Part shown: in pieces, positions 1 to 64,000 of the stretch | How positions within the stretch are numbered: position 1 is the stretch's first letter | Layout: the number at the start of each line of letters is the position of its first letter | Assembly (NCBI RefSeq): GCF_900104925.1 | Contig: NZ_LT629735.1 | Span: 2,450,291 to 2,514,290 of the forward strand | Source of the DNA: Opitutus sp. GAS368 | GTDB taxonomy: Bacteria > Verrucomicrobiota > Verrucomicrobiia > Opitutales > Opitutaceae | Reading direction: 5' to 3' | DNA: 64,000 nucleotides | Program-made: the position numbers and the translations under genes | The notes under the pieces: model-generated | What the model was told of the DNA's origin: nothing | Databases searched by the model: none | The model's input: the letters and a program-made list of their open reading frames with translations, nothing else

Positions 1-1
1 C

Positions 2-472
2 GGGGCCGTGAGCTTCGGCGTCTATCCGCTCGATTTATGGCGCCGGATTTTCACGGACTACGACGTGGACGCTGCGCTGGTGCATAATCATTACTGCCTC
101 AATGACACGACGCTGCTGGATCTGCTGCCGCTGGCGAGAACCCGGCGCATCGGCATCATCAACGCGTCACCCTTTGGCAGCGGCTTGTTGACCGAGGCCG
201 GTCCGGCGAGCTGGCATCCGGCGACGGCCGCGGATCGCGCGGTATTCCGAGCGGCCGCGGAGTTCTGTCAACGCGAGGGTTATTCGATCTCGAAGCTGGC
301 ATTGCAGTTTTCCAGCCAGCATCCGGAGATACCCACGACAATGTTCAGTTCCGCCAATCCGGACTCCGTGCGTCGCAATGTCCTCTGGCACGAGGAACCT
401 TATGATGCCGGGCTTGTGGCGCAGGTGCAGAAGATTTTGAAACCCGTTCGAAACAAACAGTGGAGTTACTAA
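2..472 (+). CDS. aldo/keto reductase, C-terminal part (cut by window edge)
   Basis: The frame is open to the left window edge, so the GTG at 8 is probably internal and the N-terminal half, with the catalytic Tyr and Lys, is missing. The visible part has the last barrel segments of an NADP-dependent aldo/keto reductase. A 'GIINASPFGSGLL' strand matches the family's 'new/spapl..GLL' segment, followed by a helix of the type 'alqF.l..p.i.t...g...p..v..n'. Family members of this kind oxidise or reduce sugars such as L-fucose or galactose. The gene sits 27 bp before a sugar symporter and a GH3 glycosidase, so a role in sugar catabolism is likely. The substrate cannot be read from the fragment. Confidence 0.8.
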   Translation, partial: GAVSFGVYPLDLWRRIFTDYDVDAALVHNHYCLNDTTLLDLLPLARTRRIGIINASPFGSGLLTEAGPASWHPATAADRAVFRAAAEFCQREGYSISKLALQFSSQHPEIPTTMFSSANPDSVRRNVLWHEEPYDAGLVAQVQKILKPVRNKQWSY

Positions 473-499
473 CCTTCCCGGTGCCGCCCCCAGGCCTTT

Positions 500-2023
500 A
501 TGTCTACCCCTACCACCCTGCCGACTGCGCCTAAACACGAGATGGCTCCCGAGGACCGCGTGCCATTGCGGCAGAAATTTGCTTACAGCTTGGGGGCTTG
601 CCACGACGTCTGGGGGCATTGGTTGTATCCCAATCTCGTAAATACGGTCTTCGTCATTTATCTAGGTGTCTCCCCCGTGCTCGTTGGGCTGGCGATGATG
701 TTGAATCGGCTTTTCGACGCCGTTTCGGATCCGATCTTTGGGCGAATCTCAGACAACACCCGGACGCGTTACGGCCGGCGTCGTCCCTTCATTCTGGTCG
801 GAGGTGTTCTTGCCGGGCTGGGCATGCCGATGCTGTTCTTCGTTGGCAGGGGTTGGAGCGATCAGGCCTATTTCTGGTTCATCATCGTATCCTCGGCGGT
901 GTTCATCCCGGTAATGAGTTCGTTCAACATGGCCTACCAGAGTCTGGGGGCGGAGATGACGCCCGACTACAATGAGCGCACCAACCTATATTCGTTCCGG
1001 TTTGCATTCCAGAAGATCCCAGAGTTCATGATCTACGGCGCGCCTTGGTTTACGACGCTGGTTGTCTGGGTGGGTGCGACGCATGCTGATCTGGGAGGGC
1101 GCTTGGGGCGTCTGCTGACCACGGGCGCCGCTTGGCACAACGCCGCGGCGGACCAGCGGCCCAACGTCGTGTTAGGGGCTCAGGTCTGTTTTGCAGTCCT
1201 TGGCCTGGTCATGATCTTCACCGCGATCATTTCTTTCCTGCTGCTGCGCGAGCGCTACTATGACAAGGTGGTGGAACGGAACCAGGGGAAGATCTCTCTA
1301 AAGGAGGCGCTGGTGGAGACGTTCAAGTGCCGACCGTTCAGGATGCTTCTGCTTATGGTCGTTTCGTTCGCCGCAGGTCAGAGCATGGTGGGAGGATTGG
1401 CCTACTACACCGCGATCTACCATGTATGTGGTGGCGATCTGGCCCGCGGCAACGGCTGGTGGACGATCATGGGGGTCACGAATTCGCTGATGGCGGTGGT
1501 CGGCCTGCTGATCTGTGGCGCGATCTCAAAACGGTTAGGTAAACGTCACACTATCATAGGAGCGCTGTTCTTTTCGGTCGCGATGTATGTCGCCACCTGG
1601 TGGCTGTTCAGTCCGCGCTTTCCGTGGCTCATGCCCATCATCTGGGGGTTGGTGGGCGGCGCGGGCGCCACCGGTATCTGGATGCTGTTCAGTTCAATGC
1701 AGGCGGACGTCATGGATTTCGACGAGTTGGCCACCGGCAAACGGCGAGAAGGTGCGTTCGGGGCGTGCTCCTCGTGGCTGATCAAGGCCGGTCTGGCGCT
1801 TGGCACGGGTGGCACGAACATGCTCCTCCCGCTGACAGGCTTCGACGCCAAGCTCGCCGGAGCGCAGTCGGAACACACGGTCACGCTGATCCGTTTGATG
1901 CTGATGGCTGTTCCTGTTGTCGGTCTCCTGCTGGCCATCGTTTTCATTGTCCGCTATCCGCTCAGCCATCTCAGGATGATCGAAATTCGCGAGCAACTGG
2001 AAGCCAGGCGCGGAAAAGTGTGA
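500..2023 (+). CDS. MFS sugar:cation symporter, GPH (MelB-like) family
   Basis: Predicted inner-membrane transporter of 507 residues with about 12 hydrophobic segments. The cytoplasmic loop after the second membrane segment reads 'SDNTRTRYGRRRPFI', the signature of the glycoside-pentoside-hexuronide:cation symporter family. Such proteins import oligosaccharides, pentosides or uronides with Na+ or H+. There is no signal peptide, as expected. The ATG at 500 follows the upstream reductase closely, and the GH3 gene starts 36 bp downstream, so the three probably share a transcript. The cargo is probably a product of extracellular hemicellulose or pectin breakdown that the GH3 enzyme then hydrolyses inside the cell. 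That cargo is inferred from context only. Confidence 0.88.
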   Translation: MSTPTTLPTAPKHEMAPEDRVPLRQKFAYSLGACHDVWGHWLYPNLVNTVFVIYLGVSPVLVGLAMMLNRLFDAVSDPIFGRISDNTRTRYGRRRPFILVGGVLAGLGMPMLFFVGRGWSDQAYFWFIIVSSAVFIPVMSSFNMAYQSLGAEMTPDYNERTNLYSFRFAFQKIPEFMIYGAPWFTTLVVWVGATHADLGGRLGRLLTTGAAWHNAAADQRPNVVLGAQVCFAVLGLVMIFTAIISFLLLRERYYDKVVERNQGKISLKEALVETFKCRPFRMLLLMVVSFAAGQSMVGGLAYYTAIYHVCGGDLARGNGWWTIMGVTNSLMAVVGLLICGAISKRLGKRHTIIGALFFSVAMYVATWWLFSPRFPWLMPIIWGLVGGAGATGIWMLFSSMQADVMDFDELATGKRREGAFGACSSWLIKAGLALGTGGTNMLLPLTGFDAKLAGAQSEHTVTLIRLMLMAVPVVGLLLAIVFIVRYPLSHLRMIEIREQLEARRGKV

Positions 2024-2059
2024 GGCGCTCTCACTTATTCTTACCGACCCCATTTCACT

Positions 2060-4330
2060 ATGGAAAAATCAATCTACCAACGACCCTCTGCTCCCGTGGC
2101 AGATCGGGTCACCGATCTTCTTTCCCGCATGACCGTCCGGGAAAAAATCGCCCAACTGACCGGGTTCTGGAACCCGGCGCCCGCGCCGGCCATTGCCACA
2201 GGCGAATTCTTCACGGCCGACTATTTCCGCCGGCACATTCCCGATGGCGTGGGAAGTGTCGGACCCTCCAACATCCCGCTCGAGCAGGACGTGCGCTATC
2301 GGAACGAGATGCAGCGCTTTTTGCTCGAGCAGACGCGGCTGGGCGTTCCCGTCATCTTTCACGATGAGGGCTGCCACGGGCTGATGAAGCCCGGCGCCAC
2401 CAGTTTCCCGAGCCCGCTGGGCCTGGCCAGTTCCTGGGATCCGGCAATGCTGCAGGAGATCTTCGATGTGGTCGCGCGCGAGATGCGGACGCGGGGGGCG
2501 CAGCACGCCCTGACGCCGGTGATCGATGTGGCGCGGGATCCGCGCTGGGGCCGGTTTGACGAAACTTTTGGCGAGGATCCCTTTCTCAACAGCCGGCTGG
2601 GACTGGCGGCCGTCAGGGGATTGCAGGGTTCGGCGGACGGGACGGTGGATGGCCAGCATGTCATGGCGACCCTGAAGCATTACGCCGGCCACGGCACCCC
2701 GGAGGGTGGCCTGAATTGCAGCCCCAGCCTCTGCGGTCCGCGCGAGTTGCGGGAGGTTCACTTGTCTCCCTTCGAGTATGTTTTGCGGCACGGCCATCCT
2801 GCGGCGGTCATGCCTTCGTATAATGAGATCGACGGAATCCCGTCGCACGCGAACGAGTGGCTTTTGCAGGACGTGTTGCGCGGCGAGTGGGGCTTTCGCG
2901 GCCTCATCGTTTCGGATTACTTCGGCGTCATGCGCCTGCACGCCGGGCATCAGGTGGCCCCCAGCAAAGCCGCGGCCGCGCGGCTGGCACTGAAAGCCGG
3001 CGTGGATCTGGAGCTGCCCGTGCCTTATGGGTTTCCTTTGCTTGAGGAGTGCCTCGCCGAGGGCAGCGTGAAGATCGACGAGATCGATGCCGCCGTGGCC
3101 CGGATTCTCGCCTGGAAGTTCCAGCTCGGTCTTTTTGAGAACCCCTATTGCGATCCAGCCAACGCGCTGGCCGCGGTGCAGGCGAAAGGACGGCGCGAAC
3201 TCGCGTTGCGGGCGGCGGAGGAATCCATCGTGCTTCTGAAAAACGACGGGGATCTGCTGCCTCTCAGCCCGGCCCGCTTCAAGCGCATCGCCGTCATCGG
3301 GCCGAACGCCAATGTCGTGCGGTTGGGTGGCTATAGCGGAGACCCGCTGCAGGCCGTTTCCCTGCTCGAGGGAATCCGGGCAAAGGTCGGCGCGGGCGCG
3401 GAAGTCCTGCACGCCCCGGGTTGCATCCTGGTCAAAAACGAACCGGCCGCCGCTTATGACCGGTGGAAAATGGAAGTGGTGGAAATGGCCGGCGACGCGG
3501 AAAATCGCGGCCTGATCGAGGCGGCGCGAAAACTGGCGGAGACGGCCGACGTGGTGATCCTCGCCGTCGGCGAGACCGAAACCCTTTGCCGCGAAGCCTA
3601 CTCCGACAAGGTCGTGGGCGACGCCGTCACGCTCGATTTTGTCGGTTCGCAAAACGCGCTGATCGAGGCCGTCGTCGGAACAGGCAAACCTGTCGTGTTG
3701 TATCTCATGAATGGCCGGCCGATGCAAATCACGGCGCTCAGCAAGCAGGTGCCGGCCATCATTGAGGGCTGGTATATGGGGCAGGAAACCGGCGTGGCCG
3801 CGGCGAACATCCTCTTTGGGGACGTCGTTCCTTCCGGGAAGCTCACCGTTTCCATTCCTCGCTCGGTCGGACACCTGCCCGCCTATTATTCCAAGAAGCC
3901 CTATGCCGGGCCTTTCCCTTATGTCTTCTCCGAAAACGGGGCGCTGTATCCTTTCGGCCACGGCTTGAGCTATGTGAAGTTCGCCTATGCCCGGCCGGGG
4001 CTGAAGAACGCCGAGATCCGGCCCGACGAGGAAACGGTGGCCACCATCGAAGTCACCAATGCCGGCGGCCGGGAGGCGGACGAAATCGTCCAACTGTATG
4101 TGCATGGCGAGGTCAGCCTGGTGACCCGGCCGGTCAAGGAGCTTAAGGGCTTCCAGCGTATTCGCCTAAAGCCGGGTGAGACCAGGAAAGTGGAGTTTCC
4201 GATTACCCGGGAGACACTGGCGGCCTGGGATGCCCGGATGAAATATCGGGTCCAGCCGGGTACTTATCGCATTGTGATGGGAGGCTCTTCCGCGGCGACG
4301 GAGGCGGCGACTTTGCGGGTGCTCGACTGA
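2060..4330 (+). CDS. glycoside hydrolase family 3 beta-glycosidase
   Basis: The protein has 756 residues, a normal length for GH3, and no signal peptide, so it is probably cytoplasmic. The order is an N-terminal TIM barrel (about 15-350), an alpha/beta sandwich (about 380-600), and a C-terminal fibronectin-III-like domain (about 660-745, 'EVTNAGGREADEIVQLYV'). The retaining nucleophile is Asp286 in 'GLIVSDYFG'. The barrel also has the substrate-binding 'KHYAGHG' segment. GH3 enzymes remove terminal beta-linked glucose, xylose or related sugars. Being downstream of a GPH symporter and in a region with xylAB favours a xylosidase or glucosidase acting on imported oligosaccharides. The exact specificity cannot be called from sequence. 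Confidence 0.92.
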   Translation: MEKSIYQRPSAPVADRVTDLLSRMTVREKIAQLTGFWNPAPAPAIATGEFFTADYFRRHIPDGVGSVGPSNIPLEQDVRYRNEMQRFLLEQTRLGVPVIFHDEGCHGLMKPGATSFPSPLGLASSWDPAMLQEIFDVVAREMRTRGAQHALTPVIDVARDPRWGRFDETFGEDPFLNSRLGLAAVRGLQGSADGTVDGQHVMATLKHYAGHGTPEGGLNCSPSLCGPRELREVHLSPFEYVLRHGHPAAVMPSYNEIDGIPSHANEWLLQDVLRGEWGFRGLIVSDYFGVMRLHAGHQVAPSKAAAARLALKAGVDLELPVPYGFPLLEECLAEGSVKIDEIDAAVARILAWKFQLGLFENPYCDPANALAAVQAKGRRELALRAAEESIVLLKNDGDLLPLSPARFKRIAVIGPNANVVRLGGYSGDPLQAVSLLEGIRAKVGAGAEVLHAPGCILVKNEPAAAYDRWKMEVVEMAGDAENRGLIEAARKLAETADVVILAVGETETLCREAYSDKVVGDAVTLDFVGSQNALIEAVVGTGKPVVLYLMNGRPMQITALSKQVPAIIEGWYMGQETGVAAANILFGDVVPSGKLTVSIPRSVGHLPAYYSKKPYAGPFPYVFSENGALYPFGHGLSYVKFAYARPGLKNAEIRPDEETVATIEVTNAGGREADEIVQLYVHGEVSLVTRPVKELKGFQRIRLKPGETRKVEFPITRETLAAWDARMKYRVQPGTYRIVMGGSSAATEAATLRVLD

Positions 4331-4349
4331 TCGCCCGTTGCCTCCGGTC

Positions 4350-5783
4350 ATGAATACCACTCAGGCGCCTCCGAATTCCGCCCCGGCGGTGGCCGGCACC
4401 GACCTTCACTACCTGGTCCCGATCTGCCTCGTCGCTACCTTGGGCGGCCTGCTCTTCGGTTACGACACCGGCGTGATTTCCGGGGCCCTCGAGCCTTTGA
4501 CGGTGAGGTTTGGTCTCAGCGATTTCATGCGGGGCTGGGCCACCGGGTGCGTTCTCATCGGCTGCGCCGCCGGGGTGCTCGTGGTTGGGCCGATCTCCGA
4601 CCGGTTTGGACGCAAACGCGCGCTGTTTATCGCAGCGGCCATGTTCTTCCTGTCCGCTCTTGGCACCGCGCTGCCCCGGGACATCGGCTTGTTCGTGTTT
4701 TTTCGTTTCCTGGGTGGAGTCGGCATCGGGATCGCCTCGATTTCGACGCCAATGTATATTGCGGAGATCGCCCCGGCCCATCTGCGCGGACGGTTGGTGG
4801 CGGTGAATCAGATCGCGATTGTCTGCGGGATCGCGGCGACCTCGTTCATCAACTACTTCATCGCCGGGGCGGGCAGCGAGGCGTGGCTCGTCGAGACCGG
4901 CTGGCGCTCGATGTTCGCCGCCGGGATCCTGCCGGCGACTCTGTTCGGCGGGCTGCTCTTCCGGATTCCGGAAAGTCCGCGCTGGCTGGTGGAACGGGGT
5001 CGCGGGAACGAGGCGCGGGAAATCCTGACTCGGGTGGGCGGCCGGGACATCGCCGTGGCGGAGGTCGCGAACATCAAGGAGGCCCTCACTCTGGAGACGG
5101 GGACCTGGGCTGAACTTTTCTCCGGTCCGATGCGCCGGCCGCTCTTCGTCGGCATCACGCTGGCCATCCTGCAACAGATCACGGGGATCAATGTCTTCCT
5201 CTATTTCGGCGCGACCATTTTCCAGCGCCTGAGCGCTTCAACCGGTGTGGACGCCGGGCTGCTCCAGCAGATCGTCATCAACGGGGCCTGTGTTCTTTTC
5301 ACGGTGATTGCCATCGCGACCGTGGATCGTTGGGGGCGCCGGCCCCTGATGCTGCTCGGCGCGACCGGTATGGGTCTCAGCCTCGTCGCGATGGGCTGCA
5401 TGGCGCAGTATTCAGCCGATCCAAACGGCGGTATTTTGGGACTAATCCTGCTTTATATCGCCTGCTTCGGCCTGTCGGTTGGGCCGGTGACCTGGGTTAT
5501 TCTCGCCGAGATTTCCCCGACGGCGATTCGCGGCCGGGCCTTGGGGCTCGCCGCTTTCTTTCTTTGGCTCGCCGACTATGCCGTTACGCAGACCTTTCCC
5601 ATGATGGATGCCAAAGGTTCATGGTTTGTGGCGCGGTTCCATCATGCCTTCCCCTTCTATGTTTACGCGGCCTGCTGCGCGGTCCTCGTGCTCGTTGTCC
5701 TAACCGTCGTTCCGGAAACCAAGGGGCGGACCCTCGAGGAGATCGGGCGGGATTGGCGGAAAACCGGCCCGAGTCAGGCCTGA
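4350..5783 (+). CDS. sugar porter MFS transporter (xylose/galactose:H+ symporter type)
   Basis: A twelve-segment permease of the sugar porter family. Signatures appear in order: 'GYDTGVISGAL' in the first membrane segment, 'DRFGRKRAL' between segments 2 and 3, 'PESPRWLV' before the central loop, 'QQITGIN' in segment 7, 'DRWGRRPL' between 8 and 9, and 'PETKGRTLEEI' after segment 12. Together these mark XylE/GalP/AraE-like proton symporters for monosaccharides. I chose the ATG at 4350 over a TTG at 4338. It lies 19 bp behind the GH3 stop, so co-transcription is likely. The pair of transporters suggests uptake of both an oligosaccharide (GPH) and a free sugar (this gene). The substrate is not determined. 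Confidence 0.9.
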   Translation: MNTTQAPPNSAPAVAGTDLHYLVPICLVATLGGLLFGYDTGVISGALEPLTVRFGLSDFMRGWATGCVLIGCAAGVLVVGPISDRFGRKRALFIAAAMFFLSALGTALPRDIGLFVFFRFLGGVGIGIASISTPMYIAEIAPAHLRGRLVAVNQIAIVCGIAATSFINYFIAGAGSEAWLVETGWRSMFAAGILPATLFGGLLFRIPESPRWLVERGRGNEAREILTRVGGRDIAVAEVANIKEALTLETGTWAELFSGPMRRPLFVGITLAILQQITGINVFLYFGATIFQRLSASTGVDAGLLQQIVINGACVLFTVIAIATVDRWGRRPLMLLGATGMGLSLVAMGCMAQYSADPNGGILGLILLYIACFGLSVGPVTWVILAEISPTAIRGRALGLAAFFLWLADYAVTQTFPMMDAKGSWFVARFHHAFPFYVYAACCAVLVLVVLTVVPETKGRTLEEIGRDWRKTGPSQA

Positions 5784-5800
5784 CCACGCGCCATGGAATC

Positions 5801-7735
5801 ATGAAGCCATTGCCCAGACAGTCTATTCTGGCGCTCCTCCTGGCAGGGCTGGCCGTCCAACCCGGCCTTGCCAGGGATCTTCACGTCTCGGCTTCCAGCA
5901 GCGAGGCGGCCAACGGCTCGGTGGCCCGGCCTTACCACACCATCTCCGCCGCGGCGCAAGTGGCGGTGCCGGGTGACACGGTCATCGTGCACGAGGGAAC
6001 TTACCGCGAGCGGATCACACCGCCCCGCGGCGGCGATTCGGAAGAACGGAGAATTGTCTATCAGGCGGCGCCGGGGGAAAAGGTGACCATCAAGGGATCG
6101 GAGGTGATCAAGGGGTGGAAGCCGTTCTCTGACAACGTGTGGCAGGTGACGCTCCCGAACGGCTTCTTCGGCAGCTATAATCCCTACCAGGATCTTGTGC
6201 AGGGCGACTGGTTCGAGGCCAAGGGAAGGCCGCACCATACCGGTGAGGTCTATCTGAACGGGAAGTCCCTCTACGAGGTGCCGCTTCTGCCGAAGGTGCT
6301 GGATCCGCAGTCGTTTCCGGACAGCCGCGATCGCGAAGCATCTACCTGGACCTGGTTCTGCGAAAGCGACGACCGAAGCACGCATATCTATGCGAACTTC
6401 CACGGAAAGAATCCCAACGACGAGTTGGTTGAGATCAATGTGCGCGACAGCTGCTTTTATCCCGCCACCACCGGTTGCGACTACATCACGGTGCGGGGCT
6501 TTCGTCTGACTCAGGCGGCCACGCAGTGGGCGGCGCCCACGGCCGAGCAGATCGGACTCATCGGCACGAATTGGAGCAAGGGCTGGATCATCGAGGACAA
6601 TGTCATCAGTGATTCCAAATGCGCGGGCATCACCCTCGGCAAGGATCGGGCGTCCGGCCAGAATGTCTGGAGTGCCGATCCGACCAGGGATGGCGCCCTG
6701 CATTACAACGAGCTCATCGAGCGGGTGCTGAAGGCGGGCTGGTCGCGGGAGCAGGTCGGCTCCCATGTGGTCCGTCGCAACACCATCTTCAATTGCGAGC
6801 AGGCCGGCATATGCGGAAGCCTCGGGGCGATCTTCAGTGAGATCACGGACAACCATGTCTACAACATCTGGGTCAAACGCCAGTTCGCGGGCGAGGAGAT
6901 CGCTGGCATCAAGCTTCACGCCGCGATCGACGTGCTCATCAAGGGCAATCGCGTACATCATGCCGGCCGGGGAATATGGCTGGACTGGATGGCGCAGGGC
7001 ACCCGGGTCAGCGCCAACCTTTGCTACGATAACGACCGGGACGACCTGTTCATGGAGGTGAACCACGGGCCATTCGTGGTGGACAACAACCTTTTCCTTT
7101 CCGGGCTGAGCCTGCGCGACTGGTCGGAGGGCGGTGCGTATGTCCACAATCTTTTCGGCGGCCGGATCGAAAACCGCGCGGAGCCCAACCGGGCCACGCC
7201 CTACCATGCGGCGCATTCCACCGCCGTGATGGGCGTGCGACTGATCGAAGGGGGCGACAATCGTTTTTATAACAATCTCTTCTGTGGAGGCGACGAACCG
7301 TCTACGCTTCCGGAATCCATCAACGACGAGGTTCCGCGGCGGATTTTCGGCTATGGCCTCTGGATGTATGACCATGCGGCGAATCCAGTGAAGGCGGGCG
7401 GCAATATTTATTTGCGGGGAGCCCGTCCCGCGGTCGTCGATGCCACCTCGTTGGTGTTCACCGGTGCCGGCCCTGCATGGCGGTTTGAAGACTTGGGCCA
7501 GAGCGGCCATCTTATCCTGTCACTGCCGACGGAGGCGTCCGGAAGCCAGGTTCCCTTGATCGCGACGACAGGGCTGGGGAAAACCAAAATCTCCGGACTG
7601 CCTTTTGAAAGCCCGACGGGAAAGCCACTGGTGGTGGACTCGGATTATTTTGGGAAAAAGCGCGATTCGCGCAACGCCGGCGTCGGGCCGTTCGCCGATC
7701 CCGCGTCCAGCCAGCGGCGGATTAAATTGTGGTGA
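5801..7735 (+). CDS. secreted right-handed beta-helix protein (polysaccharide lyase/hydrolase-like)
   Basis: The ATG at 5801 starts a clear signal peptide (basic start, hydrophobic run, cut after about 'GLARD'), giving a 644-residue exported protein. After it comes the segment '[21 protein letters not shown]', common at the N-terminus of parallel beta-helix proteins of the DUF1565/pectate-lyase type. Repeats such as 'WIIEDNVIS', 'HVVRRNTIF', 'ITDNHVYN' and '[15 protein letters not shown]' follow with the beta-helix periodicity. Homologues bind or cleave acidic or neutral plant polysaccharides. No single catalytic motif allows a PL or GH family call. It lies 17 bp after the sugar porter, as part of the same plus-strand cluster. 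Confidence 0.85.
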
Positions 7736-7751
7736 CGGTGCATCCACCGCC

Positions 7752-8927
7752 ATGAAGAAACTCAATATTGGCCTCATCGGCTACGGTTTCATGGGCAAGG
7801 CGCACTCCAATGCCTTCCGCCAGGTGGGGCATTTTTTTCCCAGCGGGCATGAACCGGTGCTGAAGGCGGTTTGCGGTCGCGATACCGCCCGGGTGGGCGA
7901 ATTTGCCCGGGTCTGGGGCTATGAAAGCGTAGAGAGCGACTGGCGGCGGTTGATCGACCGGGCCGACATCGACTTGATCGACGTTGCGGTCCCGAATCAC
8001 CTGCATGCCGAGATGGCTATCGCCGCGGCCGAAGCCGGGAAGATGGTGCTTTGCGAAAAACCCCTGGCCATGAATCCGGCCGAAGCCGCGCGCATGGTAG
8101 CCGCTGTGGAGAAAGCCGGGGTGCCCAACATGGTTTGGTTTAACTACCGTCGTATTCCGGCTGTCACGCTCGCGAAGCAACTCATCGCGGAAGGACGCCT
8201 CGGTCGGATTTTCCACCTGCGGAGCAAGTTCCTGCAGGATTGGACCCTTTCCGCGGATGTCCCGCTTGGCGGGACGGGCACATGGCGGCTCGATGCCGCG
8301 GTGTCCGGCAGCGGTGTGACGGGCGATCTGCTCGCCCATTGCATCGATGCCGCGCTCTGGCTCAACGGGCCGATCGAGCAGGTGACGGCGGCCATGGAAA
8401 CCTTCGTCCGGTAGCGCAAGCACGCTGAGACCGGGAACATGGCCGAGGTGAAAATCGACGATGCCAGCGCCTTCCTTGCGCGGTTTGCCAACGGTTCGCT
8501 CGCGACCTTTGAGGCGACCCGCTATGCGAGCGGACACAAGGCACTCTTCACCATCGAAGTCAACGGCGAGCACGGGTCGCTGGCTTGGGATTTGAGCGAG
8601 CTGAACCAGCTGCGTTGGTTCGATCGTCGCGATGAAGCGGCCACGAGCGGATGGCGGACCATCCCGGTCACCAACGGCACCCACCCCTACATGAAACCGT
8701 GGTGGGCCCACGGCCTGCAGATCGGCTATGAACACAGTTTTGTGCACCAGGTGGCGGATTTCCTGGAGGGCCTAGCTACCGGCCGGCCGGCGGCGCCGAC
8801 CTTCCGCGACGGCTGGGCGACCGACCTGATGGTCGATGCGGTGTTGCGCTCGGCGCGATCCGGACGCTGGGAACGGCCAGGCCCGGCCATCGAGGTCGAG
8901 GCTGCGGCGAACGAGGCGTCCGATTAA
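7752..8927 (+). pseudogene. Gfo/Idh/MocA oxidoreductase interrupted by an in-frame TAG
   Basis: The reading frame from the ATG at 7752 encodes a Rossmann NAD(P)-binding start ('[16 protein letters not shown]'), the sugar-oxidoreductase motif 'LCEKPLAMN' and a substrate-binding domain. A TAG at 8412-8414 stops it after residue 220. The frame continues without further stops to TAA at 8925 and carries the expected C-terminal half ('[14 protein letters not shown]', '[11 protein letters not shown]'). Read through, it would be about 391 codons, the usual family length. A single base change (GAG, AAG or CAG to TAG) explains it. It could be a true nonsense mutation or a sequencing error. The last four bases overlap the convergent GH42 gene. 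Confidence 0.85.
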
Positions 8928-10936
8928 GACAGTTGGATTACCGCCGCGCCGAGCGCAGTGAGGCTGAGCCGGGCGTCCGTCTTGCTTCCGGTCAGAAGGT
9001 CGATGCCCTGATAAGACCCAAGCGAAACAACAGCGGTCGTGTCCCCATGATTGAGGATAAAGAGAAAGCGGCGCCGGCCCTCTTCCCGCAGCGTTACCTC
9101 GACGTTGGGCGGGGCGGGCAGCAATGAAGCGATGCCAGCCTGGGCGGTCACCAATTGCAGGAGTTCGTTCAGGCCCGGCGCCGGCAGGCGGGCGCTCAGG
9201 TAATAAGCGGTGCCACGCCCGTGGCGGTTCGCAGTGATGGCGGGGCCGTTGGCAAAGAAATCCCGACCATAAGTCGCCACGGTTTCGGCGCCCTCCAGGT
9301 GGACGACCTCGGCCCAGTGCTCCGCGGGGTATTCCTTTCCGCTTCCGGTGAAACGCACGGGGTTGACCTGTTTCTCCCCATAAGGAATCCATTCCTCCAC
9401 CCGCACCCCCAGGAGCGCGCGCAGGTAGCCCGGGTAGCCGCCCAGCACGATTTGTTCGTTTTCATCCACGATGCCCGAGAAGTAAGTCGCGAGGAGCGTG
9501 CCGCCCCGCTCGACGAATTTCTCCAGGTTCGCAGCATCCGCTTTCGTCAGCAGGTAGAGGGCCGGGGCTACGACGAGCTGGTAGCCGTCCAGCTCTGCGC
9601 CGGGGTGCACGAAGTCGACCGGGATGTTGCGCTCATAAAAATAGCGGTGCAACTCCTGCGCCCAGCCGGGATAGTCGATGCGTGCGGGCTTGGCCTCGAG
9701 ATCGAGCGCCCAGCATACCGGCCAGTCGAACACGATGGCCACCCGGCTGCGAATGGTTGTGCCCGTGATCGGAGCGAGTAGTCGCAACTCCCGGCCGAGT
9801 GATTTGATTTCGGCAAAAAGACGGCTTTGGCCCGGGTCGCCATGGCCGACCATGCCGGTGATGTATTTTTCCGCGCCGGCCCGGGATGCGCGCCACTGGA
9901 AGAACATGACGCCATCGGCGCCCCGGGCGAGGGCCTGAAGGCTGCCCAGGCGCATGACGCCCGGCGGCTTGGGCGGATTGACGGGCCGCCAGGTGACCGC
10001 CGACGGTGCCTGTTCGATCAGCAGAAAGGGTTTTTTCTTCAGCGATCGCATCAAATCGTGGCCGACGGCGGCGAATTGCTCCGCACCGTGCCCGGTCAGT
10101 GGATCGGGGTAGCAGTCCCAAGAAATAAAATCCATGTGCGGCGCCCAGCTGCGGCCGTCGATGGCGCGGACAAACCACACGAGGTTGGTGGTGGCGGGAA
10201 TTCCCGGCGTCAATTCATGCAGGATCTCCTTCTCCATCTGGTAGAGTTCGAGATAGGCGTCGGACATGAACCGGCGGAAATCAAGCTGCTGGGACGGATT
10301 GCGGTCATGGGGGGCCCGGCGGGGCGTGAGGATTTCCTCCCAGTCACCGTAGATCTGGCTCCAGAAGGCGGTGCCCCACGCCGCGTTCAGCCGGTCGAGC
10401 GTGAGGTATTTTTTTCTCAACCAGACCCGAAAGGCGGCGGTGCTGGCGGGCCCGTGACATTCGCCCGTGTGGCAGGCGTATTCGTTGTTCACATGCCAGA
10501 CGGCGAGTGCCGGATGATCGCGATAGCGCTCGGCGATCCGGCGGACCAGCTGCCCGGCGTGGCGCCGGTAGGTCGGGCTGGAAGGGGAATAGTGCTGCCG
10601 TGAGCCCTGGTGCAGGGGCAGACCGCTGGCATCGACCGGCAAGACATCCAGATACTTGGCTGACATCCAGGGGGGCGGGGAAGCGGTCGCCGTGGCCAGA
10701 CAGACAATGATGCCGTTTTGTGCCAGGAGGTCCATCACCCGGTCAAGCCAGGTGAAATCGAACCGGTCTTCCGCCGGCTGCAGCTTCGACCAGCTGAAAA
10801 TGCCGAGGCTGACCAGATTGACGCCGGCCTCGCGCATCAAACGCACATCCTCCAGCCAGACGGACTCCGGCCATTGCTCCGGATTGTAGTCGCCACCATA
10901 CGCGAGGGTGGAGGGGAGTTTGGGCAGCAGGGGCAT
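8924..10936 (-). CDS. beta-galactosidase, glycoside hydrolase family 42
   Basis: The product has 670 residues, the usual GH42 length. The true start is the ATG at 10936 ('MPLLPKLPS'); the open frame upstream has no homology to the family. The TIM barrel begins at about 10 with '[11 protein letters not shown]'. The acid/base is Glu152 in 'HVNNEYACH' and the nucleophile is Glu308 in '[12 protein letters not shown]'. A beta-galactosidase trimerisation domain follows (about 390-600), then a small C-terminal beta domain. No signal peptide is seen, so hydrolysis of beta-galactosides (lactose-like or plant galactan fragments) is probably cytoplasmic. The stop codon is shared with the convergent oxidoreductase gene through TTAA at 8924-8927. 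Confidence 0.92.
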
Positions 10937-10976
10937 GAAATAGAACGAAAGCGGGATGAAGGGTTGTCCGGTGGCG

Positions 10977-11762
10977 TCAGCCCCGCCGCCCCGGGACACC
11001 GTTGAAGGTGAATCCACCGTCGCAGAGAATATCGGTGGCCGTGATATTGGCCGCGTCGGGACCCGCGAGAAACACGAACGTCGCCGCAATTTCCTCGATG
11101 GTCGCGATCCGTCCGCGCGGGTGGCCGGCATCGAACAGCGCCCGCATGCTCTCCATGTCGCTGCCGAGTTCTTTCGCGAAACGATGCAACATCGGGGAAT
11201 CGACCGTGCCGGGGGAAACGCTGTTCACCCGCACGCCCGAAGGGGCGAGTTCGAGGGCCAGCCCGCGCGCCAGGGCGATGAGCGCCGCATTCATCGCTCC
11301 ATAAAAGGAGAACCGCGCCATGCCGGTATGCCCGGCCACGCTGGCCATGAACACGATGCTGCCTGTGCCGGCTTTTTTCATATGCGGAATGCAGTGCTTG
11401 GCGAATAACGCGGCGGACTTGACCTTCACCGCATAACAGTGGTCGAACGCCGCGACCTCCATGTCTGCAAAATCGCCAAAGGGCATGGTGGCGGCGTTGG
11501 GCACGAGCAGGGTGGGCGGCCCCAAGCGTTCCGCAGTCTCGGCGACGAAACGGGTGACGGCCGCCTCGTCGGCGGCATCAAAGAAGCCGCAATGCGTCCT
11601 CCGCCCCAGTGCGGCAATCTGTCGGGCGGTTTCCTCGACATGGGTGTTGGTGCGGGCGCACACGGCGACATGGGCCCCTTCGCGGGCGAAGGCGAGAGCG
11701 ATGCCCCGCCCGATGCCTTCGCCGGCGCCTGTGACGATGGCGACTTGATCCTTTAGTTTCAT
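10977..11762 (-). CDS. SDR-family oxidoreductase with altered catalytic tetrad
   Basis: A 261-residue classical short-chain dehydrogenase. The cofactor motif 'TGAGEGIGRGIA' is at 11-22, and 'SPGTVDSPML' follows the active site as usual. The catalytic Ser141 ('FMASVAG') and Tyr154 are present. The YxxxK lysine is replaced by Asn158 ('YGAMN'), and the helix-4 asparagine ('VNVKG' in the family) is Lys113 ('VKVKS'). The tetrad therefore reads K-S-Y-N instead of N-S-Y-K. This could be a swapped but working site, a changed reaction, or loss of activity. The gene lies 40 bp upstream of the GH42 gene on the same strand, so a sugar substrate is plausible but unproven. Confidence 0.85.
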   Translation of the reverse strand: MKLKDQVAIVTGAGEGIGRGIALAFAREGAHVAVCARTNTHVEETARQIAALGRRTHCGFFDAADEAAVTRFVAETAERLGPPTLLVPNAATMPFGDFADMEVAAFDHCYAVKVKSAALFAKHCIPHMKKAGTGSIVFMASVAGHTGMARFSFYGAMNAALIALARGLALELAPSGVRVNSVSPGTVDSPMLHRFAKELGSDMESMRALFDAGHPRGRIATIEEIAATFVFLAGPDAANITATDILCDGGFTFNGVPGRRG

Positions 11763-11795
11763 GGGGAGTAGGGGTCTGTGACCGGCCGGGAAAGG

Positions 11796-12947
11796 TTAGC
11801 GGGGTGCGGAAGCACCGGCCTGCGGGGACGGCGCGCCCGGCAGCGCGAAACGGGCGGACTTGATCAGCTGAGTCTGCCGCCGATGCCACGCCACGTCGCG
11901 CCACATGCCGGGGAACTGGGGCCCGCAGAAGTTGCTTGTGGCGATTCCGCTCCAACATCCGGTGGCGAGCGCCGCGGTGACTCCGTATTCGCACAGCTCT
12001 TTGATCCAGCCCCAATCCAGGCCGGGTCCCTCCCGGTAGTTCACCACCGCCCAGCACTCGGTGGTAACGATTGGTCGCTGGCAGGCCCGGGCGATCTGCG
12101 CCCAGCCCTCGATCCGTGCGCAGAGGAGCTGCTGCCAATGGGCGGGATCGGCCCGGTAAGTGGATTCCCCTCGCGCCGCCAGGGCTTCGTATCCGGAGAG
12201 ATCGAAATTGTTGTAGTTGCCCCCGATGCGTTCGATGAAATCCGAGGACTGGCTCATCCAGATATGGGGCTCCAGGAAATCCATGAAAGCCCAGCGCTCG
12301 CGGACGGAAGGGTTGTAGCCGACGACGGAGACGGTGACGGGAATCCCGGGCTCCGCAGTCCGGAAGGACCGCACGGCGGCCTCCATCCACTGGAGGGCCT
12401 TTTCCGACATGCAATTCCAGGAAGAGTCCGGGCGGTTGTCGAAAAACGGAGCCCAGAGTTCGCCCGGGAACTCGTTGCACAAATCGACATAGCAGACCGC
12501 ATCGAGGACATCCTGAGCACGCAGCTGGGAAACCAGGTCGCACCAGAGCCGGGCGTGGGCTTCGGGGCTGGTGATCCTGAGCCGGCGATCACCGGCGTCC
12601 TTGCGGAACCAGGTGGAGAGACCCACCGTGATCTCCCGGTCCCGGCAGAGGCCGAGAAACTCAACCAGCGCAGGCAAGGGATTCACCTGAAGGGGTTCAG
12701 CGCTGCCCCAGTCGTGCACACTCCACACCGGTTCGAGCAGGGCGGGGCTGGCGTCAGGGCCGGCGAGATGGGGATAGGGATCGATCCGCAAGGCGTTGTA
12801 GCCGCGTTCGCCCAGTTCATCCAGTGCGCGGGACCAGTCTTCATAGCCGGCGCCCGGCCCGCGGCGCTCAAGCCACGAGAAATCCCACATCGCGAAGGCC
12901 AGCGGATGTGCCAGGCGGGGAAAGCGGGCTGGGCTGGCGTTCATCAT
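11796..12947 (-). CDS. cellulase-like family protein (GH clan A-type TIM barrel)
   Basis: The 383-residue protein resembles the 'cellulase-like' sugar-hydrolase family. It starts with an aromatic barrel strand ('FAMWDFSWLERRG') and has two glutamates at the clan-A positions: Glu159 in 'YVDLCNEFPG' (acid/base, preceded by Asn) and Glu297 in 'IVTTECWAV' (nucleophile). There is no signal peptide, so it probably acts on imported oligosaccharides. The ATG at 12947 overlaps the stop of the upstream dehydrogenase gene by four bases (ATGA), which points to translational coupling. The specificity is unknown; the family is assigned mostly from genomes. Confidence 0.75.
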   Translation of the reverse strand: MMNASPARFPRLAHPLAFAMWDFSWLERRGPGAGYEDWSRALDELGERGYNALRIDPYPHLAGPDASPALLEPVWSVHDWGSAEPLQVNPLPALVEFLGLCRDREITVGLSTWFRKDAGDRRLRITSPEAHARLWCDLVSQLRAQDVLDAVCYVDLCNEFPGELWAPFFDNRPDSSWNCMSEKALQWMEAAVRSFRTAEPGIPVTVSVVGYNPSVRERWAFMDFLEPHIWMSQSSDFIERIGGNYNNFDLSGYEALAARGESTYRADPAHWQQLLCARIEGWAQIARACQRPIVTTECWAVVNYREGPGLDWGWIKELCEYGVTAALATGCWSGIATSNFCGPQFPGMWRDVAWHRRQTQLIKSARFALPGAPSPQAGASAPR

Positions 12948-13846
12948 TTCCGGCTGCCGCTGCGCCCGGGAAAGGTGAGTTCCGCGATGCCGCTTTTGTC
13001 GAGGTTCCCCAGGCCAAGGCCAACCAAGCGGTCATACTGCGCTTTGGTGGCTGCGGCGATGGGCAGATGGAGCCCCCGTTCGCGGCCGAGCTGCAGCGCG
13101 ATGCCACTATCCTTCGCCGCATGCGCCGCGGAGAAATAGCAGGTGTGTTCTTGGTTGATCATGTCCTCCGCGTCGGTGGTCACCACCCGCGAGGCAGCAC
13201 CGGTTTGGCCAAAGACATCCATCAACGTCGGCAGGTGGAGACCCAGGGCCGCGCCCAGCCCGAGCCCCTCGGCGAGGCCCGCGGTGTTGATATTCATGAC
13301 CATGTTGACCAGGGCCTTGACCTGGCCGGCCGTCCCGGCGGGACCGATATACCGCAAAGTCTGCCCGCCATTGCTGAGTTCGCCAAGGAGTGGCTTCAGT
13401 TGGTTGAAAAGCGGCAGTCGGCCGCCACACATGAGGTAAAGGGTGCCGTTGCGGGCTTGGGGCACGCTGGATGCCATGCAGGCTTCGAGCGAACCCGCGC
13501 CGGCCTTGGCAGCGGCGGTTTCGATTTCCGTATGGATGGCCGGGCTGATGGTAGCGCAGTTGACGAAAATCCTGCCGGAGGCGTTGGTGAGCAGGCTGTC
13601 GCCGGAGGCCGCGAATACCGCCCGTTGCGCTGCATCGTCACTGACGACCGTGAAGATCACGTCCGCCCGGGCGGTGACTTCGCCCAGTTCCCTGCAGGGA
13701 TGCGCGCCCAATTCAGCAGCGACGGCCAGTGCCGTTGGATGCAGCGCATCATAAACGGCGGTGATGGCGTAGCCCCGGTCCCTGAGCCGGCGCGCCATGT
13801 TCGCGCCCATGCGGCCAACTCCGACAAATCCGATCGTGGTTTTCAT
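12944..13846 (-). CDS. NAD(P)-dependent beta-hydroxyacid dehydrogenase (3-HIBADH family)
   Basis: The 300-residue protein begins with a Rossmann fold ('IGFVGVGRMGANMARRL'). It also has the substrate-binding segment around 'CMASSVPQARNGTL' and the conserved catalytic lysine in 'GQVKALVNMVMN'. Members reduce or oxidise beta-hydroxyacids such as 3-hydroxyisobutyrate, tartronate semialdehyde or 6-phosphogluconate-like compounds. Start and stop overlap both neighbours by ATGA (13843-13846 upstream, 12944-12947 downstream), so it belongs to one translationally coupled unit with the cellulase-like and isomerase genes. With a sugar isomerase and an oxygenase-like fusion beside it, a role in breakdown of an unusual sugar acid or polyol is a reasonable inference. 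Confidence 0.85.
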   Translation of the reverse strand: MKTTIGFVGVGRMGANMARRLRDRGYAITAVYDALHPTALAVAAELGAHPCRELGEVTARADVIFTVVSDDAAQRAVFAASGDSLLTNASGRIFVNCATISPAIHTEIETAAAKAGAGSLEACMASSVPQARNGTLYLMCGGRLPLFNQLKPLLGELSNGGQTLRYIGPAGTAGQVKALVNMVMNINTAGLAEGLGLGAALGLHLPTLMDVFGQTGAASRVVTTDAEDMINQEHTCYFSAAHAAKDSGIALQLGRERGLHLPIAAATKAQYDRLVGLGLGNLDKSGIAELTFPGRSGSRK

Positions 13847-14733
13847 AGTTGAATCAGATCATGACGGCTCGGTTTGGTGCCGGTGCGCCGCCGGGCCTCG
13901 GCTTTCTCCCAGGTGTCTTTGATGAGGCCGCGCAGGATCTTGGCCTCGCTCCAGCTGTCCGGCAATTGCGCGAGATTATAACCGCCGCGGAGCGGGCCCA
14001 TTTCCGGGCAGGCATACAACTCCGCACCGGACTGGTCGCCCTCGAGCCAGGTCTCGACCAGTTTTTCCAAGGCCGGCAGCCATTGCTGCAATTCCAGCGA
14101 CAATTTTCCCGTGCCATCCGTGACCGGGACTTGGCAGTGATGGCCGTTGAACGGGCGAAAATGGAACTGGCGCGCGTGCCGGATCAGCTCGGGGCTCTCG
14201 ATAAGGCGGTCCCAGTATGGTGGGGCGAGATGCTTGACGACGGCAAAGTGTGAGAAGTCCCAGGTAATCGGCAGCAGCCGTCCGGTGGCGCGCTGGTAGC
14301 CCGCGGCAATGGCATAGGTTTTCTCCGGAGTCTCGGTGCAGGTGTCGCGGTGAACCTCAATATCGCACGGCACGCCTTGCTTCTCGCCTTCCTCCAAAAA
14401 ACGGATCGCCATGTCGATCGATTCGGGCACGGGGGTGTCGTGATTGCCCAGTTGGACGTTTATCCGGCGTGCGCCGCCATCGACATTTTGCCGGATCAGA
14501 CCGGCAAACTCCCCCGGATTCGCCGATGAGACGAAGCCGATGGCGAGCAGCCCGTGCTTGCGGGCAAGCTCCCCGTGCTCCCGATCGAGCTGCCACGTGA
14601 AGCCGTCGAAGCCGGCCTCCTTGATGGCGGCAAATTTCCGTTCCAAGGACCATTCCCGTTGGGCCGAAGGGTGGTCCCAAAGCGTCCAGAGATTGGCGAT
14701 GATCTGCAGCCTGGGCGGGGTGGGGAATAACAT
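13843..14733 (-). CDS. sugar phosphate isomerase/epimerase-like TIM-barrel protein
   Basis: The 296-residue protein has the layout of the xylose-isomerase-like TIM barrel (AP-endonuclease 2 superfamily): 'IKEAGFDGFTWQLD', then 'DIEVHRDTCTETPEK' with a metal-ligand-like Glu/His, 'ITWDFSHFAV' (Asp/His) and 'ELYACPEMGP' late in the barrel. These positions match the usual divalent-metal ligands. Family members isomerise or epimerise sugars, inosose or sugar acids, or dehydrate them. The stop overlaps the next gene's ATG (ATGA). The start is the ATG at 14733, and the gap to the desaturase fusion upstream is only 75 bp, so all of these may be one operon. The substrate is not known. Confidence 0.8.
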   Translation of the reverse strand: MLFPTPPRLQIIANLWTLWDHPSAQREWSLERKFAAIKEAGFDGFTWQLDREHGELARKHGLLAIGFVSSANPGEFAGLIRQNVDGGARRINVQLGNHDTPVPESIDMAIRFLEEGEKQGVPCDIEVHRDTCTETPEKTYAIAAGYQRATGRLLPITWDFSHFAVVKHLAPPYWDRLIESPELIRHARQFHFRPFNGHHCQVPVTDGTGKLSLELQQWLPALEKLVETWLEGDQSGAELYACPEMGPLRGGYNLAQLPDSWSEAKILRGLIKDTWEKAEARRRTGTKPSRHDLIQL

Positions 14734-14808
14734 GGGAATCGGGCGGTCGCAGCCGTGACGCGCCGGGGTGGAGAAGAGGTTGGCGCCGGCGCGATCGGTC
14801 GGTTTCGT

Positions 14809-17097
14809 TTAAAACTCGTCGTAGGCGATCTGCGACGGCGGCACCCCGAGTTCAGCCAGCATCCGGTTGCAGGCCTTGATCATCATGGGTGGACCACAGA
14901 GATAATATTCCACGGCTTTGGGCTGGGGGTGGCCGCGCAGGTATTTTTCCAGCACCACTTCATGAATGAAGCCGTGGTGCCCGGACCAGTTGTCCTCCGG
15001 CAGCGGCGCGGACAGGGCGAGGTGAAAGGCGAAATTGGAATGCTGCCGGGCGAGCTGCCCGAAATAATCGGCGTAGAAGATTTCCTGCCGCGAACGAGCG
15101 CCATACCAGAAGCCGATTTTGCGCGCGGTTTGCTCGGTTTCCAGCAGATGCGAGAGATGGGCGCGGAGCGGCGCCATGCCGGCGCCGCCGCCGATGTAGA
15201 TCATTTCGCGCTGGGTCGGCTTGATGTGGAAAGCACCGAAGGGCCCGATGGCGGTGACGGTATCGCCGGGCTTGAGGTTGAACATGTAGCTCGAGCCGAC
15301 GCCAGGCGGACAATCCTGGCCCGGCGGGGGCGTGGCGATCCGGACATTGAAACGCAGCGTGCGCTCAAGCTGCTGGTTGCTCGCGAGGGAGTAGTTGTTG
15401 CGTCGGCCGGCGCCGGCATGGCCCACTGCGAGTTCGAACAGATGCTGGCGTTCCCAGACGGAAGCGAAGGGTTCTGGGATTTCGAAGTCGCGGAACCGGA
15501 CCAGCGCATACGGCGGAATGTCGAATTGCAGGTAGTCGCCGGGCGTGAAGGCGATTTTCTCCGCCGGTTCCACCGGTTCCAAAACCAGTTCCTTGATGAA
15601 CGTGGCGACGTTGTGGTTGCTGACCACGCGCAGGCGGTAGGTTTTTTGCTCCCGGGCCCCGGCGCCACCGGCGCGGACGACGTTGAGATGGAGCCGGCCG
15701 CGCCGTTCCTCGATCGGGTAGGTGGTGAGGCCGCGGCACACCGGCGCGCGCGCGGGCGAACCGTCCGACAGGTTGAAGCGGCCATTGTGTTTCGGACATT
15801 CGATGATCCGGCCCTTGACGAGCCCATCCGCGAGGTGGGTGTTGCCGTGGGTGCAGATGCCGTCGGTGGCATACAGGATGCCTTCCGCGTCACGATACAG
15901 CGCATAGGTTCGCCGGCCGTGGTCCAGGCGGATCACGTCGCTCGGGCCGAGGTCGGCCGCGGCACACACCTCGATCCAGCCCTCGGCGTCGGGCCGCACT
16001 TCCGAGGTGTGGGTGCCCTCGGCCAGGCGGGCCTTCGGAGCCGGCAACTGGCGCTTCACATGATGCGAAGGATCCGTCACCTGGCGGAGAACGGTCGGGA
16101 TGATCTCGCGATAGGCCGACAGCAGACCCGGGTAGGGTGTGGGGCAGTCGTCCTTCACGGCGGCGTGGAGCTGAGGCAACGCATGGTAGGGCACCAGCGG
16201 GAACATGTGGTGCTCCAGGTGATAATTCATGTTCCAATAGAGGTAGCGATTGACGAAATTCATGTAGACCGTCCGGCAATTAAGCCGGTGGTCCAGCACG
16301 TTCTCGGCAAGCCCCGCATGCTGCGTCAGGCCGTAGATGGACATCAGCCAGGAGCCGAAGACGTTTACGAACCCGACAAGGAAAAGAGGGAGCAGGCTGC
16401 CGCTGGCAAGGGCCAGCCCGGCGGATATCGCATACAGGAGCACGTAAATGCGTGCCTTGCGATATACGTTCGGGAATTCGCTGGGCGGAATGAAGGTTTT
16501 TTCCTCCTCGGTCATCCGGCCGGCCGAGTGAAGCAGGATGTGTTTGAAATATTTCGGATAGTTGGAGAGACCGAAAAAACCGGCGATCAGACCCTTGATG
16601 TCGGGTGGGCGCGGCGAGACGATTTCCGGATCACGCCCTACAATGATGGTGTCGCTGTGGTGGCGGGTATGGCTCCAGCGCCAGACGGTGGACTCGCGCA
16701 TGACCATGAAGGAGGCCACCTCATACAGGAAGGTGTTCATCCAGTCGGTCTTGAAGGCGGTCCCATGACCGGATTCATGCCAGCGCGAATCTGAGGTCGA
16801 CGCATAGAGCACGGCGTAGACGGCATAGGGCAGGGCCGCCCACCATGAAGGCCACAGGACATAGGTCAGGGAGCCGGCTGAGCCGATCAGCGCGAACCAC
16901 AACAAGGTGTCGCGGATAGCCGGCCCATCGCGTCGTTCGAGGAGGCGGCGCATGGTTTGCCGTGGCACCGGACATTGATACCAGTCGGCCTCGGCCAGGC
17001 CTTGTTCAATCGCCCGCTGCGCGCTCTCCCCGATCAAACCGTAGTCGGCCCTGACGGGCGGCTTTGCCAAAAGGCCAACCCCTGGATCGTGGCTCAT
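14809..17097 (-). CDS. fatty-acid-desaturase / Rieske ferredoxin / NqrF-like reductase fusion
   Basis: A single 762-residue protein joins three parts. Residues 60-345 are a membrane desaturase/hydroxylase with the di-iron histidine boxes HESGH (107-111), HTRHH (143-147) and HLEHH (293-297), plus His260 and several membrane helices. Residues 372-475 are a Rieske [2Fe-2S] domain with CTH (415-417) and CPKH (434-437). Residues 485-762 are an FAD/NAD(P)H reductase close to NqrF: the FAD region 'NNYSLAS', 'GGGAGMAP' (636-643), 'CGPPMM' (734-739) and the terminal 'YDEF'. The NqrF ferredoxin domain is absent and the Rieske domain takes its place. The parts correspond to separate MocD, MocE and MocF proteins of rhizopine breakdown. 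It looks like a self-contained NAD(P)H-driven hydroxylase or demethylase. The substrate is unknown, perhaps a sugar or inositol derivative given its neighbours. Confidence 0.88.
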   Translation of the reverse strand: MSHDPGVGLLAKPPVRADYGLIGESAQRAIEQGLAEADWYQCPVPRQTMRRLLERRDGPAIRDTLLWFALIGSAGSLTYVLWPSWWAALPYAVYAVLYASTSDSRWHESGHGTAFKTDWMNTFLYEVASFMVMRESTVWRWSHTRHHSDTIIVGRDPEIVSPRPPDIKGLIAGFFGLSNYPKYFKHILLHSAGRMTEEEKTFIPPSEFPNVYRKARIYVLLYAISAGLALASGSLLPLFLVGFVNVFGSWLMSIYGLTQHAGLAENVLDHRLNCRTVYMNFVNRYLYWNMNYHLEHHMFPLVPYHALPQLHAAVKDDCPTPYPGLLSAYREIIPTVLRQVTDPSHHVKRQLPAPKARLAEGTHTSEVRPDAEGWIEVCAAADLGPSDVIRLDHGRRTYALYRDAEGILYATDGICTHGNTHLADGLVKGRIIECPKHNGRFNLSDGSPARAPVCRGLTTYPIEERRGRLHLNVVRAGGAGAREQKTYRLRVVSNHNVATFIKELVLEPVEPAEKIAFTPGDYLQFDIPPYALVRFRDFEIPEPFASVWERQHLFELAVGHAGAGRRNNYSLASNQQLERTLRFNVRIATPPPGQDCPPGVGSSYMFNLKPGDTVTAIGPFGAFHIKPTQREMIYIGGGAGMAPLRAHLSHLLETEQTARKIGFWYGARSRQEIFYADYFGQLARQHSNFAFHLALSAPLPEDNWSGHHGFIHEVVLEKYLRGHPQPKAVEYYLCGPPMMIKACNRMLAELGVPPSQIAYDEF

Positions 17098-17266
17098 GAA
17101 GATATGGGTTTTAAGTGATTGCGGCGGGGCATATTGCCGGACGGTAAGGGTGGGGTCGTCGCGCTGAACAATCTACTGGATCCCGGGCTTCATGTCTTCT
17201 CATGGGGCGACGGAAAGTTTTCATTTCTTGTCCTCGCGCTTCGGAGATGGTGCCGGCAGCGGAAGG

Positions 17267-18760
17267 TCAGCGGGAGCCGCTGGCCCGGCGCGCGCCAAAG
17301 AGTGTGCGCAGCGTGGCGTGACGGTCCGCGATCTCGGCATAAACCGCGGTATTGCGCGGGTTGGGTGCGCAGCGGGTCTGGAGATTCAGCTCCACGAAGC
17401 GGTCGCACAGGGTTGGCAGCGTCGCGGCCGGATCGACGCAGGCTGCGGCTTGCAACGCGCCGCCCAGCGCCGCGCCTTCGTCTTCCACCATACTGACCAC
17501 GGGAACGCCGAATACGTCGGCCATGATCTGCCGCCAGACCGGGGATTTTGCCCCGCCGCCCGTAAGGCGGATTTCGCGCGGCTTGATGCCGAGTTTCCGC
17601 AGCCGGAGCAACCCATAGTTCATGCCGACCGTAACCCCCTCCATCGCGGCGCGGAGCAGGTGGCCGCGCTCGAGGTTGCGGGTCGTGACCCCATCGAGGA
17701 TGCCATGGCCGTGCGGCAGGTTCGGCGTGCGTTCGCCGCTGAGATAAGGCAGCAGGCGAAGCCCGTCCGCTCCGGCGGGCACGGCGGCAATGGCCCGCTC
17801 CATGGCGACATGATCCGTGCCGGACAGTGCGCGGAACTGCTCGGTGACGAGGGTGACGTTCATTGTGCAGAGCAGCGGCAGCCAGCCGCCCGTGGAAGAA
17901 CAGAAGGCGGCAATCTCGCCGTGCGGATCAACCACCGGGCGCTTGCTGAAGGCGAAGATAGTGCCGCTGGTGCCCAGGCTGGCGCTGACGACGCCCGGCA
18001 CCACGTTGCCTGTGCCGATGGCGCTCATCATGTTGTCGCCACCGCCGGCACTGATGACCACATCCGCCGAAAGCCCGTATTTGTTCGCCAGCTCAGGCCG
18101 CAACGTGCCCGCACGGTCGCCCGACGCGGAAAGCGCCGGCAGCCAGTCAGCGAGGTTCTTATCAATGGCGCGGATAACTTGTTTCGACCAGGTTCGATGG
18201 CGCACGTCCATGAGCGCGGTGCCCGAGGCGTCGCCATGCTCCATGAAATACTTCCCGGTCAAGTGGAAATTGAGGTAGTCGTGCGGCAGCAGCACGTGGC
18301 GCAGGCGACGGTAGTTTGCCGGTTCGTTGCGTTTCAGCCAGAGGATCTTCGGCGCCGTGTAGCCGGGCAGGAAGGGCAGGCCGGCGGCACGGATGACAGC
18401 GTTGGGGCCACCGAGCTTCTTCGTCAGCAAAGCACATTCCTGCGTTGTGCTGGTGTCATTCCAGAGTTTAGCCGGGCGGATGACGGCGCCTGCCGCATCA
18501 AGCGGAACGAAACCGTGTTGCTGGCCGGAGATGCCGATGCCGCGCACGCGGGTTCGGTCGATCTTGGCGGCCACCTCCCGGATAACGCGGTCCAGCGCCG
18601 CGACCCATTCGGCCGGGTGTTGCTCCATATGCCCGGCGGGCAGGCCGGCGATGAGGGTGTGCGACGCGCGAGCCTCGGCGACGACGCGTCCGCTGTCGAG
18701 GTCGAGCGCAATCGCCTTCGTGCTTTGCGTGCCACTGTCGATGCCGAGAAAGATGCTCAC
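17267..18760 (-). CDS. xylB: xylulokinase
   Basis: The 497-residue FGGY-family kinase phosphorylates D-xylulose to xylulose 5-phosphate in the cytoplasm, the second step of the isomerase pathway. The N-terminal domain opens with 'FLGIDSGTQSTKA' (phosphate loop), and 'ISGQQHGFVPLD' is the xylulokinase-type substrate segment with its His and Gln. The C-terminal domain carries 'SLGTSGTIFAF' and the adenosine motif 'LTGGGAKSPVWRQIMAD'. Length and motifs are complete. The gene lies 15 bp downstream of xylA on the same strand, and the pair runs divergently from xylR. The next gene downstream starts 169 bp away and is probably separate. Confidence 0.95.
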   Translation of the reverse strand: MSIFLGIDSGTQSTKAIALDLDSGRVVAEARASHTLIAGLPAGHMEQHPAEWVAALDRVIREVAAKIDRTRVRGIGISGQQHGFVPLDAAGAVIRPAKLWNDTSTTQECALLTKKLGGPNAVIRAAGLPFLPGYTAPKILWLKRNEPANYRRLRHVLLPHDYLNFHLTGKYFMEHGDASGTALMDVRHRTWSKQVIRAIDKNLADWLPALSASGDRAGTLRPELANKYGLSADVVISAGGGDNMMSAIGTGNVVPGVVSASLGTSGTIFAFSKRPVVDPHGEIAAFCSSTGGWLPLLCTMNVTLVTEQFRALSGTDHVAMERAIAAVPAGADGLRLLPYLSGERTPNLPHGHGILDGVTTRNLERGHLLRAAMEGVTVGMNYGLLRLRKLGIKPREIRLTGGGAKSPVWRQIMADVFGVPVVSMVEDEGAALGGALQAAACVDPAATLPTLCDRFVELNLQTRCAPNPRNTAVYAEIADRHATLRTLFGARRASGSR

Positions 18761-18775
18761 GGGTGCGGTCGGGGG

Positions 18776-20104
18776 TCAGCCGTGGAGGTAGGTATTGAGA
18801 AGGTTTTCGAGGTATTCCTGCCGGCCCGAGCGCGGCTTGGGTTCGCCGAGCTTGGTCAGCACGAGCTTGTTCAACTCGCGGAAATTGGTGCGGCGCTTCT
18901 CGATGGCGCGGCCGTAGCCGGCGTCGAAACTCGCGTAGCGTTCGGCGACGAAGGTCTCGAACTTCCCCTCGGCGAGGATGCGGCGCGCGAGCTTGAAGGC
19001 CAGCGCGTAGGCGTCCATGCCGCCGATGTGGGCGTGGAAGAGGTCCGCCGGGTCGATCGAGGGGCGGCGGAGCTTGGCGTCGAAGTTGAAGCCGCCGGTG
19101 CCGAGGCCGCCGGCGCGCAGGATGGAAACCATCGCGAGCGTGAGCTCCTTGACGTTGGTGTTGAACTGGTCGGTGTCCCAGCCGAGGAGCAGGTCGCCGG
19201 TGTTGGCGTCGATCGAACCGAGCATCTTCTGCGCCGCGGCGACCTCGATCTCGTGCTCGAAGGTGTGGCCGGCAAGCGTGGCGTGGTTGGTCTCGATGTT
19301 GAACTTGAAGTGCTTCTCGAGGCCGTAGGTGCGGAGAAAGGCGATGCCGCTGGCGACGTCGAAGTCGTATTGGTGCTTCGTCGGCTCCTTCGGCTTGGGC
19401 TCGATGAGGAACTGGCCCTTGAAGCCGATGCTCTTCGCGTAGTCCACGGCCAGGTGCAGGAACGCCGCCAAGTGGTCCTGCTCGCGCTTGAGGTTGGTGT
19501 TGAGCAGCGTCTCGTAGCCCTCGCGGCCACCCCAGAACACGTAGTTCTCGCCACCGAGCTGCTTCGTGACGTCCAGCGCCTTCTTCACCTGGGCCGCGGC
19601 ATAGGCGAAGACGTGGGCGTCGGGATTGGTCGAGGCGCCGCACATGTAACGCGGGTGGGAAAACAGGTTGGCGGTGCCCCAGAGGAGCTTCACGCTGGTG
19701 GCCTTCTGCAACGACTTCGCGTGGGCGACGATCTGGTCGAGGTGCCGGTTGGACTCGGCGAGCGTGCGGCCCTCCGGCGCGATGTCGCGGTCATGGAAAC
19801 ACCAGAAAGGCGCGCGGATCTTCTGGAAGAACTCGAAGGCCGCGTCCATGCGCACCTTGGCGATGGAGACCGGGTCGGTGCCCTTCTCCCAAGGCCGTCG
19901 GATCGTGCCCGGGCCGAACGGATCGGCGCCCACGCCGCGGAAGGCATGCCAGTAGGCGATCGAGAAGCGCAGGTGGTCGGACATCGTCCGGCCGTCGATG
20001 ATCTCGTCCGGGTTGTAGTGCCGGAACGCCAGCGGGTTGGCCGAACGCGTGCCCTCGTAGGCGATGCGCGGGATGCGGGGAAAATGGGGGCGGGAGGGTT
20101 TCAT
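18776..20104 (-). CDS. xylA: xylose isomerase
   Basis: The 442-residue protein is a complete class II xylose isomerase, converting D-xylose to D-xylulose. The catalytic pair His104 and Asp107 lies in '[12 protein letters not shown]'. Metal ligands include Glu235 with the adjacent Lys237 in '[17 protein letters not shown]', and '[13 protein letters not shown]' is the second family signature. The ATG at 20104 opens '[12 protein letters not shown]'. It is the first gene of the xylAB operon, and its promoter shares 103 bp with the divergent xylR, which very probably activates it when xylose binds. Confidence 0.97.
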
Positions 20105-20207
20105 ATTAAGCGGGTATGAGGAAATGTATCAGAAACCCCCTCCGATCGGGTAACAAGTATCCACATATTTATTTTGATATTTAACACAGCTACTCTGATG
20201 CTGCCCC
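20105..20207. promoter_or_regulatory. divergent xylA/xylR promoter region with ATATTTA direct repeat
   Basis: This 103-bp stretch holds the promoters of xylA (minus) and xylR (plus). It is much more AT-rich than its surroundings. Two direct copies of ATATTTA lie at 20165-20171 and 20177-20183, a 12-bp step that puts both on about the same helix face, as expected for an AraC-type dimer site. That XylR binds here is inferred from arrangement and from XylR biology in general. I could not place reliable -35/-10 boxes. Confidence 0.5.
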
Positions 20208-21380
20208 ATGCTGCGGCGCGACAGGAATCGGCTTCGGGTGGCCCTTATCATCGAGACTTCCAACCGATATGGGCGCGACCTGTTGCATGGCGTGCATGAC
20301 TGGATTCGCGCCACCAACGGCACATGGTCCCTCCGCCTCACTGAGCAGATCCGGGGAGCCCCCTTGCCGGTGTGGCTGCGTGACTGGGAAGGCGACGGGA
20401 TCATTGCTCGGGTCGATACCGGCGAGATTGCGAGAGCGTTGCGGGACACCAAGCTGCCTGTGGTTGATGTCAGCGCCGAGCGGCTGGCCTCGGAATTCCC
20501 GCGCGTGAGCATTGATAATACCGCCGTGGCCAGGCTCGCCGCCGTCCACCTGCGACAGAAGCATCTCAAACATTTCGCCTATTGTGGCGACCACCGGCAT
20601 CTTTGGTCGCAGTTGCGCGGGCAGGCCTTTGCCCGGGTGCTGCGGGAAGGAGGGCTTACCTGTGCGGACTTTTCCCCGTCTTCCCGCGGAGACAGCAGCT
20701 GGGACCAGGAGATCGGCGCGATCGCGCTCTGGCTGATCACCCTGCCCAAACCGCTTGGACTATTCGCCTGCTATGACGCCCGGGCCCACCAGGTGATTGA
20801 GGCCTGTCACCGGGCCAAACTGGCGGTGCCTGAAGCAGTGGCCGTGCTGGGCGTGGACGACGACGAATTGATTTGCGAGATGTCCGATCCGCCGCTGAGC
20901 AGCGTATTGCCCAATGCCCGGCGCACGGGTTACGAAGCTGCGGAGATTCTCTCGCAGCTCATGAGCGGCCGGAAACGCCCGCGTGCCGTAACTCGCGAAA
21001 TCGAACCCGTGCGGGTTGTGGAGCGCAGGTCCACGGATGCCGTCGCGGTCGCGGACAAACATGTGGCCGCGGCTTTGCGTTATATCCGTGACCATTCGCA
21101 TCACGGGATTCGCGTCAAGGAGGTGCTTGGCGCCGTGCCGGTGTCCCGCACTTTGCTCGAGAGAAAATTTATTCATCAGCTGGGTGAATCGCCGCATCGT
21201 CTGATTAAGCGCCAGCAGATCGAACGCGTGCGGCAGCTTCTGGTGGAATCCGACCTGCCCATCGCCAGAATCGCCGACATGGCGGGCTTTGAATCGGCCA
21301 GCTATCTGAGTGCGGCCTTTAGGCGGGAAACCGGGGAGAGTCCGCGAATATATCGGGCAAGGTTCCGGGGCCGGACCTGA
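20208..21380 (+). CDS. xylR: XylR-type AraC-family transcriptional activator
   Basis: The 390-residue regulator has the XylR layout. Residues about 10-275 form a LacI/periplasmic-binding-like sensor ('VALIIETSNRYGRDLLHGV', 'SIDNTAVARLAAVHL', 'AVLGVDDDELICEMSDPPLSSV'). Residues 285-388 form a double helix-turn-helix of AraC type ('VSRTLLERKF', 'IARIADMAGFESASYLSAAFRRETGESP'). In known XylR proteins, xylose binds the sensor and the AraC domain contacts direct repeats. The gene is divergent from xylAB across 103 bp. The ATG at 20208 gives a start close to the sensor fold. Activation of xylAB by xylose is the likely role. Confidence 0.9.
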   Translation: MLRRDRNRLRVALIIETSNRYGRDLLHGVHDWIRATNGTWSLRLTEQIRGAPLPVWLRDWEGDGIIARVDTGEIARALRDTKLPVVDVSAERLASEFPRVSIDNTAVARLAAVHLRQKHLKHFAYCGDHRHLWSQLRGQAFARVLREGGLTCADFSPSSRGDSSWDQEIGAIALWLITLPKPLGLFACYDARAHQVIEACHRAKLAVPEAVAVLGVDDDELICEMSDPPLSSVLPNARRTGYEAAEILSQLMSGRKRPRAVTREIEPVRVVERRSTDAVAVADKHVAAALRYIRDHSHHGIRVKEVLGAVPVSRTLLERKFIHQLGESPHRLIKRQQIERVRQLLVESDLPIARIADMAGFESASYLSAAFRRETGESPRIYRARFRGRT

Positions 21381-21523
21381 CATTCCAGGCTGCGCCTGAT
21401 GGCAAGGCTGGCTGAATTGCCACGCGATCAGCAGTTGGCGGCATTCGCAGGCCTCAAAGAAAAAATTCCGAGAATAGCACTCCATGGCGTCGAAATATTC
21501 CGCAGCTTCAATGGCCTCTGAGC

Positions 21524-21565
21524 GTGCAACACTTCAAAGTGTTGCACACTCCTGCGAGTGTTTTT
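21524..21565. terminator. GTGCAACACTT palindrome overlapping a T-tailed hairpin
   Basis: The gap 21381-21692 between xylR and tRNA-Gln holds no credible gene. A near-perfect palindrome lies at 21524-21547 (11-bp stem GTGCAACACTT, two-base loop CA). It overlaps a second hairpin, ACACTC-ctgc-GAGTGT at 21546-21561, followed by TTTTT, which has the form of a plus-strand intrinsic terminator, perhaps for xylR. GTGCAACACTT occurs again at 21658-21668, close to the 3' end of the minus-strand tRNA. Confidence 0.5.
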
Positions 21566-21692
21566 CCCGCTCGCTGACATTAGCGATACAAAAAATCGGG
21601 ACCAGTGTTGCGCACCGCACTTCCCGATTCCGCTCTTCCTTCGCTTCTTACCGCAGTGTGCAACACTTGGCGGAATTTTTTGAAAATCTCGC

Positions 21693-21766
21693 TGGCTGCC
21701 CGACATGGATTCGAACCATGACTAGGTGAGTCAAAGTCACCTGTGCTACCATTACACCATCAGGCA
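21693..21766 (-). tRNA. tRNA-Gln (anticodon TTG)
   Basis: On the minus strand the acceptor stem TGCCTGA/TCGGGCA pairs over 7 bp with one G-T pair. The anticodon stem GGTGA/TCACC encloses the loop CTTTGAC, giving anticodon TTG (Gln, CAA codons). The T arm carries GGTTCGAATCC. The discriminator G and the CCA end (21693-21695 in reverse) are encoded. The length is 74 nt with a short variable loop, as normal for tRNA-Gln. Confidence 0.95.
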
Positions 21767-21867
21767 GTGAGAGCGGCCGAAAGAAGCCCTCTGCCCCGGG
21801 AGGGTCAAGGGTGGATATTTCACGGAGAGCTTGTCCAAAAGTCCCCGAATTGCGAGCCTCGGCGTCC

Positions 21868-22143
21868 ATGCCAGCCAAGCGGGCCTTCGTCTACATCGTG
21901 CGGTGTGCCGACCGCACCTTTTACATCGGCACGGCGAAGGATGTGCCAGCCCGGCTGGCGGTGCACAATGCCGGCAAGGGGGCCAAGTATACCAAGCCAC
22001 GCCTGCCAGTGCGCGTTGTTTTCCAGGAGGGGCCGATGAGCCTGACGCGGGCGCTGCAGCGCGAATACCAGCTGAAGCAATTGACGCGCCCGCAAAAACA
22101 GGCGCTCATCCGGGGTAAACTCAAGGTCAAGCGCCCCCGCTGA
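21868..22143 (+). CDS. GIY-YIG nuclease superfamily protein (UPF0213-like)
   Basis: The 91-residue protein from the ATG at 21868 is one GIY-YIG domain. 'FVYIVRCADRTFYIGTAKDVPARLAVHN' matches the two strands and the catalytic Arg of the family, and 'GKGAKYTKPRLPVRVV' is the conserved following block of the small UPF0213/YhbQ group. The second motif is YIG as usual and the first is YIV rather than GIY. These small stand-alone domains are thought to act in DNA processing, but a cellular role is rarely shown. The YdcF-like gene starts 5 bp after its stop, so the two are probably co-transcribed. Confidence 0.88.
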   Translation: MPAKRAFVYIVRCADRTFYIGTAKDVPARLAVHNAGKGAKYTKPRLPVRVVFQEGPMSLTRALQREYQLKQLTRPQKQALIRGKLKVKRPR

Positions 22144-22148
22144 CATCC

Positions 22149-22895
22149 ATGCTCTTCTTCAACAAACTCCTCCCGGTCTTCGTGCTGCCCGTCGGCATCG
22201 TCGCCCTGCTGGTGCTCTTCGCGCTGTGGCGCAAGAAGCGTTGGCCGGCGATGCTGGCGCTGGTCGTGCTTTACCTCGGCAGCATCCCGGTCGTTGGCAA
22301 CCGGCTGATGGGCTGGGTGGAGTCGCGCTACCCGGCCGTGCCGGTCGCGGCCGCCGGGCCGGCCGACGCGGTTGTGGTGCTCGGGGGCATCCTCGGCCCG
22401 CGGGTGGGGCCGGGGTTCGTGGCTAATTTCGACGAGACCTCCGAGCGCTTCGACGCCGGTGTGGTCCTGCTGCAGGCCGGCCGGGCGGAGCGGCTGGTCT
22501 TCACCGGGGCCCGGATGGCCTGGAAGGACTCCGAGTCGACCGAGGGCGACGAGCTAAAACGGATCGCCATCACCCGGGGCGTGCCGGGAGACAGGATCCT
22601 GGTGACAGACAGTGTCGCCAACACGGCGGACGAGGCGGCGAGAGTTGCGGCGCTCATGAAAAAACTGGGCTGGAAGCGCGTCATCCTGGTCACTAGCGGC
22701 TGGCACATGCCGCGCTCGGCCTACCAATTCAGGAAAGCCGGCGTGGATTGCCTGCCGTTCCCAGTGGATTTCCGCTACGATTCCGCGCGGGCGGTGCAGG
22801 CGATCGACTTCGTGCCGCGGGCCGAGGCCTGGCAGATGACGGAGACGGCGCTGCGCGAGAACTACGGCTACTGGTTCTACCGGCTCTTCCGCTGA
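22149..22895 (+). CDS. YdcF/ElyC family protein (DUF218), membrane-anchored
   Basis: The 248-residue protein has two N-terminal membrane segments (about 5-28 and 33-50) followed by a DUF218 domain: 'ADAVVVLGGILG', 'SERFDAGVVLLQAGRAERLVFTGA', 'ANTADEAARVAALMKK' and 'VILVTSGWHMPRSAYQFRKAGVD'. This order is that of ElyC/SanA/YdcF proteins, linked in other bacteria to cell-envelope biogenesis and lipid-carrier metabolism. The catalytic reaction is not established for the family. It follows the GIY-YIG gene by 5 bp, and its stop is one base from the end of the convergent mobA-like gene. Confidence 0.88.
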   Translation: MLFFNKLLPVFVLPVGIVALLVLFALWRKKRWPAMLALVVLYLGSIPVVGNRLMGWVESRYPAVPVAAAGPADAVVVLGGILGPRVGPGFVANFDETSERFDAGVVLLQAGRAERLVFTGARMAWKDSESTEGDELKRIAITRGVPGDRILVTDSVANTADEAARVAALMKKLGWKRVILVTSGWHMPRSAYQFRKAGVDCLPFPVDFRYDSARAVQAIDFVPRAEAWQMTETALRENYGYWFYRLFR

Positions 22896-22896
22896 A

Positions 22897-23511
22897 TCAC
22901 GGGGCGGACGACCCCGGATCGCGCAAAAACCGCGCGTAGTCGTCCGGCGTGTCGAGGTCCGTTGCGACGGGCAGGGGAACGGTGGCAACGGCGGCCCGCT
23001 GTTCCTGCAGGAGGTTGCGCGCGCCGGCCTCGCCCTCAAGCGCTAGCAGCCGGGGAAACCATTCCGCGGTGAACAGCACGGGGGGGCACAGCACGCCGCC
23101 GGCGAGCGAGGCGACGATGGTCCGGCCGGTTTGCCGCCGGGTGGCGATCAGCCGTCCCAGATGATCCGCCGGGCAATCCGGCTGGTCGGCGAGCGCCACA
23201 ATCACGGAGGTGGTCGCCGGCGCCGCATCCAGCAGCGCCTGCAGTCCCGTCCGCAGCGACGAGCCCATGCCGCGCGCCCAGCCGGCGTTCACGACGACCC
23301 GCAGCGGGAGACCGTCCAGGCACGGCGCGATTTCCGCGGCGTTCGCCCCGAGCACGACGGACACCGGCGACACCGGCGTGGCGAGAAGGTTTTCGGCGAC
23401 ATGGCGCAGCAGCGGCCGGCCGCCGACGGGCAGCAGCTGTTTCGGTCGCCCCATGCGCTTTGAGGCGCCGGCGGCGAGCAACAAGAGCGCGCACGAAAAA
23501 TCACCGGCCAT
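22897..23511 (-). CDS. MobA-like NTP transferase (probable Mo-cofactor cytidylyl/guanylyltransferase)
   Basis: The 204-residue protein starts at the ATG at 23511, overlapping the end of xdhC by 11 bp. It has the nucleotide-binding signature 'LLLAAGASKRMGRPKQLLP' and the metal/substrate segment 'VIVALADQPDCPADHL', then 'GVLCPPVLFTAEWFP' and 'DLDTPDDYARFL'. These are the marks of the MocA/MobA group that adds CMP or GMP to molybdopterin. Lying after xdhC in a Mo-cofactor operon makes the cytidylyltransferase role for xanthine-dehydrogenase-type enzymes the best guess. It is the last gene of the operon. Confidence 0.85.
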   Translation of the reverse strand: MAGDFSCALLLLAAGASKRMGRPKQLLPVGGRPLLRHVAENLLATPVSPVSVVLGANAAEIAPCLDGLPLRVVVNAGWARGMGSSLRTGLQALLDAAPATTSVIVALADQPDCPADHLGRLIATRRQTGRTIVASLAGGVLCPPVLFTAEWFPRLLALEGEAGARNLLQEQRAAVATVPLPVATDLDTPDDYARFLRDPGSSAP

Positions 23512-24505
23512 GGATGGAGCCCGGTCGGTCGCGCAGGTTGACCGGGGCGCGGCCAGAAAGCCGGCTGTGCATTTCCGCGAGGATGGCCAGCGCGACCGCC
23601 GCCGGCGTGTCGCCGCCGAGGTCGAGCCCCACCGGGGCGTGCAGCCGCGCCAGGACCTCGGGGCCGGCGGCCAAGCCCTCCTCCTGCAGTTGTGCAAGCA
23701 GCCGGTTGGTGCGTTTCCGCGGACCGAGGACCCCGAGGTAGGCGAGTGGCTGTGGCAACAGCGCGCGGAGAAACTGCAGGTCGTCGGTGTAGCGATGGGT
23801 CATCACCACGGCGAAGGTTTCTTCGCCGGGCGCAAGAAACTCCCCGACGTCCCACCGGGACACGGTCACTACCGCGTCGGCCCGGGGAAACCGCATGGCG
23901 GTGGCGTAAGCGGGGCGGGCATCGACGACGGTCACATGCCAGCCGGTCTCCTTCGCCAGGCGCACGAGCGGCTGGGCATCGTCGCCGGCCCCGAAGATGA
24001 CGAGCGGCGGCGGGGCCGACACCGTTTCACGGAAAATCCCAGCGTCGGCCGGTTCCCCGGGCAGTTCCCCGGCCACGCAGGTGCCGCGGGCTGCGCCGTT
24101 GGCCTCCCCGTGGACAACGGCCAGGGTGGTAGCACGCCGGGCCCGCAGGTTTTCCGACAGCGCGCCCACCCAGCGCGGCCGGGCGGCCGGCAGCGGCTCG
24201 ATGAAAATTCGCACCACCCCTTGGCAACCCAGGCCCACCCCCCATACGAGATCGTTTTCCGCCGTGGTGTCGTAGGTGGCGCACTCCGGCCGGCCGCTCG
24301 CGAGCACCCGCCCGGCCCGTTGCACCACGTCCTCCTCCAGGCAACCACCGCTGATCGAACCGAGGTGCGTGCCGTCGGCGAGCAGCAGCAGCCGCGCGCC
24401 GGGCCGCCGGTAGGACGAGCCCTCGACTTGCACCAAGGTGGCCAGGACCGCCGGCCGGCCGGGGGCCGCCGCGAGCGCCGCGAGAATCTGGGCGAGTTCC
24501 GGCAT
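23501..24505 (-). CDS. xdhC: XdhC/CoxI family molybdoenzyme maturation protein
   Basis: A 334-residue protein from the ATG at 24505. The N-terminal XdhC_CoxI domain reads 'ATLVQVEGSSYRRPGARLLL' and 'SISGGCLEEDVV'. The C-terminal Rossmann domain has 'PLVIFGAGDDAQPLVRLAKETGWHVTVVDARP' and 'FAVVMTHRYTDDLQFLRALL', ending with 'GLDLGGDTPAAVALAILAEMHSRLSGR'. XdhC proteins bind Mo-cofactor, help its sulfuration and hand it to xanthine-dehydrogenase-family enzymes. It starts 8 bp after the moaE-moeB fusion stop and overlaps the mobA-like gene. No molybdenum hydroxylase lies in the window, so its client must be encoded elsewhere. Confidence 0.9.
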   Translation of the reverse strand: MPELAQILAALAAAPGRPAVLATLVQVEGSSYRRPGARLLLLADGTHLGSISGGCLEEDVVQRAGRVLASGRPECATYDTTAENDLVWGVGLGCQGVVRIFIEPLPAARPRWVGALSENLRARRATTLAVVHGEANGAARGTCVAGELPGEPADAGIFRETVSAPPPLVIFGAGDDAQPLVRLAKETGWHVTVVDARPAYATAMRFPRADAVVTVSRWDVGEFLAPGEETFAVVMTHRYTDDLQFLRALLPQPLAYLGVLGPRKRTNRLLAQLQEEGLAAGPEVLARLHAPVGLDLGGDTPAAVALAILAEMHSRLSGRAPVNLRDRPGSIHGR

Positions 24506-24513
24506 GGGTGACG

Positions 24514-26016
24514 TCAGGTCGAGCGGGCGGGCGCCGGCGTGCCGGCGCCGGTTCGCGCATAAACCGCGGGCAGGCCCTCGGCGCGCAGCAGCCGGGCGAG
24601 CGCCGCGCTGCGCAATCCGTGCCGGCAGGCTAGCACCACCGGCTGACCGCCGGCGGCCAGTTCGCGCAATCGGGCGAGATCGTTGGCCGGCACCGCGAGC
24701 GCCGTCCCGTCCGTGGGCCCGGGTTCGCCCGGCTCGAGGAGATAAACGGACTGCGCCCGGGCCCCGAGTCTGGCCAGCCCGTCGGCGTCGATGAACACGG
24801 GTGAATCGGGCGCGTCCGCGGGCGCCGCGTCGGCGCGCAGCTGCTCGAGCCGGCCGCAGACGGGACAGCCGGGCCGCGCCGCGCGCCCAATGGCGAGCAG
24901 CGAGCCGTCGAGCAGGTTGACGAGCCGGGTCTGGTGCGGCGCCTCGCCCTCGTGACCGAGCAGGAGCTTCAGCGCCTCGGCGGCCTGCATCACCCCGAGC
25001 ACGCCCACGGCGGGAGCGAAGACCGGGCCGCCCGCGCAATTACCCGCGGTGTCCAGGTCTGCCGCGCCGCGGTCGGGCCACTGGCAATGGAGACAGCCGC
25101 CGTCGCCGCGGCGGAAGACGTCGAGCGTCCCCTCGAAACGGTGCACCGCGGCCGACACCAGCGGCACGCCCAGCGCGTGACAGGCGTCGTGCACCAGGAA
25201 ACGCGTGGCGAAATTGTCCGTGGCATCGAGCACCACGTCGTGCCCGGCGACGAGCGCGCGGGCGTTGCGCGCCGTGAACTCGGCGCCGTGCGCCGTCACC
25301 TCGATGGCCGGGTTGTGCAGTCGCAGGCGGACCGCGGCGGCCAGCGCCTTGGGGGCGCCGAGCTCGGCGGCGGTGAATAGGATCTGTCGGTGCAGGTTGG
25401 AAAGCTCGACCGTGCCTCCGTCCACGAGCGTGAGCCGGCCGACGCCGGCGCCGGCGAGGTAGAGCGCCGCGGGGCAGCCGAGCCCGCCGAGGCCGACCAC
25501 GAGCACGCGTGCGGCGGCCAGCTTCGCCTGGCCCTCCGCCCCGACCTCGGGCAGCGCCGCCTGGCGTGCATGGTAGTCACCGGCTGCCGGCCGCGCGGCG
25601 GCCTCGGCCGTGCAGTTCACCCACTCGGCGGCGCCGTCGGGATGATGCTCCTTCTTCCACACGGGCAGCCGGCGTTTGAGTTCCTCGATGACGTGCCGGC
25701 ACGCTGCAAAGGCGGTCTGCCGGTGCGCCGCCGCCACGCCGATCCACACGGCCAGCTCGCCGACGGCCAGCGAGCCGGTGCGGTGCACGCAGAGCACGTG
25801 CGCGCCGGGGTGGAGCTGCTCGGCCTCGGCCACGACAGCCGCGCCCTCGGCCAGCGCGAGGTCGTCGAAAGCCTCGTATTCGAGGTGCGTCACGGGCCGG
25901 CCGCGGTGGTGGTTGCGCACGCGGCCTTCGAAGACCACGTTCGCGCCGGCGTCAGGCCGGCCGAGCCGGGCCAGCAGCGCGGCGGGGTCGAGCGAGACGG
26001 CGGTCAGTTCAAACAT
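24514..26016 (-). CDS. MoaE / MoeB(ThiF) / rhodanese fusion for molybdopterin synthesis
   Basis: The 500-residue protein joins three enzymes. Residues 1-140 are MoaE, the large subunit of molybdopterin synthase ('VVFEGRVRNHHRGRPVTHLEYEAF', lysines in 'KRRLPVWKKEHH'). Residues 148-395 are a MoeB/ThiF adenylyltransferase: the ATP loop 'VVGLGGLGCPAALYLAGAGVG', 'DGGTVELSNLHRQ', and a Cys4 zinc site at 308/311 and 384/387. Residues 405-498 are a rhodanese-like domain with Cys464 in 'VVLACRHGLRS'. It would adenylate the MoaD C-terminus, load it with sulfur and use it to make molybdopterin. moaD lies 3 bp upstream. The fusion is complete, with all key motifs visible. Confidence 0.92.
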   Translation of the reverse strand: MFELTAVSLDPAALLARLGRPDAGANVVFEGRVRNHHRGRPVTHLEYEAFDDLALAEGAAVVAEAEQLHPGAHVLCVHRTGSLAVGELAVWIGVAAAHRQTAFAACRHVIEELKRRLPVWKKEHHPDGAAEWVNCTAEAAARPAAGDYHARQAALPEVGAEGQAKLAAARVLVVGLGGLGCPAALYLAGAGVGRLTLVDGGTVELSNLHRQILFTAAELGAPKALAAAVRLRLHNPAIEVTAHGAEFTARNARALVAGHDVVLDATDNFATRFLVHDACHALGVPLVSAAVHRFEGTLDVFRRGDGGCLHCQWPDRGAADLDTAGNCAGGPVFAPAVGVLGVMQAAEALKLLLGHEGEAPHQTRLVNLLDGSLLAIGRAARPGCPVCGRLEQLRADAAPADAPDSPVFIDADGLARLGARAQSVYLLEPGEPGPTDGTALAVPANDLARLRELAAGGQPVVLACRHGLRSAALARLLRAEGLPAVYARTGAGTPAPARST

Positions 26017-26019
26017 GGC

Positions 26020-26271
26020 TCAGCCTCCGGCCACGGGCGGGATGAAGACCACGTGGTCGCCCGCCTGCAGCGGCGTGTCCATCGCGGCATAGCGGGCGTT
26101 GACCGCGACGCGCACCAGCTCCGCCGGCAGGCTGAGCCCGCGGCTGGCCTGCAGTTCGCGGTAAAGCTCGGCGGGCGTGCGCGCGGCCGTGTCGAGCGCC
26201 AGCCGGGAACAGCCGGCCTGCTCGCGCAGAACCGCGAAAAACTGGAGCTGCAGGCGGCGCGGCGCGTTCAT
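26020..26271 (-). CDS. moaD: molybdopterin synthase small subunit MoaD
   Basis: The 83-residue ubiquitin-fold protein ends in the essential Gly-Gly ('VVFIPPVAGG'), which is adenylated and then thiocarboxylated to carry sulfur. 'LQFFAVLREQAGCSRLAL' is the usual first strand of MoaD, and 'VAVNARYAAMDTPLQAGDHVVFIPP' the last third. I chose the ATG at 26271 over a TTG two codons upstream. It sits 7 bp after moaA and 3 bp before the MoaE-MoeB-rhodanese fusion, its direct partners. Confidence 0.92.
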   Translation of the reverse strand: MNAPRRLQLQFFAVLREQAGCSRLALDTAARTPAELYRELQASRGLSLPAELVRVAVNARYAAMDTPLQAGDHVVFIPPVAGG

Positions 26272-26278
26272 GGGCAAC

Positions 26279-27259
26279 TCAGCCGCCGATTTCGGACATG
26301 CCGCGCGTGGCGGGGATGAGGTGTTGCTCGAGCCCGTGGCCCCACGGTTTCTCGAACACCGCCTGGCGGATGGCGACGGTGATCTCGTCGTCGCCCGCGC
26401 CGCCCCGCAGCAGCGGGCGGAGGTCGACCTCGTTGTCGCGCAGCAGGCAGAGCCGCAGCACCCCGTCGGCCGTGAGCCGGAGGCGGTTGCAATCGGCGCA
26501 GAACGGCTTCGTGACCGGGCTGATGAAGCCGAGGCAGCCGGGGGCGCCGGCGATGCGGTAGAGCCGCGCCTCGCCGTCGAGCCGGCCGTTGTTCACCAGC
26601 TCGAGCGGGCCGTAGGCGGCGGTGAGCACATCGCGCAGCTCGGCCTCGTCGACCATGCTGCGTTTCTGGAACTCGGCGTTGTTGCCGAACGGCATCTGCT
26701 CGATGAAGCGCACCTGCCACGGCTGATCCAGCGTGTAGCGGGCGAGGGCGACGACGTCCTCACGATCGTTGGTGCCGCGCGAAACGACGGCGTTGAGTTT
26801 AACGCGCAGGCCGGCCTGCGCCGCGGCGTCAAGCCCGGCGAGGACGGCGTCGAGTTTGCCCCAGCGCGTGATACGGCGGAATTTCTCCGGGTCGAGCGTG
26901 TCGAGGGAGATGTTGACGGAGCGCAGGCCGGCCTCGCGCAGCGGCGCGGCCAGCTTGTCCAGCAACACGCCGTTGGTGGTCAGGCCGACGGCCTCGATGC
27001 CCGGCGTCTGCGTGGCGTGGCGGACGAGGTCGACCAGTGACGAGCGCAGCGTGGGCTCGCCACCCGTGAAGCGGATCTTGCGGAAGCCGACCGCGCCGAA
27101 GAGGCCGATGAGCCGGCGCAGCTCGCCGTCCGAGAGCAGCTCGTCGCGGGGTCGGAACGTCATCTGCTCGGGCATGCAGTAGACGCACCGGAGATTGCAC
27201 GCATCCGTGAGCGAGATGCGGAGGTAGTCGATGTTGCGGTTGTAGCGGTCGAACGGCAT
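26279..27259 (-). CDS. moaA: GTP 3',8-cyclase MoaA
   Basis: The 326-residue radical SAM enzyme starts Mo-cofactor synthesis by cyclising GTP. The N-terminal [4Fe-4S] cluster is held by Cys21, Cys25 and Cys28 ('CNLRCVYC'). The C-terminal cluster that binds GTP is held by Cys254, Cys257 and Cys271 ('KPFCADCNRLRL', then 'RLCLL'). 'RFTGGEPTLRSSLVDLV' is the SAM-binding GGEP motif. The protein ends in Gly-Gly ('GMSEIGG'), needed for catalysis in MoaA. Its partner moaC is upstream in the same operon. Confidence 0.97.
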   Translation of the reverse strand: MPFDRYNRNIDYLRISLTDACNLRCVYCMPEQMTFRPRDELLSDGELRRLIGLFGAVGFRKIRFTGGEPTLRSSLVDLVRHATQTPGIEAVGLTTNGVLLDKLAAPLREAGLRSVNISLDTLDPEKFRRITRWGKLDAVLAGLDAAAQAGLRVKLNAVVSRGTNDREDVVALARYTLDQPWQVRFIEQMPFGNNAEFQKRSMVDEAELRDVLTAAYGPLELVNNGRLDGEARLYRIAGAPGCLGFISPVTKPFCADCNRLRLTADGVLRLCLLRDNEVDLRPLLRGGAGDDEITVAIRQAVFEKPWGHGLEQHLIPATRGMSEIGG

Positions 27260-27292
27260 GCGGCTGAACCCAACGGTAAACAGTAACCAGTC

Positions 27293-28459
27293 TCAGGCCA
27301 GCACAACCGGAAAACGCACTCCCGCGGCCCGGAGTGCGTAATAGCCCGCGACCCCGACGACGAGCCCGGTGAGATAACCCTGAGGCGCAAAGCAGCAAAG
27401 GAGCGCCACGACCGCCGCCAGCGCCAGTCCCGCGGGCGCCGTCCGCTGGTCGCGGAGCAGGAGCACCAGCACCGCTGCCTCGAAGAGAAGCACGGCGCCG
27501 AGAATCGCCGGGGGGAACGCGTGCGCCAGGGTGACAAACGCACCGCTGGCAAACAGCCCCGTGACGACCCACAAGGCGCCGTAGATGACGACCGCACCGC
27601 CCGTGCGCGCCCCCAGCGCGTAGTAGCCGGCGAGCCCGCCGCACCCGTGGCAGACCGGGATGCCGCCGAGCCATGGCGCCAGCAGGTTGAGCCCCGCGTA
27701 GGTCAGCCCGATGGTGCGCAAGGTGAACGCCCGGCCGGGAAACAGGTCGCGCACCGTCTGCTGCGTGGCGAAGAGTGAATTGGAGAGCGACAGCGGCAGC
27801 TGCGGCAGCACCAGCAGGGTCAGGGCGGCCGCCCACCGGTCCCACGGCCAGGGTGCCGGGCGCGGCACGACCACGCCGAGGCCGGAACCAACCGCGCCCC
27901 AGTCCACCCGATACACGGCGGCCCAGACCAGCGTCGCGCCGACGACGAGCAGCGCGCCGGGCAGCCGCGGGTGCTTGCGCATCAGCCCCAGCACCACAAG
28001 GGCGGCGATCGCGGCAATCCAGCCCCAGGCGCCGCCCTCGCGGGCCACCAGACCCGTGGCCGTGCGCGCGAGCGACAGGCCGAGCCCGGCCTGCACGCCC
28101 CGCACGACGCACAGCGGGATCACCCGGTTCAGCCAGTCAAGCGCCCCGCTGGCCGAAAGCCCGAGCATGAGGACGCCGATCATGAGACCCGCCAGCTGCA
28201 GCAAACCGCCTGGCGCCTGGCCGGCGATGACGACCACAGCCATGGCCTTCAGTGGTTGCACCGGCATGGGCAGGCCGTAGAGCAATCCCGTGGCGATCTG
28301 CGCGAGCCCGAACGCCACGAGCACACCCGCACCGTTGAGGTTCGAGGCCAGCAGCATGGCGACGATGATGGGCAGCGAGGTGCCGATGTCACCAAAGGCC
28401 CCGGCGAGTTCGCGGCGGTTGAACTGGAGGTTCAGCGACAAGTCCGGGAGCGGTGGCAA
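27293..28459 (-). CDS. MOT1/SulP-like molybdate transporter
   Basis: A 388-residue membrane protein with about 10 hydrophobic segments. 'ELAGAFGDIGTSLPIIVAML' near the N-terminus and 'GLLYGLPMPVQPLKAMAVVVIAG' following it are typical of the molybdate transporter MOT1 family, a branch of the sulfate permease superfamily. 'GIPVCHGCGGLAGYYALGARTGG' is the second conserved block. There is no STAS domain. Placement between moaA and mogA strongly supports molybdate as cargo. It lies one base after mogA and 33 bp before moaA. Confidence 0.88.
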   Translation of the reverse strand: MPPLPDLSLNLQFNRRELAGAFGDIGTSLPIIVAMLLASNLNGAGVLVAFGLAQIATGLLYGLPMPVQPLKAMAVVVIAGQAPGGLLQLAGLMIGVLMLGLSASGALDWLNRVIPLCVVRGVQAGLGLSLARTATGLVAREGGAWGWIAAIAALVVLGLMRKHPRLPGALLVVGATLVWAAVYRVDWGAVGSGLGVVVPRPAPWPWDRWAAALTLLVLPQLPLSLSNSLFATQQTVRDLFPGRAFTLRTIGLTYAGLNLLAPWLGGIPVCHGCGGLAGYYALGARTGGAVVIYGALWVVTGLFASGAFVTLAHAFPPAILGAVLLFEAAVLVLLLRDQRTAPAGLALAAVVALLCCFAPQGYLTGLVVGVAGYYALRAAGVRFPVVLA

Positions 28460-28460
28460 A

Positions 28461-28961
28461 TCAGGCGGGTGGCGACGTCAGCGCCGGCCGGAAACCCGCG
28501 ATGTGGTCGAGCGCCTCGGCGATCGCGGGCACGAGCAGCGGCAGGCATTCCCCGATGGCGCGGGGCCGGCCGGGGAGATTCACGATGAGCGAGCGGCCGC
28601 GCACGCCGGCGGTGGCACGGGAGAGGATGGCCGTCGGCACCTTGGCGTAGCTTTGCAGGCGCATGATCTCGCCGAAGCCGGGCAGCTCCTTTTCCAGCAC
28701 GGCCCGGGTCGCCTCCGGGGTGATGTCGCGCGGGGCGGGGCCGGTGCCGCCGGTGGTGAGGATGAGCGGGCACTGCGCCTCGTCGGCGAGCCGGCAGAGC
28801 GCCGCTTCCAGCGCGGCGCGGTCGTCGGGGAGCAGCACGCGCGTCCATTCCAGCGGTTCGGCGAAGCAGCGCTGCGCCACCTGCTCGATCTCCGGGCCGC
28901 TCTCGTCGGCGTAGACGCCGGTGGCGGCGCGGTCGCTGAGGGTGACGCGGGCGATCCTCAT
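28461..28961 (-). CDS. mogA: molybdopterin adenylyltransferase MogA
   Basis: The 166-residue MogA/MoaB-fold protein activates molybdopterin with AMP before molybdate insertion by MoeA. '[31 protein letters not shown]' is the TGGTG pterin-binding segment, '[19 protein letters not shown]' follows, and '[13 protein letters not shown]' is the last active-site loop. The first codon overlaps the moaC stop (ATGA at 28958-28961). MoaB paralogues share this fold, but the Mo operon with moeA favours MogA. Confidence 0.9.
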
Positions 28962-29416
28962 TGCTTGAGCTTCTCGACGACGCGGATGCCGCCGATCGAC
29001 ATGGATTTATCCACGGCCTTGCACATGTCGTAGAGCGTGAGCGCGGCGACGGACACGGCGGTGAGCGCCTCCATTTCGACGCCGGTCGGGCCCGTGGTGC
29101 GCACGGTCGCGCGGATGGCGATGCCGTCGGCCTCGACGGTGAAACCGACGTCGACCGACGTCAGCGCGAGCGGGTGGCAAAGCGGGATGAGCGTGCTGGT
29201 GGCCTTGGCGGCCTGGATGCCGGCGACCTGCGCCACGGTCAGCACGTCGCCCTTCGGCAGCGCCTGCGCACGGAGCTGCTTGATGGTCTGCGGCGAGCAG
29301 GCCAGCCGGCCCTCCGCCACCGCGGTGCGGCGCGAGTCGGGCTTGGCGCCGACATCAACCATCCTGGCTCCGCCGGCCGCATCGAGATGGGAAAAGGCTT
29401 TGGGCTCGTGGCTCAT
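28958..29416 (-). CDS. moaC: cyclic pyranopterin monophosphate synthase MoaC
   Basis: The 152-residue enzyme converts the MoaA product to cyclic pyranopterin monophosphate. '[29 protein letters not shown]' is the family N-terminus, '[14 protein letters not shown]' carries the active-site His, and '[28 protein letters not shown]' contains the catalytic Asp-Met-Cys-Lys region. I chose the ATG at 29416, which overlaps the moeA stop (ATGA), over a TTG two codons earlier. The last bases overlap mogA in the same way. Confidence 0.96.
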
Positions 29417-30597
29417 GGACAAAGGATGAATTCGACGGCTTGACCGGACAAAAGGCTGCCCGGCGGGGTCGGCACGGGCAAGAGTGCGTTTGCGCCGACC
29501 AGGCCGCTGCTGTCGCCGGAGCTGGCGAGCGGGAGCGGGGTCACCTCATAGCCGCCGCCGGCGATGACGGCGCGGCAGGGCCAGAAGGTCTGCCGGTTGT
29601 CGGGCGGCGGCAGGCGGCCACCGGCGAGCCGGCCGGTGAGCCGGGCGGGAGCCGCCGCTGCGCCGGTCTGCAGGTGTTCGAGCAGCGGCGCGAGAAAGAG
29701 CTGGAACACCACCCAGTGGGACACCGGGTTGCCGGGCAGCACGAAGGCGAGCTGCGCGCCACGACTGGCGAACACCAGCGGTTTGCCGGGACGGAGGTTG
29801 AGCTCGTGGAAATGCAGCGTGTAGCCCAGTGCCTCAAGCAGCGGCCGGGCGAAGTCGAGGTCGCCCACGCTCGCCCCGCCGGAAATGAACAGCACGTCGT
29901 GGGCCGGCAGGGCGGCGGCGGCGGCCTGACCGGCCGCCAGCTCATCGCGCAACCCTACCTGCGCCACCAGCTCAATGCCGCCGCGGGCGAGGAGGGTGGC
30001 GATGAGCGTGGAATTGCTGTCGCGAATCTGCGCGCCGATGGGCGTCTGGTCGGGCGCGACCAGCTCGTTGCCCGTGACCAGGTGGGCGCAGCGGGGCGTG
30101 CGGGCCACCTCCGGTTGGTGGATACCGGCGGAGGCGAGGGCGGCGAGTTCCGGCGGGCCAAGCCTGGTGCCGGCCGGCACCACGATGTCGCCGCGCCGGC
30201 GGTTTTCGCCGCGCCGGCGGATGTAATCGGGGCCGTCGGGCCGCCGGACCCGGATGGAATCGCCCTCGCGCGTGATATCCTCCTGCTTTACGATGCAATC
30301 GGCCCCGGCGGGGACGGGCGCGCCGGTCAGGATGCGGATGCATTCGCCGGGACGGAGCGGGCCCGTGAAAGCCGCGCCGGCCTGCGCCGTGCCGGTCACG
30401 CGCAGCGCCTGGGTGATGTCGGCCCGGCGCAGCGCGTAGCCGTCCATGGCGGAGACGTCGAAAGGCGGTGAGTCCGCGTCCGCCCTGGCGGCCGTGCGCA
30501 GGATCCGGCCCAGCGCCTTGCCCAACGGGAGCCGGACGGTCTCGGTCGAACCGGCGTGGGCCAGGATGGCGTGCCAGGCTTCGTGGACCGGAATCAT
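29413..30597 (-). CDS. moeA: molybdopterin molybdenumtransferase MoeA
   Basis: The 394-residue protein inserts molybdate into adenylated molybdopterin. Motifs in order are '[14 protein letters not shown]' (domain I), '[20 protein letters not shown]', '[11 protein letters not shown]', '[11 protein letters not shown]', '[16 protein letters not shown]' (the MogA-like domain III active site), '[11 protein letters not shown]' and '[18 protein letters not shown]'. The C-terminal beta domain is present. The ATG overlaps the hflX stop (ATGA at 30594-30597), and the stop overlaps the moaC start, so translation along the operon is coupled. Confidence 0.96.
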
Positions 30598-31925
30598 CGA
30601 CGGGTGGCGGAGGGACGTTTCCCCGCCGGTTGCTTTTTCGGGGCGGGCTTTGGGTTGAGGATGAAGGGTGTGTAGAGGGCGGCGAATTTTTTCGGGAAAC
30701 GGCCGGTGAGGTGCGTGCCGTCGTCGAGTGACTCCTGCTGCTTCACGTGGCCGATGCCGTGGAGCTTGGCCACAAGATCGTAGCGGCTGTGCGGGATGAG
30801 CAGGTCGGCCGCCTCGGTGTCGTCGGTGGCCAGCGCCTCGCAGTGACGGAGCAGTTCGTCGAGCCCGGCGCCGGTGTGCACGCTGATGAAGAGCGCGTCG
30901 GGATGCTGGGCGCGGAGCCGGGCGAGGGTGTGCTCGTCGAGCAGATCCGTCTTGTTGAAAACGGTGAGGGTGGGGCGGTCGGCGGCGCCGAGTTCGCCGA
31001 GCACGGCCAGGGTGGTGGCGTGGTGCTGGTCGATGTTGGGGTTGGCGGCGTCGAGCAGGTGGATGAGAAAGTCGGCGACGACGACCTCCTCGAGCGTGGC
31101 CTTGAAGGCCTCGACGAGGCGGTGGGGCAGGCGGCGGATGAAGCCGACGGTGTCGGTCAGCAGCAGCGTGCGGCCGTCGGGCAGGACGAGCTGGCGGGTG
31201 GTCGGGTCGAGGGTGGCGAAGAGCTTGTCGGCCGCGAGGACCGAGGCGCCGGTGAGCTTGTTGAGGAGGGTGGACTTGCCGGCGTTGGTGTAGCCGACGA
31301 TGGCGGCGCCGGGAATGGGGGTGCGCTGGCGCTTGATGCGCTGGGTGGCGCGCTGGGAGATGACCTGGGCCAGCTCCGATTTCAGCTTGGTGATGCGGTT
31401 GCGGACGAGGCGGCGGTCCTGCTCGAGCTGGGTCTCGCCCTCGCCACCCATCTTGCCCTTGCCGCGCTGGCGGGAAAGATGGGACCAGGCGCGGGTCAGG
31501 CGGGGCAGGGAATATTCCATGCGGGCCAGGGCGACCTGCAGCACGGCCTCGCGGGTCTGGGCCCGGTCGGCGAAGATCTCGAGGATGACCTCCTGGCGGT
31601 CGATGACGGCCAGGCCGGACTCCTCCTCCCAGTTGCGCTGCTGGGCGGGCGACAGCTCCTCGTCGATCACGATGACGTCGGCGCCGTCGGCCTTGGCCCG
31701 GGCCATGAGCTCGGCAGCCTTGCCGGTGCCAATGAGGAACTTGGGCTGCTGGCGGTCGCGCAGGGTGATGAGGGTGGAGTGGGAGATCTCCAGCCCGAGG
31801 TTCTCGACGAGCTCGTTCAGCTCCGTGAGCAGCTCCGCCCCCTCGCCGGGCTTCATGTCCGGGGTCTGCACCCCGACCAGCAGGGCGCGGGTGGTGGGTC
31901 TTTTCGGATCGAGAAAATTGGACAT
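30594..31925 (-). CDS. hflX: GTPase HflX
   Basis: A 443-residue HflX protein, a GTPase that splits or rescues stalled ribosomes in stress. The N-terminal domain carries 'ISHSTLITLRDRQQPKFLIGTGKAAEL'. The coiled region has 'GKGKMGGEGETQLEQDRR', an HflX hallmark. The G domain has G1 'GYTNAGKST', G3 'DTVGFI' and G4 'NKTD'. The start is the ATG at 31925 ('MSNFLDPKRPTT'); longer upstream frames are not conserved. It is the first gene of the Mo-cofactor operon and overlaps moeA by four bases, which is odd for a ribosome factor. Confidence 0.95.
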   Translation of the reverse strand: MSNFLDPKRPTTRALLVGVQTPDMKPGEGAELLTELNELVENLGLEISHSTLITLRDRQQPKFLIGTGKAAELMARAKADGADVIVIDEELSPAQQRNWEEESGLAVIDRQEVILEIFADRAQTREAVLQVALARMEYSLPRLTRAWSHLSRQRGKGKMGGEGETQLEQDRRLVRNRITKLKSELAQVISQRATQRIKRQRTPIPGAAIVGYTNAGKSTLLNKLTGASVLAADKLFATLDPTTRQLVLPDGRTLLLTDTVGFIRRLPHRLVEAFKATLEEVVVADFLIHLLDAANPNIDQHHATTLAVLGELGAADRPTLTVFNKTDLLDEHTLARLRAQHPDALFISVHTGAGLDELLRHCEALATDDTEAADLLIPHSRYDLVAKLHGIGHVKQQESLDDGTHLTGRFPKKFAALYTPFILNPKPAPKKQPAGKRPSATRR

Positions 31926-32415
31926 GTGGTCACCTCTCAGTAGCCGCGGCCCCGGGCTAGTCAAACGAACCCGGCGGAATTCGCCGGCGCGGCATGACAC
32001 ACTCTTTGCCGGTTGCGGACTGGACACCACAGGTGGCGCGGCGCAAACTGCGGGCGTTGGTTCAACCACTTTGAACAAACCCCACTTTGCCCGCGAGGGT
32101 GGTCACGCTGGAAAAGTTGCAGAAGCATAGGGGATGTAACTCGCTTTTTCCGTGACTGCTCCCGCGGGCATTTAATTTTATCAGGTGGAACCCGGCCTCC
32201 GGACGGGTTTTCAGGAGTCGCGAATTGCAGAAACCCGTCCGGAGGCCGGGCTCCACCCAAGTAGGCGGCAGTGTCACGCCGCGGCCAGAATGGCACCGCG
32301 GGTGTGCCAAGCCGCCCAAGCGGGGCACGCGGATTGGAGCTAAACTGGCGGTCCTCAACGGGAAAATGTGCACCGGACTTGGAACGCACCCTGCGAAACG
32401 CGGGTTCTTCTATAT
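31926..32415. other. divergent intergenic region between hflX and clpB
   Basis: No credible gene lies in these 490 bp. It must hold the promoter of the hflX-Mo operon (minus) and that of clpB (plus). Its main feature is the long inverted repeat at 32185-32256, listed separately. The last bases before clpB, TATATATG, are AT-rich and place the start right after a TA run. I could not support a heat-shock promoter or a Mo-cofactor riboswitch from sequence alone. Confidence 0.6.
32185..32256. repeat. 26-bp inverted repeat with 20-nt loop
   Basis: Arm 32185-32210 and arm 32231-32256 are reverse complements with one mismatch in 26 positions. Each arm begins with GTGGA and contains CCCGGCCTCCGGACGGG. 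The 20-nt loop is unrelated. The whole could form a very stable hairpin in RNA or a cruciform in DNA. It sits between two divergent promoters, so it is not a simple gene-end terminator. No T tract follows either arm. A REP/MITE-like repeat is the likeliest identity. Confidence 0.85.
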
Positions 32416-35001
<2,586 letters not shown>

Positions 35002-35050
35002 GACCCGAAATCGGCTTGAACTCCGCAGGCCCCGGCTGGTCGAATCGGCC

Positions 35051-36364
35051 ATGAACGCGCAAATCCACGACACGCCGGGGTTGAGTGACCGGGAAGTGAA
35101 ACGCCGGCACATCGTGCTCAAGGCGCTGATCGTCGGGGTGGTGGCGGGGGTGCTGGCTTCCGCCTTCCGGATCGCCTTGGAGAAGACCGAACACTGGCGC
35201 GATCATCTGGTCGCAGTCGCGGGCGGCTGGGGCCTGCCGGCGGCGCTGGCCGTCGGCGCGATCGGGGGCGGCGTCGGCGTGTGGCTGGTGCGCCGGTTCG
35301 CGCCGCATGCCTCGGGCAGCGGCATCCCGCAGCTGAAGTCGATTCTGCTCAAGGAGGCGGAGCCGGAATGGCAGCGGCTCATCCCGCTGAAATTTCTCGG
35401 CGGCCTGTTCAGCACCGGTGGCGGTCTGACGCTCGGGCGCGAGGGCCCGACCGTGCAGATGGGCTCGGGCATCGGCCACATGGTGTCCGAGTGGTTCCAC
35501 GTGAAGATCGGCGACGGCGAGCGCCGGGCGCTGATGAGCGCGGGCGCCGGCGCGGGCCTGGGTGCAGCCTTCAACGCGCCGCTGTCGGGCCTCGTGTTCG
35601 TGCTGGAGGAGCTGCATGGCAATTTCACGCCGGTGATGTTCGTGGCCGCGTTCCTGGCGTCGGTGACGGGCGACATCGTCGCGCGGCTGCTGACGGACGA
35701 GCTGCCGGTGTTCCACCTGCCCGGCATGACCGCGCCCGGCATGGCCACACTGCCGTGGGCGGCGGTGCTCGGCGTGCTCGCCGGGGGGGTGGGGGTGCTG
35801 TTCAACCGCTGCCTGCTGGCGACGCTCGACCTGCGCGACCGCGTCATCAAGTGGCCGGCGTTCGCCGTCGGCGCCGCCGCGGGCCTGCTGGTCGGGCTCT
35901 CGGGCTGGTTGCTGCCCGGCTTGGCCGGCTCGGGCGGCCCGCTCGTGCAGCTGGCGCTGTCGGGCCGGATTGCGCTGGCGATGTTGCCCGTGTTCCTGGT
36001 GGCGCGGTTCGCGCTGACCATGGTTAGCTACAGCACCGGCGCGGCCGGCGGCATTTTTGCGCCCCTCCTGGGCATCGGAGCAATGGGCGGGCTGCTGTTT
36101 GGCGCCGGCGTGCACGGGCTGTTCGTCAACAACCCGGACCTGACGCCCGGCGTGTTCTGCGTGCTCGGCATGGGCGCGCTGTTCACGGCGATCGTGCGCG
36201 CGCCGCTGACCGGCATCGTGCTCATGATCGAGCTGACCGGCGTCTACAGCTTCATGCTGCCGCTGCTCGTGAGCTGCCTGATGGCCTACGGGGTCGCCGA
36301 AGCCATGGGCAACACGCCCATCTACGAGGCTCTGCGCCTGCGCAGCCGGCCCCAGGCGGCCTAG
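35051..36364 (+). CDS. ClC-type chloride/proton antiporter
   Basis: The 437-residue membrane protein has the ClC anion-selectivity segments 'GSGIP' (89-93), 'GREGP' (129-133) and 'GGIFAPLLGIGA'. The gating Glu131 and the inner proton glutamate (Glu187 in 'VLEELHG') are both present, and the Tyr of 'NTPIYEAL' is in place near the end. This set marks H+/Cl- exchangers rather than channels. There is no C-terminal CBS domain. The stop TAG is shared with the convergent DUF4260 gene through CTAG at 36361-36364. Confidence 0.93.
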   Translation: MNAQIHDTPGLSDREVKRRHIVLKALIVGVVAGVLASAFRIALEKTEHWRDHLVAVAGGWGLPAALAVGAIGGGVGVWLVRRFAPHASGSGIPQLKSILLKEAEPEWQRLIPLKFLGGLFSTGGGLTLGREGPTVQMGSGIGHMVSEWFHVKIGDGERRALMSAGAGAGLGAAFNAPLSGLVFVLEELHGNFTPVMFVAAFLASVTGDIVARLLTDELPVFHLPGMTAPGMATLPWAAVLGVLAGGVGVLFNRCLLATLDLRDRVIKWPAFAVGAAAGLLVGLSGWLLPGLAGSGGPLVQLALSGRIALAMLPVFLVARFALTMVSYSTGAAGGIFAPLLGIGAMGGLLFGAGVHGLFVNNPDLTPGVFCVLGMGALFTAIVRAPLTGIVLMIELTGVYSFMLPLLVSCLMAYGVAEAMGNTPIYEALRLRSRPQAA

Positions 36365-36744
36365 GCTTGGGCCGGCTTGTCGCGGCCAATTTTCCCGAGA
36401 TGCGTGAAGCGGAAGCCCGCGGGCGACTTGAGCCCGTAGCCCAGTGCCCGGTCGAAGCCGATGTGCGCGCACCAGATCAGGCCGAGGCCGAGTTCAACCC
36501 GCTGGCCGGTGAGCAATCCAAGGGCGACCATCGTGAGCGCAAACGCATAGAAGTGGGCTAGGTTGTAGGCCCAGGCGCCAACCCGGCTGCCGGCCAGGTA
36601 ACCCAGCGCCGCGAGGTCCGGGGCGAGCAGGAGGAGGGAAAACCAGAGCCAGGGCAGGTGAAAATACCGGTAGGCGGGCAGGGTGCAGAGCAGGACGGCC
36701 AACCCTTCGAGCCGCAGCCAAGTCCGGGCAAATGAAGTATCCAT
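36361..36744 (-). CDS. DUF4260 family membrane protein
   Basis: The 127-residue protein has four hydrophobic segments and the C-terminal signature 'HIGFDRALGYGLKSPAGFRFTHLGKIGR', typical of DUF4260 (YfhP-like small integral membrane proteins). No function is established for the family. It converges with the ClC gene, and the two stop codons overlap on opposite strands (CTAG). The start at 36744 is an ATG, with a REP-like hairpin 40 bp upstream. Confidence 0.85.
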   Translation of the reverse strand: MDTSFARTWLRLEGLAVLLCTLPAYRYFHLPWLWFSLLLLAPDLAALGYLAGSRVGAWAYNLAHFYAFALTMVALGLLTGQRVELGLGLIWCAHIGFDRALGYGLKSPAGFRFTHLGKIGRDKPAQA

Positions 36745-36783
36745 GGGCGAAGGTTGGCGAGCGGTGGGCCTGGCGGCGACAGA

Positions 36784-36817
36784 TTATTGTCGCGGGGTAA
36801 ACCCGCTCCTACAATAA
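36784..36817. repeat. REP-like two-tier hairpin
   Basis: The outer arms TTATTGT (36784-36790) and ACAATAA (36811-36817) enclose inner arms GCGGG (36792-36796) and CCCGC (36802-36806) around GTAAA. Read on the minus strand it includes TGTAGGAGCGGGTTTACC, which resembles the GTAGGAGC-type REP sequences of other bacteria. A related GTAGGAGC hairpin lies at 61411-61432. It sits 10 bp before the psd start, so it would also fall in that gene's leader. Confidence 0.65.
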
Positions 36818-36826
36818 ACAGCGCGC

Positions 36827-37726
36827 ATGCCCGCCGAGCCCATCCGCTATTTCCACCGCACCAAGCGGGTCGTTGAGACCGAGGAGATCTATGGCGGCGA
36901 CTGGCTGCGCTGGACGTATGAGACGGGCCCGGGCCGGTTCGCGCTCAATGCCCTGGTGAAACGGGCGGTCGTCTCGCGCTATTACGGCTGGAAGATGTCG
37001 CAGCGCGGCAGCGCCCACCGCGTGCTGCCGTTTATCGTGGATTACGACCTCGACGTGGATGAGTTCGCGAAGAAGCCGTATGCCTTCAAGACCTTCAACG
37101 AGTTCTTCTACCGGGCGCTGAAGCCCGGCGCGCGGCCCATTGCCCCGGGCGACAATGTGGCCGTGCTGCCGGCGGACGGCCGGCACCTCGCGTTCCAGAA
37201 CGTGGACGGCGCGGAGGGCTTTTATGCGAAGGGCCAGCGCTTCGACCTGAAGTCGTTTCTCGGCAGCGAGGAACTCGGGCGCGAGTTTGCCGGTGGCTCG
37301 TTGCTCATCTCGCGGCTGTGTCCCGTGGACTATCACCGTTTCCATTTTTCCGTGGCCGGCACGCCGGGCGAAGCGCGGCTCATCAACGGCTGGCTGTATT
37401 CCGTGTCGCCCATCGCGCTGCGGCAGAACCTGGCCTACCTGTGGGAAAACAAGCGCATGATCACGCTCGTCGAGTCGCCGGTCTTCGGCCGCGTGGCCGT
37501 CTGTGAGATCGGCGCCACCATGGTCGGCACCATCCAGCAGCTGTATGTGCCCGGCCGGGCGGTGCCCAAGGGCGAGGAGAAGGGCCTGTTCAAGTTCGGC
37601 GGCTCGTGCGTCGTGACGATTTTCCAGCCCGGTCGGATCAAGTTCGATGCCGACCTCGTGAAACACAGTGCCGATGGCCTCGAGGTCTACGCGCGCATGG
37701 GCGAGTCGCTGGGCGTGGCGGGCTGA
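36827..37726 (+). CDS. psd: phosphatidylserine decarboxylase proenzyme
   Basis: The 299-residue enzyme makes phosphatidylethanolamine at the membrane and forms its pyruvoyl group by self-cleavage. The cleavage site is Gly259-Ser260 in 'FKFGGSCVV', a GGS form of the more common LGST. 'LPADGRH' (Asp117) and 'CPVDYHRFHF' (His170) supply the other catalytic residues, and 'TFNEFFYRALKPGARPI' is the family N-terminal block. The length fits the larger (type II) forms. The ATG at 36827 is the first in frame. Confidence 0.93.
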   Translation: MPAEPIRYFHRTKRVVETEEIYGGDWLRWTYETGPGRFALNALVKRAVVSRYYGWKMSQRGSAHRVLPFIVDYDLDVDEFAKKPYAFKTFNEFFYRALKPGARPIAPGDNVAVLPADGRHLAFQNVDGAEGFYAKGQRFDLKSFLGSEELGREFAGGSLLISRLCPVDYHRFHFSVAGTPGEARLINGWLYSVSPIALRQNLAYLWENKRMITLVESPVFGRVAVCEIGATMVGTIQQLYVPGRAVPKGEEKGLFKFGGSCVVTIFQPGRIKFDADLVKHSADGLEVYARMGESLGVAG

Positions 37727-37737
37727 GCAAGGCCTTT

Positions 37738-37856
37738 ACCACGGATTGCACGGATTAACACGGATAGGTAACCCCAACCTGTCATTCTGAACGCAGCGAA
37801 GAATCCAGTGGAGCGGACTTCGCTCCGCACGGTCGCGTTCATTTCACTGGATCCTT
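37738..37856. repeat. left half of long palindromic intergenic repeat split by IS110
   Basis: Two repeat blocks lie here: 37738-37766 (ACCACGGATT, then CACGGATT and CACGGATA) and 37780-37810 (TGTCATTCTGAACGCAGCG onward). The second block continues into nested stems: ATCCAGTG (37803-37810) with CACTGGAT (37845-37852), and GGAGCG (37810-37815) with CGCTCC (37821-37826). The mirror images of both blocks lie right of the IS element at 39093-39158. Both are widespread-looking intergenic repeat types rather than parts of the transposon. Confidence 0.8.
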
Positions 37857-37984
37857 GTATGTCTTGGGCGATGAAAGTTGAAAAGGGTTTGGCCCGAGCC
37901 GGGCTCCGAGAATGGGCCCGATGGCTCGTCGGAGGAGGCCGGCTTGGGCTGGGTTGCCAAGTCAGTCCGGGTGGATTGACTGGA

Positions 37985-38157
37985 GGCCGCCCACCAGGGC
38001 GTTCGCCGTGCAGGCCGCACGGTGGACGGCAAGACCGACAGATCGCTGGATCCTTGGGCCCTCGAGCCCGTAGTGAAGCCGGGTCGCGGTCTTGTGCCTG
38101 GTCAAACCTCGAACCGCTGAAAGAGTCATGAACTCGTATTACAAGGTAGAGTCGACC
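37985..38157 (+). ncRNA. candidate IS110 bridge RNA
   Basis: The target loop is closed by CAAGACCG (38030-38037) with CGGTCTTG (38087-38094). Inside, the left guide CTGGATCCTT (38046-38055) equals the left target (37847-37856). Then come a GGGC/GCCC hairpin (38056-38069) and the right guide GTAGTGAAG (38070-38078), which pairs with the right target CTTCGCTGC over 9 positions, two of them G-T. The donor loop is closed by GGTC (38100-38103) with GACC (38154-38157) and CTC with GAG. Its left guide ACCGCTG (38113-38119) equals the element's right end (39086-39092). Its right guide TACAAG (38140-38145) is the reverse complement of the left end CTTGTA. The 5' limit is uncertain; CCGTGC/GCACGG (about 38006-38022) may be the 5' stem-loop. 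Confidence 0.78.
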
Positions 38158-39084
38158 GAACCTGTGCGGTACGTCAGCTTGGATATCTCCAAGGCGCGCC
38201 TGGACTACACCATTGCCGGCCAGAAGTGCCGGCAGGTCCCGAACACGGCAGCGGGCATTGCCACGCTGATCACCCTCGTCCAGCCGCTGCCGGGAGTGCG
38301 CGTGGTATGCGAAGCGACGGGCGGGTATGAACGCCGGTTGCTGGAGCAGCTGCACCAAGCGAGCGTACCGGTCTGCCGCTTGCAGCCCGGGCGGGTGCGT
38401 AACTTCGCCCGGGCGGAGGGCACGCTGGCCAAAACCGACAAGATTGATGTGGGGCTGATCTATCGCTACGCTTGCGCCATGCATCCCCGCGTGGAGAAGC
38501 CGCCGCTGCCCGAGGTAACCGCGTTGCGCGAGCTGCTGGATTATCGCCGGCAGCTGGTAGATCAAGGCACGCAAACGGCCAACCGGCTGGAAACAGCAGG
38601 CCCGACCTTGCAGGCCTTGCTGCAGGCGCAACGCGAGCAACAAGCCGCCGCCCTGGCCAAGGCCGACGAGTTGGTGGCGCAGCAGGTGCGGGCGCATCCC
38701 GCCCTGCGGGCCAAGGCAGAGCGGATGCAGCAGTTGCAAGGGGTCGGTCCGGTGCTGGCGACGACGCTGTTGGCGTACCTGCCGGAACTGGGCGAAGAGG
38801 ACGACAAGCGCATCGCCGCCTTGGTCGGAGTGGCCCCGCATGCCCACGACAGCGGCGAAACCTCCCGGCCGCGCCATGCCCGCGGTGGCCGCGTGGAGGT
38901 CCGCAACGTCCTGTACATGGCCGCAGTCAGTGCCTCCCAGCACAACCCGGTCCTGTCGCTGTTCTATCAGCGACTCCAGGCCGCCGGCAAACCCGCCAAC
39001 GTCTGCCTGCTCGCCGTCATGCGCAAAATGATTGTCGTGCTCAACCGCATGCTCAAAGACCCACACTTTACCCTTGTCGGCTGA
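38128..39084 (+). CDS. IS110-family transposase (bridge-RNA-type recombinase)
   Basis: The 318-residue protein has the IS110 layout. The N-terminal RuvC-like DEDD domain carries Asp19 ('SLDISKARLDY'), Glu62 ('CEATGGYE'), and Asp104 and Asp107 ('AKTDKIDVGLI'). A coiled middle follows (about 140-200), then the C-terminal Tnp domain beginning 'LQGVGPVLATTLLAYLPE' with the likely catalytic Ser242 in 'HDSGETSRPRH' and 'GGRVEVRNVLYMAAVSAS'. All residues known to matter are present, so it looks active. The ATG at 38128 lies within the donor loop of the candidate bridge RNA. Confidence 0.93.
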   Translation: MNSYYKVESTEPVRYVSLDISKARLDYTIAGQKCRQVPNTAAGIATLITLVQPLPGVRVVCEATGGYERRLLEQLHQASVPVCRLQPGRVRNFARAEGTLAKTDKIDVGLIYRYACAMHPRVEKPPLPEVTALRELLDYRRQLVDQGTQTANRLETAGPTLQALLQAQREQQAAALAKADELVAQQVRAHPALRAKAERMQQLQGVGPVLATTLLAYLPELGEEDDKRIAALVGVAPHAHDSGETSRPRHARGGRVEVRNVLYMAAVSASQHNPVLSLFYQRLQAAGKPANVCLLAVMRKMIVVLNRMLKDPHFTLVG

Positions 39085-39092
39085 CACCGCTG

Positions 39093-39158
39093 CTTCGCTG
39101 CACTCAGGATGACAACCCTTGCTGGTTTTTATCCGTGCCCATCCGTGAAATCCGTGGT
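39093..39158. repeat. right half of the palindromic repeat split by IS110
   Basis: CTTCGCTGCACTCAGGATGAC (first 20 bases from 39093) is the inverted partner of the TGTCATTCTGAACGCAGCG block at 37780. ATCCGTG...ATCCGTG...ATCCGTGGT (39131-39158) is the inverted partner of the ACCACGGATT block at 37738. The order is mirrored, as expected if both halves were one long imperfect palindrome before the IS arrived. Confidence 0.8.
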
Positions 39159-39170
39159 CAATTCAGTCTC

Positions 39171-40727
39171 ATGAAAACACGACTACTGCTGCTCGGCTTG
39201 GTGCTCACGACGGCGCGGGCCGCGTTCCCCTTTGCCGAGGCGACGATCGAGCAGCTGCAGCAGCAGATGGCGGCGGGCCGCCTGACTTCCCGCGAACTCA
39301 CGGCCGCCTATCTGCAACGCATCGCCGAGGTCGACCGGGCCGGGCCGAGGTTGAACGCCGTCATCGAGCTCAACCCCGACGCGCTGGCCATTGCGGACCA
39401 GCTGGATGTCGAGCGCAAGGCCGGGCATGTGCGCGGGCCGCTCCACGGCATCCCGGTGCTCCTCAAGGACAACATCGACACGGCCGACAGGATGCAAACG
39501 ACCGCCGGCTCGCTCGCGCTGGTCGGGCAGAAGGTACCGCGCGATGCGGGCGTTGCTGCCCGGCTGCGCGCGGCCGGTGCCGTCATCTTGGGGAAAACCA
39601 ATTGCACCGAATGGGCCAACTACCGCGGCAACAACTCCAGCAGCGGTTGGAGCGGCCGCGGTGGCCAGACCTGCAACCCCTACGCGCTCGACCGCAATCC
39701 CTCGGGCTCCAGCTCGGGCTCGGGCGCGGCCGTGTCCGCGAACCTCTGCGTTTTCGCCATCGGCACGGAGACGAACGGCTCGATCGTGTCCCCTGCGTCG
39801 GCCTGCGGCATCGTCGGCCTGAAGCCGACCGTCGGGCTGATCAGCCGCGACGGCATCATCCCCATTGCCGCGTCGCAGGACACGGCCGGCCCGATGACGC
39901 GCACGGTGCGCGATGCGGCCCTCGTGCTGGCGGCGATCGCCGGGGCCGATGAACACGATCCGGCGACCAGCGGAATCCCGGCCGGTCTGGCGGCCGAGCT
40001 GGCGGCGCCGCTCAAACCCGGCGCATTGCGCGGCGCGCGCATCGGGATCGTGCGCGGTCCGTTCGGGTTTCACGCCCGGATGGAGCCGGCGCTGGCGGCG
40101 CTCATCGCGGCGTTGCAAGCGGCGGGCGCGGAGGTGGTCGATCCGGTGAAGGTCGGTTCGCTGGGCAATTTCGGCTCCGCCACGGGCGACCTGCTCTCCT
40201 ACGAGTTCAAGGACGGCCTCAACCGCTACCTCGCGACCCCCGGCCGCGTGACACCAATGAAGGCGCTCGCGGACCTGATCGCCTTCAACGAGGCGCACCG
40301 GTCGGAGGAGATGGCGTGGTTCGGCCAGGAGGATTTCACCGCGGCGCAGGCCCGCGGGCCGCTCACCGATCAGGCCTACCTCGACGCCAAGGCCACGTGC
40401 CTGAGACTGGCGCGCACCGAGGGGCTCGATGCCGCGCTCGACGGTGACAAGCTCGATGCATTGGTGATGTTCACGCGCGGCGTGGCGACGCTCACCGACC
40501 CGCTGAACGGCGAAGGCGGCAGCGGCAGCAGCTCGACCCTGGCCGCGGTCGCGGGTTACCCGAACCTGACGGTGCCGGCCGCGCAGTTCTTCGGGTTGCC
40601 CGTTGGTCTGTCGTTCGTCGGCCGGCCGTGGAGCGAGGCGAAGCTGCTGGCCCTGGCCGCGGATTTCGAGACGGTGACGAAGGCGCGGCGCGAGCCAACT
40701 TTTTTACCTACGGTCACAGTCAGATAA
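39171..40727 (+). CDS. exported amidase (amidase signature family)
   Basis: The ATG at 39171 opens a short signal peptide ('MKTRLLLLGLVLTTARAA'), giving a 518-residue exported enzyme. The Ser-cisSer-Lys triad is visible: Lys in 'HGIPVLLKDNIDT', the cis-Ser within 'NPSGSSSGSGAAVSANLC', and the nucleophile Ser in 'TETNGSIVSPAS'. 'GLKPTVGLISRDGIIPIAASQDTAGPMTRTV' is the family block that follows. Such enzymes hydrolyse amides including peptide amides and aryl amides; the substrate here is unknown. The open frame before 39171 runs through the IS110 element and is not part of the gene. Confidence 0.92.
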   Translation: MKTRLLLLGLVLTTARAAFPFAEATIEQLQQQMAAGRLTSRELTAAYLQRIAEVDRAGPRLNAVIELNPDALAIADQLDVERKAGHVRGPLHGIPVLLKDNIDTADRMQTTAGSLALVGQKVPRDAGVAARLRAAGAVILGKTNCTEWANYRGNNSSSGWSGRGGQTCNPYALDRNPSGSSSGSGAAVSANLCVFAIGTETNGSIVSPASACGIVGLKPTVGLISRDGIIPIAASQDTAGPMTRTVRDAALVLAAIAGADEHDPATSGIPAGLAAELAAPLKPGALRGARIGIVRGPFGFHARMEPALAALIAALQAAGAEVVDPVKVGSLGNFGSATGDLLSYEFKDGLNRYLATPGRVTPMKALADLIAFNEAHRSEEMAWFGQEDFTAAQARGPLTDQAYLDAKATCLRLARTEGLDAALDGDKLDALVMFTRGVATLTDPLNGEGGSGSSSTLAAVAGYPNLTVPAAQFFGLPVGLSFVGRPWSEAKLLALAADFETVTKARREPTFLPTVTVR

Positions 40728-40740
40728 GGCCGCTAAATTG

Positions 40741-40820
40741 TGGATTGGAGAGGGCGGATTGCAGATTGGATTAGGCCTTGCGTCCGCCAATCCGAAATCC
40801 GCAATCTGCCATCCGAAATC
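40741..40820. repeat. imperfect inverted repeat of GGATTGCAGATTGGAT type
   Basis: The left copy GGATTGCAGATTGGAT (from 40756) and the right copy ATCCGCAATCTGCCATCC (from 40797) are imperfect reverse complements, with a further ATCCGAAATCC between them. It lies between the amidase stop and tRNA-Leu. It reads as another intergenic repeat; a terminator role is possible, but there is no T tract. Confidence 0.5.
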
Positions 40821-40826
40821 TCCCCC

Positions 40827-40908
40827 GCCCGGGTGGTGGAATTGGCAGACACAAGGGTCTTAGAAGCCCTCGCCGCAAGGCTTACAGGTTCGAGTCCTGT
40901 CCCGGGCA
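40827..40908 (+). tRNA. tRNA-Leu (anticodon TAG)
   Basis: The acceptor stem GCCCGGG/CCCGGGC is perfectly paired, with discriminator A at 40908. The anticodon stem AGGGT/GCCCT encloses CTTAGAA, giving anticodon TAG (Leu, CTA codons). A long variable arm (around CGCCGCAAGGC) marks a class II tRNA, and the T arm has GGTTCGAGTCC. CCA is not encoded, unlike in tRNA-Gln at 21693. Confidence 0.95.
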
Positions 40909-40945
40909 ATCCAACCAGATTGGAATGTAACGAATGGCCAGTCTC

Positions 40946-40987
40946 GCAACGTTTGCAAAGCAACGAAGTCGTGTCAGAGAAACGTTT
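40946..40987. promoter_or_regulatory. paired LacI-type operator-like boxes upstream of the haloperoxidase operon
   Basis: GCAACGTTTGCA at 40946-40957 and GAAACGTTT at 40979-40987 are separated by 21 bases. The two AACGTTT cores are 33 bp apart, about three helical turns. The same pair with the same spacing recurs at 61587-61628 before the TonB receptor. Boxes with central CG flanked by AAA/TTT are typical LacI-family operators. The LacI-type gene at 50003 is the candidate binder. It lies 80 bp upstream of the operon's first ATG. Confidence 0.6.
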
Positions 40988-41067
40988 GACCGAAATCCAG
41001 CCCAGCAGGCTGCGATATCGGAGACACCCCCAGGACCGCCCCCGGGTCCGCCCTCTACCCCGATCGC

Positions 41068-42333
41068 ATGAAACACCCCCGTCTACCCGCTATCCTCGCC
41101 CTCTGCGCCCTGTCCGCCGCCCCGCTGCTGCGCGCCGCCGACAACGCCGTGCTCTATTGGAACGAGCAGGCCCTCAACACCACGCGCCTCGCGCGCAACC
41201 CGCCACCGATGTCGGCGCTGTTTCTCGCGACCTACCATGTGGCGATCTTCGACGCCGTGAACGGCATCACGCACACGCACAAGGGCTGGCTCGTGAACGA
41301 ACCCGCGCCGGCGGGCGCCGATATGGACGCCGCGGTGGCCGGCGCCGCGCACGTTGTCATGACCGCCCTGTGGAGCGCCACCGCCAACCCCCACAACTTG
41401 CAGGTGATTTATGAAAAGGCCCTCGCCGCCATCCCCGACGGTCCGGCCAAGGTCGGCGGCGTCGCGTGGGGCGAGAAGGTCGGCAAAGCGGTCCTCGCCG
41501 GCCGGGCGAACAGCGGCTTCGACAAGCCGATCCCCGGCACCTACACCAGCTCCGAGCCGGGCAAATGGCGCGAGACGCCGCCCAATTTCCGCCCGCCACT
41601 GCTGCCGTTCTGGGGCAAGGTCGTTCCGTTCGTGCTGACCTCGCCGGACCAGTTTCGCGCCCCGTCGCCCGAATCGCTCGGCTCGAAGGAATACGCCGAG
41701 GAACTCAACTTCGTGGCGAAGCGCGGCGCCCGCGACAATGCCGACCGCACGGAATATGAGACGCTCAGCACGCCCTTCTGGAACGACGACCTGGGCACCT
41801 CCACGCCGCCCGGCCACTGGAACATGATCGCCGAGGATCTCGCCCGCCGCAGCAAGCTCGGCACCGCCGACACCGCGCGGCTTTTCGCGCTGCTGAACTT
41901 CGCCGAGGCCGATGCCGGCATCGCCTGCTGGGAGACGAAGTTCTACTACAATGTCTGGCGGCCGGAGAACGCCCTTCGGGAAATGGAGGCGAAGATCAAC
42001 CCCGGCGTGAAGGTGGATCCGGACTTTATTCCCAACATGGCCTCGCCGCCGTTCCCGTCGTATACCTCGGGACACAGTACCTTTTCCGCGGCCGGCGCCC
42101 GCCTGCTCGCCCTTTGGTTCGGCACGGATGACATCGAGTTCTCCGTGACCTCCGACGCCCTGCCAGGCGCCGTGCGCAGCTTCCGGAGACTTTCTGACGC
42201 GCAGAAGGAGGCCGGCATGAGCCGCGTGGTGGGCGGCATCCACACGATGTCCGACAATCTCGAGGCGCAGAAAATGGGCGTCAAGATTGCCGACTGGGTC
42301 TGGGTCAACGCCCTTCAGCCCGTGGCCCGGTGA
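41068..42333 (+). CDS. vanadium-dependent haloperoxidase-like / PAP2 superfamily protein
   Basis: The 421-residue protein has a signal peptide (cut near 'LLRAAD') and the acid-phosphatase/vanadium-haloperoxidase fold. The metal-oxyanion site is complete: Lys291 and Arg298 in 'KFYYNVWRPENA', Ser334-Gly335-His336 in 'PSYTSGHSTF', and Arg386 with His392 in 'RVVGGIHT'. His392 would be the vanadate ligand and His336 the acid/base. Such enzymes oxidise halides with peroxide, or act as phosphatases when bound to phosphate instead. It is the first gene of a tight operon with DoxX-like, CRTAC1, porin and DUF255-like genes. Halide activity is inferred, not shown by sequence. Confidence 0.88.
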   Translation: MKHPRLPAILALCALSAAPLLRAADNAVLYWNEQALNTTRLARNPPPMSALFLATYHVAIFDAVNGITHTHKGWLVNEPAPAGADMDAAVAGAAHVVMTALWSATANPHNLQVIYEKALAAIPDGPAKVGGVAWGEKVGKAVLAGRANSGFDKPIPGTYTSSEPGKWRETPPNFRPPLLPFWGKVVPFVLTSPDQFRAPSPESLGSKEYAEELNFVAKRGARDNADRTEYETLSTPFWNDDLGTSTPPGHWNMIAEDLARRSKLGTADTARLFALLNFAEADAGIACWETKFYYNVWRPENALREMEAKINPGVKVDPDFIPNMASPPFPSYTSGHSTFSAAGARLLALWFGTDDIEFSVTSDALPGAVRSFRRLSDAQKEAGMSRVVGGIHTMSDNLEAQKMGVKIADWVWVNALQPVAR

Positions 42334-42338
42334 TCGCG

Positions 42339-43163
42339 ATGACGGAGTCCCCCGCAACGGCCGGGCGCGCGGAGTCCACGGCGGCGCTGTGGTGGATGCT
42401 GCGCGCAGGCGTGGCCCTGTGTTTCCTCGGCCATGGCGCCTTCGGACTCATGACCAAGGCGGCCTGGGTGCCGTATTTCGCGGCCGCCGGCGTGCCGGAG
42501 ACCTGGGCCTGGCGGCTCATGCCCTGGATCGGCGCGATGGACGTGACCGTCGCCTGCCTTGCGCTCCTCTGGCCTTGCCGCGCACTGTTTGCATGGGCCG
42601 CGGCGTGGGCGACCTGGACTGCGCTGCTGCGGCCGATGGCCGGGCAGGGCTGGCCGGAATTCTTCGAGCGCGCCGGCAATTACGGCGTGCCGCTGGCCCT
42701 GCTGGTCATCGTCGGCCTTCGCGGACCGTGGTTCGCCCGCTTGCCCGCCGCCTGGCCGGAAATGTCCGCCGCGGTCCGACGCCGCCTGATCCAGGTCTTG
42801 CAGCTCATGCTCGCGTCGCTGCTGGCCGGACACGCGGCCTGCGCGCTCCTGCTGCAAAAGCCGGCTCTCGCGCACCATTACGCGGTTTTCGGTCCGGCGG
42901 ATCCCGTGCGCGTCATGCTTGCCGTCGGCTGGTTCGAGGCGGTGCTCGCCGTCGCCGTGCTCGTGGTCCGGGTGCCGGCCCTGCTCGTATTTGCCTGTCT
43001 CTGGAAACTTGCGACTGAGTCCCTCTTCCTCACGAGCGGCGCCCCGGCGCCGGTCTTCGAGATCATCGAGCGCGGCGGCAGCTACATTGTCCCGCTCGCC
43101 CTCGCGTATCTCCTCACCCGGTCCACCGCGGTCGTGCCGTTTCGGCAACCCCAGCCCGCCTGA
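42339..43163 (+). CDS. DoxX-like membrane protein
   Basis: The 274-residue protein has about seven hydrophobic segments. The first, 'LRAGVALCFLGHGAFGLMTKAAWVPYFAAAGVP', resembles the DoxX/quinol-oxidase small-subunit N-terminus. A second similar unit begins near residue 150 ('LMLASLLAGHAACALLL'), so it may be an internal duplication. I chose the ATG at 42339; a GTG at 42330 would overlap the upstream stop (GTGA) and is possible. DoxX-type proteins pass electrons or sulfur species at the membrane, but no cofactor ligands are certain here. It lies 8 bp before the CRTAC1 gene. Confidence 0.65.
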   Translation: MTESPATAGRAESTAALWWMLRAGVALCFLGHGAFGLMTKAAWVPYFAAAGVPETWAWRLMPWIGAMDVTVACLALLWPCRALFAWAAAWATWTALLRPMAGQGWPEFFERAGNYGVPLALLVIVGLRGPWFARLPAAWPEMSAAVRRRLIQVLQLMLASLLAGHAACALLLQKPALAHHYAVFGPADPVRVMLAVGWFEAVLAVAVLVVRVPALLVFACLWKLATESLFLTSGAPAPVFEIIERGGSYIVPLALAYLLTRSTAVVPFRQPQPA

Positions 43164-43171
43164 TTTTCCGC

Positions 43172-46100
43172 ATGCCCAAAGCCGCGATCCTCCACCTCCT
43201 GTCCGCGCTCACCCTGCTGGCCGTCGCGCACGCCGAGCCCGCCTACACCTCGGCGCCCCTGGCCCCGCGCCCGCCGCTGCCGGCCGGCGCCAAGCCCTTC
43301 CAGCGTCTCACGGCGGCCGAGTCCGGCGTCAGCGTGACGAACGTCTACAACGACCCGCGCATGTGGGGTGACCGGTTCCGCGAGCTCACCCTTGGCGCCC
43401 TCGAGACCGGCATCGCCGTGGCGGACTTCGACCGGGACGGCCATCTCGACATCTTCGCCGTCTCCAAGAACGGCCCCTGCGCGCTCTACCGCCAGCCGAC
43501 GCTCGGCCACTTCGAAAACGTCGCCGCTGCGGCGGGTGTCGACTGCGTGGCGCAGGACGAGACGATCGGCAAGGTCGGCGCCACGGTGGTGGACATCAAC
43601 CAGGACGGCTGGCCGGACATCTACGTCTGCCGCTACAACGCGCCGAACCTGCTCTTCGTCAACAACGGTGACGGCACCTTCACCGAGCGCGCCCACGAAT
43701 ACGGCCTCGATATCACGGACGCCTCCGTCCACGCCTCGTTTGCGGATTACGACGGCGACGGTTTCCTCGACTGCTACCTCGTCACGAACATCCTCGATTT
43801 CTCCAAGTCCCCGCAGGGCCGCCGCGACTACCTGCTGCACAACGACGGCCACGGCCACTTCACCGACGTGTCGAAGCAGGCCGGCATCTGGGGCCTGACC
43901 CAGGGTCATACCGCCGTGTGGTTCGACGCCAATGGCGACGGCTGGCCCGACCTCTACGTCGCGAACGACTTCGAGACGCCCGACCGCCTCTACCTCAACA
44001 AGGGCGACGGCACCTTCGCCGACGTCGTCGACGAGCGCCTGCCGCACGTCACCTATTTCTCGATGAGCGCCGATTTCGGCGACCTCAACAACGACGGCCT
44101 CGTGGACTTTCTCGTCACCGACATGCGCGACCGCAACCATGTGCAGTTCATGACGGGCATGGAGGAGATCGGCCGCGGCCTCTGGGAGATGGAACGCGTG
44201 CCCGACCTCATCCCGCAATACATGTGGAACGCCGTCTACCTCAACACCGGCACCGACCACTTCCAGGAGGTCGCGCACCTCACCGGCATGGACGCCACCG
44301 GCTGGACCTTTGGCGCGCGCCTGGCCGACCTCGACAACGACGGTCGCCTCGACGTGTTCTTCACCGCCGGCATGATCCGCAACTTCATCGACGCCGACCT
44401 CGTCGACAAGCAAAACCGGGCCCCTTCGCTCTCCGCCCGCGCCCTGATGTGGAAGGATTCGCCGCCGCGCAACGAGACCACGCTGGCCTACCACAACCTG
44501 GGCGACCTCCGTTTCGAAAACGTCTCGGAGGCGTGGGGCCTGAACGAGAACACCGTCGCTTTCGGCTGCGCCGTCGCCGACCTCTTCAACACCGGCAATC
44601 TCGACCTCGTCTATGCGAACTGCAACGCCCCGCCGACCATCATGCGCAACAACACGGCCACCGGCCATCGCGTGGAGATCAAGCTCGCCGGCCGCGCCCC
44701 CAATCGCGACGGGATCGGTGCCGAGCTGAAGCTCGAATCGGCCTCGACCGGCATCCAGGTCCGCCAGATCTTCACCGAGCGCGGCATCGTGGCCAGCGAG
44801 CCGCCCGTCGCCCATTTCGGCCTCGGGGCCGACACGGTCATCAGGAAGCTCACGATCCACTGGCCGCTCGGCCAGGTGCAGGTGCTCGAAAACCTGCCCG
44901 TGGACCGGATCTTCACGATCTCCGAGCCGCCGCGCGACGAAAAGGCCGGGCGGCCTCCGGCCCGGCTGCAGACCCCGGCCCGGCCCGACGCTCTTTTCGC
45001 CGAGTGCGCGGCCAGCCGCGGCCTCAAGCATGAGAATACGCTGCGGCCCTTCGACGAGTTCATCCGCCAGCGCCTGCTGCCGCACCGCCTCAACAACCAG
45101 GGCCCGGCCCTCGCCGTGGCGGACGTCAACGGCGATGGCATTCCGGACATCTTCGTGACCGGCACCGCCGGCCAGGCCGGCGAGCTGTTCCTCGGCCAGA
45201 AGGACGGCTCCTTCGTGCCCGCGCCCGACCAACCCTGGGCGGCAGCGGCCGAGGCCGACGACGTCGGCGCAGCCTTCCTCGACCTGAATGGCGACGGCGC
45301 GCCCGACCTCTACATTTCCGCCGGTGGCGTGCAGACCGATCGCGGCAACGCGCTGCAGAACGACCGCATCTACCTCAACGACGGCCACGGGAAGTTCACC
45401 CTCGCGCCCGAGGGCACACTGCCCGCCGACGGCGAGAGCACCTCGGTCGTGGCCACCGCCGACTTCGACGGTGACGGCCGCACCGACGTCTTCGTCGGCG
45501 GCCGCGTGGTCCCGGGCCAGTATCCCGCGACCCCGCGCAGCTTCCTTTACCGCAATGTGGGTGGCAAACTGGTGGACGTGACTGACGAGGTAGCGCCGGG
45601 CCTGCGCAATATCGGCATGGTCACCGCCGCGGTCTGGGCCGACATCGACGGCGACGGCCGGCCCGATCTGCTGGTCGCCACCGAATGGGGCCCGGTCGCC
45701 TATTTCCACAACACCGGCAAAAAGCTCGAGAACCTGACCGCGGCGGCCGGCCTCGCCGGCATCACCGGTTGGTGGAGCGCGCTTGCCGTCGCCGATGTGA
45801 ACGGCGACGGCCGGCTCGACATCATCGCCGGAAATGTCGGCCTGAACACGAAATACCATGCCACCGCTGCCGAGCCAGCCGTGCTCTATGCCGGCGACCT
45901 CGACGGCAGCGGCCGCGAGCAGCTCGTCGAGGCCCAATACGAGGGCGGCAAGCTCGTGCCGCTGCGCGGCCGCAGCAAGCTCGGCTACTCCTTCCCCTGG
46001 CTGGCAAAGAAATTCCCGACCTACAAGGCCTTCGCCCACGCCTCGCTCGCCGAGATTTTCGGTGAGGACAAACTGGCGGCGGCCCGCAAGCTCACCGCCA

Positions 46101-46477
46101 CCGAACTCGCCAGCGGGGTCTTCCTCCAGCAGAAGGACGGCACCTTCAAGTTTGCGCCGCTCCCGCGCACCGCGCAGATCGCCCCGATCAACGCGATCGT
46201 GGCGGCCGATCTCGACGGCGACGGCAAGCTCGATCTGCTGTGCGTCGGCAACAACTTCGGCCCCGAACCGTCCACGGGTCGCTTTGACGGAGGCGTCGGC
46301 CTCTTCCTGAAAGGCGACGGCCAGGGCGGCTTCACCCCGCTTTTGGCCGCGCAGTCGGGTCTGGTCGTCACCGGCGAGGCGCGGGCCGCCGTGGCTCTCA
46401 CCCTCCCGGGGGGCAAGCGCCCCGCCGTCGTCGTGACGCGTTGTGACGGTCCGCTGCTTTTCTTCACCCCCAAGTAG
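43172..46477 (+). CDS. secreted CRTAC1-type protein with VCBS/FG-GAP repeats and ASPIC/UnbV domain
   Basis: The 1101-residue exported protein has a signal peptide (cut near 'VAHAEP') and two beta-propeller-like blocks. The first (about 80-440) has repeats such as 'ADFDRDGHLDIF', 'VDINQDGWPDIYVCRYNAPN' and 'FDANGDGWPDLYVANDF', each with a DxDxDG-type calcium loop. An ASPIC/UnbV domain lies at about 490-590 ('GHRVEIKLAGRAPNRDGIGAEL', 'HFGLGADTVIRKLTIHWP'). A second repeat block fills 640-1060. These proteins are extracellular and thought to bind ligands or surfaces; no enzyme activity is known. It sits 8 bp after the DoxX-like gene and 8 bp before the porin. Confidence 0.9.
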   Translation: MPKAAILHLLSALTLLAVAHAEPAYTSAPLAPRPPLPAGAKPFQRLTAAESGVSVTNVYNDPRMWGDRFRELTLGALETGIAVADFDRDGHLDIFAVSKNGPCALYRQPTLGHFENVAAAAGVDCVAQDETIGKVGATVVDINQDGWPDIYVCRYNAPNLLFVNNGDGTFTERAHEYGLDITDASVHASFADYDGDGFLDCYLVTNILDFSKSPQGRRDYLLHNDGHGHFTDVSKQAGIWGLTQGHTAVWFDANGDGWPDLYVANDFETPDRLYLNKGDGTFADVVDERLPHVTYFSMSADFGDLNNDGLVDFLVTDMRDRNHVQFMTGMEEIGRGLWEMERVPDLIPQYMWNAVYLNTGTDHFQEVAHLTGMDATGWTFGARLADLDNDGRLDVFFTAGMIRNFIDADLVDKQNRAPSLSARALMWKDSPPRNETTLAYHNLGDLRFENVSEAWGLNENTVAFGCAVADLFNTGNLDLVYANCNAPPTIMRNNTATGHRVEIKLAGRAPNRDGIGAELKLESASTGIQVRQIFTERGIVASEPPVAHFGLGADTVIRKLTIHWPLGQVQVLENLPVDRIFTISEPPRDEKAGRPPARLQTPARPDALFAECAASRGLKHENTLRPFDEFIRQRLLPHRLNNQGPALAVADVNGDGIPDIFVTGTAGQAGELFLGQKDGSFVPAPDQPWAAAAEADDVGAAFLDLNGDGAPDLYISAGGVQTDRGNALQNDRIYLNDGHGKFTLAPEGTLPADGESTSVVATADFDGDGRTDVFVGGRVVPGQYPATPRSFLYRNVGGKLVDVTDEVAPGLRNIGMVTAAVWADIDGDGRPDLLVATEWGPVAYFHNTGKKLENLTAAAGLAGITGWWSALAVADVNGDGRLDIIAGNVGLNTKYHATAAEPAVLYAGDLDGSGREQLVEAQYEGGKLVPLRGRSKLGYSFPWLAKKFPTYKAFAHASLAEIFGEDKLAAARKLTATELASGVFLQQKDGTFKFAPLPRTAQIAPINAIVAADLDGDGKLDLLCVGNNFGPEPSTGRFDGGVGLFLKGDGQGGFTPLLAAQSGLVVTGEARAAVALTLPGGKRPAVVVTRCDGPLLFFTPK

Positions 46478-46485
46478 ATCCACGC

Positions 46486-48027
46486 ATGAACTTGATCAAC
46501 CGTCGGCCCTTCCTGCGGGGTCTGCTTGCCATCGCTTTGGCCGTCGCGGCCCGGGCCCAGACCATCGCGCCGGCTTCCACACCCGCCGCTCCGTCCGCCC
46601 CGTTCCCGGGCTATGTCAACAGCTACCTCCGCGCCGGGGATCCTTCGCTCAAACCTTGGGACATCGGCGTCAACGTCCGCATCCGCTCCGAGGACAAGGA
46701 TGGCGCCGGCACGACCAAGGCCGGCTCCAATTGGGATTTCTCCGAGCGCCCGCAGGACGACACGTCCAACCAGTATCAGCTCCTCCGCGTCATGCCGCGT
46801 GTTGGCTACAATGGCGCCCCCGTGTCGTTCCTCTTCGAGGGTCGCTCGAGCTATTCCTTCGGCGACGAGCGTTTCAACGCCACGGCGCCGGGCCAGAACC
46901 TGCCCGAGCGTGACGGCCCGCTGGACATCTACCAGGCCTACCTGCTCATCCCCGCCACCAAGGACCTGCCGGTGTCGGTCAAGCTGGGGCGCCAGGAGCT
47001 GGTCTACGGCGACCAGCGTCTCGTGGGCCACGCCCGCTGGCTGAACGTCCCGCGGACGTTCGACGGTCTCAAAGTCCGTTACGAGACGCCCGTGGTTGCC
47101 GTTGATGCATTCTCCACCGCCGTCGTCTACACGCACAACAACGCCCTGAACCGCTCCAACCCGCAGGATCTGTTCTCCGGCGTCTACGTCAGCCTGCCCA
47201 GGCTGTCGAAGACGGACCTCGTCGAGACCTACCTGCTCGCCCGCAATGTCGCCCGCGGGATCGTGACCGACGACTGGTCCGATGTGCCGGCGCCCGCGCG
47301 CTTCCCCGCACCGCAGGACCTCTACACGCTGGGCGTGCGCTTCAAGTCGAAACCCGGCGCCCACGGGCCCTGGGACTACACGGTCGAGGCCGCCTACCAG
47401 TTTGGCAGCCGGACCGCCGTGTTTCCCGCCACCACGGTGGCGGCCGCGCTCGCGGCTTCGCGGCTCGACCAGTCGGCCTACGCGCTCATCGCCCAGGCCG
47501 GTTACACCTGGCCCAAGGGCACACCCTGGTCGCCGCGCCTCGCGGTCATCGCCAGCGTGGCGTCCGGCGACAGCAACCCCGCGGACAACAAGAGCGGCAC
47601 CTTTCAGAATCTGTTTCCGTCGAACCACCTGCTCTACGGGGCGATGGACCTGACCGGCCTGCAGAACGCCCGTGACCTGCGCTTCTCCCTCACGGCGAAG
47701 CCGCACTCCACGCTTACCCTCAACCTCGAGGTAAACCTGCAGGCGCTCGATAAGAGCAGCGACTTTTGGTATAACGCCGCCGGCGCACCGCGCAACTTCA
47801 CCGGCGCCGCCGTCGGCAGCGGCGCCGGTTACCGCATCAATCCCGCCTACGGCACCTCCCTCGGCCAGGAAGTCGACCTGCTGGCCAGCTGGGCCGTTAC
47901 TCGTGGCGCCCTGTTGGAGGCCGGGGCCTCGCATTTCTTTCGCGGCGATTACGTGAAGGAATCGCTGTCCGCCGTCGGTTCGAAGGATGCCGCCTACGTC
48001 TATCTCCAACTCACGCTGAACCTTTAA
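46486..48027 (+). CDS. alginate-export-family outer-membrane porin
   Basis: The 513-residue protein has a signal peptide ('MNLINRRPFLRGLLAIALAVAARAQ') and alternating strand patterns ending in the beta-barrel C-terminus 'AYVYLQLTLNL'. 'VSVKLGRQELVYGDQRLVGHARWLNVPRTFDGLKV' is the signature of the alginate_exp family, outer-membrane channels first known from alginate export. The cargo here is open. Context with a haloperoxidase-like enzyme and a calcium-repeat protein suggests passage of a small molecule or acidic glycan across the outer membrane. Confidence 0.85.
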   Translation: MNLINRRPFLRGLLAIALAVAARAQTIAPASTPAAPSAPFPGYVNSYLRAGDPSLKPWDIGVNVRIRSEDKDGAGTTKAGSNWDFSERPQDDTSNQYQLLRVMPRVGYNGAPVSFLFEGRSSYSFGDERFNATAPGQNLPERDGPLDIYQAYLLIPATKDLPVSVKLGRQELVYGDQRLVGHARWLNVPRTFDGLKVRYETPVVAVDAFSTAVVYTHNNALNRSNPQDLFSGVYVSLPRLSKTDLVETYLLARNVARGIVTDDWSDVPAPARFPAPQDLYTLGVRFKSKPGAHGPWDYTVEAAYQFGSRTAVFPATTVAAALAASRLDQSAYALIAQAGYTWPKGTPWSPRLAVIASVASGDSNPADNKSGTFQNLFPSNHLLYGAMDLTGLQNARDLRFSLTAKPHSTLTLNLEVNLQALDKSSDFWYNAAGAPRNFTGAAVGSGAGYRINPAYGTSLGQEVDLLASWAVTRGALLEAGASHFFRGDYVKESLSAVGSKDAAYVYLQLTLNL

Positions 48028-48112
48028 CCGCTCCGGTAAGCCTTGCCCGGGACCGTTACATGGCCCGGCGCATTGCACCCAAGGCTCGCCTCGCGGCCCG
48101 CGCTCCCACTCA

Positions 48113-49606
48113 ATGCGAACCATGCGATTCCGTTCTCTCACGGCGTGGCTGCTGCTCATCGGGCCCGGGCTGGCGCGTCCGGCCGAGAGCGGAGTCGCCG
48201 CCTCGTCCTCCGCGTTCGTCCGCGCCCAGACCGACAGCGCCGTCCACTGGCACGCCTGGAACGACGCCACGCTGGCCGAGGCCCGCGCCGCCAACCGGAG
48301 CGTCTACGTCTTCATCGGGTCCCCGCTGAGCGAGCTCACCCGCGCGACCATCAGCCAGACCTTCACCAGCGCGAAGACCGTCGCGTGGCTCAACGAGAAC
48401 TTCTTCTGCATCTTCGTTGACGCCGACGCGCAGCCTGAGGTTGCCGCGCTGGCCCAGCACTACATCCGCAGCATCAAGCAGCTCCAGGGTTGGCCGGTGC
48501 ACCTGTGGCTCACGCCCGAGTTCCAGCCCTACGACGGCGCCAACTACCTGCCGCCCTCGGAAGAGTGGGGGAAGCCGGGCTTCCTCAAGGCGGCCCGCGG
48601 TGCGCTCGACAATTGGACCGGCAATCCGGCCCGCGCCCGGGCGCTCGCCAGGGAGGCGATCGACCTGATGCGCGTGCCGCCACTCGGGGCCGGTCCGAAG
48701 ATTGACGTCGCGGCTAAGTCAGACGCCGCGGCCAAGGCCTGGATCGCGACCATCGACCCGGTGAACGGCGGCTTCGGCACCGCGCCCAAGGAGCCCGAGC
48801 CCGAGTTGATCCGCTTTCTCCTTGCCCGGGGTGCGGCCGGCCGTGACGCCGCGCTGAACGCCGCCCGCGCCCTCGTCCGGGGCGCCGCGCATGATCCCGT
48901 CGATGGTGGCTTCTATCGGCGCACCATCGATGAGGCATGGAAGGAGCCCTATTATCAGAAGACGCTCGCCGACCAGGCCCGCATCGCCTTGGCCCTGTTC
49001 GATGCCGCGGACGCGGGCAAAGACGAAACGCTGCGCGCCGCCGCCATCGGCGCGCTCGACTTCGCTCTCACGAAACTGCGTTATCCCGATGGCACCTTCG
49101 CGGCAGCGCTCGACGGCACACTCGAAGAGACCGCCGATCCGGCGAAACGGCCCAACTTCGTGCGCGTCGGCTGGGCGAGCACCGGGGCGCAAGGTCTGTT
49201 GATCGCGGCTTTGCAGCGTTCGGCCGAAAAACGCCTGGCGGCCATCGCGGTGCAACTGGCCGCCAGGCTGCCCGCGCCGCGGACCGCCGCAGACTACGCG
49301 GCCACCGCGCTGGCCTACCGGTCGCTCAAGGACAACGGAAAGGCCGACCACTTTTTGGCCCGGGGCAACGAACTCTTTTTCGACCCTGCCACCGGAATAT
49401 ACATGGCCACACCCGCGAAACTCCCGTCTGGCATTGCCCTCCGCGTGCCTGCCATCGGCGACCCGCTCTCGCCTGAAACCCTTGCCCTGCTGGCCGGCAC
49501 CGACGCCGGCACCGCCACCCTGCTGCGTCGCGCCCTGCTCGCGGCGATCGAATACGACGAGCAGCCCCCCGGCGAGGTGCTGCTCGGTTTGGCCGCCGCA
49601 CCATGA
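48113..49606 (+). CDS. exported DUF255/YyaL-like thioredoxin-fold protein lacking the Cys motif
   Basis: The 497-residue protein has a signal peptide (cut near 'LARPAES'; a second ATG at 48122 would give the same). Residues 40-165 resemble the thioredoxin-fold N-terminus of DUF255: 'HWHAWNDATLAEARAANRSVYVFIG', 'AWLNENFFCIFVDADAQPEVAALAQHYI', 'GWPVHLWLTPEFQPYDGANYLPP'. Where the family has CHWCHVM, this protein has 'SPLSELTRATI', so the redox cysteines are missing. The rest is a helical (alpha/alpha)6-like domain ('DPVDGGFYRRTIDEAWKEPYYQKTLADQARI'). It is the last gene of the haloperoxidase operon, 85 bp after the porin. Confidence 0.8.
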   Translation: MRTMRFRSLTAWLLLIGPGLARPAESGVAASSSAFVRAQTDSAVHWHAWNDATLAEARAANRSVYVFIGSPLSELTRATISQTFTSAKTVAWLNENFFCIFVDADAQPEVAALAQHYIRSIKQLQGWPVHLWLTPEFQPYDGANYLPPSEEWGKPGFLKAARGALDNWTGNPARARALAREAIDLMRVPPLGAGPKIDVAAKSDAAAKAWIATIDPVNGGFGTAPKEPEPELIRFLLARGAAGRDAALNAARALVRGAAHDPVDGGFYRRTIDEAWKEPYYQKTLADQARIALALFDAADAGKDETLRAAAIGALDFALTKLRYPDGTFAAALDGTLEETADPAKRPNFVRVGWASTGAQGLLIAALQRSAEKRLAAIAVQLAARLPAPRTAADYAATALAYRSLKDNGKADHFLARGNELFFDPATGIYMATPAKLPSGIALRVPAIGDPLSPETLALLAGTDAGTATLLRRALLAAIEYDEQPPGEVLLGLAAAP

Positions 49607-50002
49607 TTCCATACCGCAAAAGCGGGAAACATGGCGGGGCTGATGCGGCTCTCCTTCAGCCGCTCGCGCAGATCGCCCGGCAGCAGGCCTGGCGCCAATC
49701 CGTTTAATCTCTCTGGGGCTAATTCCCCGAAGCTTGCTTCGGCTTGGATGGAGGCGGAGCTATCAGCCCCGCGTTTGGAGGAGAATGGCGGCGCAGGCCT
49801 CGCAGGACTGATAGTCCTGCCTCCAGTTCTGCAATGCCGCGGGGCTTGCCCCGCGGATCTTCATCTCCGACTACAAAAGTCAGCGGAAACTCCGGGAATA
49901 GTCCGTTCGCCCGAAGGTTGGCCCGGTGACCGAGGAAGAAGAAGATTACGGGACCGCGGTGGTGGACTTGACCTTGCGGGATCCTCGCCGTACAAGGAGG
50001 GC
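49607..50002. repeat. hairpin cluster between the DUF255-like gene and the LacI-type gene
   Basis: No credible gene starts here. At least three tight palindromes follow one another: CCGAAGC-TT-GCTTCGG (49727-49742), GCAGGACT-GAT-AGTCCTGC (49802-49820) and CCGCGGGG-CTTG-CCCCGCGG (49837-49856). A weaker CCGC-AAAA-GCGG lies just after the upstream stop. None has a T tail. They look like REP-type units. The strong ribosome site AAGGAGG at 49994-50000 ends the region. Confidence 0.75.
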
Positions 50003-51094
50003 ATGAACTCCGTGGTGCCACCCCGCACGGCGCCGACGCTGCTCGCGGTTGCGAAACGCGCGGGGGTCTCCGCTTCCACTGCGTCCCGCTGCCTGAGCGG
50101 CGCGGCGAAGGTGGCGAAATCCACGCAGATCCGCGTTGACGCGGCGGCGGCGGCCCTTGGCTACCACCACAATTCCCTCGTCGGCCAGGTCATGCGGGCC
50201 ACGCGCCGGGGGGTCGTGCAGAATTATCTCGGGACCCTGGCCTTCGTGACGCCGGTGGCGGATTCGCACGAATGGCGGGAAACACCCACCCTCGCCAGCA
50301 ACTGGGAAGCGGCCCGCCAGCGCGCGGAATCGTTCGGCTTCGGGATCACCGAGTTCACCCTTTGCTCCAATGGCATGACCGGGCGGCGCCTCGGGGAGAT
50401 TCTCACCGCGCGCGGCATCTCCGGCGTCCTCCTGGCGGCCTTCCCGGTGGAGCCGCACGAGATCACGCTGCCGTGGGACGACTTTGCCATTGTCCAGGTC
50501 GGCCATCGCATCGCCTCGCCGCGACTCGACTGCGTGCTGAGCGATCACACCGAGGCGGTGATCATGGCCGCCCGCACGATCACGGAATGCGGCTGCACCC
50601 GCATTGGTCTCGCCATCGAGAAATACCAGGACGAGATCACCGGCGGCCGGTGGTCCCTCGGTTATGCCGGGCTGCGCGCGGCCTTTCCGTCCCTCGCCGC
50701 CATTCCCCCGTTTCTGCCCGCGGAGATGAACCCCGACCAATTCCTGAAATGGGTCGACCAGCACGAGGTGGATTGCGTGCTGACCCTCTCGACCTTCCGC
50801 AACCAGCCCAATCACATGGACGCCTGGCTGACCCGCCCCGGGCGCACCGTGCCGCAGGATATCAGCCTGGTGTCACTCGACGTCACGCGGGTGCACGCGG
50901 ATTGGAGCGGGGTGCAACAGCACGCCGAGGAAATCGGCCGGGCGGCCGTCGATCTGCTGTTTTCCAAGCTGCAGGCGGGCGAACGCGGCATCCCGCAGTT
51001 GCCCCGGACGCTGCAGGTGCACGGTCACTGGCACGACGGACAGACATTGCGCCGCCCGCGGCAGGCGGGCGAAAAGCTGAGAGTTGAGAGCTGA
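50003..51094 (+). CDS. LacI-family transcriptional regulator
   Basis: The 363-residue regulator starts at the ATG at 50003, right behind AAGGAGG. Residues 11-57 form a LacI helix-turn-helix with hinge ('LLAVAKRAGVSASTASRCL', 'VDAAAAALGYHHN'). Residues 70-340 form a periplasmic-binding-like sensor ('GTLAFVTPVAD', 'RGISGVLLAAF', 'CVLSDHTEAVIMAARTI', 'ISLVSLDVTRVHADWSGVQQHAEEIGRAAVDLLF'). The ligand is probably a sugar or similar small molecule. It lies between the two matching operator pairs at 40946 and 61587 and is the best candidate to bind them, though distant regulators cannot be excluded. Confidence 0.92.
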   Translation: MNSVVPPRTAPTLLAVAKRAGVSASTASRCLSGAAKVAKSTQIRVDAAAAALGYHHNSLVGQVMRATRRGVVQNYLGTLAFVTPVADSHEWRETPTLASNWEAARQRAESFGFGITEFTLCSNGMTGRRLGEILTARGISGVLLAAFPVEPHEITLPWDDFAIVQVGHRIASPRLDCVLSDHTEAVIMAARTITECGCTRIGLAIEKYQDEITGGRWSLGYAGLRAAFPSLAAIPPFLPAEMNPDQFLKWVDQHEVDCVLTLSTFRNQPNHMDAWLTRPGRTVPQDISLVSLDVTRVHADWSGVQQHAEEIGRAAVDLLFSKLQAGERGIPQLPRTLQVHGHWHDGQTLRRPRQAGEKLRVES

Positions 51095-51120
51095 GGGTTG
51101 GGAGAAGGAAGATAGAAGAT

Positions 51121-51198
51121 GGGTAGGGCGCGAACTCCGCCTTGTCCGTCGTAGCCCTGAGCTTGTCGAACGGGGCGACGTCGGATCCGCGCCGTAAA
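51121..51198. repeat. intergenic repeat with GGTAGGGCGCG and CCCTGAGCTTGTCGAAC blocks
   Basis: The gap 51095-51307 holds no gene. GGTAGGGCGCGAACTCCG (from 51122) nearly repeats GGTAGGGCGCGGACTCCG at 61361. CCCTGAGCTTGTCGAAC (51155-51171), flanked by GCCC/GGGGC, is a widespread intergenic repeat type. The block ends with GGATCCGCGCC. The start of the following CRTAC1-type gene is not sharply defined. Confidence 0.55.
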
Positions 51199-51307
51199 CA
51201 TGCGCCCATGCGCGGCGGTGAAGGGACTCACCGCCCGGTCCGATCACCTTCGCTATCAGCCAATCCTTGACTCTCCCTGCTCGTGGTTCGTTGTATTTGC
51301 CCACTGC

Positions 51308-54300
51308 ATGTCGCCGGTCGAGTCCACCCATATTTCCCCGGCAAGGGGTGCCCATTGGCCCATACCGTCCTGTTTCATTTTCATCGGCGCCCTCTTCACC
51401 GCTTTGCCCATGAGTGCGGAGGTATCAGTTCCGGGGCTGAGTGAATCACCGCTGGCCGCCCGCTCCGGGCCCAGAGGCAAAACGATGTTTGCCACGCTGT
51501 CTCCCGCCGACACCGGCATCATAACTGAAAATAACTATGCTGATCCCCGGGAAAATAAGACCGGTTACAAGGATCCCCGCATGGGCCAGGGTCACTATGA
51601 CGAATTCGCCGTCGGCGCAATCGGTACGGGCGTCGCGATCGGCGACTATGATGGCGACGGCCGGCCGGACATATTTGTGGTCAGCAAGACGGAGAGTTGC
51701 CGGCTGTTTCGCAATCTCGGCAACTGGAAGTTCGAAGATGTCACGGCGAAGGCCGGGGTGGAAGACAAGGGCGAGGCTGCGGCCATCTGGAAACAGGGGG
51801 CGACGTTCGTTGATGTGAACAATGACGGGCTCCTGGACATCTATGTCTGCCGGTACAACGCGCCCAATCTGCTCTACATCAACCAGGGTGACGGGACCTT
51901 CAAGGAAGAGGCCCATGCCTACGGGCTGGATGTGAAGGATGCCTCGGTGATGGCTGCTTTTTGCGACTACGACCGTGACGGATGGCTCGACGTGCTCATC
52001 CAAACCAACCTGCTCGACGGAGCCACGCATCCGAACGGACAACGCAACCTGCTCTTTCATAACAACCGCGACGGCACCTTCACCAACGTCACCGATCGCG
52101 CGGGCATCAGCGGGGAAGCCCAAGGCCACTCGGCCATTTGGTGGGATTACGACGGCGACGGCTGGCCGGATATTTATGTCGCGAACGATTTCGCCGCGCC
52201 CGACGTTCTCTATCACAACAACCGCGACGGCACCTTCACCAACGTCATCGATCAAGTGGTGCCCCATATGCCCTATTCTTCCATGGGCTCGGATCTGGGC
52301 GATTTGAACAACGACGGCCTCATCGACCTGATGGCCACGGAAATGGCGGCCACCACCCATCAGAAAGACCAGCGCACCATGGCTCCAACCCGCGGCCAGT
52401 CGCTGGATCCTCCGGATAGTTCCACGGCGGTGCCGCAATACTACCACAACGCGCTGTACTTGAATACCGGCACGGGCCACTGCCTGGAGGCGGCTTTTCT
52501 CACGGGCCTGGATGCCACCGACTGGACCTGGTCCGTGCGCTTCGAAGACCTCGACAATGACGGCCGGCTCGACCTGCACGTGACCAATGGCATGCACCGG
52601 GAATTGCACAACACCGACCTGATCTCCCGCCTCGGGTCCGCCCAATCGCTGGCGGAAAGGCAACGGATGCAACGCAACGCCCCGGTGCTCGTCGAACACA
52701 ACCTCGCCTTCCGCAATCTCGGCGATTTGAAATTTGAAAACGTCAGCAAAGCCTGGGGCCTCGATGAGAATGGGGTGAGCTTCGGCGCGGCCTTCGGCGA
52801 CCTCGACGGTGACGGTGATCTCGATCTCGTCTACACCAACTATAAGAAAGGGGTCACCGTGCTGCGCAATGATTCCGACACCGGTCATCGGGTGATTTTC
52901 GCCCTGCGGGGCACACAATCGAACCGCTTCGGGGTCGGAGCCGTGATCCGCATTGAAACCGATGCCGGCATTCAAGTCCGGCAGCTGGTACTGGCCCGGG
53001 GTGTCCTTTCGAGTTCCGAACCCGTGCTGCATTTCGGCCTGGGCGAATCCACGCTCATCAAGCGGGTCACAGTCTCGTGGCCCAGTGGCCAGATCCAGTC
53101 GTTTGCCAATCTCGCCGTCGACCGCAAATTCACCGTCACCGAACCGGCCGCACCCGCGGCGCTTCCGGCCAACCCACCGGTGCGGCCGACCGGACAATTC
53201 ACCGAGGTGAGCCAGGCGATGAACCTCTCCCTTGTCGCCCACGAAAATGCGGTGGATGAGTTGGGTGCGAATTCACTTCTCCCGGTTCGCCAGAATCGAC
53301 GCGGGCCCGGTGTCGCGGTCGGTGATTTGAACGGCGACGGGAAAGACGATCTGATTTTCGGCGGCACGCCCCTCGACGCGGCGCAGGTTCGTCTTGCTGG
53401 TCCGGACAATCAATTCGTCGGCGGTCCCGTCCGGGCCCTCGCCGGCGATATGCCGGTCAATGACGGACCCTCGCTTATTTTCGATGCCGATGGCGACGGC
53501 ACGAATGATCTTTTGCTCACCGCTTCCGGCGTCGGCCAGCCCGCGGGTTCCCCGGCCTATCAACCCCGGCTCTATCTCAACGATGGTCACGGAAATTTGC
53601 GACCGGCCCCGGCTGACGCCCTGCCTCCGCTTTCCCTCAGCGTCGGCGCGGTGGCCGCGGCAGATTTCAATCGCGACGGACTTCTTGATGTTTTCCTGGG
53701 AGCGAAAGTCGTACCCGGACTCTACCCCCTCGCCCCGAGCAGCGCCTTGCTCGTGAATCATGGCGGCCGGTTTGAGGACGTGACCGACACACTCGCGCCC
53801 GGTTTGCGCGCAGTCGGCATGGTCACATCAGCTCTCTGGAGTGACGTGGACGGCGACGGGTGGCCGGACCTGCTGCTGACGCTGGAGTGGGGCAACGTGA
53901 AGTATTTCCATAACAATCAGGGCAAAGGGTTCGAAGACTGGACAGAGAAGGCGGGCTTTGCCGCGGCGGGCACCGGGTGGTGGACTTCGATCGCCGCGGC
54001 GGATTTTAACGAAGATGGCCGGATCGACTACGTCGTGGGCAATCTCGGCCTGAACACCCAGTATCGGGCCGACGCCAGCCATCCGGCGCTGCTGTTCGCC
54101 GGCGATTTCAAGGGCGACGGAAGCCAGCAACTGATCGAAGCCTACTATGAAGGCGACCGGCTCTATCCGTGGCGGACCCGGGCGAGTCTCGGTGCCGCCA
54201 TCCCCTCGGTGTTGAAACGCTTTCCCCGCAATGACACCTATGCGCGAGCCACCTTGGATGAGATTTTCGGCGAGGAGAAACTGGCGGCCGCCCAACGCTA

Positions 54301-54970
54301 CGCCGCCACGGAATTCCGGAGCGGAGTATTCCTGAGCCAGCCGGACGGGACTTACCGATTCGAAGCGCTGCCGCACCTCGCCCAGATCGCGCCCTTGCAA
54401 GGGATCGTCGCCGGCGATTTTGACGGCGACGGCCACGCCGATATTTATACGGTGCAAAATTCCTACGCACCCACCCCGGTGGTCGGCCGTTTCGACGGCG
54501 GCCTGAGCCAGTTGCTGCGCGGTGATGGGCAGGGACATTTTACCTGCGTGCCTCCCATCGAAAGCGGTCTGATCGTAACCGGCGATGCCAAGGCGTTGGC
54601 CGTGGTGGATCTCAATCAGGATGGCTGGCCGGACTTTGTCGTTACGCGAAACAACTCGGCCAGCCTTGCCTTCCTCAACCAAGGCATGAAAGAACGACAT
54701 TCGCTGCGAATCCAATTGCGCGGGCCCGCGGGCAACCCCACCGCCATTGGAGCGCGCGTCACCCTCGAACTCGCCGACGGCACCACGCGGACCGGCGAAG
54801 TCTATGCCGGCTCCGGTTATTTCAGTCAGTCTACCGCCGCCTGTTTCTTCGGTTACCTGCCAGCCAACCCGCCCCGTCAAATCCACGTGCGCTGGCCCTC
54901 CGGTGCGACCAGCACCCACCCGATCCCGCCGCAGTCATCTACTATAGTTCTTGCTGCACCCACGCCCTAG
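51308..54970 (+). CDS. giant secreted CRTAC1-type protein with two ASPIC/UnbV domains
   Basis: The ATG at 51308 is chosen because it precedes a signal-peptide-like run ('CFIFIGALFTALPMSAEV'), giving 1220 residues; earlier in-frame starts exist. FG-GAP/VCBS repeats fill about 85-430 ('IGDYDGDGRPDIFVVSKTESC', 'VDVNNDGLLDIYVCRYNAPN', 'DYDRDGWLDVL'). ASPIC/UnbV 1 is at about 515-612, a second repeat block at 665-1110, and ASPIC/UnbV 2 at 1128-1210 ('LRGPAGNPTAIGARVTLELADG'). It is a paralogue of the protein at 57604, with stretches almost identical even at DNA level. The 43172 protein lacks the second ASPIC domain. It is extracellular and probably calcium-bound; the ligand is unknown. Confidence 0.88.
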   Translation: MSPVESTHISPARGAHWPIPSCFIFIGALFTALPMSAEVSVPGLSESPLAARSGPRGKTMFATLSPADTGIITENNYADPRENKTGYKDPRMGQGHYDEFAVGAIGTGVAIGDYDGDGRPDIFVVSKTESCRLFRNLGNWKFEDVTAKAGVEDKGEAAAIWKQGATFVDVNNDGLLDIYVCRYNAPNLLYINQGDGTFKEEAHAYGLDVKDASVMAAFCDYDRDGWLDVLIQTNLLDGATHPNGQRNLLFHNNRDGTFTNVTDRAGISGEAQGHSAIWWDYDGDGWPDIYVANDFAAPDVLYHNNRDGTFTNVIDQVVPHMPYSSMGSDLGDLNNDGLIDLMATEMAATTHQKDQRTMAPTRGQSLDPPDSSTAVPQYYHNALYLNTGTGHCLEAAFLTGLDATDWTWSVRFEDLDNDGRLDLHVTNGMHRELHNTDLISRLGSAQSLAERQRMQRNAPVLVEHNLAFRNLGDLKFENVSKAWGLDENGVSFGAAFGDLDGDGDLDLVYTNYKKGVTVLRNDSDTGHRVIFALRGTQSNRFGVGAVIRIETDAGIQVRQLVLARGVLSSSEPVLHFGLGESTLIKRVTVSWPSGQIQSFANLAVDRKFTVTEPAAPAALPANPPVRPTGQFTEVSQAMNLSLVAHENAVDELGANSLLPVRQNRRGPGVAVGDLNGDGKDDLIFGGTPLDAAQVRLAGPDNQFVGGPVRALAGDMPVNDGPSLIFDADGDGTNDLLLTASGVGQPAGSPAYQPRLYLNDGHGNLRPAPADALPPLSLSVGAVAAADFNRDGLLDVFLGAKVVPGLYPLAPSSALLVNHGGRFEDVTDTLAPGLRAVGMVTSALWSDVDGDGWPDLLLTLEWGNVKYFHNNQGKGFEDWTEKAGFAAAGTGWWTSIAAADFNEDGRIDYVVGNLGLNTQYRADASHPALLFAGDFKGDGSQQLIEAYYEGDRLYPWRTRASLGAAIPSVLKRFPRNDTYARATLDEIFGEEKLAAAQRYAATEFRSGVFLSQPDGTYRFEALPHLAQIAPLQGIVAGDFDGDGHADIYTVQNSYAPTPVVGRFDGGLSQLLRGDGQGHFTCVPPIESGLIVTGDAKALAVVDLNQDGWPDFVVTRNNSASLAFLNQGMKERHSLRIQLRGPAGNPTAIGARVTLELADGTTRTGEVYAGSGYFSQSTAACFFGYLPANPPRQIHVRWPSGATSTHPIPPQSSTIVLAAPTP

Positions 54971-55008
54971 GGTGCCGCAGGAAGAGGACTTTCAACCCGG
55001 ATTCGGGG

Positions 55009-57519
55009 CTACCTCAGTCGATCACGCAATTCGGCCGGCACCAGGGTGAGCGCGAATTCGTGCAGTTTGGGATCAACGCGATTGCCGAAGGCCCGGCTCA
55101 ATACCAGCAGCCGATAAAGCGAACCGGGGGAGAGTCCGCGCAGTTTTTCTTCGTCCACTGTCGCCAGGCAAACGGCCACTTGCTCACGGGCCAGCTGTTC
55201 TTGTTTCGCCCGGGCCAGGACCACGGCGAGACCGACGCGCAGGTCCCACGGCAAGGCCGCAGGGTATTTGGTCGCCAGTCTGGCCTGCAATACTTTGAGG
55301 GACTTTGCGAATTCCGCTTCGTCCCCCCGCGCCAAATCGACTTCGGCCCGCGCCACGCAAGCCCCGAAATCGGCCGGGAAACGCCGCAGACCTTGCGCGG
55401 CCGCCGCGGCCTGGTCCAGGTCTCGCATCTCGACAAGGTACTCCGTTATCCGGGCCACGGCTGTCGCCGGTTCCTGCTCGTCGACGACTTCAAAAACCTG
55501 TACCGACTGACCTTCGAAACCGGTGATCTTCGGCAACGAATAGGCCAGGGGCCGCAGCCAGGGCGGCAGCGTGGGAAGCTGGAGCTTGTCGCGCAAGGTG
55601 CCCGCGCTTTGCCCGGTGCCCGCCCGCGTATAGTCGTCAAACCCGGAATCCCAAGAGAGCAAAACGAGGTGGGTGATATTGCGCCGGTCGATCAACGCCT
55701 TTGCCTCCTGGAGGTTTTGGTTCCCCAGGATGAGCACGGCGGCCGCCACGCCGCTCTTGTTTTCCCGGGAGAGAGAGCCCAGGCCGCGCATGCCGCCATA
55801 GTAGCAGAGCGCAGTGGTCTCGTTGGGCGGAGCCAGCAATACCACCCCGCCGGGAGGGCCGTGGAGGGCGAGCCATCCCGCCAGGTCCCTCTCGATCAAA
55901 CCCAACACTTCCGACCGCGTGAGGTCATTTTCCGTTTCGGCTTTGGGCCGCGGTGCAACCAGCAAAAGGCCCGGGAGCAAGAGCAGCAGGCCGCCGCCCG
56001 CCCAAGCGAGGCGGCGGTAGCCCCCGTTGGTGGCGCCCGACAATCCTGTTGTCGCCGCCACCAACATTACCAGCAAAAGCCCGTCGAGCGCGTTCCACCA
56101 GAAGAGCTGCTGGCAGGCGAATCCGAACGCCACGAGCACCGGTCCCAACGTTATCGCCACGGCAATGCGGCGCTCCCGGCCCGTCTGTCGCCGGGGGAGA
56201 ACCCACCCGGCAGAAGCGACCAGGACGAGAGGCAGGAGCGTCGCCAACACCGCCAAGGTCAATCCATCGCGTGAAAGCCACGCCGCGAGGTCCCGGGCGA
56301 CGGCGCCTTCCGGCAGTTTCGTCAGCCGGAGGGACGGGGTGTCCGGTAACAGGAACTCGGAGCCGTGGATTTTCCAGTTGGCCACCGGCACCGCGACGAT
56401 CGCGGCCAGCGCGAACGCGAGCACGGCGAAGTTGCGGAGTGTTTTTGGCGGTTTTTTGCCCTGAATCCACTCCGCCGCCTGCGCCAAAATCTCGCCGCCA
56501 CCGAGCCAGGCCAGGCCGTAAAGCGGATGGATGTAAGAGAGCTGCCAGTCCCCGAGGTCGGCGGGGGCAAATTCGATCAGATAAGCGCCCAGGGTCGTGC
56601 TGGCGCCCGCCGCCGCCCAAGATCGCCAAGGCAAGCCGGTGTTTTCCGCCGCTTCCCCCCGTCGATGGTTGCGCATGACCCAAGCCGCGAGCAATGCGCC
56701 CGCCGCGACGCCCACCAGAATCGGAATTTGGACGGCCACACTGACCCACAGCCCAAGACCGCCGGTTACTCCCGCGAGGATGAACCAGCGGCGCGTCGAC
56801 TTTCCGTTGTCGTCCGGCGCGGGTGTTGCCCTGACTCCGGCCGCGAGCAGCAGCACGCTGCCCAAGGCAAGAATCTGCGCCAGGCCGCGGTCGTCGGGCG
56901 CGGCGGGAAGAAATCCCGCGGCGAACGGAAAGACGGTGACCAGACCGATTGAAATCAATGCCGCCGGAAGAACACCGAATCGCCACGCGACCAGGAGGGT
57001 CGTTCCGAGCAGGAACAGAAGGTGCAGGATCGGATCCGCCACGAGCGCGGCACGTTCCACCGCCTGCGCGGGCGACCGGCCCGAAAAAACGTGATCGCAC
57101 CACGCGATCGCGCCGAGCCACCAACGGTAGGGCGAGGGGGAATGCACCGCCCGGCCGAAAGGCGCATTTTCGTAGTCGATGTGTCGCACCCGCCATTCCC
57201 CGCGGTTGAACATGCGCTGGGTCTGCGCGAGCCAATGATAACTCTCCGTGAGCCCCCCGGGGACGATCAGGCCGTTGCCGGCCGCCAACTCGGCAGCGGA
57301 TGGCGCGGCGGCCGCGACCGACGGCTTCTCACTCCAGCCGCCGAGCGCGTTAACCTGCTCGAGGTGCCGGACCCGGACGAAGTTCATCCAAAACAGGAAC
57401 GCACACGCCGCGATCGGAGCCGCCAACCAGGCGAAGGCGGAAATGCGAAACGACTTGCTCACGGAGGGCGGCGGGGATCGGGATTTTTGAAACGCGCGCA
57501 CAATCGGGCGGGAAACCAT
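55009..57519 (-). CDS. large multi-membrane-segment protein, possible GT-C/STT3-like
   Basis: An 836-residue protein from the ATG at 57519; the open frame further upstream is antisense to the neighbour. One membrane segment is near the N-terminus (about 27-47), then roughly ten more to about 510. 'ESYHWLAQTQRMFNRGEW', 'DYENAPFGRAVHSPSPYRWWLGA' and 'FLPAAPDDRGLAQ' recall the first luminal loop and acidic motif of STT3/PglB oligosaccharyltransferases, but similarity is weak. The soluble C-terminal part (about 520-836) ends in helical repeat-like segments. It lies between, and on the opposite strand to, two paralogous CRTAC1 genes, so it may modify or secrete them. I do not recognise a definite family. 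Confidence 0.7.
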   Translation of the reverse strand: MVSRPIVRAFQKSRSPPPSVSKSFRISAFAWLAAPIAACAFLFWMNFVRVRHLEQVNALGGWSEKPSVAAAAPSAAELAAGNGLIVPGGLTESYHWLAQTQRMFNRGEWRVRHIDYENAPFGRAVHSPSPYRWWLGAIAWCDHVFSGRSPAQAVERAALVADPILHLLFLLGTTLLVAWRFGVLPAALISIGLVTVFPFAAGFLPAAPDDRGLAQILALGSVLLLAAGVRATPAPDDNGKSTRRWFILAGVTGGLGLWVSVAVQIPILVGVAAGALLAAWVMRNHRRGEAAENTGLPWRSWAAAGASTTLGAYLIEFAPADLGDWQLSYIHPLYGLAWLGGGEILAQAAEWIQGKKPPKTLRNFAVLAFALAAIVAVPVANWKIHGSEFLLPDTPSLRLTKLPEGAVARDLAAWLSRDGLTLAVLATLLPLVLVASAGWVLPRRQTGRERRIAVAITLGPVLVAFGFACQQLFWWNALDGLLLVMLVAATTGLSGATNGGYRRLAWAGGGLLLLLPGLLLVAPRPKAETENDLTRSEVLGLIERDLAGWLALHGPPGGVVLLAPPNETTALCYYGGMRGLGSLSRENKSGVAAAVLILGNQNLQEAKALIDRRNITHLVLLSWDSGFDDYTRAGTGQSAGTLRDKLQLPTLPPWLRPLAYSLPKITGFEGQSVQVFEVVDEQEPATAVARITEYLVEMRDLDQAAAAAQGLRRFPADFGACVARAEVDLARGDEAEFAKSLKVLQARLATKYPAALPWDLRVGLAVVLARAKQEQLAREQVAVCLATVDEEKLRGLSPGSLYRLLVLSRAFGNRVDPKLHEFALTLVPAELRDRLR

Positions 57520-57603
57520 CAGGCAGGCAAGATTCGAGTTTGCGTGCAACCAAATCTGGCTTGACTCGCCGAAGTGCGGCTCGTGGCGTGGGCGCCCCGC
57601 CCA

Positions 57604-60600
57604 ATGTTTGATCCCAGTCGCCCCTCCAATTCGGACTTTCAAGCGCGGAGAGCACGGGGTGGGGTCACGCCGGCCTCCGCGTCCTTCGTGCCCTCCACGG
57701 TCGGATTCCTCGGCCCGAAATCGGGAAGCATTTGGTTTGGCACCGGGCATCGCCGCTCCGGCTGGCGGGCTGCCGCCCGGCTCATCGCCCGCTGCCCGCT
57801 GGTGGTGGTCATGCTGTTGATCCCACTGATGGTCAGGGCGGGGGATGCGGCCGGCGGCCTCGCGTCGCGGCCATTGAACCCGCCTTCCAGCCCCCGGGGG
57901 AAGACCATGTTTGTCGAGCTGGCTCCGGAAGTGACCGGCGTCCGGACGGAGAATCGCTACGACGACCCGCGGATGTTCGGTGATCTCTTTCAGGAATTCG
58001 AGGCCGGTTCGGTCGGCACGGGAGTGGCCGTGGGCGATTTCGACGGCGACGGCCGGCCGGATATTTTTGTCGTCAGCAAGACCGAGAGCTGCCGGCTTTT
58101 TCGCAATCTCGGCCATTACAAGTTCGAGGACGTGACCGACAAAGCCGGGGTCGGCGACAAAGGCGAGGCCGCCAAGGTGTGGAAATCGGGCGTGACGTTT
58201 GTCGACGTGAACAACGACGGGCTGCTCGACATTTATGTCTGCCGGTTCAACGCGCCGAATCTGCTCTACATCAACCAGGGGGACGGGACCTTCAAGGAAG
58301 AGGCCCATGCCTACGGGCTGGATGTGAAGGACGCCTCGGTGATGGCGGCCTTCTGTGACTACGATCGCGACGGCTGGCTCGATGTTTATATAACGACCAA
58401 CCTGTTGACCACCGCGGGCGGCGCCCAGGGGCGGCGCGGTTATCTTTTTCACAACAACCGCGACGGCACCTTCACCGATGTCACCGGGCCCGCCGGCATC
58501 ACCGGTGAAGCCCGCAGCCATTCCGCCACGTGGTGGGACTACGACAACGATGGCTGGCCGGACCTTTATGTGGCCAACGATTACGGCGCCCCGGACAAGC
58601 TGTACCACAACAACCGGGATGGCACCTTTACCGACACGGCCGGACAATTCCTGCCCCACACGGCCTTCTCCTCGATGGGGGCGGATTTCGGCGACGTGAA
58701 CAACGACGGGCTGACCGACTTCTTCGTCGCCGACATGGCCGGGACCAGCCACGAGAAAGACCAGCACATGATGGCGGACGCCCGCAGTCGCACGGATGAG
58801 CGGCCGGACGATGCCACCGGGACGCCGAAGTATCGCCGCAATGCGCTGCTGCTGGGCACTGGCACCGGTTACTGCCAGGAGGCCGGCTTTTTGGCGGGCG
58901 TCGCCGCCACGGACTGGACCTGGTCTGCGCGGTTGGAGGATTTGGACAACGACGGCCACCTTGATCTGTTTGTGACCAATGGATTCCTGCGGGATTCCGG
59001 AGTAGACGTCGTGAAACGGCAGATGAGCGCCGAATCCGAGGCCGAGCGTATTCGCCTCATGTTGGCCACGCCGGTGTGGGCTGAAAACCACATCGCCCTG
59101 CGAAATCTCGGGGACTTGCAGTTTGAAAATGTCAGCGCGGCCTGGGGACTCGACCAAAAAAGCATCAGTTTTGGCGCGGCCTTCGGTGATTTGAACGGCG
59201 ACGGCAACCTCGACCTGGTTTACAGCAACTACCACAAGGGCGTCACCCTTTTGCGGAACGACAACGACACCGGACACCGTATCATGATCGATCTGCGCGG
59301 AACCGTTTCCAACCGGTTTGGCGTGGGAGCGACGGTCAGAATCGAAAGCGCGCTCGGCGTGCAGGTGCGCACGCTCGGGTTGGCGCGCGGCTACCTGTCC
59401 AGCAGCGAGCCGGCGATCCATTTTGGACTGGGCGAAGATACCGTGATCAAGCGCATGGTGGTAACCTGGCCCAGTGGTCACGAGCAGACCTGGGAAAACC
59501 TCGCCGTCGACCGGCGGTACACGATCACGGAACCCGCCGGTCCCGCGCCGGCGCGACCGGCGGCGGTGGGGCCGGCCGCCTGCGCACAGTTTGCCGAGGT
59601 GAGCCGCGGCTTGGGCCTGGACCTCCGCTCGCGCGAGGATTCGGTCAACGAAGCGTCCGTGCAACGGCTGGTTCCATTTCGCTTCAACCGCCGGGGCCCG
59701 AGCCTCGCGGTGGGAAAGGTCGCCGGCACGGATCGAGACGAGGTCGTAATCGGCGGCACGACCTTGGATGCAACCCGCATCATTCGCGACGCGGAAGCAG
59801 GGCGGTTTGCCGTCTCGAACGCGACCGGGGCCACGCCGGGTACGGCCGATGATGGCCCGGTGCTCTTGTTCGACGCCGACGGTGATGGCAACGAAGACCT
59901 GCTCGTGACCCGAGGGGGTAACAGTTTGCCGGCCGGAATGCCCGACTATCAGCCGGTGCTCTACCTCGGCGACGGCCACGGTGGGTTTCGGGCCGCGCCC
60001 GACGATGCACTGCCGCCCCTGCCGATCAATGCCGGCGCCGTGGCCGCCGCGGACTTCGATCGCGACGGCCGGCTCGACCTTTTCATCGGTGGGCGAATCC
60101 TGCCCGGTCAGTATCCACGGGCCCCGCAGAGCGCGTTGCTGGCGAATCGCGGGGGAAAATTTGAAGACGTCACCGACACGGTGGCGCCAGGTCTGAGGGA
60201 AGTCGGCATGGTGACGGCGGCGCTGTGGAGCGACGTGGATGGCGATGGCTGGCCGGATCTGCTGGTGGCGACCGAGTGGGGCAACGTGAAGTATTTTCAT
60301 AACGACCAGGGTCGGAGATTTGAAGACTGGACGGAGCGCGCGGGTTTCGCCACGGCGGGCACGGGGTGGTGGACATCACTGGCGTCGGCGGACTTCAACG
60401 GTGACGGCCGACCCGACTACGTGGTCGGCAATGTGGGATTGAACACGCAGTATCATGCCGACGCCGCCCACCCGGCGTTGATCTTCTCCGGTGACTTCAA
60501 GGGCAACGGTTCCTCCCAGCTCATCGAAGCGTACCACGAGGGGGACCGCCTCTATCCCTGGCGCGCGCTGCGTGACCTGGGAGCGGTGTTTCCGTCGCTC

Positions 60601-61365
60601 CTGAAACGCTATCCGCAGAATGAAAATTATGCGCGGGCTACGCTCGCGGAAATATTCGGGGAGGACAGACTCGCGCGGGCGCAACGCTTCGCGGCCACGG
60701 AATTCCGCAGCGGGGTATTCCTCAGCCAGCCCGATGGAACCTATCGCTTCGAGCCGCTGCCGCGGATCGCGCAGATCGCGCCGATGCAGGGGGTCGTGGC
60801 CGGCGATTTCGATGGCGATGGCCATGCCGACATCTATGCGGTCCAGAATTCATATTCACCCATTGCCGCCGTCGGGCGCTTCGACGGCGGACTCAGCCAG
60901 CTATTGCGCGGCGACGGCCACGGTCATTTCACGCCGGCGCCGGCGGCCGAGAGCGGACTGATCGTGCCCGGTGATGCGAAAGCGCTGGTGGTGCTCGATC
61001 TCGACCACGACGGCTGGCCGGATTTTCTCGTCTCGCGCAACAACGATGAGACGCTGGCCTTTCGCAACAACGGCGTCGCCGGCCGCAAATCCGTGCGCGT
61101 CGAGTTGCGCGGCCCGCCCGGCAATCCCACGGCGGTGGGAGCGGCCATCACCGTCGAACTGGCGGACGGGACAACCCAGTCCAGTGAGGTGGCCGCCGGT
61201 TCCGGCTATTACAGCCAGTCCAGCGCGGCATGTTTTTTTGGCTACCCCGAGAACAATCCACCGCGCGAGATCCGCGTGCGCTGGCCGTCGGGCGCGACGA
61301 CGCGGCATCCCTTTGCCGGGGGATCTTCATCGGTGGTTCTGACTGCCCCCGCGTCGGTGCGGTAG
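57604..61365 (+). CDS. giant secreted CRTAC1-type protein with two ASPIC/UnbV domains (paralogue)
   Basis: About 1253 residues from the ATG at 57604; a GTG at 57574 is an alternative. Both give a long N-terminal stretch before the export signal 'LIARCPLVVVMLLIPLMVRAG', so the true start may lie further in. Repeats such as 'VGDFDGDGRPDIFVVSKTESC', 'VDVNNDGLLDIYVCRFNAPN' and 'DYDRDGWLDVYITTN' match the paralogue at 51308 almost word for word. ASPIC/UnbV 1 is near residues 550-645 and ASPIC/UnbV 2 near 1158-1240. The two genes flank a membrane-protein gene. Hairpins at 61366 and 61411 follow the stop. Confidence 0.87.
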   Translation: MFDPSRPSNSDFQARRARGGVTPASASFVPSTVGFLGPKSGSIWFGTGHRRSGWRAAARLIARCPLVVVMLLIPLMVRAGDAAGGLASRPLNPPSSPRGKTMFVELAPEVTGVRTENRYDDPRMFGDLFQEFEAGSVGTGVAVGDFDGDGRPDIFVVSKTESCRLFRNLGHYKFEDVTDKAGVGDKGEAAKVWKSGVTFVDVNNDGLLDIYVCRFNAPNLLYINQGDGTFKEEAHAYGLDVKDASVMAAFCDYDRDGWLDVYITTNLLTTAGGAQGRRGYLFHNNRDGTFTDVTGPAGITGEARSHSATWWDYDNDGWPDLYVANDYGAPDKLYHNNRDGTFTDTAGQFLPHTAFSSMGADFGDVNNDGLTDFFVADMAGTSHEKDQHMMADARSRTDERPDDATGTPKYRRNALLLGTGTGYCQEAGFLAGVAATDWTWSARLEDLDNDGHLDLFVTNGFLRDSGVDVVKRQMSAESEAERIRLMLATPVWAENHIALRNLGDLQFENVSAAWGLDQKSISFGAAFGDLNGDGNLDLVYSNYHKGVTLLRNDNDTGHRIMIDLRGTVSNRFGVGATVRIESALGVQVRTLGLARGYLSSSEPAIHFGLGEDTVIKRMVVTWPSGHEQTWENLAVDRRYTITEPAGPAPARPAAVGPAACAQFAEVSRGLGLDLRSREDSVNEASVQRLVPFRFNRRGPSLAVGKVAGTDRDEVVIGGTTLDATRIIRDAEAGRFAVSNATGATPGTADDGPVLLFDADGDGNEDLLVTRGGNSLPAGMPDYQPVLYLGDGHGGFRAAPDDALPPLPINAGAVAAADFDRDGRLDLFIGGRILPGQYPRAPQSALLANRGGKFEDVTDTVAPGLREVGMVTAALWSDVDGDGWPDLLVATEWGNVKYFHNDQGRRFEDWTERAGFATAGTGWWTSLASADFNGDGRPDYVVGNVGLNTQYHADAAHPALIFSGDFKGNGSSQLIEAYHEGDRLYPWRALRDLGAVFPSLLKRYPQNENYARATLAEIFGEDRLARAQRFAATEFRSGVFLSQPDGTYRFEPLPRIAQIAPMQGVVAGDFDGDGHADIYAVQNSYSPIAAVGRFDGGLSQLLRGDGHGHFTPAPAAESGLIVPGDAKALVVLDLDHDGWPDFLVSRNNDETLAFRNNGVAGRKSVRVELRGPPGNPTAVGAAITVELADGTTQSSEVAAGSGYYSQSSAACFFGYPENNPPREIRVRWPSGATTRHPFAGGSSSVVLTAPASVR

Positions 61366-61432
61366 GGCGCGGACTCCGTTCCGCGCCGCGATCATGGGCG
61401 ATCCGAATGGAGGAGCCTGCAAGCAGGCTCCT
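61366..61432. repeat. two REP-like hairpins after the CRTAC1 gene
   Basis: GGCGCGGA-ctccgt-TCCGCGCC (61366-61387) has an 8-bp perfect stem right after the stop. AGGAGCCTGC-AA-GCAGGCTCCT (61411-61432) has a 10-bp perfect stem. On the minus strand the latter reads GTAGGAGCCTGCTTGCAGGC, a form of the GTAGGAGC REP type seen at 36784. They may end transcription but have no T tract. The rest of the gap to 61831 holds the operator pair at 61587 and the leader of the TonB receptor. Confidence 0.75.
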
Positions 61433-61586
61433 ACCAAAGGAGGGATGGCGCCTTCCCCCTCCCGTGTTTTTCGCGGCCATCAATCCGGTTTGATCCGCCG
61501 CGGAGTTTGTTTCGAACAGGGCTCACCTTCCTTCGCTGGTTTAAGGCAAATCATTTTCGGGAAAATTTGACCGGCGGCTGCGCAAC

Positions 61587-61628
61587 GCAACGTTTGCATG
61601 GCGCTGCAGTCGCATGCGCGAAACGTTT
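61587..61628. promoter_or_regulatory. paired LacI-type operator-like boxes upstream of the TonB receptor
   Basis: GCAACGTTTGCA at 61587-61598 and GAAACGTTT at 61620-61628 are 21 bases apart, exactly as at 40946-40987. The second box extends to GAAACGTTTC, a perfect 10-bp palindrome. The spacers share a central G.AGTCG. The preceding base is C in both copies. It lies about 200 bp before the receptor's ATG at 61832. Binding by a LacI-family protein is inferred. Confidence 0.6.
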
Positions 61629-61831
61629 CCGTGAGATGTGCGTCGTCAGCCCAAGTTGTACTCCAGGAACGAACCCCCGCGCAGCGCCTGTGAGTGCAGC
61701 GTAGTCCCCCCAGTCCCCCAATGAAAACCCTCACACCCCAGACTGTCCCTGCCGTGTATCCCCATGACCGGGGAAACCGTTTTGAATCGTCGCATGACCT
61801 CAACCCAGCAACCTGCAGCGTACCCCCAAAT

Positions 61832-64000
61832 ATGAAGACTGTTCCCAAGCTTTCACGGCGAGCCGCCGTGTTGGCCGTTTTGCTCGTTCCCTGTGCGTTT
61901 ATGCACGCCCAGACCGCCGCGGCGCCTGCCGCCGCCACGTCCGCCGAAAAGGATGATATTGTCGTCCTCTCGCCCTTTGAAGTCAAATCCACCAGCGACT
62001 CAAAGGCCTATACTGCGGACTCCACTCTGGCCGGCAACCGACTCAACACCCAGCTGCGCGACATCGGCAGCTCCTTGACCGTGGTCACCTCGCAGTTCCT
62101 CCTGGACACCGGAGCGACCGACAACACCTCGCTGCTCCAACGGCTCGGCGGCACTGAAGTGGGTGGCGTGAATGGCAATTTTGCCAGTGCCGGTTCCGGT
62201 TCCTCCGCTACGCTCCTGACCGAAGACACCATCAAACCGACCGAGGGCACCCGTATCCGCGGTCTCGCGGCGGCAGATAATGTCCGCGATTTCTTTGTCA
62301 CAGATATCCCATGGGACTCATATAATGTCGACCGCATCGATATCTCACGCGGACCGAATGCGATTCTCTTTGGTGAAGGCAGTCCCGCCGGCATTATCAA
62401 TGCCACCAGCAAGAGTGCCGCCTTCATTAATTCTGGAAACATCGACTTTCGCCTTGGCAGCTGGGGCAGCACCCGCGAGAGCCTGGATATCAATCAAGTG
62501 ATCGTGCCCGGCCAGGTCGCCGTCCGGCTCGACCTTCTGCACAATGACCAAAAATATGAACAGAAGCCGGCCTATTCGAAGGACCAGCGCATATCCGGTG
62601 CACTCCGCATCGAACCTGCTTTCCTGAACAAAAACGGAAATCGGACCATCTTCAAAGCGAACTTCGAGTCTGGCCAGGTCGATTCCGACAATCCTCGCGC
62701 CCTTCCTCCGACGGACCACATTACGCCGTGGTTCGACCCCACCGCTCTCGTCAATGGGATCCCCGGCTCTGGAGCTTATCAGGCGGGATTGAACGGTGCG
62801 CAGTCGTGGAACAGCGGCGTTGCTGGTGGTTTCTCCACCGCCGCTAATGGTTATTCCGATGCCGGCCGTGCCGAAGGCGCCAAGAATCCCGATCCGTGGT
62901 TTACGAACGGCCAGCTCGGTAATGCCGGTTTTCCGTTAAACGTTATCCAGAACGGTAACACCGTCGGTTCTGCGGGCCAGTACCGTTTCACGTCCTTCAA
63001 TCAGAATAGTCGGGCCGGGACATTAATCACGCTCCCCTATGGCTCTTATCCCAGCTCCTGGCTTTCTCTAAACGGCAAAGCCAAGGAAGCAGTCTTTGCG
63101 GGGCTGCCTTTCTCCAACGGTGGCCTCTTCACGGACACCTCGTTGACCGATCCTTCGATCTTCAATTTCTACAAGAATTTGATCGACGGCAATATGAAGA
63201 AGGAATGGCAGCGTTTCTGGACGGGATCGGCGAATCTCTCGCAAACCTTCCTCAACGACCAGGTTGGCTTCTCCCTTGATTACAACAAACAGCACTACGA
63301 GGACGGCTCGGTCAACCCCTTTGGCGGTGCCGTCCCGTTGTTCGTTGACGTCATGTCGACCAACAACGACGGAACTTCGCTGGCGACTGCTAGCGCGAAT
63401 CCGAACTTTGGCCGCCCTTTCGTGATCAACAACAACAATCCAACCGATTTCAACTACATCAGTGATCGCGAAGATACCCGCGCCACGGCGTTTGTCACAC
63501 ATAACTTCAAGAAAGACAGCAATGCATGGTGGGCAACGATCCTCGGCACCCAAACCCTGACCGGTTTGGCGGATCAAGCGAAGCTAAACACCTCCACCAT
63601 GAGCTGGCAACAGTATGGTTATCTCGGCGCAAACCTCGCGCTCGCCAATACTCTCAACGGGGGATCAGCACTTTCCAACTTCTCACAGGTAAATCCGCAA
63701 CAGGTCATCTATCTGGGGCCCTCGTTGACGGGCAAGCCGATCATTGGGGCTAATATTTCCAGGGTCACCGGCAACCCGACGATCGGCAGCAACCCGATCA
63801 ATTACTTCGATCTCACTCCAAACCCGGCGAACTCAGGATTGAGCCCTTCCAACCCAGCGTTCTACAACGGCTGGGCGGGCACGGGGACCCTGACAGTTAC
63901 CGATTCTGAAGCCAACCCGTCCGTCAACCGCGCCCTGTTGGCGACGGCCTATGGTAAAACACGCTCGGTGACTACCTCTCAGGCGTTGGTCTACGAGGGT
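61832..64000 (+). CDS. TonB-dependent outer-membrane receptor (cut by window edge)
   Basis: The frame runs open to the right edge, 723 codons so far. The ATG at 61832 begins a signal peptide ('MKTVPKLSRRAAVLAVLLVPCAFMHAQ'). 'DDIVVLSPFEVKS' is the TonB-box-like N-terminus typical of Opitutaceae receptors. The plug follows (about 50-200: 'LNTQLRDIGSSLTVVTSQFLLDTGA', 'RIRGLAAADNVRDFF', 'RIDISRGPNAILFGEGSPAGIINATSK'), then barrel strands. An in-frame ATG at 61721 would add 37 residues without a signal character. No SusD partner is visible. The ligand is unknown; the shared operator pair suggests a link with the haloperoxidase operon. Confidence 0.92.
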   Translation, partial: MKTVPKLSRRAAVLAVLLVPCAFMHAQTAAAPAAATSAEKDDIVVLSPFEVKSTSDSKAYTADSTLAGNRLNTQLRDIGSSLTVVTSQFLLDTGATDNTSLLQRLGGTEVGGVNGNFASAGSGSSATLLTEDTIKPTEGTRIRGLAAADNVRDFFVTDIPWDSYNVDRIDISRGPNAILFGEGSPAGIINATSKSAAFINSGNIDFRLGSWGSTRESLDINQVIVPGQVAVRLDLLHNDQKYEQKPAYSKDQRISGALRIEPAFLNKNGNRTIFKANFESGQVDSDNPRALPPTDHITPWFDPTALVNGIPGSGAYQAGLNGAQSWNSGVAGGFSTAANGYSDAGRAEGAKNPDPWFTNGQLGNAGFPLNVIQNGNTVGSAGQYRFTSFNQNSRAGTLITLPYGSYPSSWLSLNGKAKEAVFAGLPFSNGGLFTDTSLTDPSIFNFYKNLIDGNMKKEWQRFWTGSANLSQTFLNDQVGFSLDYNKQHYEDGSVNPFGGAVPLFVDVMSTNNDGTSLATASANPNFGRPFVINNNNPTDFNYISDREDTRATAFVTHNFKKDSNAWWATILGTQTLTGLADQAKLNTSTMSWQQYGYLGANLALANTLNGGSALSNFSQVNPQQVIYLGPSLTGKPIIGANISRVTGNPTIGSNPINYFDLTPNPANSGLSPSNPAFYNGWAGTGTLTVTDSEANPSVNRALLATAYGKTRSVTTSQALVYEG

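What the first reader, a model, noticed from the sequence alone, without database searches (positions are those of the whole stretch)
37985..38157. IS110 bridge RNA whose four guides match target and donor at this very insertion
The left non-coding end folds into two internal loops. In the target loop the left guide CTGGATCCTT (38046-38055) equals the left flank, and the right guide GTAGTGAAG (38070-38078) pairs with the right flank CTTCGCTGC (39093-39101). In the donor loop ACCGCTG (38113-38119) equals the right end of the element (39086-39092), and TACAAG (38140-38145) complements the left end CTTGTA (37854-37859). Each loop has closing stems and a hairpin between its guides, as in the described IS621-type bridge RNAs. 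Four independent matches in one 110-nt stretch are unlikely by chance. The general mechanism is known; this RNA and its target are, to my knowledge, not described.
Basis: partly seen in the sequence, partly recalled or inferred. Interest (0 to 1): 0.9.

Follow-up and report, generated by a model that had tools for sequence, protein, structure and literature searches.

The report
IS110 bridge RNA targeting genomic repeats
A jumping gene in an Opitutaceae bacterium carries its own guide RNA, whose four guides match the repeat it sits in and its own two ends; this is a new, well-supported case of a known mechanism, and beside it lies a conserved hairpin that unrelated jumping genes and small phages of the same phylum also carry.

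Summary
All four guide matches are at the stated coordinates. Six near-identical copies in the genome fix the element (37854-39092, core CT), and all six sit in one orientation at TGGATC|CTTC of REP-like repeat arms. The transposase is IS110-family (IS621 match E 2.7e-28, DEDD and Ser aligned). Guide positions covary with flanks in relatives: 39 right guides pair with their own right flank (4.3 of 5 positions beyond the core, 1.8 when swapped, z 13.7), and left guides also match (0 of 20,000 permutations). Bridge-RNA helices show compensatory changes. So this is an RNA-guided IS110 insertion targeting REPs: a new member of a known kind (bridge RNA/seekRNA, 2024; REP targeting known earlier). 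No transcript was tested.

One thing goes beyond the finding. Upstream of the claimed RNA start, 37894-37947 is a covarying hairpin with core CGAGAATGGG-N-CTCGTCGGAG. The core recurs in 64 of 289 sampled Verrucomicrobiota genomes, inside ends of unrelated IS families (IS3, IS256, IS21, ISL3, IS481-like, another IS110) and in four Microviridae contigs, always on the gene-coding strand. It is not in Rfam; no description was found. Best guess: a single-strand replication-initiation site (inferred).

The parts
37854..39092 (+). Complete IS110-family insertion sequence (1239 bp), CT core at both junctions
   Evidence: Six copies >=99.9% identical in the genome with identical ends
38128..39084 (+). 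IS110 transposase (DEDD + Transposase_20)
   Evidence: Pfam PF01548/PF02371; NCBIfam NF033542 'IS110 family RNA-guided transposase' 183 bits, cut-off 140; IS621 structure 8wt6 E 2.7e-28 with DEDD and Ser aligned
37994..38101 (+). Bridge RNA 5' part: CCAGG/CCTGG closing stem, stem-loop 38001-38027, target loop 38031-38093
   Evidence: Compensatory changes: stem-loop 9 of 11 pairs, target-loop stem 7 of 7 pairs, 16 relatives
38046..38055 (+). Left target guide CTGGATCCTT (equals left flank plus core)
   Evidence: Matches 8-9 of 9 in all six copies; covaries with left flank in relatives
38070..38078 (+). Right target guide GTAGTGAAG (pairs with right flank)
   Evidence: Pairs with own right flank; covaries in 39 relatives, 0 of 20000 permutations
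38108..38151 (+). Donor-binding loop, closed by CTC/GAG, hairpin 38123-38135; overlaps the start of the transposase frame
   Evidence: Nearly invariant in 16 relatives
38113..38119 (+). Left donor guide ACCGCTG (equals right end of element)
   Evidence: Direct reading; relatives change guide and end together, e.g. ACCGTTG, ACAGTTG, ACCACTG
38140..38145 (+). Right donor guide TACAAG (complement of left end CTTGTA)
   Evidence: Direct reading
37845..37855 (+). Left target half (CACTGGATC) plus core CT
   Evidence: All six copies end in TGGATC|CT
39093..39114 (+). Core plus right target half, remainder of the REP-like arm
   Evidence: All six copies continue CTTCNCT...TCAGGATGAC
37780..37806 (+). 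Other arm of the interrupted REP-like repeat
   Evidence: About 111 intact arms of this type in the genome
37894..37947 (+). Conserved hairpin (core 37907-37934) shared with unrelated IS families and microviruses; function not shown
   Evidence: CM R1 63 bits; covariation; contexts

Best explanation
The left end encodes an IS621-type bridge RNA. Its target loop (38031-38093) pairs through two guides with the two halves of a REP-like repeat arm, TGGATC-CT-TC(G/A)CT; its donor loop (38108-38151) pairs with the joined ends of the excised circle, ACCGCTG-CT-TGTA. The IS110 recombinase then joins the two at the CT core. Shown: the anatomy, the ends, targeting of one motif by six copies, guide-flank covariation and structural covariation. 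Inferred from IS621: transcription from the circle junction, binding to the recombinase, and the strand-exchange chemistry.
For: Four guides at the stated places, not reached in 3000 resamples. Six copies, same site and orientation in REP arms; all six in GGATCC-type arms although 20 of 30 sampled intact arms are GGATTC (Fisher p 0.004). Right guide at a position fixed without looking at the flank: 4.31 of 5 pairs beyond the core with own flank against 1.81 swapped, z 13.7, 27 of 39 fully paired; left guide z 8.6. Relatives with other guides sit in other targets, e.g. GAATGAG/CTCATTC, GGGTCAG/CTGACCC, AAAAAAG/CTTTTTT. Helices covary: 133 double-change cells against 40 in shuffles. Transposase IS110-type with IS621-aligned DEDD and Ser.
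Against: No transcript or activity data. Three of six insertion sites have a T at the fifth right-flank position, which the guide does not pair. No Rfam model scored it. The minimum-energy fold of 37985-38157 is only moderately better than shuffles (z -2.2).
Confidence: 0.95

Rival explanations
1. The guide matches are remnants or coincidence: the transposase protein itself recognises REP repeats, and the left end merely holds look-alike sequence.
For: REP recognition by proteins is known (e.g. REP-associated tyrosine transposases). The right guide mismatches three of six sites at one position.
Against: In relatives 30-55% identical the guides change in step with the flanks, and four ordered matches are not reached in 3000 resamples.
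Confidence: 0.02
2. The functional RNA is longer than 170 nt: transcription starts at the circle junction and includes the 37894-37947 hairpin as its 5' stem-loop. (A variant of the best explanation, not exclusive with it.)
For: In relatives with a short left end the same hairpin directly precedes the target loop. It covaries. Junction sequence TTGTCG-N17-TATGTC is weakly promoter-like (by eye).
Against: The window group has its own stem-loop at 38001-38027 closed together with the target loop. The hairpin also occurs in IS families and phages that have no bridge RNA.
Confidence: 0.35
3. The structured left end is mainly a 5'-UTR regulator of transposase translation, as shown for ISPpu9 (PMC8450116), with the donor-loop hairpin hiding the start codon.
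For: The possible ATG 38128 lies in the donor-loop hairpin 38123-38135. ISPpu9 has a structured 5'-UTR and two sRNAs.
Against: Does not explain guide-flank covariation. May be an additional role rather than an alternative.
Confidence: 0.1

Closest known systems
IS621 and its bridge RNA (E. coli; PMC11208160, PMC11208158)
   Same: IS110 recombinase with DEDD and Ser, left-end RNA with target and donor loops each holding two guides, CT core, insertion into REP elements
   Different: Distant protein (phmmer 103 bits over 300 aa); different REP target; longer left end (274 nt before the frame); longer right target guide; extra upstream hairpin 37894-37947
seekRNA of IS110/IS1111 elements (PMC11187229)
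   Same: Upstream non-coding region determines an RNA with regions matching both target strands; natural re-targeting between relatives
   Different: Not shown experimentally here; no evidence on processing to 70-100 nt
ISPpu9/ISPpu10 of Pseudomonas putida (PMC8450116)
   Same: IS inserted in REP sequences, structured region upstream of tnp
   Different: Other host and REP; no antisense sRNA tested here
Single-strand initiation sites (phiX174 primosome assembly site, G4 origin, plasmid sso): comparison for the 37894-37947 hairpin, from general knowledge
   Same: Stable hairpin on the packaged strand of ssDNA phages and on mobile elements; some copies with DnaA-box-like sequence in the stem
   Different: No sequence relation tested; core CGAGAATGGG/CTCGTCGGAG not described in the literature searched; function unproved

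Membership tests
IS110 family | DEDD (RuvC-like) plus Transposase_20 domains, catalytic Ser | tested here: met
   alignment to IS621 8wt6 with D, E, D, D and S aligned
IS110 family | Long left and short right non-coding ends (IS110 rather than IS1111 group) | tested here: met
   Left end 274 nt before the frame, right end 8 nt after the stop
IS110 family | Circular intermediate with abutted ends | not testable with these tools
   Needs PCR or long reads
Bridge RNA (IS621 type) | Target loop whose left guide equals the left target and right guide complements the right target, core included | tested here: met
   covariation in relatives
Bridge RNA (IS621 type) | Donor loop matching RE and LE around the core | tested here: met
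   guide and right-end variants change together
Bridge RNA (IS621 type) | Conserved stem-loops with internal loops | tested here: met
   92.5% of cells paired, 33 pairs with changes on both sides; the donor loop hardly varies and is not independently tested
Bridge RNA (IS621 type) | Transcribed, bound by the recombinase, programs insertion | not testable with these tools
   Needs RNA-seq, binding and insertion assays
REP-targeting insertion sequences | Multiple copies at one position of a repeated palindromic sequence | tested here: met
   6 of 6 copies; about 111 intact arms
Single-strand initiation site (for hairpin 37894-37947) | Located on a strand that becomes single-stranded | tested here: inconclusive
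   4 of 4 microvirus copies on the coding (packaged) strand; in IS always inward from the near end where ends were defined
Single-strand initiation site (for hairpin 37894-37947) | Recruits primase or helicase to ssDNA | not testable with these tools
   Biochemistry needed

The most novel reading that the evidence does not exclude
The hairpin at 37894-37947 is a host-specific single-strand replication-initiation site (primase- or primosome-loading) of Verrucomicrobiota. Unrelated transposons and ssDNA phages each acquired it: the transposons to convert single-stranded or figure-eight intermediates into double-stranded circles, the phages to make their complementary strand. It sits just inside one IS end and points inward, where a helicase loaded on the displaced strand would follow the fork through the element.
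Probability: 0.35. Interest if true: 0.85.

Novelty: new member of a known kind. Interest (0 to 1): 0.5.

Why it matters
It adds a clear natural bridge-RNA system from Verrucomicrobiota, with six sibling insertions and relatives carrying different guides, which is useful for learning guide rules and as a candidate programmable recombinase. The hairpin beside it, shared by unrelated IS families and microviruses, points to a host factor that many mobile elements depend on, and it can be tested with purified replication proteins.

Tried and rejected
Rfam search: nothing at or near threshold. Chance as the source of the guide matches: rejected. First alignment A1 mixed strands for some loci and was discarded. 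Hairpin as a host chromosomal repeat: rejected for this genome, where the model finds only the six IS copies. Hairpin as a cis-regulator of transposase mRNA: unlikely in general, since it lies antisense and downstream of the transposase in several IS. Most raw pattern hits in viral contigs lack paired arms and are chance; only L206, L208 and L213-L216 were kept. 79 related microviruses lack the hairpin. Literature searches for such a hairpin or for single-strand initiation sites in IS found nothing.

Full report
What is there. The window holds a complete 1239-bp IS110-family insertion sequence, 37854-39092. The genome is a single 4.15-Mb contig with six copies differing at most at one base. 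The nearest named relative is an Oleiharenicola MAG (89% protein identity, Opitutaceae). The transposase (38128-39084) matches PF01548 and PF02371, passes NCBIfam's cut-off for 'IS110 family RNA-guided transposase' and aligns with the IS621 recombinase of known structure at E 2.7e-28, with the D, E, D, D and Ser catalytic positions aligned.

Checking the observation. The right guide pairs at 9 of 9 positions with the right flank, two as G.U. Summed over the four guides in order, the match is 31 of 32; 3000 first-order resamples of the left end reach at most 26.

Sibling copies. All six copies sit at TGGATC|CTTC of REP-like repeat arms, in the same orientation. The genome keeps about 111 intact arms of the form GATYCTTCNCTNCNNTCAGRATGAC and 22 perfect CTGGATCCTTCNCT sites. 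Of 30 sampled intact arms, 20 are GGATTC and 10 GGATCC, yet all six insertions are in GGATCC arms, which the left guide matches exactly (Fisher p 0.004).

Relatives. Element ends and the guide positions were located in relatives using the conserved donor guide and left-end motif. After removing redundant RNAs, the right guide, fixed by its distance from the donor guide and a following AGC/AGA (not by the flank), forms 4.31 of 5 pairs beyond the core with its own flank against 1.81 when flanks are swapped (39 elements, z 13.7, 0 of 20000 permutations; 27 of 39 fully paired). The left guide behaves the same (35 elements, z 8.6 with core, 6.1 without; 0 of 20000). Relatives with other guides sit in other targets, while L042 (89%), L013 (69%) and L014 (55%) sit in REP-like sequence. 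The donor guide and right end also change together (ACCGCTG, ACCGTTG, ACAGTTG, ACCACTG).

Structure. On 16 relatives, 51 proposed pairs (bridge RNA helices plus the upstream hairpin) are 92.5% paired against 76.1% in shuffles, with 133 double-change cells against 40, and far above every slid control. The target-loop stem has changes on both sides in 7 of 7 pairs. The small target-loop hairpin drawn for the window sequence does not hold in the relatives as drawn. The donor loop is almost invariant, so its pairing is not independently tested.

Mechanism. The anatomy matches the bridge-RNA model of IS621 (PMC11208160, PMC11208158) and the seekRNA model (PMC11187229). Transcription, binding and recombination are inferred. 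IS elements in REP sequences have long been described (PMC1525189; IS621 and ISPpu9). The finding is therefore a well-supported new member of a known kind.

Beyond the finding: a shared hairpin. The left end upstream of the claimed RNA start contains, at 37894-37947, a hairpin with core CGAGAATGGG-N-CTCGTCGGAG on a long variable stem. A search for CGAGAATGG-N5..14-CTCGTCG in 289 Verrucomicrobiota genomes finds it in 64, against about five genomes for the reversed control pattern. The core is constant partly because it was the search pattern, but the arms were not selected: on 25 diverse copies they pair at 96.4% of cells overall, with 183 double-change cells against 58 in shuffles. The next base pair above the core (C-G, U-A or A-U) also covaries.

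Where it occurs. By Pfam and NCBIfam the neighbouring genes include IS3, ISL3, IS256, IS21 (IstB) and another IS110 transposase, and an IS481-like one below NCBI's cut-off. Not every copy has a transposase nearby (for example L246, L247, L180), so some may be solo or non-autonomous copies. In four multi-copy IS types with defined ends the hairpin lies 50-170 nt inside one end and points inward, whether sense or antisense to the transposase. In this genome it exists only in the six IS copies. It is rare in Planctomycetota (4 of 149 genomes in the phylum of Rhodopirellula). In viral contigs, four of the six hits with paired arms are Microviridae (major head protein phrog_514 and/or Rep phrog_942), each on the gene-coding, hence packaged, strand and not at a fixed place relative to Rep; L214 is weak (23 bits). 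Seventy-nine related microviruses lack it. Nine of 44 non-redundant copies carry a DnaA-box-like sequence in or next to the stem, 0.17 expected from shuffled flanks.

Reading of the hairpin. Sharing across unrelated transposases and ssDNA phages, the strand in the phages, and position inside IS ends suggest recognition by a host factor. A primase- or primosome-loading single-strand initiation site is my preferred guess (about 0.35). Alternatives are an RNA insulator or processing site against read-through transcription, or a 5' domain of the bridge RNA in IS110 only. No paper describing it was found in the searches made; the library lacks most subscription journals.

Limits. There is no RNA or activity evidence. 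Kinship of relatives was not modelled in the permutation tests beyond removal of near-identical RNAs. Several relatives are MAG contigs with uncertain species labels.

Noticed in passing
37894-37947 (+), core 37907-37934: Covarying hairpin with constant core CGAGAATGGG/CTCGTCGGAG, present in ends of unrelated IS families across Verrucomicrobiota and in four Microviridae contigs (L206, L213, L214, L216). Not in Rfam; candidate single-strand initiation site.
   Followed up: partly
L166 1474-1550, L181 1477-1553, L215 1237-1285 and others: Nine of 44 non-redundant hairpins carry DnaA-box-like sequence (TTRTNCAYA) in or next to the stem, against 0.17 expected in shuffled flanks.
   Followed up: partly
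39093-39099 and copies L003, L005, L006: Three of six insertion sites read CTTCTCT on the right, but only one of the listed intact REP arms has T there, and the guide does not pair with T. Unexplained.
   Followed up: no
38123-38151: The donor loop overlaps the first codons of the transposase frame: ATG 38128 lies in the donor-loop hairpin. Several relatives have an AAGGAG-like ribosome site there and may start further downstream. Possible link between RNA binding and translation.
   Followed up: no
L246 2036-2088 and the matching place in L247: Hairpin copies between host genes with no transposase found nearby, with arms like those of an IS256 copy (L248): possible non-autonomous (MITE-like) derivatives.
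   Followed up: no
L236 1489-1542 (genome G556, phylum of Rhodopirellula): A genome with 12 copies of the hairpin outside Verrucomicrobiota; the copies read closely (L236, L238-L240, L242) lie beside an IS21 IstB-like gene.
   Followed up: partly

What the first reader, a model, noticed from the sequence alone, without database searches (positions are those of the whole stretch)
41068..49606. Five-gene exported module: haloperoxidase-like, DoxX-like, CRTAC1, alginate-type porin, Cys-less DUF255
The genes are packed with gaps of 5, 8, 8 and 85 bp. Four of the five have signal peptides and the fifth is a membrane protein. A complete vanadate/phosphate site (Lys291, Arg298, His336, Arg386, His392) is joined with a calcium-repeat protein and an outer-membrane channel. 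I know no described system with this set. It could halogenate or oxidise a substrate and move the product across the outer membrane.
Basis: partly seen in the sequence, partly recalled or inferred. Interest (0 to 1): 0.65.

Follow-up and report, generated by a model that had tools for sequence, protein, structure and literature searches.

The report
Haloperoxidase paired with double-propeller CRTAC1 protein
This bacterium carries an exported vanadium haloperoxidase gene that nearly always travels with one particular double-propeller protein, next to sugar-uptake genes; the same pairing turns up in two other bacterial phyla and I found no description of it, so it points to an unknown oxidation chemistry outside the cell.

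Summary
The five genes and the vanadate site are real. The core is two genes: A, an exported-type vanadium haloperoxidase (V-HPO; nearest solved relative the Zobellia iodoperoxidase), and C, an 1101-residue CRTAC1 protein (nearest structure murine CRTAC1). In a V-HPO tree, one clade of 42 rows holds all 38 genes followed by such a C; 0 of 37 rows outside do. The partner Cs form one clade too. Over 100 family genomes 18 have both, 1 only A, 5 only C, 76 neither. The tandem DoxX-like protein, porin and DUF255 protein are optional (9, 9 and 10 of 28 loci); only the window has all five. The pairing recurs beside SusC/SusD genes on one Gemmatimonadota and one Bacteroidota plasmid. The DUF255 protein is not Cys-less; it lacks CxxC. 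Best reading: a two-protein oxidation module outside the cytoplasm, tied to TonB-dependent uptake. Activity and substrate are unknown. Ten literature searches found no description.

The parts
41068..42333 (+). Gene A: exported-type vanadium haloperoxidase family protein, 421 aa, core of the pair
   Evidence: PAP2 8.1e-08; 4cit 1.2e-28; profile reaches 21 PDB sequences, all V-HPOs; site residues invariant in 21 of 21
42330..43163 (+). Gene B: tandem-duplicated DoxX-like membrane protein (start 42330 GTG or 42339 ATG), optional
   Evidence: halves homologous, hhalign E 7.2e-23; second half on NACHO/TMEM35A, Z 12.6, rmsd 2.5 over 116; 9 of 28 loci
43172..46477 (+). Gene C: long CRTAC1 protein with FG-GAP repeats and UnbV_ASPIC, 1101 aa, core of the pair
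   Evidence: FG-GAP_3 3.6e-92, UnbV_ASPIC 8.2e-17; murine CRTAC1 9etn, 3.5e-31 by profile, Foldseek 9.4e-25
46486..48027 (+). Gene D: Alginate_exp-family outer-membrane channel, optional
   Evidence: PF13372 6.5e-59; 9 of 28 loci
48113..49606 (+). Gene E: exported-type DUF255 protein without the CxxC pair, optional
   Evidence: PF03190 5.2e-27; CxxC absent in 14 of 14 module members; 10 of 28 loci
50003..51094 (+). LacI-family regulator at the head of the neighbouring uptake locus (setting, not core)
   Evidence: LacI and Peripla_BP_3
51362..54970 (+). Second long CRTAC1 paralogue, two UnbV_ASPIC domains (setting); start uncertain
   Evidence: outside the V-HPO partner clade
55012..57540 (-). 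Membrane-type protein of no Pfam family that recurs beside long CRTAC1 paralogues (setting); start uncertain
   Evidence: no Pfam match; 34-48% identical to family members in its long matches; family present in 7 of 17 paralogue loci
57574..61365 (+). Third long CRTAC1 paralogue (setting); start uncertain
   Evidence: ORF; UnbV_ASPIC domains; tree
61694..64000 (+). TonB-dependent receptor, runs past the window end (setting)
   Evidence: Plug domain 9.5e-08 on the complete gene in L128

Best explanation
A and C encode a two-protein oxidation module that works outside the cytoplasm. SHOWN by sequence: A is a vanadium haloperoxidase family member with a complete vanadate site; C is a long CRTAC1 protein with two propeller-type halves; the two are inherited as a pair. 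INFERRED: both are exported; A holds vanadate through Lys291, Arg298, Arg386 and His392 with His336 as acid-base, takes H2O2 and oxidises a halide to a hypohalous species (or oxidises a substrate directly); C, an integrin-like double propeller, holds A, the substrate or both, so that a reactive oxidant is made beside a chosen target, most likely a polymer or glycan-associated compound taken up by the TonB-dependent/LacI locus next door. GUESSED: B, D and E are plug-in helpers, B handling redox equivalents in the membrane, D a pore, E a DUF255 protein turned away from thiol redox. Open: which halide, what substrate, and whether the product serves as food, signal or weapon.
For: V-HPO clade: 38 of 41 determinable rows have C on the same strand within two genes; 0 of 37 outside. 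Partner Cs form one clade. Genome profile over 100 family genomes 18/1/5/76. A and C distances correlate, r 0.907 over 33 loci. Pairing kept while other flanks differ. Recurs with a distant V-HPO lineage beside SusC/SusD in Gemmatirosa and Hymenobacter, the only 2 of 72,556 plasmids with a long CRTAC1 covering at least 80% of C. Non-partner long CRTAC1 genes share a stretch with a TonB-dependent receptor in 8 of 17 loci. All PDB profile matches of A are V-HPOs.
Against: No activity, export or interaction was tested. L041, L071_6487 and L077 are clade members without their own C. 5 of 100 genomes have long CRTAC1 without A, 1 has A without it. 9 of 17 non-partner CRTAC1 stretches show no TonB-dependent receptor. 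A is absent from 2 of 4 genomes of the genus. VCPO_N is below its cut-off and NCBIfam has no match for A. The cross-phylum evidence is two plasmids, and in Hymenobacter the V-HPO frame is broken.
Confidence: 0.5

Rival explanations
1. Chemical ecology: A makes hypohalite or halogenated small molecules that harm competitors or quench signals, C is a surface anchor, D exports the product.
For: A is a V-HPO by sequence; a 2021 commentary argues that some bacterial V-HPOs outside biosynthetic clusters modify signals of other microbes (PMC8407465, passages read). D is present in 9 of 28 loci.
Against: No biosynthetic genes were seen beside the pair in the loci read; the porin is absent from most loci; the neighbours in the window and on two plasmids are uptake and carbohydrate genes.
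Confidence: 0.2
2. Peroxide or envelope-stress handling: A consumes H2O2 in the periplasm, regulated by the LytS/LytTR pair found upstream in related loci, with B as a redox membrane protein.
For: His_kinase/LytTR pairs within 6.5 kb upstream in 14 of 33 rows; an FKBP-type isomerase upstream in some loci; DoxX-like B.
Against: Does not explain why A needs a dedicated double-propeller partner, nor the SusC/SusD setting on the plasmids; no such regulator pair was seen upstream of A in the window.
Confidence: 0.15
3. A is a secreted PAP2-type phosphatase and the module serves phosphate acquisition.
For: The same site residues bind phosphate (family knowledge), and Pfam names only PAP2 above its cut-off.
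Against: Profile and single-sequence PDB matches are all V-HPOs, with full-length alignment to 4cit; no phosphate-starvation gene was noticed beside the pair.
Confidence: 0.1
4. Mere linkage: A and C stayed side by side by descent, without a shared function.
For: The Opitutia pairing looks like a single origin, and linked genes co-diverge anyway.
Against: Kept while other flanks differ between genera; presence correlates genome-wide; the same pairing occurs with a distant V-HPO lineage in two other phyla.
Confidence: 0.05

Closest known systems
Zobellia galactanivorans vanadium-dependent iodoperoxidase (PDB 4cit, 4usz)
   Same: Nearest solved relative of A; full-length profile alignment (1.8e-61) with the vanadate residues aligned.
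   Different: A lies in another lineage with a CRTAC1 partner gene; the halide used by A is unknown. The neighbourhood of the Zobellia gene was not read (paper not held).
Cartilage acidic protein 1, CRTAC1 (PDB 9etn)
   Same: Nearest solved relative of C, by profile and by Foldseek.
   Different: C is about twice as long, with FG-GAP repeats in both halves; bacterial; partner of a V-HPO.
SusC/SusD polysaccharide utilisation loci
   Same: On the Gemmatirosa and Hymenobacter plasmids the pair sits beside SusC/SusD-type genes and carbohydrate enzymes; the window has a TonB-dependent receptor, LacI and GH65 next door.
   Different: In the window a HAD hydrolase gene, not SusD, follows the receptor; a V-HPO as part of such loci was not found in print.
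Iodine accumulation by Arenibacter sp. C-21
   Same: A Bacteroidota case where glucose, O2 and Ca2+ are needed and a haloperoxidase with a glucose oxidase is proposed; five homologues of 4usz in the genome (PMC5064120, passages read).
   Different: No CRTAC1 is mentioned in the passages read; no iodine phenotype is known here.

Membership tests
Vanadium-dependent haloperoxidase (A) | Lys, Arg, His, Arg, His vanadate site | tested here: met
   K291, R298, H336, R386, H392 invariant in 21 of 21
Vanadium-dependent haloperoxidase (A) | Sequence homology to characterised V-HPOs rather than phosphatases | tested here: met
   21 of 21 PDB profile matches are V-HPOs
Vanadium-dependent haloperoxidase (A) | Pfam VCPO_N domain over its cut-off | tested here: inconclusive
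   25.2 bits against a cut-off of 29.3
Vanadium-dependent haloperoxidase (A) | Vanadate- and halide-dependent peroxidase activity | not testable with these tools
   needs an assay
CRTAC1 / ASPIC-UnbV (C) | FG-GAP repeats plus UnbV_ASPIC domain | tested here: met
   nearest structure CRTAC1
DoxX-like family (B) | Curated DoxX-type Pfam score | tested here: not met
   PF13781 E 5.8, 7.9 bits against a cut-off of 25 for the window protein
DoxX-like family (B) | Four-helix DoxX-type fold | tested here: inconclusive
   NACHO/TMEM35A Z 12.6, rmsd 2.5 over 116, near the level at which helical bundles match by arrangement alone; that TMEM35A is DoxX-like is recalled
Alginate exporter (D) | Alginate_exp domain | tested here: met
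   PF13372 6.5e-59
Alginate exporter (D) | Export of alginate | not testable with these tools
   no assay; substrate unknown
DUF255 / DsbH thioredoxin-like (E) | DUF255 domain | tested here: met
   PF03190 5.2e-27
DUF255 / DsbH thioredoxin-like (E) | CxxC redox pair | tested here: not met
   absent in the window protein and in 14 of 14 module members
SusC/SusD polysaccharide utilisation locus (window) | SusC-like receptor with SusD and carbohydrate enzymes | tested here: inconclusive
   Plug-domain receptor, LacI, GH65 and CatAgl protein present, but a HAD gene follows the receptor

The most novel reading that the evidence does not exclude
The V-HPO/long-CRTAC1 pair is an undescribed extracellular oxidation system of TonB-dependent nutrient loci: the double propeller docks the haloperoxidase on a polymer at the cell surface, and locally made hypohalite (or direct peroxidation) loosens the polymer for uptake, a halogen-based counterpart of the copper oxygenases of glycan degraders, present in at least three phyla with two V-HPO lineages.
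Probability: 0.22. Interest if true: 0.82.

Novelty: new variant of a known kind. Interest (0 to 1): 0.56.

Why it matters
What bacterial V-HPOs outside biosynthetic clusters do is largely open, and I know of no established function for bacterial CRTAC1/UnbV proteins (recalled; a 2011 survey of integrin-type propellers in bacteria calls their function and location unknown, PMC3192720, passages read). A partnership kept across genera, and met again in two other phyla, gives both families a testable link: a defined protein pair, a likely site and a likely context (TonB-dependent uptake). If the oxidation serves uptake, it would also tie halogen cycling in soil and fresh water to polymer degradation.

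Tried and rejected
Tried without gain: promoter and terminator scans of the operon gave nothing beyond shuffles. A tRNA-Leu (40827-40908) just upstream suggested an integration site, but none of 17 related loci has a tRNA next to the module; the two tRNA-Val genes found lie some kilobases away. Foldseek alone gave no significant match for B (best E 0.04). The Adhaeribacter plasmid V-HPO has a TonB-dependent receptor nearby but no CRTAC1 in the stretch. 'B only with A' was rejected: in G048 and G078 B lies beside a porin-type gene with no V-HPO. 'Five-gene module as a unit' was rejected. In a phylum-wide draw, long CRTAC1 at 1e-100 was found in 7 of 288 genomes, all in the window's family, so the spread inside Verrucomicrobiota is narrow. 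Loss of the C-terminal UnbV domain as a mark of the partner clade was considered and dropped: L037 C has two UnbV stretches, L039 C one.

Rows dropped before counts; ten loci that duplicate contigs already fetched (L044, L050, L051, L052, L056, L064, L067, L075, L076, L101); two A genes under 330 aa (L099, L108), and six with no downstream gene called (L061, L062, L063, L068, L092, L119). Six loci (L091, L095, L103, L115, L116, L117) gave no A gene in my caller and are missing; one search shows no adjacent C in them (L091 has a weak long-CRTAC1 match about 4 kb downstream). L020 (9.2 kb contig) was not; one search shows only A there. L046 ends inside B and is undetermined; one shadow ORF (L053_6091) removed; two long-branch rows and twelve rows left out to thin the set; 41 of the 79 rows were used, plus four plasmid V-HPOs.

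Limits: genes were called with my own codon-score script, so starts are approximate; it called nothing in L168, which I read with the ORF listing. The genome-contig scan kept the best 80 of 439 relatives. Bacteroidota and Gemmatimonadota chromosomes could not be searched, so the cross-phylum evidence is two plasmids.
Full report
WHAT IS THERE. The window is part of a one-contig 4.15 Mb genome. A genus mate, G093, has 4,199,284 bases and a family member, G003, 5,957,605; from these sizes, matched from memory, I infer the genus Lacunisphaera, family Opitutaceae. The five ORFs stand as described, with gaps of 5, 8, 8 and 85 bp. Upstream lie an IS110-type transposase and an amidase gene and a tRNA-Leu. 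Downstream lie a LacI regulator, a long CRTAC1 gene, a minus-strand membrane-type gene, another long CRTAC1 gene and a TonB-dependent receptor that runs past the window end; then a HAD hydrolase, an MFS transporter, a GH65 enzyme and a CatAgl (alpha-1,3-glucanase domain) protein.

GENE A. Pfam gives PAP2 (8.1e-08) and a sub-threshold VCPO_N match. The best PDB relatives are the Zobellia iodoperoxidase 4cit (1.2e-28) and Curvularia chloroperoxidase. A profile of 21 homologues reaches 21 PDB sequences, all V-HPOs, with a full-length alignment to 4cit (1.8e-61). Lys291, Arg298, His336, Arg386 and His392 are invariant in 21 of 21. Family membership is well supported; activity is untested.

GENE C. 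An 1101-residue protein with FG-GAP repeats through both halves and one UnbV_ASPIC domain. The model has mean pLDDT 84.9. The nearest structure is murine CRTAC1, by profile (3.5e-31) and by Foldseek (9.4e-25); integrin alpha-IIb follows by profile. The genome has UnbV_ASPIC domains in only three genes, all in this window.

GENES B, D, E. B's two halves are homologous (hhalign E 7.2e-23). Its second half lies on NACHO/TMEM35A at Z 12.6, rmsd 2.5 over 116 residues, and a weak DoxX_3 match is seen in 4 of 6 homologues: a tandem DoxX-like membrane protein. D is an Alginate_exp channel. E is DUF255; it has one cysteine, and CxxC is absent in 14 of 14 module members, while the paralogue beside another long CRTAC1 in G093 (L183) keeps CHWC. 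'Cys-less' should read 'CxxC-less'.

IS THE SET CONSERVED? I fetched 20 stretches around A homologues in family genomes and 80 loci from named genomes, the best 80 of 439. In a V-HPO tree of 79 rows, one clade of 42 (support 100/99) holds all 38 genes with a C on the same strand within two genes. Its other four members are L046 (contig ends), L041 and L071_6487 (A-B-porin order) and L077 (no C). None of the 37 rows outside has an adjacent C, including cyanobacterial, acidobacterial and planctomycete V-HPOs and this genome's own second V-HPO (neighbours). The long CRTAC1 genes next to these V-HPOs also form one clade, 33 rows plus one, L071_2641, that stands divergently beside a V-HPO. A and C distances correlate (r 0.907, 33 loci), as linked inheritance alone would also give.

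Of 28 clade rows with at least 8.5 kb downstream, C is present in 26, B in 9, the porin in 9 and E in 10; only the window has all five. In L054 and L055 a B gene lies on the far side of a regulator/CRTAC1 group upstream of A. His_kinase/LytTR pairs stand within 6.5 kb upstream in 14 of 33 rows. Other flanking genes differ between genera.

GENOME-WIDE PROFILE. In the same 100 family genomes, A (E <= 1e-20) occurs in 19 and long CRTAC1 (E <= 1e-100) in 23: both in 18, A only in 1 (G033, 83% complete), C only in 5, neither in 76. Fisher gives 2e-14, but genomes are related, so the figure overstates the evidence. B occurs in 8 of 100: six next to A, two (G048, G078) next to a porin-type gene without A.

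OTHER PHYLA. Only 2 of 72,556 plasmids have a long CRTAC1 covering at least 80% of C, and both have a V-HPO close by. Gemmatirosa kalamazoonensis: SusC, SusD, long CRTAC1, V-HPO, long CRTAC1, SusC, SusD, alpha-amylase-family gene (the second CRTAC1, SusC and SusD were read from the ORF list by eye and not domain-scanned). Hymenobacter volaticus: LacI, TonB-dependent receptor, SusD, long CRTAC1, V-HPO in a broken frame, GH3-type gene. The Gemmatirosa V-HPO is 32% identical to A and far off in the tree; its CRTAC1 genes, with the Hymenobacter one, fall outside the Opitutia partner clade. So the pairing is either very old or arose more than once; either argues for a shared function.

SETTING. Long CRTAC1 genes that are not V-HPO partners share a stretch with a TonB-dependent receptor in 8 of 17 loci, and with a membrane-type family of no Pfam match in 7 of 17. 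The window's minus-strand gene at 55012-57540 belongs to that family (34-48% identity in its long matches). With the two plasmids this points to TonB-dependent nutrient uptake as usual surroundings of long CRTAC1 proteins. The alpha-glucoside reading of the window's own locus is inference from GH65 and CatAgl.

MECHANISM. Shown: family membership, site residues, pairing. Inferred: export, vanadate use, a peroxide-driven reaction, C as scaffold or substrate holder. Guessed: halide, substrate, roles of B, D and E. I prefer the uptake-linked oxidation module (0.5) over halogen-based chemical ecology (0.2), peroxide handling (0.15), phosphatase (0.1) and mere linkage (0.05).

LITERATURE. Ten searches of the held open-access library were made. 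None held vanadium + haloperoxidase + UnbV, haloperoxidase + CRTAC1, vanadium + haloperoxidase + FG-GAP, vanadium + haloperoxidase + Opitut, or haloperoxidase + TonB + polysaccharide utilization. Vanadium + haloperoxidase + SusD gave only the Arenibacter C-21 genome note (passages read). Haloperoxidase + VCBS gave one Rhizobium genome paper (listing only). Searches were broader; their listings showed no such pairing. Passages of PMC9296495, PMC3192720 and PMC8407465 were also read. Subscription papers are mostly not held, so a description may exist elsewhere; the Zobellia iodoperoxidase paper could not be read.

Noticed in passing
window 50003-64000 and L128:1-11049: A LacI-headed locus with two long CRTAC1 genes, a TonB-dependent receptor, HAD hydrolase, MFS transporter, GH65 and CatAgl protein looks like an alpha-glucoside uptake locus.
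   Followed up: partly
window 55012-57540 (minus strand): A membrane-type protein family of about 800 residues without any Pfam match recurs beside long CRTAC1 paralogues, in 7 of 17 such loci.
   Followed up: partly
L023:9829-11106: The genome has a second V-HPO of another lineage, 43-44% identical to A, with no CRTAC1 beside it.
   Followed up: partly
L183:7834-13825: In the genus mate G093 a full-length DUF255 protein with CHWC stands next to another long CRTAC1 gene, so DUF255 and long CRTAC1 may be linked beyond V-HPO.
   Followed up: no
L071:2641-14593: Pelagicoccus sp. has two V-HPO genes in one stretch, ordered A-B-porin-A-C, with a further long CRTAC1 divergent upstream.
   Followed up: no
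L024:11727-12803, L029:6781-7833 and homologues: A secreted barrel-type family (by eye) with no Pfam match, often starting its mature part with QGCV, recurs next to A; 6 of 33 rows.
   Followed up: no
window 46486-46560: The porin gene D begins with RRPFLR, which resembles a twin-arginine export motif, unusual for an outer-membrane protein (sequence; motif recalled).
   Followed up: no
window 38128-39084 and 40827-40908: An IS110-type transposase and a tRNA-Leu lie just upstream of the module; 2 of 4 genomes of the genus have A and 2 lack it, so the module is variable within the genus.
   Followed up: partly
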